Shown: positions 1 through 48,529, numbered from the stretch's first letter. The stretch is 48,529 nt of DNA from an uncultured Bacilli bacterium (GCA_947591495.1 CANQDG010000012.1:1-48529), one strand, 5' to 3'. Made by a program: numbers and translations. Notes: generated by a model from the letters alone, not told the origin.

Positions 1-628
1 TATCGTACAGAATTGTCTGTTTTAATCGCAAGGAGCGAACAAGGTTTATTATTTCCTCTCTTTTTGCATCGGAATAAAGTTTCTTTGAGCATACCCAGTC
101 GTCCAAATATGCGCCAATCTCATCAATACAAGCGACACATGAATCGAGCATATTCAACCCATTCTTAATCGCCTTATCATTGGGTGCATTTGAAAGAGTT
201 ATTATAGAGCTTTCAAATATACAATCTATCAATGCTGCGGTGTGGGAACAAAATTCACCGCCTTTCGTCTTTTTTTCTGTCGCATCAAGATTATTTTCAT
301 ACCAGTATTGGCAATCTTGAATGTGATCAAGTATATTTATCGAAAGTGTTTCATCTATTAAATTTGCCAGCTTACATTTTACAACGCTATCATGCCCGGT
401 CATACATCCTTTATAAGTTTCTTTGATATATTTACCCAGAAAAAACACAGAGATGTCAGACCAATTTTCCTCATTAATCCTTGCAAGCGCATGGCAATAA
501 AGCGCAATGACGTTTGTGTGATCCAAAAGAATACATTCCTTTGCAAGATTTTTCATTTCCACAAAATCATCAATCAGAGCATACGTGATCATTGCATCAA
601 CTATGTTATCGATGTTTTTATTTGTCAT
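1..628 (-). CDS. Hypothetical protein, N-terminal part (runs off left edge)
   Basis: An open frame of 209 codons starts at the ATG at 626-628 and stays open to the left edge, so the C-terminus is missing. A weak GGA-rich site lies just upstream. An in-frame ATG at 658 would add ten residues but has no visible ribosome binding site. The product begins MTNKNIDNIVDAMITY, looks mostly helical and is rich in cysteine; no signal peptide or known motif is recognised. Helical repeats of TPR type are possible but not shown. The region uses CTG, GCG, ATC and CTC codons and is about 38-40% G+C, clearly richer than the genes to the right. This hints at a different origin or a recent insertion boundary. 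Function unknown. Confidence 0.6.
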   Translation of the reverse strand, partial: MTNKNIDNIVDAMITYALIDDFVEMKNLAKECILLDHTNVIALYCHALARINEENWSDISVFFLGKYIKETYKGCMTGHDSVVKCKLANLIDETLSINILDHIQDCQYWYENNLDATEKKTKGGEFCSHTAALIDCIFESSIITLSNAPNDKAIKNGLNMLDSCVACIDEIGAYLDDWVCSKKLYSDAKREEIINLVRSLRLKQTILYD

Positions 629-745
629 CGTCTTCCGTCTCCCTTCGCCGCATTTCATCTACGACATAATGGTATACTTTTTTATACTTTTCTTTGAAAT
701 AAATATATTAATTGAACAAATAATAAAAATGCATAAAAAATTAAG

Positions 746-776
746 GCTGATGACAAATTAAAATTTTGTCATCAGC
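746..776 (-). terminator. Rho-independent terminator of the MurQ/Etf operon
   Basis: A perfect 12-bp stem (746-757 with 765-776, seven-base loop) is followed on the minus strand by a T-rich run. It lies about 90 bp past the stop of the last operon gene. It probably ends the long leftward operon, with no further minus-strand gene until 628. Confidence 0.65.
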
Positions 777-830
777 TATCTTTCTATTTATATGGTTAAA
801 GTAATTAAAGTTAGTTTGCCAACAATCTGA

Positions 831-858
831 GCGATAATAGATTAAGTTCTATTATCGC
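831..858. terminator. Hairpin next to the last operon gene
   Basis: A perfect 10-bp stem (831-840 with 849-858, eight-base loop) lies nine bases beyond the stop codon of the FAD dehydrogenase. Its T-run (TTTATTTTTT) is on the plus strand, so it is better placed to stop rightward transcription, although no plus-strand gene is seen to its left. On the minus strand it may act only as an mRNA 3'-end stabiliser. Confidence 0.5.
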
Positions 859-866
859 TTTATTTT

Positions 867-2273
867 TTAGTCAATTACTTTTCCAGGATTAAGAATATGA
901 TTTGGATCAAAAACTTCTTTAATGCCTTGCATTAGTTTTATTTGACTATCGCCAAGCAATTCTTTCATATAGGTTTTTTTCGCATATCCTATTCCATGTT
1001 CACCAGAAACAAGACCTCCTACTTCTTTGGCTTTTTTATACATTTCATCAAAAATTTGATGCAATTTTTCATTAAAAGTAGCTAGATCATAATCATCTTT
1101 ACAAATATAAATATGTAAGTTACCATCACCTGCATGACCAAAAGATGGTATTCTTATTTCATATTTTTTTGCTAAATCATAAGTAAATTTAATATAATTA
1201 GCAATTTCACTACGTGGTACAACTACATCACATTCATCCATCATTGTAGTTGATGCCTTAATTGCTTCTAAAAAAGCACCTCTTGCTTTCCAAACAGCTT
1301 CTTTTCGCTCATCGGTATCAACAATAAAGACATCGGTTGCACCTAATTTATTTAGGCAAATATCAGCGGCTATTTGATAATTGAATTTTAATTCATCTTT
1401 ATTCTTTCCTTCAAAAGTTAATAGAATATAGGAATTGCTTTTAGTATCAGGGAATTTTTTGCCTAAAAATTCTTCCGCAAATAAGATTGTATTTCTTTCA
1501 AAGAATTCAATCGCAGTTGGAGCAACTTTTGCTTTAATAATTTCAGGTACTGCATCAAGACCAGCTTGTTCACTCGCAAATGGAACTAATAAACTAATGC
1601 TTTCTACTGGTTTTGGTTCTAATTTTAAAATGGCTTTGGTAATAATACCTAAGGTGCCTTCACTACCGATAATTAAATGTTTAAGTGCATATCCAGTTGA
1701 ATCTTTAACAACTTTACGACCAAACCATTCAACATCGCCATTAGGTAAAACAACTTCAATAGCTCTAACCCAATCTCTTGTAACACCATATTTAACAGCG
1801 CGCATTCCGCCCGCATTTGTTGAGATATTACCACCAATTGTTGCACTTTTTTCACCTGGATCAGGGGCATAAAAATAACCCTTTTGTTCAACATAATCAT
1901 AAATTTCCATTAATAAGACACCTGGTTCAACTGTTAGGGTGAGATTAGATTCATCTAGTTCTAAAATATGATTCATCTTTGATGTATTAATAATAATACC
2001 ACCAAAAAGAGGAACACAAGCACCAACTAATCCTGTACCACTGCCTCGTACAACAACAGGAAAATGATGTTCGTTAGCATATTTCATAATTTTTGCAACT
2101 TCTTCAGTTGATTTAACATAAAGCATTACATCGGGATTACCTTTAACTGTTCCTAATTCATCTTTACCGAAATCTTCAGAAATTTCCTTTCCTACTAGAA
2201 TGTCGCCTTCATCAACAATTGTTTTTAAATAATCTATATCTTTAGGGGCAATTTTATTATATTTTACTTCCAT
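867..2273 (-). CDS. FAD-binding D-2-hydroxyacid (probable D-lactate) dehydrogenase, LctD/GlcD type
   Basis: A 468-residue soluble flavoprotein, the usual length for the GlcD/LctD family. The N-terminal FAD-binding (PCMH) domain carries RGSGTGL at residues 76-82. The C-terminal oxidase domain carries [10 protein letters not shown] near residue 380 and SGEHGIG near residue 423, the family signatures. It starts one base after the EtfA stop and follows EtfB-EtfA, the arrangement known for the Acetobacterium lactate dehydrogenase-Etf complex LctBCD, which oxidises D-lactate to pyruvate with electron confurcation to NAD+. MurQ, which releases D-lactate from MurNAc-6-phosphate, is encoded three genes upstream in the same operon, so D-lactate is the natural substrate here. 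Glycolate or another D-2-hydroxyacid cannot be excluded from sequence. No lactate permease is present. Confidence 0.88.
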
Positions 2274-2274
2274 A

Positions 2275-3486
2275 TTATTCTAATCCTCTTTCATGTTTAA
2301 TATTTTTAATTAATTGGGGAACAACTTTATAAATATCACCTATAATACCATAATGTGATACATCAAAAATTGAAGCTTGAGGATTTTCATTAATTGAAAC
2401 AATCATTTCGCTACCACTCATACCAGCCGTAAATTGGACTGCACCGCTAATTCCTAAAGTAATAATTAGTTTAGGTGCTACCGTTCTACCACTTAAACCT
2501 ATTTGGAATTTAGCATCTTTCCAACCTGCTTCAACTAATGGTCTTGTTACCGCAACCACTCCACCAAGTAAACTTGCAAGTTCTTCAGCCATTTGTAAAT
2601 CTTCTTTGTTTTTAAAGGCCCTACCACATGCAACAATGACATCTGCTTCAGAAATATCCGTAACTTTTTCTTTGACTTTAATTTCTAAAGTTTTAATTTT
2701 ACTAGATTTATCAATGTTACTAGTATCCATATAAACGCATTCTCCAAAAGGAGTTACGCGTTCTGGTTTTTTAAAAATCTTATAACGAACAGTTGACATT
2801 TGTGGACGGTGATTTGGACAAACAATTTGCGCCATAACATTACCACCAAATGCAGGTCTTACTTGAATTAAATCAGTGTTTTCTTTCATACCAAGCATTG
2901 TGCAATCAGCTGTTAATCCTGTTCTAAAATGGGCCGCAATTCTTGGAGCGAAGCTTCTTCCTAGTGATGTTCCCCCATATAAAACAACGGTTGGTTTAAT
3001 TTTAGTAATAAAGTCTTCCACACATCTTGCATAACGTTCCATATTAAAATTAGCAAATTCATCACTTTCATAGATGAAAACTTTATCAACGCCATATGCA
3101 AGAATTTCTTTTTGATATTGGTCCGTTTTTTCTTTATTACCAATTAAAATCGCATAAACAGGATGATTAATAACCTTGGCTAATTCATGAGCTTTACCAA
3201 TTAATTCAATGGAAACTGGATGAATACCATCAAAATCATTTTCGATAAAAACGCTAATGCCACGCCAACTGCTTTTATCAACTTTAGGAGTAGTATCTTG
3301 TTCTATAACTTCTGTTACTAAACCGGCTGGACCTTTTTTAGCACATAAACCACAATTTTTACAACCAGCAGTAAAATTTAATTGACCATTCGTATATTCT
3401 AATCCACCAAAAGGGCAAACCTTCATTACTGCTTCAACTGTTTCTTGATTAACTTTTTCTTGATTTATGATTAATTTTTTTGCCAT
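2275..3486 (-). CDS. etfA: Electron transfer flavoprotein alpha subunit with ferredoxin-like N-terminus (EtfA/LctC type)
   Basis: A 403-residue EtfA. The ATG at 3486 is preferred because AGGTG stands a normal distance before it; a GTG three codons upstream overlaps that site. Residues 1-60 hold four cysteines (C24 in a CPFGG context, then C42, C45 and C48 in CKNCGLC), matching the extra [4Fe-4S]-type domain of LctC and CarE. The C-terminal FAD domain shows the family signatures [11 protein letters not shown] and [15 protein letters not shown] and an asparagine-rich IN site. With EtfB it should pass electrons from the downstream dehydrogenase to NAD+ and/or ferredoxin. It is coupled to EtfB, whose stop lies nine bases before this start. 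Confidence 0.92.
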
Positions 3487-3495
3487 AATTATCAC

Positions 3496-4284
3496 CTAAA
3501 TATACTTTTTATCTTTTAAGATATCTGTTAATTGTTGGACTTGTTCACTCATATTTCCACTTAAAACCACTTTATCGGTATTTCTAGTAGGTGGAAACAT
3601 TCTTTCAACTTGTGTTGGTGAACCTTTTAATCCATAATGAGTTTCATCTTGATCAATAACATCCTGGAAAGTTATCATTGGAATTTGCACATCTTTAAAT
3701 TCTTTACCTCTTTTATATGATGGTAGTCTTGGAGTAACATGACCTTTATCAATTGTTAAAAGGCAAGGAAATTCAACTTCAAAGGTTTCAATAGTTTTAT
3801 CCATTGATGCTCTAACTACAATTGATTTATTTTTTATTTCTAAGACTTTTTCTACATAAGCAACATGAGGAATTCCTAGATATTCGGCCATTTCCGCTCC
3901 TACTTGTGCGGTATCACCATCAGTGGTTTGTTTGCCACAAATAATTAAATCAAAATCACCTAATTTTTTAATGCCTTGACTAATTGTATAAGCCGTAGCA
4001 ACAACATCAGCTCCGCCAAATTTACGATCACTTATTAGTAAGCCTTCATCGCATCCCATCCAAATTGCTTCTTCAAGAACACTTTTCGCAGGCGGAGGTC
4101 CCATTGTAATCGTTTTAACAGTTGCGCCTGTTTGTTCTTTAATTCTTAAAGCTGTTTCAATACCATATAAATCATAAGGATTCATTTTAGTATTATTACC
4201 ATCTCTAATTAATACTCCGGTTACCGGATCAATTTTAACATCTGAAGATGCTGGGACTTGTTTAATACATACAACAATATTCAT
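3496..4284 (-). CDS. etfB: Electron transfer flavoprotein beta subunit (EtfB/LctB type)
   Basis: A 262-residue EtfB beginning MNIVVCIKQVP, the classic family start. The nucleotide-binding signature GKQTTDGDTAQVGAEMAEYL (around residues 122-141) and the following IPHVAYVEKV segment are characteristic. Length is normal. A GGAAGG ribosome binding site precedes the ATG. It is the first of three consecutive genes, EtfB-EtfA-FAD dehydrogenase, in the order of lctBCD. It lies 13 bp after an alpha/beta hydrolase and in the same run of genes as MurQ. Whether the FAD sits in the bifurcating configuration cannot be decided by eye. Confidence 0.93.
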   Translation of the reverse strand: MNIVVCIKQVPASSDVKIDPVTGVLIRDGNNTKMNPYDLYGIETALRIKEQTGATVKTITMGPPPAKSVLEEAIWMGCDEGLLISDRKFGGADVVATAYTISQGIKKLGDFDLIICGKQTTDGDTAQVGAEMAEYLGIPHVAYVEKVLEIKNKSIVVRASMDKTIETFEVEFPCLLTIDKGHVTPRLPSYKRGKEFKDVQIPMITFQDVIDQDETHYGLKGSPTQVERMFPPTRNTDKVVLSGNMSEQVQQLTDILKDKKYI

Positions 4285-4297
4285 TTTTTTACCTTCC

Positions 4298-5041
4298 TTA
4301 ATTATTTATTACAAATTCTAAAACTTTATCATTAACTATTTGACGATAGGAAACTTTTGTATAACAATGTTCGGCACCTTCTATCAAAAAATATTGACAA
4401 TTTGGATATTTTTCCGCAAATTTTTTGCTATAGGGTGGCAAAACAGATTGGTCTTTGCTACCTTGTAAAATTAAAACCGGTAATTCAAAAGTTTCGATAT
4501 CTTTATACATATCATATCCTTCAAAGGCCTTTTCCATAGCAATATTCATATAATAACCACCCATATCAATATTACCATTTTCATCTATTTGATGAGTCAA
4601 AAAGCGATTGTGGATTAGTTGTGGCATATTACCTGCTGGTGATAATAAAATTAATTTTTCTAGATATTCTTTATATTCTAGTGATACTCTACTAGCAACT
4701 GCTCCTCCCATTGAAAAACCAAGTAAGATAATCTTATGTTGATTATTTAGCTGATAGGCTTCCATAATAATTTTTTTGGCATCTTCAATTTCCGTAAAGA
4801 AAGTAAAGTCTTTAAAATCACCATCACTTTCACCACTACCCATAAAATCATAGCGTAAAGTTGCATATCCATGATTAACCAAAGTATTAGTTAATTGTTT
4901 AAATAAATAGCCATTTTCGTTCTTATGACCGGTAAAACCATGTAACATTACAACGATATTTTTAAAATCATGTTCAGGTCTACTAAATAGGCCTCTTAAA
5001 ATATAACCATTTGAATTTAAGGCTTTAAATTCTACTAACAT
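4298..5041 (-). CDS. Alpha/beta hydrolase, cytoplasmic esterase-like
   Basis: A 247-residue serine hydrolase of the alpha/beta fold. It has the oxyanion segment MLHGFTGHKNE, the nucleophile elbow GFSMGGA (serine near residue 109), an acidic residue in the GSKDQSV segment, and a late histidine in EGAEHCY completing a plausible triad. There is no signal peptide. It overlaps the MurQ end by 17 bp and has its own TTTAGGAG site, so it is translated with the amino-sugar genes. By context it could remove O-acetyl or other ester groups from imported cell-wall fragments, but this is inference. The family is broad and the substrate is not readable from sequence. Confidence 0.8.
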   Translation of the reverse strand: MLVEFKALNSNGYILRGLFSRPEHDFKNIVVMLHGFTGHKNENGYLFKQLTNTLVNHGYATLRYDFMGSGESDGDFKDFTFFTEIEDAKKIIMEAYQLNNQHKIILLGFSMGGAVASRVSLEYKEYLEKLILLSPAGNMPQLIHNRFLTHQIDENGNIDMGGYYMNIAMEKAFEGYDMYKDIETFELPVLILQGSKDQSVLPPYSKKFAEKYPNCQYFLIEGAEHCYTKVSYRQIVNDKVLEFVINN

Positions 5042-5954
5042 ACTTATCTCCTAAATTATTTAAAATTTCTCTAATATTTCCTTTATAATCTAAAAGGAGT
5101 TTATTAATTTCTTCGCTATCTTCAATTTTAGTTAAATATGATAAAATAACACCTTTAATACTTTGATATTTTTGTAAAGCTTTTTGCGCATCTTCATCAC
5201 TATAGCCTGTAATTTCTTTTATGATGGCAAGGCTTCTTGCCATTAATTTTTCATTAGTGGCCTTTAAATCAACCATTAAATTTTGATAAACTTTACCAAG
5301 TTTGATCATTGCCGTTGTTGTAATCATATTACAAACTAATTTTTGAGCCGTTCCTGATTTCATTCTTGTTGAACCAGTTATAACTTCGGCTTTTGTATAT
5401 ACTTCAATTGGATATTGAACTATGCTAGCTAAAGGGGTATTAAGTGATGTAGTAATACAACCGGTTGCAGCTCCTACTTGTTTAGCATATTCTATAGCAC
5501 TTAAAACATAGGGGGTTCTACCGCTTGCCGCAAGCCCAACAACGACATCTTTAGCAGTTAAATGAAGGGCTTTTAAATCAACAATGGCTAAATCACGCGA
5601 ATCTTCAACTTTTTCTTTCGCACTCACTAATGCTTCGTTTCCCCCAGCAATAATTCCTTTTACCATTTCGGGGTCAACCCCAAAAGTTGGAGGACATTCT
5701 GATGCATCTAAAACCCCAATTCGTCCTGAGGTGCCAGCCCCTACATAGATTAATCTTCCCCCTTCATTAAAAGATGCTACAACTTTTTCAACTAAAGGAG
5801 TAATTTGAAAAATTGCTTGTCTAACACTTGGGGCAACTGTTTGATCTTCATCATTAATTTTTTCTAAAATTTCTTTAACTGATAATTGATCAATATCCAA
5901 GGTGTGAGGATTTCTTGCCTCTGTCGAAATTTGTTTAATATTAATTTTATTCAT
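5025..5954 (-). CDS. murQ: N-acetylmuramic acid 6-phosphate etherase MurQ
   Basis: A 309-residue SIS-domain protein with the MurQ signature at residues 71-92 (VGAGTSGRIG, then VLDASECPPTFG) and the SGRTPYV and GSTRMKSGTAQK phosphosugar loops. E86 and E117 are the likely counterparts of the two catalytic glutamates of E. coli MurQ. The enzyme splits the lactyl ether of MurNAc-6-phosphate, giving GlcNAc-6-phosphate and D-lactate, in the cytoplasm. Its start overlaps the AnmK end by 8 bp, with AGAGGT upstream. Position between AnmK/kinase/MupG/NamZ and the Etf-dehydrogenase genes suggests both products are used. Confidence 0.97.
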   Translation of the reverse strand: MNKINIKQISTEARNPHTLDIDQLSVKEILEKINDEDQTVAPSVRQAIFQITPLVEKVVASFNEGGRLIYVGAGTSGRIGVLDASECPPTFGVDPEMVKGIIAGGNEALVSAKEKVEDSRDLAIVDLKALHLTAKDVVVGLAASGRTPYVLSAIEYAKQVGAATGCITTSLNTPLASIVQYPIEVYTKAEVITGSTRMKSGTAQKLVCNMITTTAMIKLGKVYQNLMVDLKATNEKLMARSLAIIKEITGYSDEDAQKALQKYQSIKGVILSYLTKIEDSEEINKLLLDYKGNIREILNNLGDKYVSRI

Positions 5955-7077
5955 ATTGTTTATTACCTCTTGGGGGATTTGTAATATTACCTAAAATAAC
6001 TGGTTCTTTCGCACCGGTTACGGAAGGTACATTTGATGGTTTATTTTGGAGGGTCATATGACCTAAAATAGCAAAACCGAAAGCCTCAAATCCATCCGTG
6101 TTTTCCATTATTGTAATTTTGGCATTTAAATTCTTTCGCAAAAGATCAATAATAAATTCATTGTGCGCCCCGCCCCCTGATACAATCACTTCATCGATTT
6201 TTCCTAAAAACATTTGATATTCTTTGATAATTGTATAGGCGGTATAAGCAGTAATAGTTGCTATCATATCTTCTTTTTGAGCATGATGGTCACAAAGCAT
6301 TTTAATAATTTGATCTAAATATTGATCATTATATTTTTCGCGACCGGTTGCTTTGGGATAAGGTTTAGTTAAATATTCATCATTTAATAAAAGCTCTAAT
6401 ACTTCATAATCAATTTTACCTGATTTTGCAATTTGACCATTTTCATCATATGGCTTTTGGTATAATTTTTGCATTGCACCATCAATTAACATATTACCAG
6501 GACCGGTATCAAATGCAATAATATCATTTAAGGTTGCATCTTGTTTAAGGTAACAAACATTACCAATGCCACCAATATTTTGAAAAGCAATGTTTTTATG
6601 TTGTTTATGATACAAAATATAATTAATAAAAGGAATTAAGGGAGCTCCTAAGCCACCAGCAGCCATATCCATTGTTCGAAAATTACTAATTACCATTTTA
6701 TTAAATTCATAAGCTAAAACCGCTGGTTCACCAATTTGTAAAGTGGAAGAATAATATCCATCCATCTCGTTAGGATTATGCCAAATGGTTTGACCATGCA
6801 TTGCAATATAAGTTACTTCATTTAAGTCAATTTGATAAGTCTTGATAAATTTTTTAATGGCATCTACATAAGCATAAGCTACTTCATAGTTTAAACTACA
6901 AATTTGTTGAACATTAGATGAAATAATTTTTGATGCATCCTTTATTTTTTTGACTAATGCTATCTCATATGGATAACTATTAAAGGCTAATAAAGAATAT
7001 TGATCATTTTGATATTCCATCAAACAAAGATCGATGCCATCAAGTGATGTACCACTCATTATACCAATTGCTTTCAT
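5947..7077 (-). CDS. anmK: 1,6-anhydro-N-acetylmuramic acid kinase AnmK
   Basis: A 376-residue kinase of the ASKHA fold. The ATG at 7077 is chosen because AAGGTG stands six bases before it; the in-frame GTG at 7086 overlaps that site. It begins MKAIGIMSGTSLDGID, the AnmK signature, and carries NIGGIGNVCYL, FDTGPGNMLID and SGGGAHNEF, the conserved phosphate and sugar loops. AnmK opens and phosphorylates anhydroMurNAc made by lytic transglycosylases, yielding MurNAc-6-P for MurQ, which follows directly with an 8-bp overlap. Its presence implies that anhydro-ended fragments, for example from other bacteria or phage lysis, are among the nutrients taken in. Confidence 0.96.
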   Translation of the reverse strand: MKAIGIMSGTSLDGIDLCLMEYQNDQYSLLAFNSYPYEIALVKKIKDASKIISSNVQQICSLNYEVAYAYVDAIKKFIKTYQIDLNEVTYIAMHGQTIWHNPNEMDGYYSSTLQIGEPAVLAYEFNKMVISNFRTMDMAAGGLGAPLIPFINYILYHKQHKNIAFQNIGGIGNVCYLKQDATLNDIIAFDTGPGNMLIDGAMQKLYQKPYDENGQIAKSGKIDYEVLELLLNDEYLTKPYPKATGREKYNDQYLDQIIKMLCDHHAQKEDMIATITAYTAYTIIKEYQMFLGKIDEVIVSGGGAHNEFIIDLLRKNLNAKITIMENTDGFEAFGFAILGHMTLQNKPSNVPSVTGAKEPVILGNITNPPRGNKQYE

Positions 7078-7093
7078 TGTATTCACCTTATTT

Positions 7094-8011
7094 TTATTTT
7101 TGATTTTGAGTTATATAATTATAAACCCCTTTTAATTGATCAAGGGTTGCTTGATTATAATTTAATTCATTATTATATTTAGCCATATACTTTTTAAAGC
7201 CATCAATAATTAACTTGCCATCATTTTCAATAAATCCGCCAGTTAAACCAATAATAGCTGGACTAGTTAAATTTAAAGCTTTCATTGTATCAATCGTTTG
7301 CTTAGCGAGTTTTTCGCCTTCTTTTATTAATAAATTAATCGCTTCTTGGGAACCTTTACTGGCTTCTAATTTAAAGAATTGACTAAGTTTAGCTATTTCA
7401 TCTTTGGAGTGTTGATAGAACAAATGATTTAATTGTCGAATATCTTTTAAGTTTATTGAATTAAGGAAGGCTTGTTCTAAATTAGTTAGTGGTTGTCCTT
7501 CTTCATAATGATCAATCATTTGTACACAGAAGTCATGAACAGCACCATAAGCACTTCCACGTTCTCTTAATAAATGGCCCCATCCACCTAACATTTTTTC
7601 GTTTGCTTGATTTTTGCCATAAATTGCAACGCCTGTTCCCGCAATCACAATAATTCCATTATCATATTGGTTATTTAAAAGACTATAAAGCGCACTTTTA
7701 ACATCACTGGTAATCCAACATTTAGTTTGATATTTTTTTTCAAAATATTTTTCAAATTCTTTTATATCATTTATAACACTAAGTCCTGATATTCCCATTC
7801 CTATGGCAAGTAGATTCCACTTATCTTTATTTTTTTGAATAATTTCATTAAGGGCCTCATCAATATTTTGATACCACTTTTCATATATTACTGCTGGTGA
7901 TCCACTTTTTCCTGTGGCTTTTGCTAATAAACGGCCATCAACCGTAAAAGCACCAACCAAGCTTTTGGTTCCTCCTGCATCTACACAAAGATATACTTTT
8001 ATTTTTTCCAT
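7094..8011 (-). CDS. BadF/BadG-family amino-sugar kinase (MurNAc/GlcNAc kinase, MurK-like)
   Basis: A 305-residue ASKHA kinase beginning with the phosphate-1 loop VDAGGTKS (residues 10-17). It also has the adenosine/phosphate-2 segment IIVIAGTGVAIYG, a GGWGHLLRERGSAYG segment typical of N-acetylglucosamine kinases, and LTGGFIEN near the end. MurK of Clostridium acetobutylicum, in the same family and encoded beside NagZ, phosphorylates both MurNAc and GlcNAc. The position between AnmK and MupG makes that dual role likely here, since NamZ and NagZ would release free sugars. A pure GlcNAc kinase is the alternative. AGGTAATTT precedes the ATG. Confidence 0.88.
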   Translation of the reverse strand: MEKIKVYLCVDAGGTKSLVGAFTVDGRLLAKATGKSGSPAVIYEKWYQNIDEALNEIIQKNKDKWNLLAIGMGISGLSVINDIKEFEKYFEKKYQTKCWITSDVKSALYSLLNNQYDNGIIVIAGTGVAIYGKNQANEKMLGGWGHLLRERGSAYGAVHDFCVQMIDHYEEGQPLTNLEQAFLNSINLKDIRQLNHLFYQHSKDEIAKLSQFFKLEASKGSQEAINLLIKEGEKLAKQTIDTMKALNLTSPAIIGLTGGFIENDGKLIIDGFKKYMAKYNNELNYNQATLDQLKGVYNYITQNQK

Positions 8012-8018
8012 AAATTAC

Positions 8019-9044
8019 CTATTTTTTGATAAAACTGAATGGCCAACCTTCTTGTAATTTATGAATAATAAATGGAGTTGTATGAAGATGACCAATAACA
8101 TTTACTCTTTCATCAGCATCTAAATTTGTTAAAACAATATTAATTTCCCCTGCATATCTTAAAAATAAATCATTATCAATTGTAACATCTAGCGGATGTC
8201 TAGCAATAGTATTAAAAGGGGCAATAGCTGTTTTTTTCCTTGAGCTAATGCGTAAAACTTCTTCACTTAAATCTGGTCTTATTTTAAATAAACCGGTAAT
8301 TTGATCAATATCTTGAAAATTAGTAGCACTTATAAAATCTACTAATAATTCTTCTTTTTGATGAGCTGACAAAGTTTTTAATTCGTCAATGCTTGCGTAA
8401 GCATCAGCGAAAATAATTTCATCAACCCCTAATGCTTTAAGTTCTTCAATGGCAAGATGAAGGTCTAATTGACGATGACTTTCAATAGTAGGTAGTCCTT
8501 CAAACATTGGGGGACGAAAATCCGAATGTGATGGAAGAAAAGCGGCTACTTCTATTCCAAATTGATGAAAGAATTTAATTTTTTCTTCGCAAAATGTTAA
8601 AGAATGACCACTATGAACTTTCGGATAAAAATTAAAACTAGCTTTAATTTTAGAAAGATTAAGTCCCTTTTCAACTAATTTCAAAAAGGTTTCTTCTCTA
8701 ATAGTTGAAGCATTTATATCTAGTTTATATGGGCATGTTTGAGACATCGTAATTAATTCTTCGTCTTTAAAGCCATAATCTAATCGTAAAGCATATAAAT
8801 TGGTCGGAAGTTTTATTAAATCATATACCTTTTTGGAAATGTCAAGGGATAGTTTCATATCTAAACGAATCATTTCATCTATTAATAGTTGCAATTGTTC
8901 TAACGATGGATTTGCTTCATTAATATGAATTGAAGAAAAAACTGTTTCATAACCTTCAGCTTTCGCTTTTTTTAGATATTCTAAATTTTTACTAAGCGGA
9001 TATTTATCAAATCCAAGATAAAGTGCAATACCTTTTTTAAACAT
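8019..9044 (-). CDS. mupG: DUF871 family 6-phospho-N-acetylmuramidase, MupG-like
   Basis: A 341-residue protein beginning MFKKGIALYLGFDKYPLSKN, the typical DUF871 (PF05913) start. A TIM-barrel N-terminal part is followed by a small beta-rich C-terminal domain ending in the GRLHTT-like segment GHLHTTPFI. In Staphylococcus aureus MupG is cytoplasmic and cleaves MurNAc-6-P-beta-1,4-GlcNAc to MurNAc-6-P and GlcNAc. No signal peptide is present here either. It lies six bases after NamZ and seven before the kinase. The known MupG substrate comes from a PTS, but no PTS gene is in this window, so its substrate supply is open. Confidence 0.88.
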   Translation of the reverse strand: MFKKGIALYLGFDKYPLSKNLEYLKKAKAEGYETVFSSIHINEANPSLEQLQLLIDEMIRLDMKLSLDISKKVYDLIKLPTNLYALRLDYGFKDEELITMSQTCPYKLDINASTIREETFLKLVEKGLNLSKIKASFNFYPKVHSGHSLTFCEEKIKFFHQFGIEVAAFLPSHSDFRPPMFEGLPTIESHRQLDLHLAIEELKALGVDEIIFADAYASIDELKTLSAHQKEELLVDFISATNFQDIDQITGLFKIRPDLSEEVLRISSRKKTAIAPFNTIARHPLDVTIDNDLFLRYAGEINIVLTNLDADERVNVIGHLHTTPFIIHKLQEGWPFSFIKK

Positions 9045-9049
9045 TGATG

Positions 9050-10210
9050 TTACCTTTTATATAAATAATATTTTTCACTAATTTTTTGAAATTTATTTGA
9101 ATCTTCATTAACCATTTTTATTTGATCATTTAAACTAATGGTATTATTAATAATTTGTTCATTTCCGGCTTCTAATTCAAACATTGAAGGTCTTCCTTCA
9201 ACATAAGGAGGATTAATCGCAAAATCATTTGGATAAGATGTTCGTAAATGATAAATTATCGTTAAACTAGTTTTAATTGGACGAAACAATTTACGATCAG
9301 TAATATGTAAATAAACTCCACCACAAAGCTGACCGGCATTTTTAGAAAAAGTTGGCGTAAAATATTGTGGTCTAAAATGAACTCCCGGTAACAAGTAACT
9401 ATTAAGCTCTTGGGCAAATTTTTCAGCTTTAAGCCATGGCGCACCAAATAATTCAAAGGGAGTCGTAGTGCCTCTTCCTTCTGAAAGATTTGTTCCTTCT
9501 AATAGGCATGTTGCATTATATGCATAAGCGGTGTTAACCGTTGGAAGATTGGGTGTAGGGACTACCCATGGAAGTTTAGTATCTTCAAAATCCATCCATC
9601 TTTTATAGTTTAGCATTGGAATAACGGTTAATTTGCAATTTATTTGATATTCATTATTAAATAATCTAGCGAGTTCACCAATTGTCATTCCATGGCGTTG
9701 AACAATAGGATAGTATCCGACAAAAGAACGATATTTTTCGGTATTAAGAATTGTTCCTTCAACGCTTGAACAATTAATAGGATTAGGTCGATCAAAAACA
9801 ACAAATTCTTTTTGATACTCTGCACATGCTTGCATACAATATGCCATTGTATAAATAAAAGTATAATATCTTGAACCACAATCTTGAATATCGATGGCCA
9901 TAACATCAATTAAGTCCATTATTTCTTTTGATGGTTTACGTGTTTTTCCATATAGGCTATAAACAGTAATACCTGTTTCTTCATCAACATAAGTATCTAA
10001 GTGTTCACCTGCTTGAATATTAGCTCTAATACCATGTTCAGGTGAAAATAAAGCCACAAGGTTAGTTTTAGCTTTTAATAAATCAATTGAACTATTAAAA
10101 TTAGCATCAATTCCCGTTGGATTAGTAATTAATCCAATTCTTTTATTTTTAAAAACTTCAGCAAACTCATCAATTCTTTCAATTCCTAAAATAACTCTTT
10201 TATTTTTCAT
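9050..10210 (-). CDS. namZ: DUF1343 exo-beta-N-acetylmuramidase, NamZ-like
   Basis: A 386-residue DUF1343 protein (YbbC/NamZ family, GH171). Motifs in order are FSPEHGIR (residues 55-62), MAIDIQDCGSRYYTFIY, VVFDRPNP, and LLEGTNLSEGRGTTTPFE with GAPW. NamZ of Bacillus subtilis removes MurNAc from the non-reducing ends of peptidoglycan fragments. The Bacillus enzyme is secreted, but this one has no signal peptide and should work in the cytoplasm on imported oligosaccharides. It overlaps the DUF624 gene by 11 bp with a GAGG site upstream. Paired with NagZ, encoded in the neighbouring operon, it could fully unzip MurNAc-GlcNAc chains from the end. Confidence 0.92.
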   Translation of the reverse strand: MKNKRVILGIERIDEFAEVFKNKRIGLITNPTGIDANFNSSIDLLKAKTNLVALFSPEHGIRANIQAGEHLDTYVDEETGITVYSLYGKTRKPSKEIMDLIDVMAIDIQDCGSRYYTFIYTMAYCMQACAEYQKEFVVFDRPNPINCSSVEGTILNTEKYRSFVGYYPIVQRHGMTIGELARLFNNEYQINCKLTVIPMLNYKRWMDFEDTKLPWVVPTPNLPTVNTAYAYNATCLLEGTNLSEGRGTTTPFELFGAPWLKAEKFAQELNSYLLPGVHFRPQYFTPTFSKNAGQLCGGVYLHITDRKLFRPIKTSLTIIYHLRTSYPNDFAINPPYVEGRPSMFELEAGNEQIINNTISLNDQIKMVNEDSNKFQKISEKYYLYKR

Positions 10211-10901
10211 TTTTTAAATCCTCTTCTACTTGTTCTGCAATTTTATTCATATCGATTTTGGCAAGTCGATAATATATTGGAGTTGTAACTTTGATTACTA
10301 AATATAGTGGTAGGGTAATACCAAAAATCATCCAAACACTTAAAAACCAACGATTGATAATATTAACAATTAATAATACTAAAACGCCAACAACAAGGAT
10401 TGTTGCAATTAACATAATCATCGTTGTTAAAAAATACCGAAAAGCCACATATAATGATGTTCTAAAAATTTCTCTGCGATTAAATTTAGTAAAAGTTACG
10501 ATTAGTAATGGTATATGAACAATCATAAAAGTAAAAACGATTAAAGATACACTAATGATAATAACAGCTATTTGAACAATAATTTCATTTTTAGCTTCGT
10601 ATAAAAATACCCAAAAAATGTATCCAAAAATGCCCGCTCCAAATAGGATTAGAAAAATGAGACCTAAGACAAACGACTTGAAAAAATATTTTTTAAAATT
10701 ACGAAAGAATGCTTTAAAAACATTCGTTTCTTCTAAATCGTTCTTAATGGTTGCGGTGGCAGCAACAATAGCTGGAAAACAAGTAACAATTGGAAGAGAA
10801 ATGATGATAATTAAAATATTTATAACGAGTAAATGATACAAAAGATCAAAAAAACGATATAATTTTGATGAATATTTTTTATCAATATTATCGAGCTTCA
10901 T
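10200..10901 (-). CDS. DUF624 (YesL-like) integral membrane protein
   Basis: A 233-residue protein with about five hydrophobic segments, beginning MKLDNIDKKYSSKLYRFFDL. It shows the DUF624 pattern (two N-terminal helices with IVTCFPAIVAAT, later VHIPLLIVTFTKF). DUF624 proteins are found next to carbohydrate ABC transporters in Bacillota and are thought to aid transport, but no activity has been assigned. It is the first gene of the MurQ operon, about 85 bp downstream of a good -10 box. A second DUF624 protein lies at 25332-26045, so each ABC-linked gene group in the window carries one. Confidence 0.82.
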   Translation of the reverse strand: MKLDNIDKKYSSKLYRFFDLLYHLLVINILIIIISLPIVTCFPAIVAATATIKNDLEETNVFKAFFRNFKKYFFKSFVLGLIFLILFGAGIFGYIFWVFLYEAKNEIIVQIAVIIISVSLIVFTFMIVHIPLLIVTFTKFNRREIFRTSLYVAFRYFLTTMIMLIATILVVGVLVLLIVNIINRWFLSVWMIFGITLPLYLVIKVTTPIYYRLAKIDMNKIAEQVEEDLKNEK

Positions 10902-10985
10902 ACTTTTTCCTTCCCTTTCGTTAATTTAACAATCAAATTGCATATCTTTTATGTTTATTATCATTTTACTTGATTACTTATATTT

Positions 10986-11014
10986 ATTATACCATATTTT
11001 TGTAATTTAGTCTT
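10986..11014 (-). promoter_or_regulatory. Promoter of the NamZ-MurQ-Etf operon
   Basis: A perfect -10 box TATAAT (10986-10991, read on the minus strand) is followed upstream at 17 bp by AAGACT, a poor -35 (three of six). No cre-like operator is seen between it and the start of the DUF624 gene, unlike the other two operon promoters. Confidence 0.5.
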
Positions 11015-11045
11015 TTATAAAGCAAAGACTTATCTTAGAAATGAC

Positions 11046-11077
11046 AAAAGTGAAATTCAAAGATGAATTTCACTTTT
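11046..11077 (-). terminator. Terminator after the InlB-repeat solute-binding protein
   Basis: A perfect 10-bp stem (11049-11058 with 11065-11074, six-base loop) is flanked by A and T runs on both sides, so it can stop transcription in either direction. It lies just after the stop at 11099 and separates this unit from the promoter of the next operon. Confidence 0.75.
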
Positions 11078-11098
11078 TACTTTAAATTATAAGATTAT

Positions 11099-13372
11099 TT
11101 ATGCAAGCGGATATCCAAGACCGTTCTTCATAGAATCATAATATTTTTGATAAATAGCTTCTAAAGCAGTACGTGGATCTTCACTACTCTTAACAAGTCT
11201 AGAAGCAAATGGCCAGAAACCATCAGTACCAAATTGGCTACCATTACCAACTGTCATTGATAAGATTTCAATGATTTCAAAATATGATTTATCTTGAACT
11301 GACATAATAGCTTCAATATAAATATCTTTATCAAATTTAGTTCTTAATGAACTACGATATGCTGTATCGTTATCAACTGTAGCAACATCAGGGTCAGGGC
11401 CTAAACCTTCATATAAATCATACAATACTGCAAAGATTACTTTATTATTAATACCATTTTTACCATTTTCAGTATTAACAACAGAATAGCAACCAGCAGA
11501 TGTATAAGGAATTCTATATGATGAATTACTCATATCAACACCTTTAATATACTGACCACTAGCTGTAGTAAGTGGTTGACCATCAAAGCCTTCAATTGCT
11601 TCATTTACATCAGTAGTTGTTACAACTTGGATACCATCACCATCTTTTAATGGATAAGGTACAGCACCAATTGTAAATGTACATTGACTTGGATCAAATC
11701 TTCCAGCATCACCTATGAACCATAAGTCACCATGTTGGAATACAGCATGTTGATTCTTAAATACATCATATACATCACTAGTACCAGCACCTTGATTATA
11801 GAAACCTGAATTATATAATTCTCTAACATTAGTAAATGTTTGAGCTAATGTTTGACTTCTTAAATTTAGACGTGGGTCAGAAAGAGCAATACCAGGATTA
11901 CCCATTGATGCATTTAAGCCAATTACGAATTCAGTTAATGATAATGTTAATGCATAATATTTATCAGCATCACTAGTTGATTTTCTATTAAGTTGTGTTT
12001 GTAAAGTAGTACAGAATTGTTTGAAATTACTCCATGTCCATTCGCCTCTTAACCACATTTCAGCTGGGTCATCTAGACCTGCTGCTTCGATTAAATCAGC
12101 GTTATAATACATATAGAAATCTGGACGAGCAGCACCACTAACAAAGCCATAAACTTTATCGCCAACAGCCGTTACTCTGTTGTTAGTTGGATTTTGTTCA
12201 TATGTGCCTTTTTGATATATACCAGAGCCAGGTGCAGTTTCAACATATCCTACTTCAGTAAATAAACCATTTGTAGCAGTTGCATTACTACGATTGATTG
12301 TTGCAAGTTCAGCTAAGCATCCTTCTTTTACTAAATTAGGAATCCAAGCTGATGTAATATTAACTACATAAACATCGTTATTCTTAAATGAACCATTACC
12401 ATAATTAGTTTTAATATAGTCTTCACGGTCAGGTCCCCAAGGTGCATCAGAAGGCCAATCCATATATTTAATTTTAATATTATAAGCATTTTCTACGGCA
12501 TCTTGTTGTTTTTGTCTAATACTCTTATCGCTTAATTTATAGTTTGAATCATATGGATCATAAGATGCTACTGGAAGTACCATAATAACAAAGTCCATAT
12601 TGTTACCATCAAAACCACCTGTTTGTTGATTAGGAGTCCATTTTGATTGATATCCTTGAGAAGCCCAGTTTGCAACTAAAGTAATATCTTCTTCAATCGG
12701 AGTAGTTGTATCAAAAGGTTCACCATCTAAAAGCCATCCTCTAAAAGTAAATCCAGATTTAGTAGGTCTACTAAGATTTGCAGGTTGACCATCAGCTACT
12801 CTTACACTAGTAACACCACCAGGATAAGAACCGCCTTGTAAATCAAGGGTTACTGTATGGAATGAACCTTCTTGTTCTGTCCAATGAGCCTTAATAGTAA
12901 TATCTTGTGTAACTGGTGCATCAAAATCATAAACATTATCAGTATCACCTAAGAACCAGTTTACAAAAGTATAACCTGTTTGTGTAGGGTCTTTAGTAGG
13001 TCGTGTTGCTTTTTCATTATGTTTTACTTGTTGATCTTTAAAGATAGTGCTACTGCCTCGACCTCCGTTTAAATCAAAGTGAACAGTATGTGCTTGTTCT
13101 TCATATTTTCCATATAAAGTTATATTATCATTAACAACATCTGTTGCAAAATTCCATTTTGTTTTTAATGTACTTTCTTTATACCAGCCATTAAATGTTA
13201 AATCAGCTTTTGCATCTGGTGTATATTCACTAACAGTACTACCTTTTTTAACATTAGTTGTATGAACAGTTTCACCATCAATACTAAAAGATACAGTACA
13301 TTTCTTTGAACAACTAGTTAATGTAAATACAGCCATAATTGCTAGTAAAAAGAATATTACTCTTTTCTTCAT
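11099..13372 (-). CDS. Lipoprotein: three InlB-type repeats fused to an ABC sugar-binding domain
   Basis: A 757-residue protein. Residues 1-21 are a lipoprotein signal ending LTSC, with Cys21 as the lipidated residue. Residues 24-238 form three tandem InlB-B (Listeria-Bacteroides) repeats, each with the GYTFxxW or FTFRGW core and a closing ITLxxxW/Y strand. From about 250 to the end lies a family-1 extracellular solute-binding domain (MDFVIMVLPVASYDPYD, then DFYMYYNADLIEAAGLDDP, MWLRGEWTWSNF). It should bind a sugar ligand at the outer face of the membrane. It has no permease beside it; the permease pair at 26080-28498 lacks its own binding protein and is a candidate partner. The repeats may lift the domain away from the membrane or bind wall polymer. 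AAAGGAGG precedes the ATG. Confidence 0.85.
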   Translation of the reverse strand: MKKRVIFFLLAIMAVFTLTSCSKKCTVSFSIDGETVHTTNVKKGSTVSEYTPDAKADLTFNGWYKESTLKTKWNFATDVVNDNITLYGKYEEQAHTVHFDLNGGRGSSTIFKDQQVKHNEKATRPTKDPTQTGYTFVNWFLGDTDNVYDFDAPVTQDITIKAHWTEQEGSFHTVTLDLQGGSYPGGVTSVRVADGQPANLSRPTKSGFTFRGWLLDGEPFDTTTPIEEDITLVANWASQGYQSKWTPNQQTGGFDGNNMDFVIMVLPVASYDPYDSNYKLSDKSIRQKQQDAVENAYNIKIKYMDWPSDAPWGPDREDYIKTNYGNGSFKNNDVYVVNITSAWIPNLVKEGCLAELATINRSNATATNGLFTEVGYVETAPGSGIYQKGTYEQNPTNNRVTAVGDKVYGFVSGAARPDFYMYYNADLIEAAGLDDPAEMWLRGEWTWSNFKQFCTTLQTQLNRKSTSDADKYYALTLSLTEFVIGLNASMGNPGIALSDPRLNLRSQTLAQTFTNVRELYNSGFYNQGAGTSDVYDVFKNQHAVFQHGDLWFIGDAGRFDPSQCTFTIGAVPYPLKDGDGIQVVTTTDVNEAIEGFDGQPLTTASGQYIKGVDMSNSSYRIPYTSAGCYSVVNTENGKNGINNKVIFAVLYDLYEGLGPDPDVATVDNDTAYRSSLRTKFDKDIYIEAIMSVQDKSYFEIIEILSMTVGNGSQFGTDGFWPFASRLVKSSEDPRTALEAIYQKYYDSMKNGLGYPLA

Positions 13373-13398
13373 TTAAAATCCTCCTTTATTATAAATTT

Positions 13399-14358
13399 TT
13401 ATAATTCTTTAGTCATATAAAAATATGACTTAAAGACCTCATAACCCAATCGTCGATAAAAATCTAAAAGGCCTGTCCAATCAATAATAATATCTGAGAC
13501 TTTATTATCAATTAAGGTGTTTGTAGCAAAAGCTACAATGTCAAAACCGATATTTTTTTTACGATATGGGAGTCCTACTCCTAGTGGTCCAATACCACCT
13601 AGAGCAGCAAATCTATTGCGCCATGTTAGGCTATAACTTATTAGTGATGTATCGGTCGTAGGTAAACCAATTTTAGCAAATGCACAAATGGTTTCCTTAT
13701 CTAAACCAATTACATATTCTTTTCCAGTTCCACCATTATCAAAATAATCTATTGTTTCTTTCAACCATCGGCCTGGCCAATTTTCTTTGACAAAATTAAT
13801 CAATTTATCTTTGTCATTTATGTTACATACGCGATAGTTAATATTTTGATTTCTAAGGGGTATTTTGTCCAAACTATCTAATTTGATTGTTCTTATTAAA
13901 TCGTATGTATCATATGGCCTTGTAAAGCCGCGCTTTTCAAACCAAGCTGCGCTACTTTTCAAATCAACTGGTAATCCTGGAAAAAAATTCAAATAATCCT
14001 TCCCAATATACAAATGTTTCTTCCTTAATTTTTTGGTTTCATATTCAACTCTCTCTAATAATTCAGATCCAACTCCCTGTTTCCTATAGCATTCTTTTAC
14101 ATAAAATAAACTTATCCACGCGCTTTCGTCATATAAATCTATATAAAATTTGTCATTCCAAAATTTACAAATGATGAATCCTACTAAATCATCATTTTCT
14201 AAAGCGACATATGATGCGCTCATTGATGCATTGGAAAGATTTCTTTCAAATAGTTCTTTTGATATAGGAAATATTGGGCCATATTCAGCATTCCATGCTT
14301 CATACATTTTATTTTTAGCACAATAATCATTTAAAGTTACATATTTCATGTTTATCAT
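13399..14358 (-). CDS. GNAT-family acetyltransferase with tandem GNAT folds
   Basis: A protein of about 319 residues. The first GNAT domain (roughly residues 1-155) has the acetyl-CoA loop CYRKQGVGSELL and ends with SSAAWFEKRGF. A second, degenerate domain follows, with a WxxRFAALGGIGPLGV segment in the place of the acceptor strand and FYRRLGYEVFKSYF at the end. The start is uncertain. A GTG at 14388 would overlap its own AGAGGTG site and a hairpin, so the ATG at 14358 is chosen, with the ATG at 14349 as another option. It lies between a surface protein and a binding lipoprotein. The substrate is unknown; amino sugars or muropeptide amines are guesses from context. Confidence 0.72.
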   Translation of the reverse strand: MINMKYVTLNDYCAKNKMYEAWNAEYGPIFPISKELFERNLSNASMSASYVALENDDLVGFIICKFWNDKFYIDLYDESAWISLFYVKECYRKQGVGSELLERVEYETKKLRKKHLYIGKDYLNFFPGLPVDLKSSAAWFEKRGFTRPYDTYDLIRTIKLDSLDKIPLRNQNINYRVCNINDKDKLINFVKENWPGRWLKETIDYFDNGGTGKEYVIGLDKETICAFAKIGLPTTDTSLISYSLTWRNRFAALGGIGPLGVGLPYRKKNIGFDIVAFATNTLIDNKVSDIIIDWTGLLDFYRRLGYEVFKSYFYMTKEL

Positions 14359-14362
14359 ATTA

Positions 14363-14397
14363 AGTAAAGAGGTGAAGCTTTTCTCCACCTCTTTACT
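14363..14397 (-). terminator. 12-bp hairpin between surface protein and GNAT genes
   Basis: A perfect 12-bp stem (14363-14374 with 14386-14397, 11-base loop) starts ten bases after the surface-protein stop. It lacks a strong T-run, so it may terminate only partly and may mask the AGAGGTG site of the GNAT gene. It would set lower expression of the genes downstream than of the surface protein. Confidence 0.5.
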
Positions 14398-14407
14398 CTA
14401 ATTCAAA

Positions 14408-17400
14408 TTAATGTCTTTTTTTGAATACTAGAGCTAATACAGATGCAGCACCAGCAAGACTAAATACTAATAATGCACTACTCTTCTTACAACCAGAACC
14501 ACTTGCAGAACCAACTGTATCTTTTACAGTAGCAATGTCAGTAGAAATACCATCAACTTGACCTGCTAATTCATTAAGTTTTGCTTCTAATTCATCTAAT
14601 TGATCTTGTTGATCCATTTGAGTTGAAGCTAGGTCATCAATTGCAAGACTTACACCTGTTAATTGTTGTTCTAATTCTTCCAATTTAGATGTAACATTAT
14701 TTTCTACATACTTGTTAGCAATGATAGTTAATTGATAATCATATTTGGCTTCATTACCTTCAGAATCAAATACTGTGAATTCGATTTTTTGTTTGAAATC
14801 TTGACCAGGATTTAACTTGTTAGTATCGACAGGAGCAGATTCTTCAATCCACCAAATACCTTCAGATGTTAATAAGTTACCTTGAACATTATCATATGCA
14901 TAAACAATACCATCAAGTACATGGAAATCTTGTCCTTGTAAAATTGTAACATCACGTGTTAATACTTTAGGAGCTGTTATATCTCTTACTCTTACATCGA
15001 ATTTAACTGATGCACTCTTAGTATGGCTGTTATTCCAAATTGTTGCAGTAACAGGCCATGTACCTTCTTTAGGATTATCAAAATCAAGTTCGGTATCAAA
15101 TTCTACATTTTGAGTAATATCGCTACCTAAAGTGCTACTTAATCCACTTCCAGGTACATATTGAGCATCATATGCAGTAACTAATGAATATTTATCAATA
15201 GGATCACATACGGCTGTACCACCACTTATAGTTGGAGTATAAGTCAATAAGTTTTTATTATAACTAATAATAGGAGTATAAGAATCAACTACTACATATT
15301 TAACAGTTATACTAGAACTTACAGGTTTCTTTTGTGCATCTAGTCTATTTGTATTTTTAGCAGTATAAGTAACAACCCAGTTTTCGTTAGGAGCTTTTGT
15401 TGAAGCATCTAATACATATTCATTCCATTGTTCTAAAGAAGTCTTAGGATTAATCCATTGAGTTGCCTCACCATTGTCCCAACCAATTGATGTATTAGCA
15501 ACACCAGCGATACCAAATAAAGGTCTTTCAGTGAAAAAGCCATATAAAGTAACACGCAAAGTACCAGGTGAAGCAGCTACTGCAGTGCCATCAGAACGTG
15601 TTACTATAACATTTTTTGTTCTACTCGAATCCTTTGCGTCTACATGCACACGAATATAATCAAAAATCCAACCCCATTTTTCCCATACATCATCATCTGC
15701 TAAGAAACAAGTAGAAGAAGCACTAGTTGAAATAAAATCTGTAGTATTTAAATTATTATAAAATAATTCTTTTATTTGATTATCTGACCATGTTGCTTCA
15801 GGTTTTTGAACAAATAATTTGTTTGGATCTTTATCCTTACCTGCATCATGAGCACCTGAATCTTTATCAATAAGTTCATATACACCAGTTTCATTATTTT
15901 TAGTATAACCAGCAGCTTCCCATTGTTGAACTAACCAAGCATTATAATCATCAACAAAGCCTTGTGCAAGTTCACTTTGACTATTATAATCATTTCTCTT
16001 AACAACAGTTGTAGGAAGACCACCATTTTCTGATACACTAATTTCAAATTCTAAGCCGTCAGCAGATGAAGCATATGACATGATATCATCTTCTGTTTGC
16101 CAATAACTCATAATACTATCGTATTGAATAGGTTTAGAAGCTATAAATGAATTACCTTGCATTACTTCTACAACGTTTTGTCCTTTTAACATTTGATAAG
16201 AAGCATCATCAATAACTTGATCTCTAAATGTTAAGTCAGCAGCAGCAAAGTTATAAGTTCTCATTTCACCCATACCAATTTCAACTGGTTGACCATCTTC
16301 ATCTGTTGCATCTTGACCATCACGAGTTTGTTTAGTTAACATTGTTCTACCAAATTTATAACCATTTATACAAGTTTCATTAATGAAATAATCAGTAACA
16401 CCTTTTTCAAGATAACCTTGACCATAAGTAAAGCCACCTGCAGGAACTCTAATAACTGCTAAGCAAGTACGTTTTGCGGCATTTGCTTTTGTTGTTGCAG
16501 CTGCTTCATCAAGATGTTCACCATTTTCGCTCGTTAATGTTTTCTTATATGCAGCGATTTGATCAGCATTTAATTTATATTCAGCTGATGATGCACTTGT
16601 AAATGCGATACATACAAATCCACCATCTTTTGCTGCTTCGCAGTAATCCCATTTCTCAGGATCCCAGCCTTCTGATAGATATGGAACTGTATTAACATTT
16701 TCAGGTTTTTCTTCAAACCATTCCCATACAAATTTAGAATAAAGTAAATTATCTTCAGCTGTAGGTTCACCAGCTTCATCTTTAACTTTATCGCAAACTA
16801 TACCATCTTCAATTTTAGTAACAACACCATTAACATAGCAGTATTCAGGAGCAAATTTAATAGAATTTTCGTTTGCTGGAGCATCTTTTGAATAAAGATC
16901 GTCAGTACCAACACCACGGATAAGACGTCCTTCTCCATCAAATACTAACATACGAAGATATGCACCTGCTTCACTACTATGACCAGCATTAGAATATACA
17001 TCATATAAATTGAATTCAAGGTCTTCACCAGATACGTTTACTCTTACTTGAGAAAGTGATGGTCCTGGAGCATTACCATTTTTACCACTGTCATACATAG
17101 TAGCACGATCTCTTTTTGCGATTATAACTTCACCAGAATCATTTTTCTTCCATAATAAAACGCTTTTACCAGCAGCCATAAGTGGTGAGCCATCAGAATT
17201 TGTTTCTTGGGTATGACCAGGAAGATATACAGCAAAATATTCGCCTGTAGCTTCGCCAGTTTTTGAATCAAATCTAGCGACTCTTAATCTTGTTTCATTC
17301 CAAGGATACATTCTGCCTGCTGACCATTTTGGATCAGGTTCTGCAGCATTGTCGTAATAATTAGGGAAAGTAGTATAGATACTATCCATTATATATACAG

Positions 17401-17533
17401 GGACTTCATCGCCTGCTAATGTTGGGTCAGATGTAATTTTACCAGCAGCAACTGCAGGTTTTTTTACAGCTGAAACGCCAACTAATGCAATTGTGAGTAA
17501 TAACATACTCAAAAATGCAAAAAACTTTTTCAT
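14408..17533 (-). CDS. Large surface protein with Ig-like domains, coiled-coil stalk and CKKS membrane tail
   Basis: A 1041-residue secreted protein of unknown function. Residues 1-30 are a signal peptide ending near AVAAG. A large unrecognised region with many aromatic residues follows to about 780. It is followed by two Ig-like modules, the second (about 860-955) of DUF5011 type with DITAPKVLTRDVTILQGQDF. Residues about 965-1008 form a heptad coiled coil (ELEQQL, QDQLDELEAKLNELAGQV). The tail is GSGCKKS at 1012-1018, a hydrophobic stretch and a basic end. The same tail type ends the two NAGPA proteins at 20.5-25.3 kb. It has a good AGGAGG site and a strong promoter with cre-like sites, so it is probably abundant and carbon-regulated. 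A role in binding or processing glycans at the cell surface is inferred. Confidence 0.75.
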   Translation of the reverse strand: MKKFFAFLSMLLLTIALVGVSAVKKPAVAAGKITSDPTLAGDEVPVYIMDSIYTTFPNYYDNAAEPDPKWSAGRMYPWNETRLRVARFDSKTGEATGEYFAVYLPGHTQETNSDGSPLMAAGKSVLLWKKNDSGEVIIAKRDRATMYDSGKNGNAPGPSLSQVRVNVSGEDLEFNLYDVYSNAGHSSEAGAYLRMLVFDGEGRLIRGVGTDDLYSKDAPANENSIKFAPEYCYVNGVVTKIEDGIVCDKVKDEAGEPTAEDNLLYSKFVWEWFEEKPENVNTVPYLSEGWDPEKWDYCEAAKDGGFVCIAFTSASSAEYKLNADQIAAYKKTLTSENGEHLDEAAATTKANAAKRTCLAVIRVPAGGFTYGQGYLEKGVTDYFINETCINGYKFGRTMLTKQTRDGQDATDEDGQPVEIGMGEMRTYNFAAADLTFRDQVIDDASYQMLKGQNVVEVMQGNSFIASKPIQYDSIMSYWQTEDDIMSYASSADGLEFEISVSENGGLPTTVVKRNDYNSQSELAQGFVDDYNAWLVQQWEAAGYTKNNETGVYELIDKDSGAHDAGKDKDPNKLFVQKPEATWSDNQIKELFYNNLNTTDFISTSASSTCFLADDDVWEKWGWIFDYIRVHVDAKDSSRTKNVIVTRSDGTAVAASPGTLRVTLYGFFTERPLFGIAGVANTSIGWDNGEATQWINPKTSLEQWNEYVLDASTKAPNENWVVTYTAKNTNRLDAQKKPVSSSITVKYVVVDSYTPIISYNKNLLTYTPTISGGTAVCDPIDKYSLVTAYDAQYVPGSGLSSTLGSDITQNVEFDTELDFDNPKEGTWPVTATIWNNSHTKSASVKFDVRVRDITAPKVLTRDVTILQGQDFHVLDGIVYAYDNVQGNLLTSEGIWWIEESAPVDTNKLNPGQDFKQKIEFTVFDSEGNEAKYDYQLTIIANKYVENNVTSKLEELEQQLTGVSLAIDDLASTQMDQQDQLDELEAKLNELAGQVDGISTDIATVKDTVGSASGSGCKKSSALLVFSLAGAASVLALVFKKRH

Positions 17534-17561
17534 AAAACATTTTCCTCCTATTTATATATTT

Positions 17562-17575
17562 TGAAAGCGTTTGCG
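17562..17575 (-). promoter_or_regulatory. cre-like LacI-family operator at the transcription start
   Basis: TGAAAGCGTTTGCG (plus strand) matches the cre consensus TGWNANCGNTNWCA at 12 of 14 positions. It lies just downstream of the -10 box, over the expected start of transcription, where a bound repressor would block the polymerase. Confidence 0.6.
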
Positions 17576-17580
17576 ATTAT

Positions 17581-17609
17581 ATTATAACATATAAATAAAC
17601 CAATTGCAA
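17581..17609 (-). promoter_or_regulatory. Promoter of the surface-protein unit
   Basis: On the minus strand, TTGCAA (17604-17609) is 17 bp from a perfect TATAAT (17581-17586). It sits between two cre-like sites and about 50 bp upstream of the start codon of the 1041-residue surface protein. Confidence 0.7.
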
Positions 17610-17628
17610 GAGAAAAAGCATAATTTTT

Positions 17629-17642
17629 TAAAAACGCTTACA
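17629..17642 (-). promoter_or_regulatory. Second cre-like operator, upstream of the -35 box
   Basis: TAAAAACGCTTACA (plus strand) matches the cre consensus at 13 of 14 positions. Its centre is 67 bp from that of the site at 17562-17575, with the whole promoter between them. This placing allows looping between the two sites or upstream activation. Confidence 0.6.
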
Positions 17643-17791
17643 CAAATTTAAAAATGTTAGATTTTTTTATAATATTATTCGTTTGTGCAATTAAAAAATA
17701 TTAGCAAATTCTTCCACTTTCTTCAATAGAATATATTTTTTAAATGTATTATATATGCAAAAAAGATGCAATGGCATTTAAAATTATATGG

Positions 17792-17803
17792 GACAAATTT
17801 GTC
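17792..17803 (+). promoter_or_regulatory. Palindrome GACAAATTTGTC before the XRE gene
   Basis: A perfect 12-bp palindrome of GACA/TGTC half-sites overlaps a possible -35 box (TTGTCT at 17799-17804, with TAAAAT at 17823-17828). It resembles a dimeric regulator site and may be bound by the XRE protein encoded downstream. Confidence 0.4.
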
Positions 17804-17864
17804 TGTTTTTCAAGAAATAAAGTAAAATTATGTCTCTTTTTTAAAAAAATATGACAAAATAGGT

Positions 17865-17870
17865 TATAAT
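17865..17870 (+). promoter_or_regulatory. -10 box of the XRE gene
   Basis: TATAAT stands 27 bases before the ATG of the XRE gene. The -35 position holds only an A/T run, so the promoter may be weak or need help. A second candidate (TTGTCT, 18 bp, TAAAAT) lies further upstream at 17799-17828. Confidence 0.45.
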
Positions 17871-17881
17871 TATAGAAAAAA

Positions 17882-17895
17882 TGTCAAAGGTGACA
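17882..17895 (+). promoter_or_regulatory. Inverted repeat TGTCA-N4-TGACA over the XRE ribosome site
   Basis: TGTCAAAGGTGACA contains the AAAGG ribosome binding site in its centre and ends two bases before the ATG. It shares the TGTC/GACA half-sites of the palindrome at 17792. It could be an autoregulatory operator or a small hairpin that hides the ribosome site. Confidence 0.4.
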
Positions 17896-17897
17896 CT

Positions 17898-18179
17898 ATG
17901 CATTGGCGTAAACGAATTAAAGATTTAAGAATCGATCATGATATGACAAAAAAGCATTTAGCAAAATTAACTGATGTAAGCGAGAAAACAATTGCTCGAT
18001 ATGAAAATGGTGACAGTGAACCATCTATCAGTTTTTTAATTAAGCTTTCATTAATATTTAATGTGTCAGTTGATTATATTTGTGGAATAACTGATCAAGA
18101 AATAGTAGTCACTCCAAGTATTAAAGATGAACTTTTAGATGTAAGCCAAAAATTAGATAAAATTTCCAAAAAACTTTAG
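17898..18179 (+). CDS. Small XRE-family HTH transcriptional regulator
   Basis: A 93-residue protein and the only convincing plus-strand gene. Residues 5-62 form an HTH_3 domain (LRIDHDMTKKHLAKLTDVSE, then KTIARYENGDSEPS) followed by LIFNVSVDYICGITD, typical of phage-repressor-like Xre proteins. A short charged tail that may form a dimerisation helix follows. It is divergent from the surface-protein unit and convergent with nagB. Palindromes with TGTC/GACA half-sites upstream suggest self-regulation. Whether it also controls the divergent gene is unknown. Confidence 0.88.
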   Translation: MHWRKRIKDLRIDHDMTKKHLAKLTDVSEKTIARYENGDSEPSISFLIKLSLIFNVSVDYICGITDQEIVVTPSIKDELLDVSQKLDKISKKL

Positions 18180-18208
18180 TTTTAAGAATTATTTTTTAGT
18201 GATGAATT

Positions 18209-18236
18209 AAAAAAAGCGGTTTTAGCCGCTTTTTTT
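18209..18236. terminator. Bidirectional terminator between XRE and nagB
   Basis: AGCGG pairs with CCGCT around a six-base loop, and the stem is extended by seven A and matching T on the two sides. Read in either direction it ends in a T-run. It lies between the convergent XRE gene and nagB and touches the nagB stop, closing the 24-kb operon. Confidence 0.88.
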
Positions 18237-18958
18237 TACATTTTTGAATATGCATCTTGATCAATAATTACTGTAACATCTGGATGTTTATGAAGAATTG
18301 ATGCAGGAAATTCAGGATCAACTTCTTCTTTTAAAAGCCGAACAACAGTATCTGCTTTATTTTTACCGCTAATTAACATTAAAATTTTTTTAGCTTTCAT
18401 AATATTGCTTATTCCCATTGTTATTGCATGAGTAGGTACTTCATCGATTGAATTAAAGAAACGTTTATTATCTTGACGTGTTTTTTCAGTTAATTTAACA
18501 ATAAATGTTTCTTGATTAAATGGTGTGCCCGGTTCATTAAAACCGATATGGCCATTTCCACCAATTCCAAGTAATTGTAAATCAATTGTAGTGCTATTTA
18601 GCATATCATTATATTTTTTACAATCTTCTTCTAAATTAGTTGAAGAAACGCTTGGAATATGCACATTATTTTCATCAATATCAACATGATTAAAAAGATT
18701 ATCATGCATAAAGTAGTAATAACTTTGAGGATGACTTTGGCTAATGCCACAATATTCATCTAAATTATAAGTTTTAACATCTTTAAAAGATATTTCTTTA
18801 TTTTCTACGGCTTTTACCAAATTTTGATAGGTACCAATTGGACTACTTCCGGTAGCAAGACCTAAAGTGCAATGTGGATTAGCCTTGATCGTATCAGCAA
18901 TTATTTGTGCAGCAAGTTCACTCATTGTTGCATAATCTTTAACAATTATTATTTGCAT
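18236..18958 (-). CDS. nagB: Glucosamine-6-phosphate deaminase NagB
   Basis: A 240-residue cytoplasmic enzyme converting glucosamine-6-phosphate to fructose-6-phosphate and ammonia. The ATG at 18958 is preferred because GGAGG stands just before it; the ATG at 18970 lies upstream of that site. Signatures are LGLATGSSPIGTYQ (residues 32-45), YNLDEYCG with D67, and GIGGNGHIGFNEPG with H137, matching the catalytic Asp72 and His143 of E. coli NagB. It is the last gene of the long operon and the exit point of amino-sugar catabolism into glycolysis. The deacetylase NagA, needed to supply it, is not in the window. Confidence 0.96.
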   Translation of the reverse strand: MQIIIVKDYATMSELAAQIIADTIKANPHCTLGLATGSSPIGTYQNLVKAVENKEISFKDVKTYNLDEYCGISQSHPQSYYYFMHDNLFNHVDIDENNVHIPSVSSTNLEEDCKKYNDMLNSTTIDLQLLGIGGNGHIGFNEPGTPFNQETFIVKLTEKTRQDNKRFFNSIDEVPTHAITMGISNIMKAKKILMLISGKNKADTVVRLLKEEVDPEFPASILHKHPDVTVIIDQDAYSKM

Positions 18959-18970
18959 TTTTTCCTCCAT

Positions 18971-20530
18971 TTATTTTACGCTAACAGGTAATTTACCTGT
19001 TGCTTGAATTTGACCTGTTAAATATTTTGCAAGTGCTTTAAAACTTAAAAGGCTTGCTTCATAGCTACAAACATAAGTTGGAACATCTAACACGTTAATA
19101 TCGTAAGGTGTTCTAAGTGCTATCACAATTAGTTTCGACTTGTCAATGCTGTTAATTAAATCAGCTTGAGTTGAATTAAAATTAGCATTGTAACTACAGT
19201 ATATTATTTTATCATATTGAGCTACTTTTTCTAGTAAAATAGCACTTTCTGATGCGGTTGGTGAAATAGAAATGTAATGTTTATCTACCTTAAAAGGCAT
19301 ATAATCCGCAAGAGAGCTTAAAGTGTTATCTTCATTTTCAACTAATGTTACAACTTTGATTTGTGGAAAAACAATCAAGGTTTTATCGGTTTTTTTAATT
19401 GGTAAAAGATGATTTTCATTTTTTAAAAGGGTTAAACTTTCATCAGCTATCTTTTGAGCAAAAGCCATTCGTGATGGTTCTTCTAAATCATTTTTAATTT
19501 CATCAAAACTATCAGCCATTTGACCGACTTTATAAAGGCTCTTATATTTTAATATTCTTGTAACAGCAGCGTCAATTATGTTAAGCGGTATTTTCCCCTC
19601 TTCCGCAAGTCTTAAAGCAATTTCGGCGAATTCTTTTTGCATGCTAACATTACGAGCACCACACAAAAGTAAAATATCGCAACCAGAATTAAAGCCATTA
19701 TAAACAATTTCTTCTAGACTAAAATTATCAAAAACAGCTGACATTGTAAGTGAATCAGTAACTACTAATCCTTTAAAGCCCATTTCTTCACGTAATAATC
19801 CTGTAATTATTTTTTTGGATAAAGTTGTTGGATATTTATTGTCATATTTAGTATAAAGAACATGACTAGCCATAATACCAGGTAAATCTAAATCTATTAC
19901 TTTTTGAAAAGGAACAAGTTCAATTTTATCTAATCTTTCTTTATCAAAATCTACAACTGGTAAACCAACATGTGAATCAACTGCAGTATCTCCATGACCA
20001 GGAAAATGCTTAACTGAAGTCATAAGCCCCGCATCATGATACCCTTTTACAGCTTGTTCCATATAAGAAGCAACAATGTTAGGATCTTCTGAATATGAGC
20101 GAACATTAATAACAGGGTTTTTGGGGTTATTATTAACATCTCCAACTGGAGCAAAATTAAAATTAAATCCTAAATGGCGAAGTTCAATACCCATATTTTT
20201 AGCAAGCGTATATGCATTTTCTTTATGACAAGTAGCACTAATAGCCATCGCACCAGGAGATTGAACAATACCCTCTGTTACCCGCGCAACCATTCCCCCT
20301 TCTTGATCTAAAGCAATAAAGGGCGGAATTTTAGCGTGACGATTTATTTCTTTATTTAAGTCAAAAATTTGTTTAGGTGTAATACAATTATCTTTAAAAT
20401 AGATAATTAATCCAGCCTCAATATCTTCAACTTGCATTTTTAACTCTGGACTATATTCATCACCAGAGAAGGCTAGGCCAATCATTTGGCCTACCTTTTC
20501 TTTTAAAGTCATTTTCTTTATATCTATCAT
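18971..20530 (-). CDS. nagZ: GH3 beta-N-acetylglucosaminidase NagZ-like, cytoplasmic
   Basis: A 519-residue GH3 enzyme without a signal peptide. FIALDQEGGMVARVT lies at residues 71-85. KHFPGHGDTAVDSH lies at 174-187, containing the Asp185-His187 acid/base dyad typical of NagZ. The nucleophile D259 is in LVVTDSLTMSA. A C-terminal alpha/beta domain (about 350-519) is present, as in Bacillus NagZ. It removes GlcNAc from the non-reducing ends of muropeptides or oligosaccharides. The Bacillus enzyme is exported; this one should act inside on imported fragments, alternating with NamZ. It directly abuts nagB and lies six bases after the first NAGPA gene. Confidence 0.94.
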   Translation of the reverse strand: MIDIKKMTLKEKVGQMIGLAFSGDEYSPELKMQVEDIEAGLIIYFKDNCITPKQIFDLNKEINRHAKIPPFIALDQEGGMVARVTEGIVQSPGAMAISATCHKENAYTLAKNMGIELRHLGFNFNFAPVGDVNNNPKNPVINVRSYSEDPNIVASYMEQAVKGYHDAGLMTSVKHFPGHGDTAVDSHVGLPVVDFDKERLDKIELVPFQKVIDLDLPGIMASHVLYTKYDNKYPTTLSKKIITGLLREEMGFKGLVVTDSLTMSAVFDNFSLEEIVYNGFNSGCDILLLCGARNVSMQKEFAEIALRLAEEGKIPLNIIDAAVTRILKYKSLYKVGQMADSFDEIKNDLEEPSRMAFAQKIADESLTLLKNENHLLPIKKTDKTLIVFPQIKVVTLVENEDNTLSSLADYMPFKVDKHYISISPTASESAILLEKVAQYDKIIYCSYNANFNSTQADLINSIDKSKLIVIALRTPYDINVLDVPTYVCSYEASLLSFKALAKYLTGQIQATGKLPVSVK

Positions 20531-20536
20531 ATTATT

Positions 20537-22927
20537 TTATCTTTTCTTTCTTAATAATATTAAACTAGCACCTAAGATAGCAAGTGATGTTATGATAACA
20601 TAAACACCGCTTTTCTTACAGCTACATCCTTTTTTAGAATCCGTTTTTGGAAGTGGTTCACCTTCAGTTTTTCCACATCTTCTACATGTCTTTGGTGCAT
20701 CAGTTGTTGCATCCATAAAGTCATGGCCTAATGGCTTGCCTTCAGTTGCACCGCACTTTTTACATGTTTTTGGTTTTTCACATGTTGCATCTTCAAAGTC
20801 ATGTTCACATGGTGCTGTACCAAAGACTAATTCTTCACTCTTTTGTTCTTCTAGTTCTCCTTCTACTTCATATTTAATTACTAATTGGAAGTGATATTCG
20901 TTATTTTCTAAATCTAAATCATTGAAGGTTTCTGTCCCAGTTCTTTTCGCAAGTATTTGCTTTTCACCATCTTTTAAAATATATGCTTCTGTTACAATAC
21001 CATCTAAATCTTCATAAGTATATGTAATGGATACTCTACTTTTTTGTCTTTCTTGCCCTTCAAATTTAGTGATTTTAGGTAATTCATACGAAAGCGTACT
21101 AGTTGTTATTTCAGGGCCTTCTTTTTCATAAGTTTCTTGGGTATTAGTATTTTGAACTGTATAAGTATAATTAATCTTATATTCTTTATCTTTAATTAAA
21201 TCGTCTATTTCAAAACGATCAGTATCAGGCATATTATAAACATGGTCGGTTATTTTAATCGTAGCACCAATGGTTTTTAAAACTTCATCGGTTTTTTCTC
21301 TAGTAACCATAAATCCTCTTGTTTGCCTTACAAATTTTAAGCCAGATTCATATTCTTTAGTTGTGGCTTTAACCGTACTATGATATGTAACACCATCTCT
21401 TTTATAACTAATTGCCATATCATAGGTTGTTTTTTCTTTCAAGTTTTCTATGATAACTGAATCACCTATCATTGGATATTCATTGCCATTTATAGAAACA
21501 ACAATATCAGTTACTGATTGACTAAGCGCATCAGTTTTTCGATTAAGTTTAACGGTTGTAGGAGTTGATTCTTCAACTGATGATTGTAAAGTAGGATCAG
21601 GCATAACAAATAATACAGCATTACCAGTGGCTCTTTCACTACCATCTGATGGACGGTTAATAACTTGGAATTCACCACTTGCATCACGAACAAGTAAAGT
21701 TGACGATCCACCTCCATCAAGGTTATAGGCATTAACGCAGCCCGCAAGACGCATTATTTCACCGCCTTCAAAAAGTGAAACACCTTTGTTTTCTTCTTGA
21801 CCAACTTTTCCTCTTCCATCAACTACCATAAGAACAGGGGTTTGATCAGCTTTAAAACCGATAAAGGTTCTTGGATGATCAGTATATAGAAAATCAGTTT
21901 CTGTATCAGCTCTAAATTGAGCTTTATTATTAACTAACATTTGATAAATGAAACCAATACTTTGCGTTACATCGCTCCATTCATCGATATAATTATGTTG
22001 ACATCTAACAAGCGTGCCATTTGTTAATTTAGAAGCGTATTGTGCATCTTTTGTAGCAATATAAAATTCTCTTGTCTTAACAGTTTCTTTTACACCTGCA
22101 GCGTTTTCGACTTCGCGTTCAGCACGTGGCCATTCACTATCTGTACCAGGTCGTGATGATTCAATTGCACCTTTGACAAAAACAGTTTTGTTATTACCAT
22201 TTGATACACGGCAGATTGTATATTTACCAACATAAACTGTATATCCTGTTAAATCAAAATCTCTTAGAGTATCTTTTGTATATAAATTAAGACCATTTGC
22301 ATTTGGGGTAGCATTATAAGTTGCAATTGGGAATTGTTCGTTAACTTTGCCATCTTCGCTCATTAGTTCAAGATATAAGCCACTAATTTTAGGATCACCA
22401 ACAACAACTTGATTGTCGTCAGTAAAGCCAATTACTTTACGATAATTTCCCACATAATCCGCACGATACATATCACCATCAGCCATAAAATTATTAGTAG
22501 GTTCATAAGTTATTGTTCCACTGTTTTGGAAAAAGTCGCCATTGACCGCCGCAACAACAATCCATCCAGGATGATGCTCTTCCCAATCGATTGCACAATT
22601 TCTTGTCGTTGTAGCCGTCCATTTATCTTCTGATTGATTAGTCCAAGTAACAACTTTAACGCCATTGTCATAATTTGCTAAATCAACCCATTGAACAAAA
22701 TGTTCTTGCCAATTTTTACCGGCTTGACCATTTAATAATGATGACATTTTTTGTTCATATAAAGTAACACCACCATCTAACTTGGTTGTCTTTAAATCAC
22801 TAACAGTATTAACATATTCTGAATCAGTATTTGTTGCGGCAAAAACCATTCGTAAATTTAAGCAACCTAAACTTAAAATAGCAACTAACATTACCAATAA
22901 GATTGGTATTTTTTTTATCCTTTTCAT
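20537..22927 (-). CDS. Phosphodiester glycosidase (NAGPA-domain) surface protein 1
   Basis: A 796-residue secreted protein. A signal peptide covers about residues 1-30. The NAGPA domain (PF09992, about 80-445) has VNGDFF at 128-133, HPRTFIGF at 351-358, VVDGRGK at 368-374 and NLDGGGSST at 402-410, all family motifs. Two fibronectin-like modules follow (about 455-700). Residues 707-756 form two HDFxDAT...PKTCxxCGxTEG repeats with CxxC pairs that could bind zinc. The tail is GCSCKKS, a membrane segment and a basic end. The family includes the mammalian uncovering enzyme, which cleaves GlcNAc-1-phosphodiesters. A bacterial role in trimming phosphodiester-linked sugars such as teichoic-acid linkage units is inferred. 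It has a strong AGGAG site. Confidence 0.88.
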   Translation of the reverse strand: MKRIKKIPILLVMLVAILSLGCLNLRMVFAATNTDSEYVNTVSDLKTTKLDGGVTLYEQKMSSLLNGQAGKNWQEHFVQWVDLANYDNGVKVVTWTNQSEDKWTATTTRNCAIDWEEHHPGWIVVAAVNGDFFQNSGTITYEPTNNFMADGDMYRADYVGNYRKVIGFTDDNQVVVGDPKISGLYLELMSEDGKVNEQFPIATYNATPNANGLNLYTKDTLRDFDLTGYTVYVGKYTICRVSNGNNKTVFVKGAIESSRPGTDSEWPRAEREVENAAGVKETVKTREFYIATKDAQYASKLTNGTLVRCQHNYIDEWSDVTQSIGFIYQMLVNNKAQFRADTETDFLYTDHPRTFIGFKADQTPVLMVVDGRGKVGQEENKGVSLFEGGEIMRLAGCVNAYNLDGGGSSTLLVRDASGEFQVINRPSDGSERATGNAVLFVMPDPTLQSSVEESTPTTVKLNRKTDALSQSVTDIVVSINGNEYPMIGDSVIIENLKEKTTYDMAISYKRDGVTYHSTVKATTKEYESGLKFVRQTRGFMVTREKTDEVLKTIGATIKITDHVYNMPDTDRFEIDDLIKDKEYKINYTYTVQNTNTQETYEKEGPEITTSTLSYELPKITKFEGQERQKSRVSITYTYEDLDGIVTEAYILKDGEKQILAKRTGTETFNDLDLENNEYHFQLVIKYEVEGELEEQKSEELVFGTAPCEHDFEDATCEKPKTCKKCGATEGKPLGHDFMDATTDAPKTCRRCGKTEGEPLPKTDSKKGCSCKKSGVYVIITSLAILGASLILLRKKR
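20540..20813 (-). repeat. C-terminal cassette, copy 1
   Basis: The last 90 codons of the first NAGPA gene. Over 272 aligned bases it differs from 22954-23225 at nine positions with no gap, mostly synonymous, while the rest of the two genes is much more diverged. It encodes the CxxC repeats and the membrane tail. Confidence 0.92.
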
Positions 22928-22948
22928 TTTAATCTCCTTTTCTTGTAT

Positions 22949-25342
22949 CTATTTTTTCTTTCTTAATAATATTAAACTAGCACCTAACATAGCAAGTGAT
23001 GTTATGATTACATAAACACCGCTTTTCTTACAGCTACATCCTTTTTTAGAATCCGTTTTTGGAAGTGGTTCGCCTTCAGTTTTTCCACATCTTCTACATG
23101 TCTTTGGTGCATCAGTTGTTGCATCCATAAAGTCATGGCCTAATGGCTTGCCTTCGGTTGCACCACACTTTTTACATGTCTTTGGCTTTTCGCATGTTGC
23201 GTCTTCAAAGTCATGTTCACATGGTTCTAAACCATATATTAATTCATCACTTGTAATTTCAGCTATTTCTTCACCTACTTGATATTTGATAACTAATTTA
23301 AAAGTATAACGATCGGTATTAAAATCAAGGTTTTCAAATATTTTAGTACCAGACTTACTATCAAGAAGTTCTTTTTCACCATTTTTTAAAATATAAGCCT
23401 CAACAACAAGATTATCCGTATCAGTATATGTATAGGCAAAAGTTATTTTATCTTTGCCTTTTCTTAGTTCTTCAAATTTAGTGATTTGAGGAATGTCATA
23501 AGATAAGGTATGATATTCTTTCATAGCTTCAGCTTTTTGATAAATAGTATCAGTTAATTTATTGTGAACCTCATAGGTATAAGATATTCGGTAAGTTTGG
23601 TCTTTAACAAGACCTGTTATTTCAAAGCTATCAACATTTCCCATTGTAAATGTCATATCATTAACTTGAATTGTTGCGCCAATGGTTTCTAAAACTTTAT
23701 CTGTAGAAGTTCTTTCAACAGTAAAGCCATATGTATTTGGAATAAATGTTAAACCTGGTTGATAAATAGAAGTTTCAACTGGAACAAAAGTGCTATATTC
23801 TTCACCTTCATATGTAAAACAAATTTCAGCATTGTATTTTTTATTTTCTTCAAGTCCTTCAATTACAATTTTTTCATTATTATCAACTTCTACTACTTGA
23901 TTAGCGATTTTTACTTTAATATCTTGCATTTTTTGATAATCAGCACCGGTTTTTTGATTTAAAGTAACAGTCGTTGGGGTAGATTCCTTGATATCAAAAG
24001 TATAACCAGGATCTCTTACAACCATTAATAAAGCATTACCAACTCTTCTTTCAGTTCCATCTCCTGCATCACTTGGAACATTAATTGTTTCAATATTTCC
24101 AAGTTCATTTCTTGCTACTAAAGTAGCAGAACCACCACCATCAAAATCCCAAGCATTTACACAACCAATTTCTTTCATATAATAAGCAGCCTCTGATAAA
24201 GTCATACCCGAAGTTGTCGAGCCTCCTACAACGGCCATTACATATGAACCATCTTCTTTTACCCCAAATAAACATCTTGATTTAGTCGTTGTAATATAAC
24301 TTAAATCATTATATCCTTGACCATATTTAGCAATGATTTGATCACGTTTTCCCGCATTTGAATGTCCTTCAAACATTACAGTGCCATTATCTAAAATCTT
24401 CCAATAATAACTAGCACTATTATAAACATTAGCCCAATCATTTAAATAATCTTTTTGAATTCTTACATATGTATCTTTAGTAAAATTAACATTTTCGTCT
24501 TTTGTAACAATAAAGAAAGCTCGATCGTCTTCTTTTGGACGATCATTTGCAAGTCCATCACGCACTTCGGTAATTTTTCCTTTAACAAAGAAATCTCGAT
24601 TAGAATAAGTTATTCTTGTTACATCATATGTTCCTACTGCGACTTTAAAGCCCGTTAAATCATATTCTTTTAAAACATCTTTTGTTAAAACCGTTACACC
24701 TGTTTGAGGCACATTTGTAGGATTAATATTATCTACTTTAGTGCTTCCGACTTCTGTTGTAAACGTCGTATCATCATAAACATGAATGGTATAATAATTA
24801 CTAACTTCAGGAATGCCTGTCATTAATTGATTATCTTTAGTAAAGCCTAAAATTCCTCGCCACCATTTATTATCAGTAATATTAGTTGGATTAATCATGT
24901 CACCTTTTTCCATGGCATTACTAACCATTTGACCATTAGTATTAATATTGAAAAAATCGGCATTGGTTCCACCTACAACAAGCCAACCAGGGTTTTGTTC
25001 TTCAAAATTTCTTGCAATATCACTGACACCAGCCATTTGCCACTTATTAGGATTTCGGTAACTCCAAGATACAATCTTAGCACCTTCACCATTTGGCAAT
25101 GTTTCAAGGTATTGCGAATCATAATCATAAAAAATACTGCCTGTACAATCTTTTAAGGCGCTAATATCTTGTTCGTGAAGTTTAACACCACCTAAAAGAT
25201 TTCTAACGGTTTCTTCAGAAGTTGTTTTAATATATCCTGAATCACCTAACTTAGCTTCAGCCTTTATTACGCCTATAGCCCCCATCAAGCAAAGAAAAGA
25301 AAGAAGCACTTTTCCTAATTTTCTTTTTCCTTTAATTTTCAT
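22949..25342 (-). CDS. Phosphodiester glycosidase (NAGPA-domain) surface protein 2
   Basis: A 797-residue paralog of the protein encoded next to it, with the same order: signal peptide (about 1-29), NAGPA domain, two fibronectin-like modules, two CxxC repeats, and a GCSCKKS membrane tail. NADFF (127-131) and DFDGGGSAT (399-407) are kept. The usual VVDGR is VVGGS at 371-375, and the HPRT segment is replaced by TKSRCLFG. The substitutions may alter specificity or activity. The gene overlaps the DUF624 stop by 11 bp, with AAAGGTAG upstream. Outside the tail cassette the two paralogs are clearly divergent, so they are probably not redundant. Confidence 0.86.
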   Translation of the reverse strand: MKIKGKRKLGKVLLSFLCLMGAIGVIKAEAKLGDSGYIKTTSEETVRNLLGGVKLHEQDISALKDCTGSIFYDYDSQYLETLPNGEGAKIVSWSYRNPNKWQMAGVSDIARNFEEQNPGWLVVGGTNADFFNINTNGQMVSNAMEKGDMINPTNITDNKWWRGILGFTKDNQLMTGIPEVSNYYTIHVYDDTTFTTEVGSTKVDNINPTNVPQTGVTVLTKDVLKEYDLTGFKVAVGTYDVTRITYSNRDFFVKGKITEVRDGLANDRPKEDDRAFFIVTKDENVNFTKDTYVRIQKDYLNDWANVYNSASYYWKILDNGTVMFEGHSNAGKRDQIIAKYGQGYNDLSYITTTKSRCLFGVKEDGSYVMAVVGGSTTSGMTLSEAAYYMKEIGCVNAWDFDGGGSATLVARNELGNIETINVPSDAGDGTERRVGNALLMVVRDPGYTFDIKESTPTTVTLNQKTGADYQKMQDIKVKIANQVVEVDNNEKIVIEGLEENKKYNAEICFTYEGEEYSTFVPVETSIYQPGLTFIPNTYGFTVERTSTDKVLETIGATIQVNDMTFTMGNVDSFEITGLVKDQTYRISYTYEVHNKLTDTIYQKAEAMKEYHTLSYDIPQITKFEELRKGKDKITFAYTYTDTDNLVVEAYILKNGEKELLDSKSGTKIFENLDFNTDRYTFKLVIKYQVGEEIAEITSDELIYGLEPCEHDFEDATCEKPKTCKKCGATEGKPLGHDFMDATTDAPKTCRRCGKTEGEPLPKTDSKKGCSCKKSGVYVIITSLAMLGASLILLRKKK
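22952..23225 (-). repeat. C-terminal cassette, copy 2
   Basis: The partner of 20540-20813. The matching block begins and ends almost exactly at the boundaries of the C-terminal module (residues 708-797), as expected for gene conversion or cassette exchange and not for an even duplication of the whole gene. Confidence 0.92.
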
Positions 25343-26045
25343 TTTTTTCTACCTTTCTATATATTTTGATGTATTGTTTAAATGATATTTTAACCATCAA
25401 ATATATTGTTAGTGCTGCACCTCCTACTATGAAAAGCACATATAAAAGAATGTTTAAAACAATCATTATAACCAAAATTATAACCATTAATATACTGTTA
25501 ATTATATCTTTAAAAGCCATTATGCACGATAATTTGACTGTCTCCACAAAGCGCATTTTACCAAAATAAGCCATTACTAAAGGTAGATGTACTAAAATCA
25601 TTAAAACGATTGCTATAAAAGAAATAGTTACAACTAAACCTATAATATAAAGGACATTATCAAAGGCATAATTATAGAAAAATTTTGCACTATTATATAA
25701 TAGAAAACCTATTATCATAAAAATAATTGATATTAATAGGGAATTCAAATAATGCTTTTTAAAGCTTTTAAAGAAATCTTTAAAAATAGTATTAGTTTCA
25801 TCTGTTTCATATTGTTTTATAACATCAAAGCATGCTACAACACTTGGAAAAAATAAAAATAATACTGGTATTAAAGTAACATATTCCAATATATTATTTT
25901 TTGAATTATTAGCGTTTGTTATAATAACATAAACAATCAAAAAAGAGAATGAGGGGATTATAACTAGTAAGTTTAAGACAACTAGACGAAAAATATAATC
26001 CAAAAATCGATAAATTTTGCTACGCATGATTCTATCAGATTTCAT
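25332..26045 (-). CDS. DUF624 (YesL-like) integral membrane protein
   Basis: A 237-residue protein with five to six hydrophobic segments, beginning MKSDRIMRSKIYRFLDYIFR. VHLPLVMAYFGKMRFVET matches the conserved central helix-loop of DUF624, like the protein at 10200-10901. It follows the second permease pair by 34 bp with an AAGGAG site and overlaps the next NAGPA gene. The family goes with sugar ABC transporters; its activity is not known. Low polar content makes a transport-accessory role in the membrane the best guess. Confidence 0.78.
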   Translation of the reverse strand: MKSDRIMRSKIYRFLDYIFRLVVLNLLVIIPSFSFLIVYVIITNANNSKNNILEYVTLIPVLFLFFPSVVACFDVIKQYETDETNTIFKDFFKSFKKHYLNSLLISIIFMIIGFLLYNSAKFFYNYAFDNVLYIIGLVVTISFIAIVLMILVHLPLVMAYFGKMRFVETVKLSCIMAFKDIINSILMVIILVIMIVLNILLYVLFIVGGAALTIYLMVKISFKQYIKIYRKVEKNEN

Positions 26046-26079
26046 TTTCTCATTCTCCTTATAATTTTAAAAACTTATT

Positions 26080-27435
26080 TTATCCAACAATACCAGAACG
26101 TTCGACACCTTCAATAAATAATCTTTGAACAAATAAATATCCAATAATTAATGGTGCCATTAACATTAAGGCTGATGTATTAAGTAAAGTTTGAAGATAT
26201 AATTGGTTCTTTGAAAGATCACCAGTTTCTTTAAATAAATCAGCAAAGTTAGGGTCGGTAATTTGTAATGTAGCAAAATAGTTACCAAAATTTTGCGACA
26301 TATCAATTAGCTTTCTAGTTAACATTGGGAAGTTAACAGCTACTGTTCCATCACCATTTCTAACTATACCACTTATGCCATACATTCCCGTATAGTAAAC
26401 ATCGTTCCATTGCCATACAAAAGCAAAAAGAGCAACCGTAACAATAACACCTCGAGCATTTGGAAGCATAACACTGATAAAAGTTCTTACAACACCTGCT
26501 CCATCTATCTGAGCGGATTCTTCTAATTCAATTGGAATACCACGGAAAAATTGTCTAAACAAGAAGATAAATAAAGCCGCACGGATACCTTGACCAGTAA
26601 TTGAAGTAATATAGAAAATAATATCTTTTCCTACACCATGTAATTCAAGGGGTTTACCAAGTAAACTTTCGAAAAAGCCGGGATTATTACCAAAACTTAA
26701 AATATCAAAATTCATAAAATAAATTTTTCTAGCAAGAGCTACCGCTTGAGGCGGAACGATTAAAGTTAGCATAATTAACCAAAATAAGACATTACTACCT
26801 CTAAATTTTAATCGTGAAAAAGCATATCCTGCAAGCGATGCGGCAAACAATTGACAAATAGTTGAAATAGCCGAAACCTTAAAATTACATAATAGACCGC
26901 GCCAATAATCAAGTAAAGCCGCAGCTACCTTGAAATTAAACAAACTAAAATGTTCAGGAATCCAGTTAACAAGTTTATTGTTTAAATCAATAGGATGTCT
27001 AAAAGCAAGGGTAACTTCTTGGAAAATTGGAAAAATAATAACAAAGGCAAGGCCAATGAAAACAAAGGCTCTAACAATTGACATTATGTTATTAGCAAGT
27101 TTCCGTCTACGAACTGATCTTTTAACAGGATTTTTAAGTTCTAAAACAATTTCATCATATTTGACTTTACTTTTTTCTTTAAAGACTTGCCATTTTGATA
27201 CAGTTGGCTTTTCTTCTACATCAACTGCTTCTAAGTTTTGTTCTTCTGCTTGTTCCTCAGAAGTTGCTTCTTCTATACTATCTTCTTCAGCTGTAAGCTT
27301 TTTTACACTAGCTTCTTCTAAGTTTTGTTCTTCGATTTTTTCATTAGAAGTAGCTTCTTCTACTTTTATTTCATCCATAGGTGTTAGTTCTTCTACTTGA
27401 GGTTTTTCTTTAACTTTTTTATTTTTTGTCGTCAT
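26080..27435 (-). CDS. Carbohydrate ABC permease (MalG type) with acidic N-terminal repeat region
   Basis: A 451-residue permease. The ATG at 27435 is chosen because AAGGTGGTG stands before it; the frame is open further upstream inside the previous gene. Residues 1-90 are an acidic low-complexity region built from degenerate repeats of the type EEATSxEKxEEQNLEE. After a basic patch (VKRSVRRRKLANN) come about six membrane helices. The coupling loop ELEESAQIDGAGVV with MLP matches the EAA motif that contacts the ATPase. MalG-type permeases usually have about 280 residues, so the extension is unusual. The gene overlaps the paired permease by 17 bp. Confidence 0.9.
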   Translation of the reverse strand: MTTKNKKVKEKPQVEELTPMDEIKVEEATSNEKIEEQNLEEASVKKLTAEEDSIEEATSEEQAEEQNLEAVDVEEKPTVSKWQVFKEKSKVKYDEIVLELKNPVKRSVRRRKLANNIMSIVRAFVFIGLAFVIIFPIFQEVTLAFRHPIDLNNKLVNWIPEHFSLFNFKVAAALLDYWRGLLCNFKVSAISTICQLFAASLAGYAFSRLKFRGSNVLFWLIMLTLIVPPQAVALARKIYFMNFDILSFGNNPGFFESLLGKPLELHGVGKDIIFYITSITGQGIRAALFIFLFRQFFRGIPIELEESAQIDGAGVVRTFISVMLPNARGVIVTVALFAFVWQWNDVYYTGMYGISGIVRNGDGTVAVNFPMLTRKLIDMSQNFGNYFATLQITDPNFADLFKETGDLSKNQLYLQTLLNTSALMLMAPLIIGYLFVQRLFIEGVERSGIVG

Positions 27436-28498
27436 AATAGAACACCACCTTCGATAAAATACCAACGATGACAATCATAATTAGTGATGATGATAAAATA
27501 TAGAGCCATGACATTGCTGCATATCGACCATATTCACCACTATGTTCCATTGTATCCATAATCGAAACAATTTCCGATCTTAAGAATGAGTCAACTATTG
27601 TATATACGACAACAGTTAAAATCATTGGAGAAACCATTGGTAAAGTAATTTTCCAAAATTGTTCATATCCAGTTGCTCCTTCAATTGTAGCCGCCTCATA
27701 TAAATGTTTAGGCACAGATTGAATAGCGGTAAGGAAAATAAGAATTTGAATACCTGAATATGAAATAGTTCGATAAATTGTAGAAGTAATTCCTGCTAAG
27801 AAAGAAACCAAGGTAGCAGGAAGACCTAATCCTTGCATAAAGAGTTGCAAGTCAAATAGTTCGGTTAAGGCATTTGCCCCTGAGGCATTAAGGACCGCAT
27901 CAATACCTTCGGCGGCATTTAGTGCCTCAGTGATTGCTTCTGAGTTAAATACAACAGGTAGGAAGAAGATTGCACGAACAAAAGCTCTTCCTTTAAATTT
28001 ACCATTTAGCATTACCGCAAGCAATAAACTAAAAATCGTAATAACTGCTGTATCAATTACGGTATTAAGTGACGTATTCCACAAACTAACGGGGAAGTCC
28101 GCATTTTCTCTTAAAGCATATCGATAATTGTTAAATAAATCAATTGTTGGCGTTGCCGTATAATCATAACTATTATTAACAACTGGGAAGAATTTTGCGA
28201 AGTAAAAAGTTCCTGTTATACGAACTGAACTAAATGAATAAATCAGTGACATAACTAAAGGATATAGGAAGAATAAGCAAAATCCTAAAATGGTTGGCAA
28301 TAAAAAGAGCCATGCAATAAATAATTTTTGCTTTTCATAACGTAATTTATCATAAATGAGTTCTTTAACTAATTTTAAAGGAAAAAAGACAAAAAACCAA
28401 TTGTTTACAATAAAATTAATAACCTTTTTTATACCATGCCCTAATGAAGCAAGTTTAGGAGAACTTTTTTTATTTAATTGTAAATTGTTATTTTCCAT
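27419..28498 (-). CDS. Carbohydrate ABC permease (MalF type)
   Basis: A 359-residue permease. A basic N-terminus and first helix (WFVFFPLKL) are followed by the typical FIAWLFLLPTILGFCLFFLYP start and five more helices. The EAA loop LYEAATIEGATGYEQFWKI with TLPM is well kept. It heads the second permease pair with the MalG-type gene, which overlaps its end. No binding protein lies beside this pair. The lipoproteins at 37156-40584 or 11099-13372 may serve it. An AGGAGG site precedes the ATG. Confidence 0.93.
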   Translation of the reverse strand: MENNNLQLNKKSSPKLASLGHGIKKVINFIVNNWFFVFFPLKLVKELIYDKLRYEKQKLFIAWLFLLPTILGFCLFFLYPLVMSLIYSFSSVRITGTFYFAKFFPVVNNSYDYTATPTIDLFNNYRYALRENADFPVSLWNTSLNTVIDTAVITIFSLLLAVMLNGKFKGRAFVRAIFFLPVVFNSEAITEALNAAEGIDAVLNASGANALTELFDLQLFMQGLGLPATLVSFLAGITSTIYRTISYSGIQILIFLTAIQSVPKHLYEAATIEGATGYEQFWKITLPMVSPMILTVVVYTIVDSFLRSEIVSIMDTMEHSGEYGRYAAMSWLYILSSSLIMIVIVGILSKVVFYYDDKK

Positions 28499-28506
28499 GT
28501 TGCCTC

Positions 28507-31500
28507 CTAGATTACGGTATAAGATTTAGCAGGAACCATAATTCCTTCATTACTTACCCAATTTGTTTTTTGATAATTCAAAATAATTTCAATTTGTTTT
28601 GAACCATCTAAATTTTCATATGTTACTTTAAAGACATCGTTAGCTAATCTTTCATGGCTTACTAAATTACATGAAAAAATATCAAGTTCATTTAAAGTAT
28701 CACAAACTGTTTTAACATCTTCTAACCAACGTGTATATAAAGTATAATAATAATTATTATAATTAGTTTGTAAAAGTTCAGAAGAATCATCATATGTGAA
28801 AGTAAAGGCTGGATTTGAACCCGTTTCAATACATTTCATTAAATGTTCTTGTAAACCTTTTTCCGCATATTGATTAATTGATTCACCACTATAATCGACT
28901 AATCCATTGATTACTAATTGATAAAATGGAATCGTATAGTCTAAAATTTCATATAAAGTTGATTGATATGGTAAATCATATAAATTTGATGAATATTCAA
29001 TTGCATATGCATATGGTTTATCCAAAGCAATATTAGTAATACCTTGCGCTCTTAAATTTTCAAAAGACTTAATTTGTTCCTCAATAGCTGCTGTTTTGAA
29101 AAGAGTTGCTTTCTTTTTGTAGTTACCTGAAAGTTTAGATCCAAGTCCTGATAAAGCAAGTTTATCAATTCCTAAAGTTTTTTGATATTTTTTAGCTAGC
29201 GTTTTAGAGAAAGCATCATAATATGCTGGTGATAAAATCATTATTTCATCTAAATCTGTATTGAAAACATTAGATTGTAAATCATATGGATATTTAGAAG
29301 CTGCTAAGCCTGTTATATCACGTGCTGTATAATGTGCTTTACCAAATGATTCTTGGAAATCATTATATTCTAAGAATTCTAAATAAGGATAAATATTAAC
29401 TTTGTTATTATATTCATTGATAAGTTTTAAAAGTTTTTTCTTGCCACCTATTTCACTACTAACTTTAATATTCTTAAATGATGTATTGACAAGACCTTCT
29501 TTTCGCCATCCTTTATAATAAACATTAATACCAGAAACATCATATTGAAGTAATTCATCAAGCATTTCTTTTAATTGATCAACAGTTGTAAGACTATCTT
29601 CAGCCGTATAACCGATACCTAAGAAATTAGCTTTATATGAATAACTACCAATAACTTCTAAATCTAAAACAACTTTAGCAGTTTGATCATTTTCAGCATT
29701 TAATTTACCTTCACTTCGATCAATTAAAATATCACGATAGCATTTAGCAATACCACTATATGAAGTTTCATATTCATCACTCAAATAGTGATAATTAAAG
29801 TGATAATCATAGGTTGCGGAAACATCAGTATAAACATTTGTTTCATTACGATTAAATTGGTTAGTACCAACAACTGATACTTGGGTTTCTCTTAGAACAA
29901 TCGTATAATTGGCATAATTATAACGGTCATTTGTCTTAGGAACATCAACAAGCATTCTTACTTGTGGTTCACCTTTAGTAACTTCTGCGATCATCGCAGT
30001 GCTTTTACCTGTGGCAACATCCTTTTTAACCATACCATACATAGGTAATAAAATATCTGATGATGAAGTGGTTAGAATCGTATTGATAAAAGTTAAATCA
30101 CCTGAATAGATACGTTTTTGATATGCATCATAGCTTTTACCATTATCAAAGTTCAAAATAGCACCACTGCCATCAGGAATAACAAAATATCCTTCATTAC
30201 TAAACTCTCTTGATGATGTAAAATATGGTAAAACGTTTATTTCAGTAACTTGATAGTTATCACCATTTTCATTAGTGTTTGTTCTAATTGAATTACCAGG
30301 AACAACAACTTCTAAACCATCATCAGTTAAAGAATATTCAATAGCAAGACCTATTATTGGACCTTCAGTAGTAGGTACTGATCCATTATCAAGTAATAAA
30401 TCTTCTTCGGTATATTGACACCATTCATAGAAAAATGGATATAGCCATTTAACTACTTGACCATCAGTTTTTAGTCTAAAATATGGTGAAATATCATTTG
30501 GTTTTTCATAGAAAGAATCAAAAGCCGCATAATAGAAATCTCTTGCTGCTTGTGAAAAGTCATTCATACCTGCACCATAAGCTAAACCTTCAATTTTACG
30601 ACCTGCTGAATCGACTGGATACATTCCATCGTGTTCATAGCGATAATCATCAACGTATTGATTACAACGTTCAAACAATTCATCTACTCTTTCACGTGTT
30701 AATTGGGTAGGGAAATAACTAGCATTAAGACCTTTATTTTGCATAATATAATATATTTGAACTCTTGCTTTAGCTAAATCGCCCGATTCATCTTCAATGA
30801 CTTTTACATAATAACTAGCTCTAATACCTTCTTGTGGTGAATCATTAGAAGATTTACTAAATGTATCCCATTCATAATTTTCACGTTTAGAAATATTTTC
30901 ACTAACAAATTTTACAATCATCGCTGCTTTATGTTTATTTTGAACATCACTATCGGTTGGATTAGATTCAAAAGTATTGATAATATTACCTTCTTGATCT
31001 TTTTCATGAATTTTAAAGGTTGAATCTAATAAATTCATTTCTAAAATAAAGCGATCGTTTTCAGCTATTTTCTTACGAGAAAAATTATCATTTCTAAAGT
31101 CTTCAAAAGTATAACCAGCTAATTCTTGTTTGCGTGCTTGATATGTGCTTTCAAACAAGTCTTTATCTTCATAGTCTTGTTGATATTCGGGTAATATGAT
31201 TGTATCATTATATGCCTTTTCAAGTTCAGCATCATATCTTGCATTATTTAAGCAATCAACAAAATCCGTATAATCATCATATGGTGGTTGATATTCAGGA
31301 TTTGTTAAATCAGCTTTGATTGCCTCATCATAGATATTTTCTAAAGAAACAAAACCATTATTATTTAAACTTTCTTCATCCCAATCCCAATATTCATCAG
31401 GATATTCATTTTCAAAGTTCATTGCTTGAGCTTTATATGTATCTAAGAAGTAAACTGATAAAAAGATCACAACGAAAAGAACCACAACAACTAAAAGGAT

Positions 31501-31554
31501 TCTTTTAATATATGTAAATACTGTAACTTTTTTTCTCATACCTTTTTTCTTCAT
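28507..31554 (-). CDS. DUF5696-type membrane-anchored extracellular protein
   Basis: A 1015-residue protein with a basic N-terminus and one membrane helix (about residues 15-34), the rest predicted outside. I place it in the DUF5696 family by overall character and by position between ABC permeases and an NHL/Yip1 protein, an arrangement I know from other Bacillota. The middle (about 470-620) is beta-rich. From about 640 on, segments such as GINVYYKGWRKEG and VNIYPYLEFLEYNDF followed by NIALDKPYAYAIEYSS resemble strands of a glycosidase TIM barrel. A hydrolytic role on the transported glycan is inferred only. It is spaced eight bases from the next permease. Confidence 0.62.
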   Translation of the reverse strand: MKKKGMRKKVTVFTYIKRILLVVVVLFVVIFLSVYFLDTYKAQAMNFENEYPDEYWDWDEESLNNNGFVSLENIYDEAIKADLTNPEYQPPYDDYTDFVDCLNNARYDAELEKAYNDTIILPEYQQDYEDKDLFESTYQARKQELAGYTFEDFRNDNFSRKKIAENDRFILEMNLLDSTFKIHEKDQEGNIINTFESNPTDSDVQNKHKAAMIVKFVSENISKRENYEWDTFSKSSNDSPQEGIRASYYVKVIEDESGDLAKARVQIYYIMQNKGLNASYFPTQLTRERVDELFERCNQYVDDYRYEHDGMYPVDSAGRKIEGLAYGAGMNDFSQAARDFYYAAFDSFYEKPNDISPYFRLKTDGQVVKWLYPFFYEWCQYTEEDLLLDNGSVPTTEGPIIGLAIEYSLTDDGLEVVVPGNSIRTNTNENGDNYQVTEINVLPYFTSSREFSNEGYFVIPDGSGAILNFDNGKSYDAYQKRIYSGDLTFINTILTTSSSDILLPMYGMVKKDVATGKSTAMIAEVTKGEPQVRMLVDVPKTNDRYNYANYTIVLRETQVSVVGTNQFNRNETNVYTDVSATYDYHFNYHYLSDEYETSYSGIAKCYRDILIDRSEGKLNAENDQTAKVVLDLEVIGSYSYKANFLGIGYTAEDSLTTVDQLKEMLDELLQYDVSGINVYYKGWRKEGLVNTSFKNIKVSSEIGGKKKLLKLINEYNNKVNIYPYLEFLEYNDFQESFGKAHYTARDITGLAASKYPYDLQSNVFNTDLDEIMILSPAYYDAFSKTLAKKYQKTLGIDKLALSGLGSKLSGNYKKKATLFKTAAIEEQIKSFENLRAQGITNIALDKPYAYAIEYSSNLYDLPYQSTLYEILDYTIPFYQLVINGLVDYSGESINQYAEKGLQEHLMKCIETGSNPAFTFTYDDSSELLQTNYNNYYYTLYTRWLEDVKTVCDTLNELDIFSCNLVSHERLANDVFKVTYENLDGSKQIEIILNYQKTNWVSNEGIMVPAKSYTVI

Positions 31555-31564
31555 GTGTTACCTC

Positions 31565-34500
31565 CTAGAAGAACCTAATCGTAATTTCTTTATATAACGA
31601 ATATATAAAGCCATACATTTGTTGTGCAAGATCAAAGATTAAAAGCGCAATAAAAGCAATAATTAAAGTTGCAACAACGGTTAAAATGATTGACCAAATT
31701 GTTTTTCCCATACCATATTCATGGATAACAACAAGTCCCATAAAGGCCATATAACCGGTAAGAACCCAAGAAATAATTTTTATTAAACTTATAAATTGAG
31801 CTTCATCTTGTGTCATAACATTACTTAAAATGATATTTAAGAAACCTAAAAGTGTAACAGGTAATAAAGAGTAGCAAATCATCATAAAGATTTCTTTGAA
31901 TTTACCTTTACCATCTAATAGAGTTGTTACACTCCAGTTAGCAACTGCAAGAACAAATGGTGGTACAACGCCATATATTAAAATTTGAATACTATTGAAA
32001 TCTTTAGGATTATTAGTATTAACGATAATACCTTCAAATTGGAAAGCTAAGATTTCCATTAAAACATAGGCCAATAAAATGACGATTGAAACCCACATTT
32101 TACCTTTCTTTTCAACCTTAAAGTCGTTAAAGCCTTGAATTGGATGCGATAAGATATATAGTGGGAATCCAATTGTTTCGCTAAAGAAATGTTTAATAGC
32201 TTTGATAATTTTATTAAAGGTTATTTTCTTTTCTTTAGGTTTATCATTTGAATCATTTTCTTCATCGTTTTCTTCTTCAACTTCTGGTTTTTCTTGACGC
32301 TTTAATGCAGCAATATTACCACTTAAAATAGCTGCTTTTTCTTCATTTAAGGCTGTTGCCTTAGCAATAGCAAGATTTTTCCGTTTTAAAGATTTAGCAT
32401 AAGAGAAAGTAATTAAAGCCACAACCGCTAAGATTACGGCACACATAATCCAACTAAAGTTATTAGATAAAATAGCATCACGATATTCAGAATATGCTTT
32501 AGAATAATATGTTGCATTATGGGCTAATTTAAAATATTCCATTGCTTCTTTATATTCACCACGCATATTTAAAGCTTTACCAATACCAAGATAAGCAAGT
32601 TCATAGTTTGTATCCATTTTAATAACTTTACGCCAATAATATTCTGAACCATATGTTTCAATGATTTTTTCTCCGTTTTCATCTAAAACAAAGTTGCCTT
32701 TTTCATCTTTTAGGTATTCATCTTGAACAATACCATTTTGATATAAAGTTGTAGCAGTATTAACAGCTTCACCAAATTCAGTTGTTTCATATGAAATAAT
32801 TGATTTTGAGGTTTTATCAAGCACTAACAATACTTCTTCTTCAATTGGGTTATTATTTTCATCTACTTCACCACTATCACGATAAAAATATCTAACAGCA
32901 ACCGGTTTAACAATTGTGCTTGAGGTTGCACTGCTTGTCGTTTGACCACCTGGTTGTTCACCGGTGATATATAATAGATTACCTTCATTATCATATGTGA
33001 ATAAACGTCCCCGGTTTTCATCAACAACGGTATAATTACCATTTTTACTAACGGTAATACCTGTAAGTTGCGACATACCGGTAACAACACCTTTTTCAGT
33101 TGAACTTAAAAGATATACCGCATCACCATCTGGGGTTACATAACCATTACGTTTTAAAATATCAGTACCTGTAGTGTTAATCATTTTAACTAGATTAGCA
33201 TTGGTTGTTGCATCAGCATCAGGAACAGATGTAGCATATAAGAAACCACTTTCATCCATAGCAATATTGGTGAAAACATTTGGTAAATCAAGTTTTAATG
33301 AAGCAATTTGCGTTTCGGAGAAAATCTTAGACCAGAATTTCTTTAAAGGGTTAGCAACAACTTCATTTTTTCCTAAGAAACGATTGAATGAACCAGAAGT
33401 ATGAAATTCCATAATTCCTTCATAAATATTTTGAGCAATACAATAAAGTCGTCCGGTTTTATCTACAGCCACCTTTTGTGGTTTAAAAATTAATAAATCG
33501 TTATTTACGGCACCTTCTGCAGGTTGATAAAAGGTTGTATCATTAGGGGTTAAATAGATACCATCAACAACTTTATTAGTTAAATCGTATCTAATTATTT
33601 GGGAATTGTTGGTATCAGCAATATACATATACTTGCCAACAACAGTAATACCACTAGCTCCATTTAAACGAATTGCTGATTGAGTTGGATCTTCTGAATA
33701 AGGATAATAAGGAGCTTTACCTCTACTTTCTTCAACTGCCGTACGTAAACTAGCTTTAATTGTTCTACTAACATTTGATACTAAACTATCATCAAAAACA
33801 ATTTTATAACTATCTACCTTTTTTTCAGTTTGATTTGGTACAGGACTGCCATTTTCATCTAAAACAGGAGCATCAACTATTTCATTGACTTCCCAGTGCC
33901 AAAGTGATGAATCAATTACTTTACCAGTATCATCACTTAATTCTAAAGTTGTATCAGTATATTGATAAGTTTTGCTATCAATTGAATATGTTCCATAAAC
34001 AAATTCTTTAATAATTATTTCGTTTTCTTCAAATGGTAGTGTATAAGTATACTCAACTGGATCATTATAAGTTGTAACATAATTTTCAGAACTAACATGT
34101 TCTGGCATTATTTGATAATTTTCAAGATAGAACTTATAATAGTCTTGAAGAATCTTTTTAACTGCATCATTAATTCTAAATTCGCTCAAAGTTTCAACTT
34201 TTTCAAAGTTACTATTTAAATGATAAACAACACTAATATTTGCTTTAGTTAATTCTGGATAAGAAATACCATTATATGTTTTAGCTTCGGAAATAACCAC
34301 ACTAGCAACAGATCCGGTTGGATCGTTTGATAAAGTTGAATCTAAAATATAAATATCATTACCAGAAACGGCTAGGTCAGCTAAATTATTTGAAAAGTAA
34401 ATTTTTTCATCACCAGAACCTACAATATCTTCGTTATAATAAGTTTTGCTATAAGCAAGTCCTTCGGCAGATGGGACAATGTTTTTCCAAAAATCATAAT

Positions 34501-34600
34501 TATAACTAGCGGCTTTACTTTCAATAAATGGTAGAAATGCCACGACTGAAAGTAAAGCTATTATTAATACTCTACTTATATATTTAATTTTCTTTGCCAT
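31565..34600 (-). CDS. NHL beta-propeller, TPR and Yip1-domain membrane protein
   Basis: A 1011-residue protein with an unusual layout. A signal peptide covers about residues 1-32 (ending SKAAS). An extracellular beta-propeller with NHL-type repeats covers about 90-560 (for example GITVVGKYMYIADTNNSQII, VAVDKTGRLYCIAQ, GITVSKNGNYTVVDENRGRL). A TPR-like helix pair lies at about 655-700 (LAYLGIGKALNMRGEYKEAM). A membrane helix at about 712-731 and a charged cytoplasmic linker (EVEEENDEENDSNDKPKEKK) follow. The C-terminal Yip1-type domain has about five helices (830-1000). It lies between the first permease pair and the DUF5696 gene with ten-base gaps. A scaffold or sensor tied to the transporter is plausible; no function is established. 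Confidence 0.75.
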   Translation of the reverse strand: MAKKIKYISRVLIIALLSVVAFLPFIESKAASYNYDFWKNIVPSAEGLAYSKTYYNEDIVGSGDEKIYFSNNLADLAVSGNDIYILDSTLSNDPTGSVASVVISEAKTYNGISYPELTKANISVVYHLNSNFEKVETLSEFRINDAVKKILQDYYKFYLENYQIMPEHVSSENYVTTYNDPVEYTYTLPFEENEIIIKEFVYGTYSIDSKTYQYTDTTLELSDDTGKVIDSSLWHWEVNEIVDAPVLDENGSPVPNQTEKKVDSYKIVFDDSLVSNVSRTIKASLRTAVEESRGKAPYYPYSEDPTQSAIRLNGASGITVVGKYMYIADTNNSQIIRYDLTNKVVDGIYLTPNDTTFYQPAEGAVNNDLLIFKPQKVAVDKTGRLYCIAQNIYEGIMEFHTSGSFNRFLGKNEVVANPLKKFWSKIFSETQIASLKLDLPNVFTNIAMDESGFLYATSVPDADATTNANLVKMINTTGTDILKRNGYVTPDGDAVYLLSSTEKGVVTGMSQLTGITVSKNGNYTVVDENRGRLFTYDNEGNLLYITGEQPGGQTTSSATSSTIVKPVAVRYFYRDSGEVDENNNPIEEEVLLVLDKTSKSIISYETTEFGEAVNTATTLYQNGIVQDEYLKDEKGNFVLDENGEKIIETYGSEYYWRKVIKMDTNYELAYLGIGKALNMRGEYKEAMEYFKLAHNATYYSKAYSEYRDAILSNNFSWIMCAVILAVVALITFSYAKSLKRKNLAIAKATALNEEKAAILSGNIAALKRQEKPEVEEENDEENDSNDKPKEKKITFNKIIKAIKHFFSETIGFPLYILSHPIQGFNDFKVEKKGKMWVSIVILLAYVLMEILAFQFEGIIVNTNNPKDFNSIQILIYGVVPPFVLAVANWSVTTLLDGKGKFKEIFMMICYSLLPVTLLGFLNIILSNVMTQDEAQFISLIKIISWVLTGYMAFMGLVVIHEYGMGKTIWSIILTVVATLIIAFIALLIFDLAQQMYGFIYSLYKEITIRFF

Positions 34601-34610
34601 TTTCTACCTC

Positions 34611-35636
34611 CTATTTCATACCAGAGTGAGCCATTGTTTCGATAATCTGGCTTTGAGAAAGGATAAACACGGTAATTGGAACAATCATCATAATTAACAT
34701 TACCGCTGATGCTGTACCAGTTCTGGCAACACCACCTGCGACAATTTGATGTAAAGCATATGATAATGGTTTTAAATTTTCACTATAAATAAACGATCCA
34801 CCATCATTATTCCAAAGTTGTTGGAACAATAGAATAATTAATGTTAACCATGCTGGTTTAACTAGTGGCATAACAATTTTCCAATAGATTTGGAATTCAC
34901 TAGCACCATCAATTTTCGCTGATTCAATTAACTCTGTCGGGATATCATTCATAAATTGTTTCATTAAGTATAAACCAAGCGAATAGGCCCATGCGGGGAC
35001 AATAATTGCTAATTGGCTATCAATTAAGTGAGCCCAGCTAAAGATGATATATCTTGGGGTTGCGGTAACTTGAGCCGCAAACATAAGTGAATAAACAACC
35101 ATTGAAAAGATAACCGTTGAACCAGGGAATTTATGTTTTGCAAGTGGATATGCTGCCATTGATGCAATGATAACGTGTCCAACTGTTCCAGCAAATGTTA
35201 TCCAAATTGTATTAAAGAAATATCTTGAGAAAGGAACCCACGAATCTTCTAATAAAGCTGATAAATCTTTAAAGTTATCAAGCGTTGGATTTTGGAAGAA
35301 TAATTTAGGTGGGTAAATGAAGATTTCTGCAAGAGGTTTGAAAGCTGCACAAAATGTATATACGAGTGGGTATGCACTAAATGCGCCAAACAAACACAAA
35401 AGAATAAATAAGGAAATATCTCCTGCAACACTTCTGCTTACTCTTTTTTTCTTCTTAATTCTTCGACGTTTTTCCATTCGATAGAAGAATAGTTCCATTT
35501 TTCCCATTTTGGATTCATCTTTTAATCCATATTTTTTTAGCTTCTTTTCCTGCCTTTTTAGTCTCTTCTTTTCTTGTTTTGATAGTTCAACACCAGCTAT
35601 TTGATCGTCATCAACTAAAATTTTGTCTTCAGCCAT
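34611..35636 (-). CDS. Carbohydrate ABC permease (MalG type) with basic N-terminal extension
   Basis: A 341-residue permease. Residues 1-65 are highly charged and mostly basic (SKQEKKRLKRQEKKLKKYG, then RRRIKKKKRVS), and should lie in the cytoplasm. Six helices follow, with the EAA loop TELIESAKIDGASEFQIYWK and MPLVKPAW. The C-terminus HSGMK is typical of MalG-type permeases. It starts one base after the end of its MalF-type partner, so the two are surely made together. It should form the channel for the substrate captured by the 1142-residue lipoprotein. No ATPase gene accompanies it. Confidence 0.93.
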   Translation of the reverse strand: MAEDKILVDDDQIAGVELSKQEKKRLKRQEKKLKKYGLKDESKMGKMELFFYRMEKRRRIKKKKRVSRSVAGDISLFILLCLFGAFSAYPLVYTFCAAFKPLAEIFIYPPKLFFQNPTLDNFKDLSALLEDSWVPFSRYFFNTIWITFAGTVGHVIIASMAAYPLAKHKFPGSTVIFSMVVYSLMFAAQVTATPRYIIFSWAHLIDSQLAIIVPAWAYSLGLYLMKQFMNDIPTELIESAKIDGASEFQIYWKIVMPLVKPAWLTLIILLFQQLWNNDGGSFIYSENLKPLSYALHQIVAGGVARTGTASAVMLIMMIVPITVFILSQSQIIETMAHSGMK

Positions 35637-35637
35637 A

Positions 35638-37140
35638 TTATGAACCTACCCTTCTTAAAATTTTTCTAACTAGCAAGTTAGCAAGAATCATGATAATAAA
35701 CAAAATCGTTGCAATTGCACTAGCATAACCCATTTCCATCCTTGTATTACCATAGTCCATCAGATGGGTAATAATCGTATGTCCTGCGTATTCTACCGAT
35801 GGGAAACCGGCTATATTTATTGATACTTCCGCAATCGCTAAACTTGATGTAATTTGCATTACGGCACCAAACATAAGTTGTGATTTCATTTGAGGAAGCG
35901 TAATATACCAAAGTTCTTGCCATCTACTTCTAATACCATCAATTGCCCCAGCTTCATAGAATTCTCTATTAACGCTTTGTAAACCGGCAATAAATGACAA
36001 GAAACTAACACCAAGTGACATCCACAACTGGACAATAATTAAAATCCAAATAATATATGTTGAATTTTGTAACCACGTAACGGGTTCTTGAATAATATTT
36101 AATTCCATTAAAATCGAATTAGCATATCCATAACTATCACTACTAAAAATTAATTTCCAAACTAGATAAACGTTACCTGAAATTGATGGAGCATAGAAAA
36201 TTAAGGTCATAAAGCTTCTTAAAAGTGGCTTTAATTCATTAATTAACCAAGCAAAAACGAATGACATAATGTAACTAACAGGGCCTGTAACAACAGCTAG
36301 AATGGCTGTATTTTTTAAGGCAATCATAAATACTTTGTCATCAACAAATAAGGCACGATAGTTTTCCCAACCATTAAACTTAGGAAATTCCAAAAGGTTA
36401 AAGTATGTGAAACTTAAAGCTAAACTCATCAAAACTGGTAAAACCGTAAATATAAAGAACATAATGGTATATGGAGCAACTAAATAGTAATATTGTCGTT
36501 TAACGAAAATTTCACGACGTAATCTACTTCCTCTTTTACTCCAACGGTCAATTTTACGAATAAATGAACCACGATCTTTTTCAATACGAAGTTTTAAAAC
36601 AGCTGTTTCATATTCTTTTGATACTTCTTTATAAGCTTTTTCTTTTTCTTCAAAAGCTAATTGTTGGGCTGTTTTGTTAGCCGTTTCTTCTTTTTGTGCA
36701 GTCATTGGTAATTCAAATGATTGATTTTCTTCATCACTTGTTTCATCGTTAACTACTAAAGTTGGGTTTTCGGCCGCCCATTTTTTATATTCTGCTTGAG
36801 CAGTTAAATATTCAGCTTTAATTTGATTATATTTTTCTTTAACAACTTTTAATTCTTCTTTATAAGTTTTTATATTTTCTTTAACTTGATCGTCATATTC
36901 TTTATCTTGCTTTTTTTGTTCAGCACGTTTTTCTTTTAAAGCTTTTTTAATTTCTTCTTTTTCTTTTTTACGATCTTCTCTCGTAACAATTCCGCGATCA
37001 AGTTCTTTTTGTCTTTTTTCATGATAGCGACGCTTAAAATTTAATTTTTCTTTTTTACCACCGGTAAGAGCTAGAATAAAGAGATAAACTAGTAAAACTA
37101 CAGTGATAATCAGCATAATAACAACAGCTACTGTTTTCAT
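35638..37140 (-). CDS. Carbohydrate ABC permease (MalF type) with coiled-coil insert
   Basis: A 500-residue permease, about 200 longer than usual. A first helix (about 4-24) is followed by about 170 highly charged residues rich in Lys and Glu with heptad-like character (EKEEIKKALKEKRAEQKKQD, KAEYLTAQAEYKKWAAENP), likely a cytoplasmic coiled coil. The standard six-helix permease begins near residue 210 (YYYLVAPYTIMFFIFTVLPV). The EAA loop FYEAGAIDGIRSRWQELWYI with TLPQ is present. It lies 15 bases after the large binding protein. The coiled coil may pair with the basic extension of its MalG partner or with another cytoplasmic protein. Confidence 0.92.
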   Translation of the reverse strand: MKTVAVVIMLIITVVLLVYLFILALTGGKKEKLNFKRRYHEKRQKELDRGIVTREDRKKEKEEIKKALKEKRAEQKKQDKEYDDQVKENIKTYKEELKVVKEKYNQIKAEYLTAQAEYKKWAAENPTLVVNDETSDEENQSFELPMTAQKEETANKTAQQLAFEEKEKAYKEVSKEYETAVLKLRIEKDRGSFIRKIDRWSKRGSRLRREIFVKRQYYYLVAPYTIMFFIFTVLPVLMSLALSFTYFNLLEFPKFNGWENYRALFVDDKVFMIALKNTAILAVVTGPVSYIMSFVFAWLINELKPLLRSFMTLIFYAPSISGNVYLVWKLIFSSDSYGYANSILMELNIIQEPVTWLQNSTYIIWILIIVQLWMSLGVSFLSFIAGLQSVNREFYEAGAIDGIRSRWQELWYITLPQMKSQLMFGAVMQITSSLAIAEVSINIAGFPSVEYAGHTIITHLMDYGNTRMEMGYASAIATILFIIMILANLLVRKILRRVGS

Positions 37141-37155
37141 AATTTAACTCCTTTC

Positions 37156-40100
37156 TTACTCTTCATCGGCAGTTGGTAAATCAAATTCTTTACGTTTACG
37201 ATTTATTTCATCGTTAATATTACCACAATATTCATATAATGTTTCACGTGGATTATAGAAATTATTAATTACTTCACGATAAGCATTTTCAACTTCACGT
37301 CCAATAATATAACTACCTGCAACTTGAGGCATTTCATGGACCATACTCCATTGAGTCATTAGTTTATCGAGATCTGATTGTGGCCATGCAAGTGATTGGA
37401 AAGCTTTAACATTAGCTGTAGCATGTCTTGCTGCAGGGCCTAAGATACCTTCCATTTCACGACCAAATTGAGCTTGTGTTTCAGCGCCTGTCCACCATTT
37501 TAAGAATTCCCAAGAAGCATTATATTTAGCTTGTTTTTCTTTATCAGGAACACTTTTTGGTTGTTTCATAATAACAGCACCTGTACCACTAGCAGTTGAT
37601 GTATGGTCAATGATTTCATTTCCGTTATCATCATATCCAATAACAGTACCAGGAATTAAATGGAATGACCATTTACCTTTAAGTTCTGGTGCTGATACTG
37701 CAAGTGTATTATAAGTTTCATAATAAGCTATACCAATTGGCATTTCACCACTACGGAAACGGTTAATAAATGATGCATATTTAGGGAAAGAATATAAGGT
37801 GTAAAATTCCGTCCAATATTCGAATGAACGCATTGCTGCATCACTTGTAAGTCCTGTTTCTTTATTATCATTAGTATATAATGCACCACCATTTTGATAA
37901 AGCATTGATACATAAACAGGGTTTAATGCCATTGCACCAGCATCATTAACAGGAAGATAGAATTGTAATTGTTGAACTTGTAATTCTGAAACTAAATCGA
38001 TAACATCATCCCAAGTTTCAGGGATTAAGTCAGTCCAACCATTTTCTTCAAAGATATCATCACGCACAAACATAACCATAAAGATCTGTTTTTCAGGAAG
38101 AGCATATACACCTTTAATATATTTTTGCATTGTATCTTTATCAAATCTTGAACTATCAAATAATTCTTCACGTGTTATATTATTTTCTAAAGTAAATTCA
38201 TCAATCGCATAATAATCATTAACTTTCGCAATCGCAGCAGCATCACCATTGGCGGCAGCTTCTAAATCAGAATTAGTAATCGAATAGAATTGGAATTGTC
38301 TTAATGATGAAGCGTGATATACATTTTCTTTTGAATTATCCCAAGTCATAGTATGATCAGGCATAACATAGACTGTATCCCAGAAATCATCAAAATTAGT
38401 TAAATCATATACTGCATTACGAAGCGCATAGTTAACAGGTAAACTTGAATCAACATTCAAAGCAACATCAGGTCCTATTCCTGCCAGTGTAGCTTTTAAT
38501 AAAACATCAGCTCCGGTTAATTTTAAGTCAACTTTTATACCGGTATTTTTGGTAAAGGTCGTATCAATCAAGCTACGAACAACATTAGCTTGGTCACGTC
38601 CAAGTGTCATCCAAACTTCAATTGAATCACTAACATCACTTTCTTGTTCTTCGGTTTCACCAATTGATGAATAATCAATGAAGAATGATAGAACAAATGA
38701 ACAAATACTATTCCACATTTTTCTAAAGAAGCCTTCGTTAGCTTTTGGTAATTTAACATCACTTGTATGAACTTCAAGATAATCAATTCCAAGTGGTAAT
38801 TCACGAAGTTCAGTAAGAAGGGTTCCAAGAGAAGAAATGTTATTGGTAAATGATGATAATTTTTGAGTGATTAAACGTGGCTTTTCAATAAAATCTTCAA
38901 GTTGACGGGTCATTGTATCAAGCACACCAGTTTTATCCGATTTACCACCTGATATTTCCGCAATACTTTTAGATGCGTTAACTAAACGATCATGATATTC
39001 TCTTAAGTCATCAATAAGATTTGGAAATCTTTTAGTGATTTCATAGTCACGGTTTTTATCAGGTGATGTAGTTGTATAAGAAACAATTGTTCGGTAAGTT
39101 CTACTTAAATCATCAATTGCCGATTGAATTTCTGAAATAAGTGGAGCATAAGCACCTAAAGTAACTTCAAGGGTAAAGGTATAAGTTTTACCTTTTTCAA
39201 AATAGAATAAATAATTTTCTTTACCATTACCTAAAGTAACATTTTGCCAATCACTAGAAAAACTAAATTTAACATCGTTTAATTCTTCAAATAAAACTTC
39301 ATTTGTTGTTACATTTTTTTCAGTTACATAAGCAATTCTACTACTATACATTCCTCGAACTAAATTTTGACGAGCTCGCATTGAAATGTTATAATAGCCA
39401 CTTTCGGGAACACTAAAGTCCCAACTAATCCAATCGCCTAAAACTTTCCATTGGTTACCACCAATATAATTTTTCTTTGTAACTTTTAAACTGAATGGTT
39501 TAGTATTTGATGAAGAACGATCAGTTACTGGATATAATGTAGGAGATGATTTATATGATGCTTTTTCAGCTTGGATTGGACCAGTTGTTTGATTAACTGT
39601 TGTTGGTTCACCATATATAGCTTTTAAATTATTAAGATATTGTTCATATGTTGGAATTTCGCTAATTGAAACAATATGAATTTGATCAATGATGATTGGT
39701 TCTTTAATAGAAGAAAGGGTAATTTCTTGTGTGCCAGCTTCGAAATAAAACATATAAGGATCGGTAACATAACCCATATCATCTTTAAAATATGATCTTC
39801 TTGCTGTGAAACTTTCAATTTGTTGAGGTTTTAAATCATTGCCATTAGTATCAACTTTTAAATTTCCATTTTCATCATAAGATGAAGGAGCATCTTCATA
39901 TACTCTTGAAAAAGTGAAACTATCAGCACCTTCAAAAGGAATCTCATCATTAATAAAAAGTTTTCTTTCAATTGCGGAACTATAACCACTTACCGTATTA
40001 TAATCTAAATAAATATTATAAAAACCAGCTTTTTCAACCTCAAAAGTCCAAGTAAGACTTCCAGTACTATTATGTTTTGCGACTGATGATGTTTTGGTTT

Positions 40101-40584
40101 TTTTATTAGTTATTAAATTTTTACAATTTTTAACAATTTCATCTAATACAGCTTTACGATCGGCATTTGTAATATTAACCGAACTCGTATCATGAAAAAT
40201 CATTTCAAAAACGTAATTATATTCACTATTTGTAAAAGCATTTTCAGTTGTAAAACATTCCATTAAATCTTTTATGTGAGAAGTTCCATTTTTAGGATCT
40301 AACATATCTTCGGTTAAATAAATATCCGTAACAGTTGGATTGCTACCTACTGTTTCTGTTTGGTTTTTATCATAATTAGATCCGTCAATAGCGATATCAA
40401 CACCTTCAGGTTTAATAAGTTCTTTAGATTCAACATATGAATTATATTCATTTTTAACAATTGATAGGTTTGCTTGATCATATATTTGATATTCTTCTTT
40501 TTTACTACATGAAGTTAATGAACCAATTCCCAATACGACAATTGCCATTACCATTAAACCTAAAAATAATTTTTTGGCTCTCAT
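37156..40584 (-). CDS. Giant sugar-binding lipoprotein with carbohydrate-binding-like modules
   Basis: A 1142-residue lipoprotein. The signal ends LTSC with Cys26. Two beta-sandwich modules of CBM35/CBM6 type are suggested at about 165-300 (LTWTFEVEKAGFYNIYLDYN) and 340-480 (WISWDFSVPESGYYNISMRA). A helical spacer covers about 490-640. The family-1 solute-binding domain covers about 650-1142 (IEVWMTLGRDQANVVRSLID, then MFVRDDIFEENGWTDLIPET, GAVIMKQP and WEFLKWWTGAETQAQFGREM). Ordinary sugar-binding proteins have about 430 residues. It overlaps the GH20 stop in an ATGA junction and leads straight into its permease pair. It may hold long glycans through the modules while the binding domain captures ends or released oligosaccharides. 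Confidence 0.87.
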   Translation of the reverse strand: MRAKKLFLGLMVMAIVVLGIGSLTSCSKKEEYQIYDQANLSIVKNEYNSYVESKELIKPEGVDIAIDGSNYDKNQTETVGSNPTVTDIYLTEDMLDPKNGTSHIKDLMECFTTENAFTNSEYNYVFEMIFHDTSSVNITNADRKAVLDEIVKNCKNLITNKKTKTSSVAKHNSTGSLTWTFEVEKAGFYNIYLDYNTVSGYSSAIERKLFINDEIPFEGADSFTFSRVYEDAPSSYDENGNLKVDTNGNDLKPQQIESFTARRSYFKDDMGYVTDPYMFYFEAGTQEITLSSIKEPIIIDQIHIVSISEIPTYEQYLNNLKAIYGEPTTVNQTTGPIQAEKASYKSSPTLYPVTDRSSSNTKPFSLKVTKKNYIGGNQWKVLGDWISWDFSVPESGYYNISMRARQNLVRGMYSSRIAYVTEKNVTTNEVLFEELNDVKFSFSSDWQNVTLGNGKENYLFYFEKGKTYTFTLEVTLGAYAPLISEIQSAIDDLSRTYRTIVSYTTTSPDKNRDYEITKRFPNLIDDLREYHDRLVNASKSIAEISGGKSDKTGVLDTMTRQLEDFIEKPRLITQKLSSFTNNISSLGTLLTELRELPLGIDYLEVHTSDVKLPKANEGFFRKMWNSICSFVLSFFIDYSSIGETEEQESDVSDSIEVWMTLGRDQANVVRSLIDTTFTKNTGIKVDLKLTGADVLLKATLAGIGPDVALNVDSSLPVNYALRNAVYDLTNFDDFWDTVYVMPDHTMTWDNSKENVYHASSLRQFQFYSITNSDLEAAANGDAAAIAKVNDYYAIDEFTLENNITREELFDSSRFDKDTMQKYIKGVYALPEKQIFMVMFVRDDIFEENGWTDLIPETWDDVIDLVSELQVQQLQFYLPVNDAGAMALNPVYVSMLYQNGGALYTNDNKETGLTSDAAMRSFEYWTEFYTLYSFPKYASFINRFRSGEMPIGIAYYETYNTLAVSAPELKGKWSFHLIPGTVIGYDDNGNEIIDHTSTASGTGAVIMKQPKSVPDKEKQAKYNASWEFLKWWTGAETQAQFGREMEGILGPAARHATANVKAFQSLAWPQSDLDKLMTQWSMVHEMPQVAGSYIIGREVENAYREVINNFYNPRETLYEYCGNINDEINRKRKEFDLPTADEE

Positions 40585-42389
40585 TGTAAGTTCTCCTTTC
40601 CCATTAGTTGTTCTAGAATTTCAATTAGCCAGATAATTCTATTCACACTTTGTGCATAACCATGAGGGTTATTTCTTGCATTCCATAATTTTTTATGCAT
40701 TTTAGCATATTTTTTTAACTTAATTATTTCATTCTTAAAATCTATTCTTTTCTTTTCTCTAATTAAACTAAATTTTTGATTAAGACTTTCTAAAGTCTTT
40801 AATAAAAGTAAACTATTTTTCAATTCACGTGTTTCAAGTGAATCGTTAGCTATTTTTAATAACGCTTCGGCTTTAGCAAATGATATTTGTAATAATTGAT
40901 GATGTTTTTCATCAATTAAATTATCACATACTTTTTCTTGATAATAAGCTAATTTATTTTGTTGCCTTCTTGCATGTTCGGCATAAGTAATCGCGCTAAA
41001 TAATCTACTACCATAGCCACGATATGGTCCTTCTAAAAGGTGATATTTACCAAGTTCAAGAATAGCCTCGCATAAAGCATCATCATTTAGTATTTTTTTA
41101 AGATATGTTATTGCATCATTAAAGGTTGCTTTAGACCAACTCAAAAGACCGCCATAAATAAATCCTAAATAACTAATTGGTAAATATTGTAAATGACCAA
41201 CATCGCCCCAATCGGTAACCAAAACACCTAAAGCTTGATATTGTTTAGCAGCTTGAGTGCTATTTTCAATGGTTGTTTGCATATCTAAGATTCTACCCGT
41301 AATAGTTGCCCAACTAGAAGTTCCTGGAGCAAGCATATACTTGACTTTTTTAGATGCTAACATTTTAGCATGTTCAAAAAATGGATATTCTTTATCATAA
41401 CCCCAATCAATGAAAATAACATCACTTGGAAGTTTATCAATTTTTTCCGGATGTTTAACTAAAACATCACCCCAAAGCATTGGGATTTTATTATAGCTTT
41501 TGACATCTTCATATAATTTGTTAAAGTAATCAATATAGACATCTTCCACTGAACTTTGTAAAGTAGCTTCTTGGCTTTTGCCACTTCCAAGTTCATATGG
41601 TTCATCAAAATTCATATTAAAATATTTTGATGAAGTATGTGGTATCATATCACGATACATTTTTTTAACAAGCATAGTTGATCTTTCATCTAATGGATTA
41701 AGGGTGGATGGCATCCGGTGAGCTCCCCAGATAGTAAATCCATCAGGGCATTCCGCAAGCATTTGATATTCATCTAATGCAAGCCAATCACTCATATGAC
41801 CAAAACCATTTTGATTAGGTACAAAATCTATATAATATTCTTTAGCATATTTTTCCAAAGCTAAATAATCTTTTAGACTAATATAATTTTTTGCTTTTAA
41901 TAATGGTTTAAAATGTTGATATTCAAAAGCAAAACCTTCAATGTATAATTCTAGGTGGTTATAGCGTAATTTAGCAAACATTCTAACTAACTGTTTTAAG
42001 GTTTCTAAAGTTGGCACTTTACTTCTACTAATATCAAGCATAACACCTCTGATTTCTAAAAGGGGATAATCTTCAATTATTAGCGTCTTTTCATTAGAAC
42101 TTTCTAAAATATCACAAAGGGTATTTAAAGCATAAAAAGCACCTACTGCTTTTTGGGCTTTAATTAAAACTTGTGTTTTATTTAAAGTCAAAGAATATCC
42201 TTCGCTATGAGCAATATTATGATCTTCTTCAATGATAAGGGTTAAACCATCTTCATCAAAGTGTTTAGCAAGTATAACTAAGGCTTTTTCTTTTAAAGCA
42301 TCATCAAAACATGTGATACTTTTAATTTTATGAGAAATTATTTTTTCATCTAGATATGTTATTTTTTGGGGCTGTGGAAATAATTGCAA
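40581..42389 (-). CDS. GH20 beta-N-acetylhexosaminidase, cytoplasmic
   Basis: A 602-residue GH20 enzyme. The TTG at 42389 is taken as start because AAAGAGGTGG stands five bases before it. The GTG at 42398 is part of that ribosome site and so is unlikely. The N-terminal GH20b-like domain runs to about 115 (GYSLTLNKTQVLIKAQ, FYALNTLCDIL). The barrel follows, with RGVMLDISRSKVP, QNGFGHMSDW and the catalytic Asp262-Glu263 pair in NFDEPYELG, then MLWGDVL and SSWATITGR. A helical C-terminal domain follows. There is no signal peptide, so it should cut imported beta-linked GlcNAc or GalNAc oligosaccharides. It is the first gene of the 24-kb operon. Confidence 0.9.
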   Translation of the reverse strand: MQLFPQPQKITYLDEKIISHKIKSITCFDDALKEKALVILAKHFDEDGLTLIIEEDHNIAHSEGYSLTLNKTQVLIKAQKAVGAFYALNTLCDILESSNEKTLIIEDYPLLEIRGVMLDISRSKVPTLETLKQLVRMFAKLRYNHLELYIEGFAFEYQHFKPLLKAKNYISLKDYLALEKYAKEYYIDFVPNQNGFGHMSDWLALDEYQMLAECPDGFTIWGAHRMPSTLNPLDERSTMLVKKMYRDMIPHTSSKYFNMNFDEPYELGSGKSQEATLQSSVEDVYIDYFNKLYEDVKSYNKIPMLWGDVLVKHPEKIDKLPSDVIFIDWGYDKEYPFFEHAKMLASKKVKYMLAPGTSSWATITGRILDMQTTIENSTQAAKQYQALGVLVTDWGDVGHLQYLPISYLGFIYGGLLSWSKATFNDAITYLKKILNDDALCEAILELGKYHLLEGPYRGYGSRLFSAITYAEHARRQQNKLAYYQEKVCDNLIDEKHHQLLQISFAKAEALLKIANDSLETRELKNSLLLLKTLESLNQKFSLIREKKRIDFKNEIIKLKKYAKMHKKLWNARNNPHGYAQSVNRIIWLIEILEQLMGKENLQ

Positions 42390-42447
42390 AAAGACCACCT
42401 CTTTACCTTTTTTCGAATAAATCGCACTATGCCATAATACTTATCTT

Positions 42448-42476
42448 ATTATACCAAAGAAAACGTTTTTATTCAA
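42448..42476 (-). promoter_or_regulatory. Promoter of the 24-kb transporter/glycosidase operon
   Basis: On the minus strand, TTGAAT (42471-42476) is 17 bp from a perfect TATAAT (42448-42453), preceded by GG. The spacer is filled by a cre-like operator. The start codon of the GH20 gene is about 55 bp downstream. Confidence 0.75.
42458..42471 (-). promoter_or_regulatory. cre-like operator inside the promoter spacer
   Basis: AGAAAACGTTTTTA has the CG-centred symmetry of LacI-family sites (AAAACGTTTT core, 12 of 14 cre positions on the minus strand). It lies between the -35 and -10 boxes, so a bound repressor would exclude RNA polymerase. Confidence 0.65.
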
Positions 42477-42542
42477 GTAATAGACTTAACAAATTTCTAA
42501 AATTAGTTCACGCGAAAAACTACCTTTTAAAAATGCAAAAAA

Positions 42543-42568
42543 ATGATTAGGAATAAAATCCTAATCAT
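42543..42568 (-). terminator. Terminator after the GHL10 gene
   Basis: A perfect 10-bp stem (42543-42552 with 42559-42568, six-base loop) is followed on the minus strand by seven T. The stop codon of the GHL10 gene lies within the stem. It cleanly separates the tyrS-dipeptidase-GHL10 unit from the next operon. Confidence 0.9.
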
Positions 42569-43847
42569 TTGTCGTCCAAAGTTTAAAAATAGTATCGAGA
42601 GCTTGGTCTTTAATATCATTTTGACCTTTGACAAGATCTTTATAAGTGAAAAAAATCGTTCCTTTTACATTTTTAAATTGGCAATTAAATTTAAGTTGGT
42701 TGGCTATTTCTTGAGGATTTTGCCATACTTCGTTTGATCCCATTTGATAGAGGGCCTGACCAATATACAAAATTGTTCCTGTTTCTTCTACAAGATCATT
42801 CCACCATTTCGTTAAATCATGATATGTTACATCACGTCTTTCAAACGGGAAATAAATTTGGGGAACAACATAGTCAATCCATTTTTCTTTCATCCATTTA
42901 TAAACATCAGAATATAATTCACTATAGCATTGTAAAGCACCAGCTGAATGGTATGATCCTTTTTCCCAACCATCTTCTCTAATCGTTTTATTGGTGCGAT
43001 AAATGGCAAAAGGGCTAATACCGAAGAGAACTTTTTTGCCGGTTTTGCTAAACGATTTTTTCAATTCATCATGAACGCTTTTAATCATTTGATTAACATT
43101 TTCTCTTCGCCAATCATCAAATGATTGATCTGCTGATTTACGATATTTATTAAAGTCTTGTTCTTCTCTAGCAAAAGGAATTTTACCATAAGGGTAGAAA
43201 TAATCATCAATGTGAACAGCTTCTACATCATATTTTTCAGCAACTTCCATGATACTTTTGGTAACAAATTCAATTACTTCAGGATGAGATGGTGAAAGAA
43301 TAATTTTGTATGCTCCATCAACAATGGTGTGTTCTGGATGACGCTTTGCAAAATTCAAATCATCAAGAGTTGCAAGATAAGCAAGTTTGGCTTTTTCAAT
43401 TTCTTCTTCGCTTGGGGTTGCATCAGCTGGGAAAAGCGCACCTTGACCAACCCGATAAGGATTCATCCAAGCATGAACGCGAATGTTATATTTTTTAGCC
43501 TCATCAATAACATATTGAAGCACATCAAATCCAGGATCTTTTCCTTCGGTTCCGGTTATGAATCTTGACCAAGGATTAAGTTTAGAAGGATAGTAAGCAT
43601 CATTACATGGACGAACTTGAAAAACCATAACATTAAGATTATATTTAGCCATGTTAGCAATCATTTGTTTAAGATATGCTTGGTATTCTTCTTTTGGCAT
43701 TTTGCAAGGAGTATCAATATTTGCAACATTTGATACCCAAACGCCCCGAACATCATTTTCCTTAAATACATATTCAGGAATCTCAACTTCAGTATTTGAA
43801 TCCCAATATTTAACTGTTTCTTCTTGATTATATTTTTTTAATTTCAT
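42561..43847 (-). CDS. GHL10-family glycoside hydrolase (DigH/YddW-like, DUF187)
   Basis: A 428-residue protein of the glycosyl-hydrolase-like 10 family. DVRGVWVSNVANID near residue 33 is followed by NLNVMVFQVRPCNDAYYPS, IRVHAWMNPYRVG, AVHIDDYFYPYG, KVLFGISPFAIYR and DYVVPQIYFPFERRD, the family's strand-end motifs of a TIM barrel. E. coli DigH (YddW) of this family cleaves peptide-free peptidoglycan glycan strands. DigH is exported, but no signal peptide is seen here. It is the last gene after tyrS, a beta-lactamase-fold hydrolase and a dipeptidase. A role in shortening imported muramyl glycans fits the context but is inferred. AAGAGGT precedes the ATG. Confidence 0.85.
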   Translation of the reverse strand: MKLKKYNQEETVKYWDSNTEVEIPEYVFKENDVRGVWVSNVANIDTPCKMPKEEYQAYLKQMIANMAKYNLNVMVFQVRPCNDAYYPSKLNPWSRFITGTEGKDPGFDVLQYVIDEAKKYNIRVHAWMNPYRVGQGALFPADATPSEEEIEKAKLAYLATLDDLNFAKRHPEHTIVDGAYKIILSPSHPEVIEFVTKSIMEVAEKYDVEAVHIDDYFYPYGKIPFAREEQDFNKYRKSADQSFDDWRRENVNQMIKSVHDELKKSFSKTGKKVLFGISPFAIYRTNKTIREDGWEKGSYHSAGALQCYSELYSDVYKWMKEKWIDYVVPQIYFPFERRDVTYHDLTKWWNDLVEETGTILYIGQALYQMGSNEVWQNPQEIANQLKFNCQFKNVKGTIFFTYKDLVKGQNDIKDQALDTIFKLWTTND

Positions 43848-43861
43848 TTTGGACCTCTTTC

Positions 43862-44752
43862 TTATTCATTTTTTGCTCGTTCAACCATCGCAATAGCTTT
43901 TAAATAATTTTTAAAAGCAAGCATTTCAATTTCAGTATGGGAAAAGCCTCTTGCTAGTAACTTTTGTTCAATTTGATTGGCATCTTGATAACAAGTTAAA
44001 TCATCTAAATTAGCATTATCATAATCACTTAAGAAATGCATCATATCAAGACCAAACATAATATGATCAAGACCAAGATGTTCAGCCAAATAAATAATTT
44101 GATCAATTAAACCATCAAGGTTTTGTTTTTTAGGATCTTTGCTGACAAAATTACGGGCAGAATTAACGCCAACATAACCATTTGCAAGTTTTAAAGCTTT
44201 TAGTTGATCATCATTTAAGTTACGTCTATGATTACTTAAGGTATAAGCATTAGAATGACTAGCAAATAAAATTTGCGGATCTTCTTCTAAAACATCATAA
44301 AAACTTTTAACATTTAAATGGGAAACATCTATAATCATTTTATGTTTATTCATATACTGAATAACTTCTTTACCTAAGTCTTTTAAACCATGATCAGCTG
44401 GTCCTGCTACTCCTGTTGCAAAGTGATTTTCTTCATTCCAAGTTAGGCTTGCATGCCTAATGCCTTTTTGATATAAAGCATCTAACACTTCAATATTAGG
44501 AACGTTTCTTAAACCTTCTAAACCATAAATAACATCAAATTGATCAATATAAGGAGCTACGGCTTTTAGGGCAATATCATAAGCTTTTATAATATCAAAA
44601 TCAGTTTCACTATAAACAACCCAGATGCCACCTTTAATATTGCCAGCTTTTAAGTCATTTAAATGATATTTAGCAAAAACATCTGTTTCATGCTTTAGTG
44701 TTCTATCATAAAGATTAAACATAATATCACTATGTGTATCATATAATTTCAT
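43862..44752 (-). CDS. Membrane-dipeptidase-family (M19) dipeptidase
   Basis: A 296-residue zinc peptidase. The ATG at 44752 is chosen because the M19 fold begins right there with YDTHSDIM (metal ligands H7 and D9) and GGTG stands before it. An upstream in-frame ATG at 44800 would add 16 basic residues. Further family features are VIYGLEGLRN, IIDVSHLNVKSFYDVL, FASHSNAYTLSNHRRNLND and HIMFGLDMMHFL. M19 enzymes split dipeptides, often with D-residues, such as those left from cell-wall peptides. The protein has no signal and should be cytoplasmic. It lies between a serine hydrolase and the GHL10 gene. Confidence 0.9.
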   Translation of the reverse strand: MKLYDTHSDIMFNLYDRTLKHETDVFAKYHLNDLKAGNIKGGIWVVYSETDFDIIKAYDIALKAVAPYIDQFDVIYGLEGLRNVPNIEVLDALYQKGIRHASLTWNEENHFATGVAGPADHGLKDLGKEVIQYMNKHKMIIDVSHLNVKSFYDVLEEDPQILFASHSNAYTLSNHRRNLNDDQLKALKLANGYVGVNSARNFVSKDPKKQNLDGLIDQIIYLAEHLGLDHIMFGLDMMHFLSDYDNANLDDLTCYQDANQIEQKLLARGFSHTEIEMLAFKNYLKAIAMVERAKNE

Positions 44753-44809
44753 TTTATCACCAATTTTATTATACTTTCTTTTGCTTTTTTTTACAATCAT
44801 TAAGCGAAA

Positions 44810-45868
44810 TTATTTATCATCATCTTGATAATGAGCCATTATAAAATTAGCCAGCTGCGCTCTAATATCCGCACAACTATTATTTCGTGATGGGTGAACA
44901 CAATTAGTTAAAAGGCAAAAGCCTACTTGATTTAATCGATCGATAAATATATTAGTGCCTGTAAAGCCCGTATGATGAATCGTCTTAGGGCTAGTTAAGT
45001 CACCATTTGAACCTCTTCCCCCTACTAACCAGCCTAAACTTCTTTGCGCAACTGTTAGTTTAACCCCATCTGGTTCAAAGACTTGCGGGGTATAAATTAG
45101 ATCAATGCTTGCTTTACTTAAAAATGGTTGACCATTATAAAGGCCATCATGTAAAATCATTTCCATAAAATGCCCTAAATCAAAAACAGTCGAAAAGACG
45201 CCCGCATTACCTGATATACCATCTAACAAAGCAGCGGTTTCATCGTGAACTACTCCTCTAGTTACTTCGCCATTTCTTACTTCAGTTGAAGCTGTTTTAG
45301 CCGGATCTTGTGGACAATACATAGTATTATGCATTTCTAAGGGTTTAAAAACTAAATTAGTGATAGCTTGATCAAGTGGTAGGTTTGTAATTTTTTCAAT
45401 AATAAAGCCAAGTAAAATATAATTAAGATCAGAATAACATATTTTACTACCTGTTTCATAAATTAAAGGCGTATTATAAATTTTATCTAATAAAACATTT
45501 TTATCTTTTAAAGTCTTAACGCCACTAACTCCCGCAGGAAAACCTGATGTATGAGTCATTAAATGCCAAATGGTGATGTTTTCATCTTGTAAACGTGGTA
45601 AATATTTTTTAGCACTAGTTGATAAACATAGTTTACCACTTTCCATTAGTTTTAAAATAGTTGTGACCACCCCAATAACTTTGGTTAATGATGCTAAATC
45701 ATACATTGTATCTAAAGTGTTTAATTCAGGCTCAGGAATTAGGCTTTTATAACCAAAGCTACCATAATAAACTTGGTCTTTAATGACTAAAACATAATTA
45801 GCCCCGGGAAATCTTTTATTTTTAATTGCTTGTTCAATTAAATTATTTAATTCATCAATTCTTTTCAT
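44810..45868 (-). CDS. Class-C beta-lactamase-fold serine hydrolase (AmiE-like candidate)
   Basis: A 352-residue PF00144 protein with all three active-site motifs: S60-L-T-K63, Y145-S-D (in place of YxN) and H299-T-G. It has no signal peptide. The family covers esterases, D,D-peptidases and the Bacillus AmiE (YbbE) amidase, which releases peptides from MurNAc and is encoded beside NagZ and NamZ in Bacillus subtilis. Here the neighbour is a dipeptidase, so a muropeptide amidase or peptidase is a fair guess. A true beta-lactamase is unlikely without export. It starts 12 bases after the tyrS stop with AGGAAT upstream. Confidence 0.83.
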   Translation of the reverse strand: MKRIDELNNLIEQAIKNKRFPGANYVLVIKDQVYYGSFGYKSLIPEPELNTLDTMYDLASLTKVIGVVTTILKLMESGKLCLSTSAKKYLPRLQDENITIWHLMTHTSGFPAGVSGVKTLKDKNVLLDKIYNTPLIYETGSKICYSDLNYILLGFIIEKITNLPLDQAITNLVFKPLEMHNTMYCPQDPAKTASTEVRNGEVTRGVVHDETAALLDGISGNAGVFSTVFDLGHFMEMILHDGLYNGQPFLSKASIDLIYTPQVFEPDGVKLTVAQRSLGWLVGGRGSNGDLTSPKTIHHTGFTGTNIFIDRLNQVGFCLLTNCVHPSRNNSCADIRAQLANFIMAHYQDDDK

Positions 45869-45880
45869 AATGGTTTATTC

Positions 45881-47125
45881 CTATTTATGTTTTATTAAAT
45901 AGTAATTCTTTTTGCCTCTTCTAATGACCGTATAAGTTTCACCAATAGCTTGTGCTTTTTGAATAAGTCTATTTAAATCTTTTTCTTGCCATCCGTTAAC
46001 AGATACACCTCCACCATTAATAAAGTCACGGGCTTCTCTTTTAGAACTTGCGGCACCAACCATAACAAGGGTATCAATTAATGGTAAATCTGTTTCTAAT
46101 TCAATCGTTGGTAAGCCCGCAAACGCTATTTCAATTTCTTCTTTGGTTAAATCACTAATTTTACCACTAAATAAAGCTTCACTTAATGAAATTGCTTCTT
46201 CATAAGCAGCTTGGCCATGAATCATAATTGTCATTTCTTTTGCCAAAGCTTTTTGGGCTTTTCTTAAATGTGGTTCTTGATTAAATGATTCTTCTAAGGC
46301 ATCTATTTCTTCTTTGGTCAAAAAAGTAAATTGTTTTAATTCTTTAATTACATCACTATCAGGGGTGTTAATCCAAAATTGATAAAAAGCATAAGGTGTT
46401 GTTTTCTTTGCGTCAAGCCAAATAGCTCCCCCTTCGGTCTTACCAAATTTTGTGCCATCGCTTTTAGTAAAAAGCGGAACAGTTAAACCATATGCTTGTG
46501 CATCAGTTCCATGCATTTTTCTAATTAATTCAAGACCTGATGTAATATTACCCCATTGATCTTGACCACCAATTTGTAATTGACAATTTTCTTGACTAAA
46601 TAAATGTTCAAAATCAAGTGCTTGTAAAATTTGATATGAAAATTCGGTATACGAAATACCACTATCAAGTCGTGATTTAACGGTATCTTTGTTAATCATA
46701 TAATTAACATTAAAGAATTTACCATATTTTCGTAAAAAAGTTAAAATATCAATATTATAAGTCCAATCATAATTATTAACAAGTTTACATTTAAAAAGTT
46801 TTTCTACTTGTTGGTGTAAGCATAAAGCATTATGATCTATTTGTTCTCTTGTTAAAAGTTTTCTTTCCGCATTAGGTTTTGGATCACCGATTGATCCGGT
46901 TGCTCCACCTATTAAGAAAATTGGATGATGGCCAGCTTTTTCTAACCTTTTTGCAAGAATAAAGACTAGTAAATGTCCTACATGAAGACTATCTCCCGTT
47001 GGATCGGTGCCAAGGTAAAAAGTTAGTCCTCCTTGATTAAGTTTTTCAATTAAAGCCTCATCAGTAATATTATGAATAAGTCCTCGCCATTTTAATTCTT
47101 CATATAAACTAATTTGTTTATTCAT
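45881..47125 (-). CDS. tyrS: Tyrosyl-tRNA synthetase
   Basis: A 414-residue class I synthetase that charges tRNA-Tyr. The HIGH-type motif is HVGH at 48-51, followed by GGATGSIGDPKPNAER. The tyrosine pocket has QALDFEHLF and IGGQDQWGNI, and the KMSKS-type motif is KFGKT at 226-230. The C-terminal S4 RNA-binding domain is present (ASSKREARDFINGGGVSVNG). The gene is headed by a T-box leader with a UAC specifier. It appears to have picked up the downstream cell-wall hydrolase genes in the same transcript, since gaps are only 9-57 bp. Confidence 0.98.
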   Translation of the reverse strand: MNKQISLYEELKWRGLIHNITDEALIEKLNQGGLTFYLGTDPTGDSLHVGHLLVFILAKRLEKAGHHPIFLIGGATGSIGDPKPNAERKLLTREQIDHNALCLHQQVEKLFKCKLVNNYDWTYNIDILTFLRKYGKFFNVNYMINKDTVKSRLDSGISYTEFSYQILQALDFEHLFSQENCQLQIGGQDQWGNITSGLELIRKMHGTDAQAYGLTVPLFTKSDGTKFGKTEGGAIWLDAKKTTPYAFYQFWINTPDSDVIKELKQFTFLTKEEIDALEESFNQEPHLRKAQKALAKEMTIMIHGQAAYEEAISLSEALFSGKISDLTKEEIEIAFAGLPTIELETDLPLIDTLVMVGAASSKREARDFINGGGVSVNGWQEKDLNRLIQKAQAIGETYTVIRRGKKNYYLIKHK

Positions 47126-47148
47126 GTTTTCTTTGTCCTTTCTTTAAA

Positions 47149-47345
47149 AAATAAAAACGTCCTTAAAATTTATTTAAGGACGAAACTTAGTTCCGCGGTA
47201 CCACCTTAATTCAAATTTATTTTATAAATTTGCACTTATTGTTTTTTATATAATCAAATTGCTTTGATATTCCGATGTAATTCAATTTTTTATTTGCTAA
47301 ACTTTTCACCAACCAGTTTAGTCTCTAATTTTACCTTTAAAAAAT
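47149..47345 (-). promoter_or_regulatory. T-box riboswitch (Tyr) of tyrS
   Basis: Read on the minus strand, the leader has a Stem I region with AGAGA and GGTGAAA elements and a specifier loop with UAC (Tyr) at 47277-47279. The T-box motif GGTGGTACCGCGGAA is at 47191-47205. The terminator is a 9-bp stem (47158-47166 with 47174-47182) followed by a T-run. Uncharged tRNA-Tyr should pair with the T-box and allow read-through. It begins directly after the upstream regulator gene. No clear promoter of its own is seen, so read-through from that gene is possible. Confidence 0.93.
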
Positions 47346-47348
47346 CTA

Positions 47349-48419
47349 CTATCTTGTTGATTGACGCCATACAACGCTATATTCAACATTTTTATTAATT
47401 TCTATTTCTTCTTTTCCTTCTTCACGTGGTGTATCTAAATAATAATATTCATCTTCTAATTCAGCCTCATGCATTAAATCAGTCAATAAATCCATTGCAA
47501 CTTCACCAATTTCATAAATTGGGGTATTGATACAAGTAAGTGTTGGTCTTGATAATTCTGCATATTTGGTATTTTGAAAACCAATTACTTGTAAATCATC
47601 TGGTATAGCAATATGAAGTGATCTTGCTACATTAATAAAAGAAACAGCCATCGAATCTCTAACTACAATTGCTACATCAGGATGTTCTTCTTTTAAAATT
47701 TCTTCATAAGCTTTTTCATTTAAATAAGTTTTACCTGAAACATTAATAACGCGTGGTTCAAGGCCAGCTTCTTTCATTGCTTCTTCATAGCCTTTAACTT
47801 TTAGATCATTAACATTATATTTCTTAATTGTAGAAATAATCCAAATCTTCTTATTACCACGATTAATCATTTCTTTAGTCATTTCATAAGCAGCCTTGCG
47901 ATAATCAATTGCTACATATGGAATCGTTAAATCAGCACATATCGTATTAGTTAAAACAACACTAACATTTGATTCTTTGATGATTTCAATATATTCATCA
48001 TCAATTTCATCATTAATATATAAAATGCCATCAACACCTGAGGAAATAACAGTTCGCCATAATTCTCTTTCGGCATTCATAGGGTTTTCATCATTATTAC
48101 TATTGTTAACAAACAATCTAATTAAATAACCCCTTCTTCTGGCGGTGGCAGCAATTCCATCAACCATACCAGCAATTGAACTTCTTGTAAGTTCAGGAAC
48201 CACTATAGCAATAGTAGTTGATTTAGAACTAGCTAATCCTTTAGCATTTAAATTGGGTTTATACCCTAATTCCTTAATTATTTTTTCAATCTTTTCTCTC
48301 GTTGCAGGTTTCACTTTTTCAGGATGATTTAAAACTCTTGATACTGTAGCTAAGGAAACACCAGCAGCTCCCGCAACGTCATAAATTTTATTAGGACTTG
48401 TGCGTCTATCACCTTTCAT
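47349..48419 (-). CDS. LacI-family transcriptional regulator, CcpA-like
   Basis: A 356-residue regulator. The HTH and hinge (residues 12-63) read KIYDVAGAAGVSLATVSRVL, then IIKELGYKPNLNAKGLASSK, very close to the CcpA pattern. The periplasmic-binding-like domain begins TTIAIVVPELTRSSIAGMVD. CcpA genes in Bacillota often lie near tyrS, and tyrS is next here. The cre-like sites at 17562, 17629 and 42458 fit this DNA-binding domain. A dedicated repressor of the amino-sugar genes is the alternative; no HPr or HPr kinase gene is in the window to decide. GAGAGGT precedes the ATG. Confidence 0.82.
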   Translation of the reverse strand: MKGDRRTSPNKIYDVAGAAGVSLATVSRVLNHPEKVKPATREKIEKIIKELGYKPNLNAKGLASSKSTTIAIVVPELTRSSIAGMVDGIAATARRRGYLIRLFVNNSNNDENPMNAERELWRTVISSGVDGILYINDEIDDEYIEIIKESNVSVVLTNTICADLTIPYVAIDYRKAAYEMTKEMINRGNKKIWIISTIKKYNVNDLKVKGYEEAMKEAGLEPRVINVSGKTYLNEKAYEEILKEEHPDVAIVVRDSMAVSFINVARSLHIAIPDDLQVIGFQNTKYAELSRPTLTCINTPIYEIGEVAMDLLTDLMHEAELEDEYYYLDTPREEGKEEIEINKNVEYSVVWRQSTR

Positions 48420-48451
48420 AGTCTTACCTCTCTTTTATTTAATTTCACATT

Positions 48452-48480
48452 ATTATACCACAATTGTAAAAAAATATCAA
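48452..48480 (-). promoter_or_regulatory. Promoter of the LacI/CcpA-like regulator
   Basis: On the minus strand, TTGATA (48475-48480) is 17 bp from a perfect TATAAT (48452-48457), one mismatch in total. The start codon is about 30 bp downstream. No cre-like site is seen in the 110 bases before the right edge. Confidence 0.8.
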
Positions 48481-48529
48481 TACTTTTTGCAAATTTTATG
48501 AAAAATTATTTTACATTTTCATCAGGAAG

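Follow-up and report, generated by a model that had tools for sequence, protein, structure and literature searches.

Sugar importers of the CUT1 type (maltose/UgpAE) combine a binding lipoprotein with BPD_transp_1 permeases that carry EAA loops, and many Bacillota importers share one ATPase and have no ATPase gene in their own locus. In animals, the SLC3 subunits (rBAT, 4F2hc) of amino-acid transporters consist of a single-pass anchor and an outside ectodomain of a GH13-like glycosidase type that lacks catalytic residues, and they are joined to a light chain by a disulfide. Among the GH129 and GH129-like glycosidases, Asp435 of the alpha-N-acetylgalactosaminidase NagBb corresponds to Asp486 of the 3,6-anhydro-D-galactosidase DagB, while the second catalytic residue of NagBb is not retained in DagB, where the acid/base has moved elsewhere and the enzyme is still active (PMC5698469). 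Gene clusters for the utilisation of beta-1,2-glucan contain GH144, GH35 and SOGP (PMC8861115).

This study focused on a 48,529-nucleotide stretch of DNA from an uncultured Bacilli bacterium (GCA_947591495.1, CANQDG010000012.1:1-48529; hereafter the window), which carries a transporter cassette with two proteins of about 1000 residues, a DUF5696 protein and an NHL-TPR-Yip1 protein, that very likely serve a glycan importer as dedicated subunits (Table 1). Like the CUT1 importers, the cassette specifies BPD_transp_1 permeases that have EAA loops, together with a binding lipoprotein; unlike them, it has two permease pairs, two accessory proteins that are constant, and a binding protein of about 1000 residues that carries additional domains. 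There was no ATPase gene in the window's locus, and two OB_MalK ATPases were encoded elsewhere in the genome. A literature search found no paper describing the cassette, and no open-access paper mentioning the Pfam family DUF5696.

Table 1. Features of the transporter cassette and its surroundings, in window coordinates.
Feature	Position	Strand	Evidence
MurQ, AnmK, BadF/ROK kinase, MupG, NamZ (muramic acid catabolism)	5025..10210	-	sequence search; signal-peptide check
NagB-like deaminase and GH3 (NagZ-like, no signal peptide)	18236..20530	-	Pfam, topology
Permease D (BPD_transp_1)	26080..27474	-	Pfam, topology
Permease C (BPD_transp_1) with EAA loop	27419..28498	-	Pfam; fused to permease D in four loci
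DUF5696 protein, 1015 aa	28507..31554	-	PF18952 match, AF2 model, structural matches to DagB and NagBb
GH129-like core of DUF5696, residues 160-1015 (beta-sandwich, TIM barrel, C-terminal beta domain)	28510..31077	-	VIA-align range; DagB/NagBb profile match
Ser802 of DUF5696, GH129 nucleophile position (NagBb Asp435)	29149..29151	-	GH129 mapping; conservation
Single N-terminal membrane helix of DUF5696, residues 19-37, no lipobox	31444..31500	-	hydropathy; helix 12-39 in model
NHL-TPR-Yip1 protein, 1011 aa	31565..34600	-	Pfam, predicted model, profile and structure matches
Yip1 domain, residues 815-985, multi-spanning	31646..32158	-	PF04893 E 1.3e-14; split and fused forms in relatives
Membrane helix, residues ~715-733, joining outside part to cytosolic linker	32402..32458	-	hydropathy
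TPR, residues ~650-695	32516..32653	-	Pfam TPR_1 E 0.014; designed-TPR profile match E 1e-36; helices 652-693
NHL beta-propeller with insertions, residues ~45-612, extracytoplasmic	32765..34468	-	VIA Z 27.0, 267 residues aligned
Permease B	34611..35636	-	sequence search, topology
Permease A with N-terminal extension	35638..37140	-	sequence search, topology
Large binding lipoprotein, 1142 aa (N-terminal extra domains and SBP domain)	37156..40584	-	SBP_bac_8 E 1e-13; PDB sugar SBPs E 1.7e-4
GH20-type hexosaminidase, no signal peptide	40581..42398	-	sequence search, topology

The order of transcription is binding lipoprotein, permeases A and B (34611-37140), NHL-TPR-Yip1, DUF5696, and permeases C and D (26080-28498), and the gaps around the DUF5696 and NHL-TPR-Yip1 genes are 8, 10 and 10 bp. 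These coordinates agree with the initial annotation, in which two genes of this size were flanked by two permease pairs with gaps of 8-10 bp; the five-gene block that it proposed is indeed conserved as a block, but comprises seven genes rather than five. The real start of permease D probably lies downstream of the annotated TTG.

Of 60 relatives, 43 encoded DUF5696 and 41 encoded the NHL-Yip1 protein. A contig search with the window's DUF5696 protein alone found no relatives, and an alignment of 19 members was too diverse for a profile search, while one of seven members retrieved 383 relatives. Gene order was compared across 117 DUF5696 loci (38 in relatives and 79 in named genomes), a few of the named loci lying on the same contigs as those of the relatives, which brings the count of independent loci slightly under 117. 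The arrangement was almost invariant, running from the binding protein through A, B, NHL/Yip1, DUF5696 and C to D: the gene immediately upstream of DUF5696 encoded NHL or Yip1 in 113 of the 117 loci, and the one immediately downstream encoded a C/D permease in 111, a degree of conservation far above chance, and several of the exceptions seem to be due to contig edges and frameshifted assemblies. The earlier view of the two proteins as partners of the transporter thus stood up to the comparison across genomes that had been suggested as a check, as they are near-constant neighbours of the permeases. NHL-TPR and Yip1 formed a single protein in most loci and two separate genes in others, EAA loops were present in the majority of each of the four kinds of permease, and the fusion of permeases C and D in four loci suggests that these two form a pair. 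The cassette ranges from the Acholeplasmatales (Acholeplasma equifetale) to named carriers that include Paenibacillus, Bacillus, Fictibacillus, Lederbergia, Thermoanaerobacter, Enterococcus, Fervidobacterium, Thermosipho and two Chloroflexi assemblies.

The DUF5696 protein matched PF18952 over residues 398-1012 (E 7.2e-130; 434.8 bits against a cut-off of 25.6). The top Foldseek/VIA-align matches of its AlphaFold (AF2) model (pLDDT 86.7) were the GH129 enzymes DagB (5opq, Z 27.1, 584 residues, rmsd 4.4) and NagBb (5wzp, Z 26.4), with alignments spanning 565-584 residues, followed by GH36- and GH13-type barrels and related galactosaminidases at Z values of about 18 and below. The sequence profile alone matched DagB at E 2.5e-9 and, because fold and profile matches agree, homology to GH129 is well supported. 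A membrane-anchored outside protein with glycosidase-type barrel strands had been anticipated, and both features were recovered: a single N-terminal membrane helix precedes an outside-facing ectodomain, and the barrel is part of a complete GH129 architecture, all three domains of which are shared with these enzymes (Z 26-27 over about 580 residues). Unlike the GH129 enzymes, however, the DUF5696 family has no conserved nucleophile or acid/base, is membrane-anchored, and is always found in a transporter cassette. The proposed likeness to SLC3 subunits would be one of function only, as these are GH13-like and eukaryotic, and no homology is claimed.

The GH129 profile PF11308 was absent among the families listed for 38 DUF5696 members (25 of 29 families), and had no match in the window's genome, in 149 phylum genomes or in the controls, for which reason genuine GH129 proteins were taken from Paenibacillus. 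Asp435 of NagBb and Glu478, which we take to be its acid/base, were placed on these proteins and then on DUF5696 by profile-profile alignment (hhalign), a step on which the mapping relies because a profile of the C-terminal barrel half of DUF5696 alone gave no GH129 match. The resulting positions, 802 and 845 (E 2.8e-4, probability 41%), are approximate by a residue or two, and the alignment has a two-residue gap at the nucleophile position. The nucleophile Asp (D435 in NagBb, D486 in DagB) is absent from the window's protein, which has Ser802 followed by Gly803, and its nearest relatives likewise carry Ser or Thr, then Gly; many Bacillales members keep the Asp. Across the 117 members, an acid occupied position 802 in 52%, and 802 or 803 in 78 sequences. 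Glu478 aligns with Asp845 of the window's protein, at an unconserved position (D/E in 16%, Tyr in 53%) that lacks the GH129 acid/base Glu. Acids at both 802 and 845 were found in just three of the 117 members, or four when 803 is counted as well. The barrel therefore does not retain the GH129 pair in which an acidic catalytic site had been sought, but other acids are conserved, namely Asp461 (113/117), Glu/Asp910 (116/117) and, in the peptidoglycan-linked members, Asp887 (19/19), and with them a different catalytic apparatus is possible. Given Ser802, the unconserved acid/base and the rarity of members with both acids, the cutting of glycans before import, as put forward in the initial annotation, is doubtful, and the absence of signal peptides from the peptidoglycan enzymes of the locus (see below) also speaks against it. 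A pseudo-enzyme, with the GH129 fold but without its catalytic pair, is the favoured though unproven interpretation, and a non-catalytic, glycan-holding subunit is most likely the better fit.

All elements of the domain reading first given for the NHL-TPR-Yip1 protein, an outside beta-propeller, a TPR, a membrane helix, an acidic linker and a Yip1 domain, could be located in it. In the predicted model (pLDDT 84.9) the propeller matched the NHL domain of TRIM2 at Z 27, the match covering residues 48-608, and Pfam scores exceeded the cut-offs for NHL (PF01436, 28.7 bits against 20) and Yip1 (PF04893, 54.9 bits against 28.6). Hydropathy indicates a signal peptide, the outside propeller and TPR, a membrane helix, a cytosolic coiled and acidic linker (acidic at residues 773-786), and the multi-spanning Yip1 domain. 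These domain types suggest a scaffold role.

NamZ, MupG, MurQ and AnmK occur together in the window, which identifies a locus for the catabolism of peptidoglycan sugars. This setting was absent from the initial annotation of the block. The window also carries EtfAB with an FAD-linked oxidase, two NAGPA phosphodiester glycosidases, a DUF624/MusI-like protein, GHL10, an M19 dipeptidase and a beta-lactamase-fold protein. When N-termini were checked, no signal peptide was visible in NamZ, MupG, GH3, GH20, GHL10, M19, the beta-lactamase-fold protein, MurQ or AnmK, while the binding protein, NHL-Yip1, NAGPA and a 1041-aa protein have one and DUF5696 has its membrane anchor instead. The lack of signal peptides in the peptidoglycan enzymes suggests that fragments probably enter whole and are dismantled inside, and the cargo in the window genome is most likely peptidoglycan fragments, imported intact. 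Elsewhere, the neighbours of the cassette are different: PF10091 (GH144-type) and GH35 in many Bacillales, and GH43, GH31, GH30, GH123, GH16 or SOGP (the last at one locus) in others. In the enzymes encoded beside them, many Bacillales cassettes resemble the beta-1,2-glucan clusters, whereas that of the window adjoins peptidoglycan enzymes. Since flanking enzymes differ so widely among taxa, specificity of the cassette for one glycan was rejected, and it is better seen as a general glycan import unit, the cargo of which is suggested by its neighbours. When the 117 sequences were placed in a tree, the 18 loci that have peptidoglycan genes close by all fell into one clade of 19 tips (support 0.991); for the nineteenth tip (L071, genome G018), NamZ and MupG lie some 33-36 kb from the cassette on its own contig. 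With the peptidoglycan-linked loci forming a single clade, recruitment of the cassette to peptidoglycan seems to have happened once in the order of the window, which is taken to be the Acholeplasmatales.

A model can be proposed in which the gene block, the folds, the loss of GH129 residues, the peptidoglycan locus and the single clade are brought together, and in which binding, complex formation, the direction of transport and the cargo are putative. The anchored, outside-facing DUF5696 protein would hold or orient the glycan at the transporter's entrance without cutting it, and the NHL-TPR-Yip1 protein would act as a scaffold, its outside propeller and TPR and its membrane Yip1 domain docking the binding protein and DUF5696 onto the permeases. 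The permeases would work as two heterodimeric pairs, A-B and C-D, powered by an ATPase encoded elsewhere in the genome. The cargo would be disaccharide or oligosaccharide chains of peptidoglycan, partly with peptides, and the imported fragments would be dismantled inside by NamZ, GH20, GH3, MupG, AnmK and MurQ. Taken as a whole, this model of accessory subunits in a CUT1-type importer, with a non-catalytic DUF5696, a scaffolding NHL-TPR-Yip1 and peptidoglycan-fragment cargo, is on balance probable.

One rival explanation, that DUF5696 is an active surface glycosidase whose catalytic residues are other than those of GH129 and which, as suggested initially, trims glycans reaching the transporter, draws on the complete architecture, the conserved acids 461, 887 and 910, the acid at 802 or 803 in two thirds of members (78/117), and the precedent of DagB, where the acid/base has shifted within this same fold (PMC5698469). 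It is nevertheless unlikely, because the window's protein and its closest relatives have Ser or Thr at the nucleophile position, so few members carry an acid at each of the two GH129 sites, and DUF5696 always accompanies the transporter while the flanking hydrolases vary. Slightly less likely still is a role for the two proteins in assembly or sensing, whether as load sensor, signalling partner or permease-assembly factor, in place of glycan handling. Propeller, TPR and Yip1 are all modules of interaction and membrane organisation, many relatives encode Yip1 separately, and a barrel without catalytic conservation would suit such a device; however, no signalling domain was seen in the proteins, and DUF5696 keeps its glycosidase-type architecture in full.

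A further alternative concerns the source of the cargo and not the role of the two proteins, namely that the locus chiefly recycles the cell's own peptidoglycan. The window genome encodes one FtsW/RodA and two PBP transpeptidases, from which the organism is probably walled (a wall-less state was considered and rejected on these genes), and both AnmK and MurQ count among the classical enzymes of recycling. Against this, FtsW/RodA and PBP transpeptidases were undetected in several relatives, e.g. G016, G017, G021, G022 and G026 (93-98% complete), an absence that carries less weight in a metagenome assembly than in a closed genome, and these relatives retain the peptidoglycan-linked cassette with NamZ and MupG. 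Own-wall recycling is an insufficient reason for keeping it there, and feeding on the walls of other bacteria would be the simpler reading for such relatives; as the chief function of the locus, recycling of the cell's own wall is rather improbable.

With a glycan-holding DUF5696 and a scaffolding NHL-TPR-Yip1 as the preferred roles, a broader possibility can be put forward tentatively: that the cassette represents a widespread, undescribed type of importer, with one large binding protein, two permease pairs joined by NHL-TPR-Yip1, and a degenerate GH129 barrel feeding in long chains, which has been adapted to many glycans and, on a single occasion, to whole peptidoglycan fragments, among others in seemingly wall-less relatives. 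DUF5696, a Pfam family of unknown function, gains a GH129-like fold, a constant set of partners and a testable role. If the model is true, it would be a bacterial parallel to those transporters whose subunits resemble enzymes but are non-catalytic, and it points to a route by which possibly wall-less bacteria of the gut and rumen may feed on the walls of other bacteria.

The genome from which the window derives carries a second, divergent cassette (L044), which was placed outside the peptidoglycan-linked clade; its DUF5696 protein is 884 aa long, and NHL and Yip1 are there encoded by two genes. In many Bacillales cassettes (L078-L106), a second, ordinary binding protein of ~460 aa immediately precedes the 1000-aa one, and the window cassette has no such protein ahead of its large binding protein. 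Permeases C and D are fused into a single protein of 617-638 aa at four loci (L066, L063, L070 and L148), the last two apparently on the same contig. The listed frame of permease D in the window has a TTG start codon and shares 56 bp with permease C; its true start probably lies further in.

Features discussed, with positions
Feature	Position	Remark
FAD-linked oxidase, EtfA, EtfB	867-4284	near MurQ
1041-aa protein	14408-17533	secreted
Two NAGPA phosphodiester glycosidases	20537-25342	secreted; adjoining MupG locus
Permease D, as listed	26080-27474
L044 cassette	G000:C9:35000-54999	divergent
MupG in long-frame relatives (examples)	G021:C23:4968-5633; G026:C77:11146-11799

The 1041-aa protein had no clear match in Pfam, and partial relatives occur near two more peptidoglycan-linked cassettes (L047 and L069). 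The oxidase/Etf set resembles an electron-bifurcating lactate dehydrogenase, and the nearby MurQ catalyzes a reaction that releases D-lactate.

In many family-f2 genomes MupG lies inside open frames of ~850-895 aa, which suggests that it is joined to another enzyme. If a GlcNAc-1-P-6-MurNAc link, such as the linkage unit of wall teichoic acid contains, were cleaved in the NAGPA manner, MurNAc-6-phosphate would remain, a residue of the kind handled by MupG.
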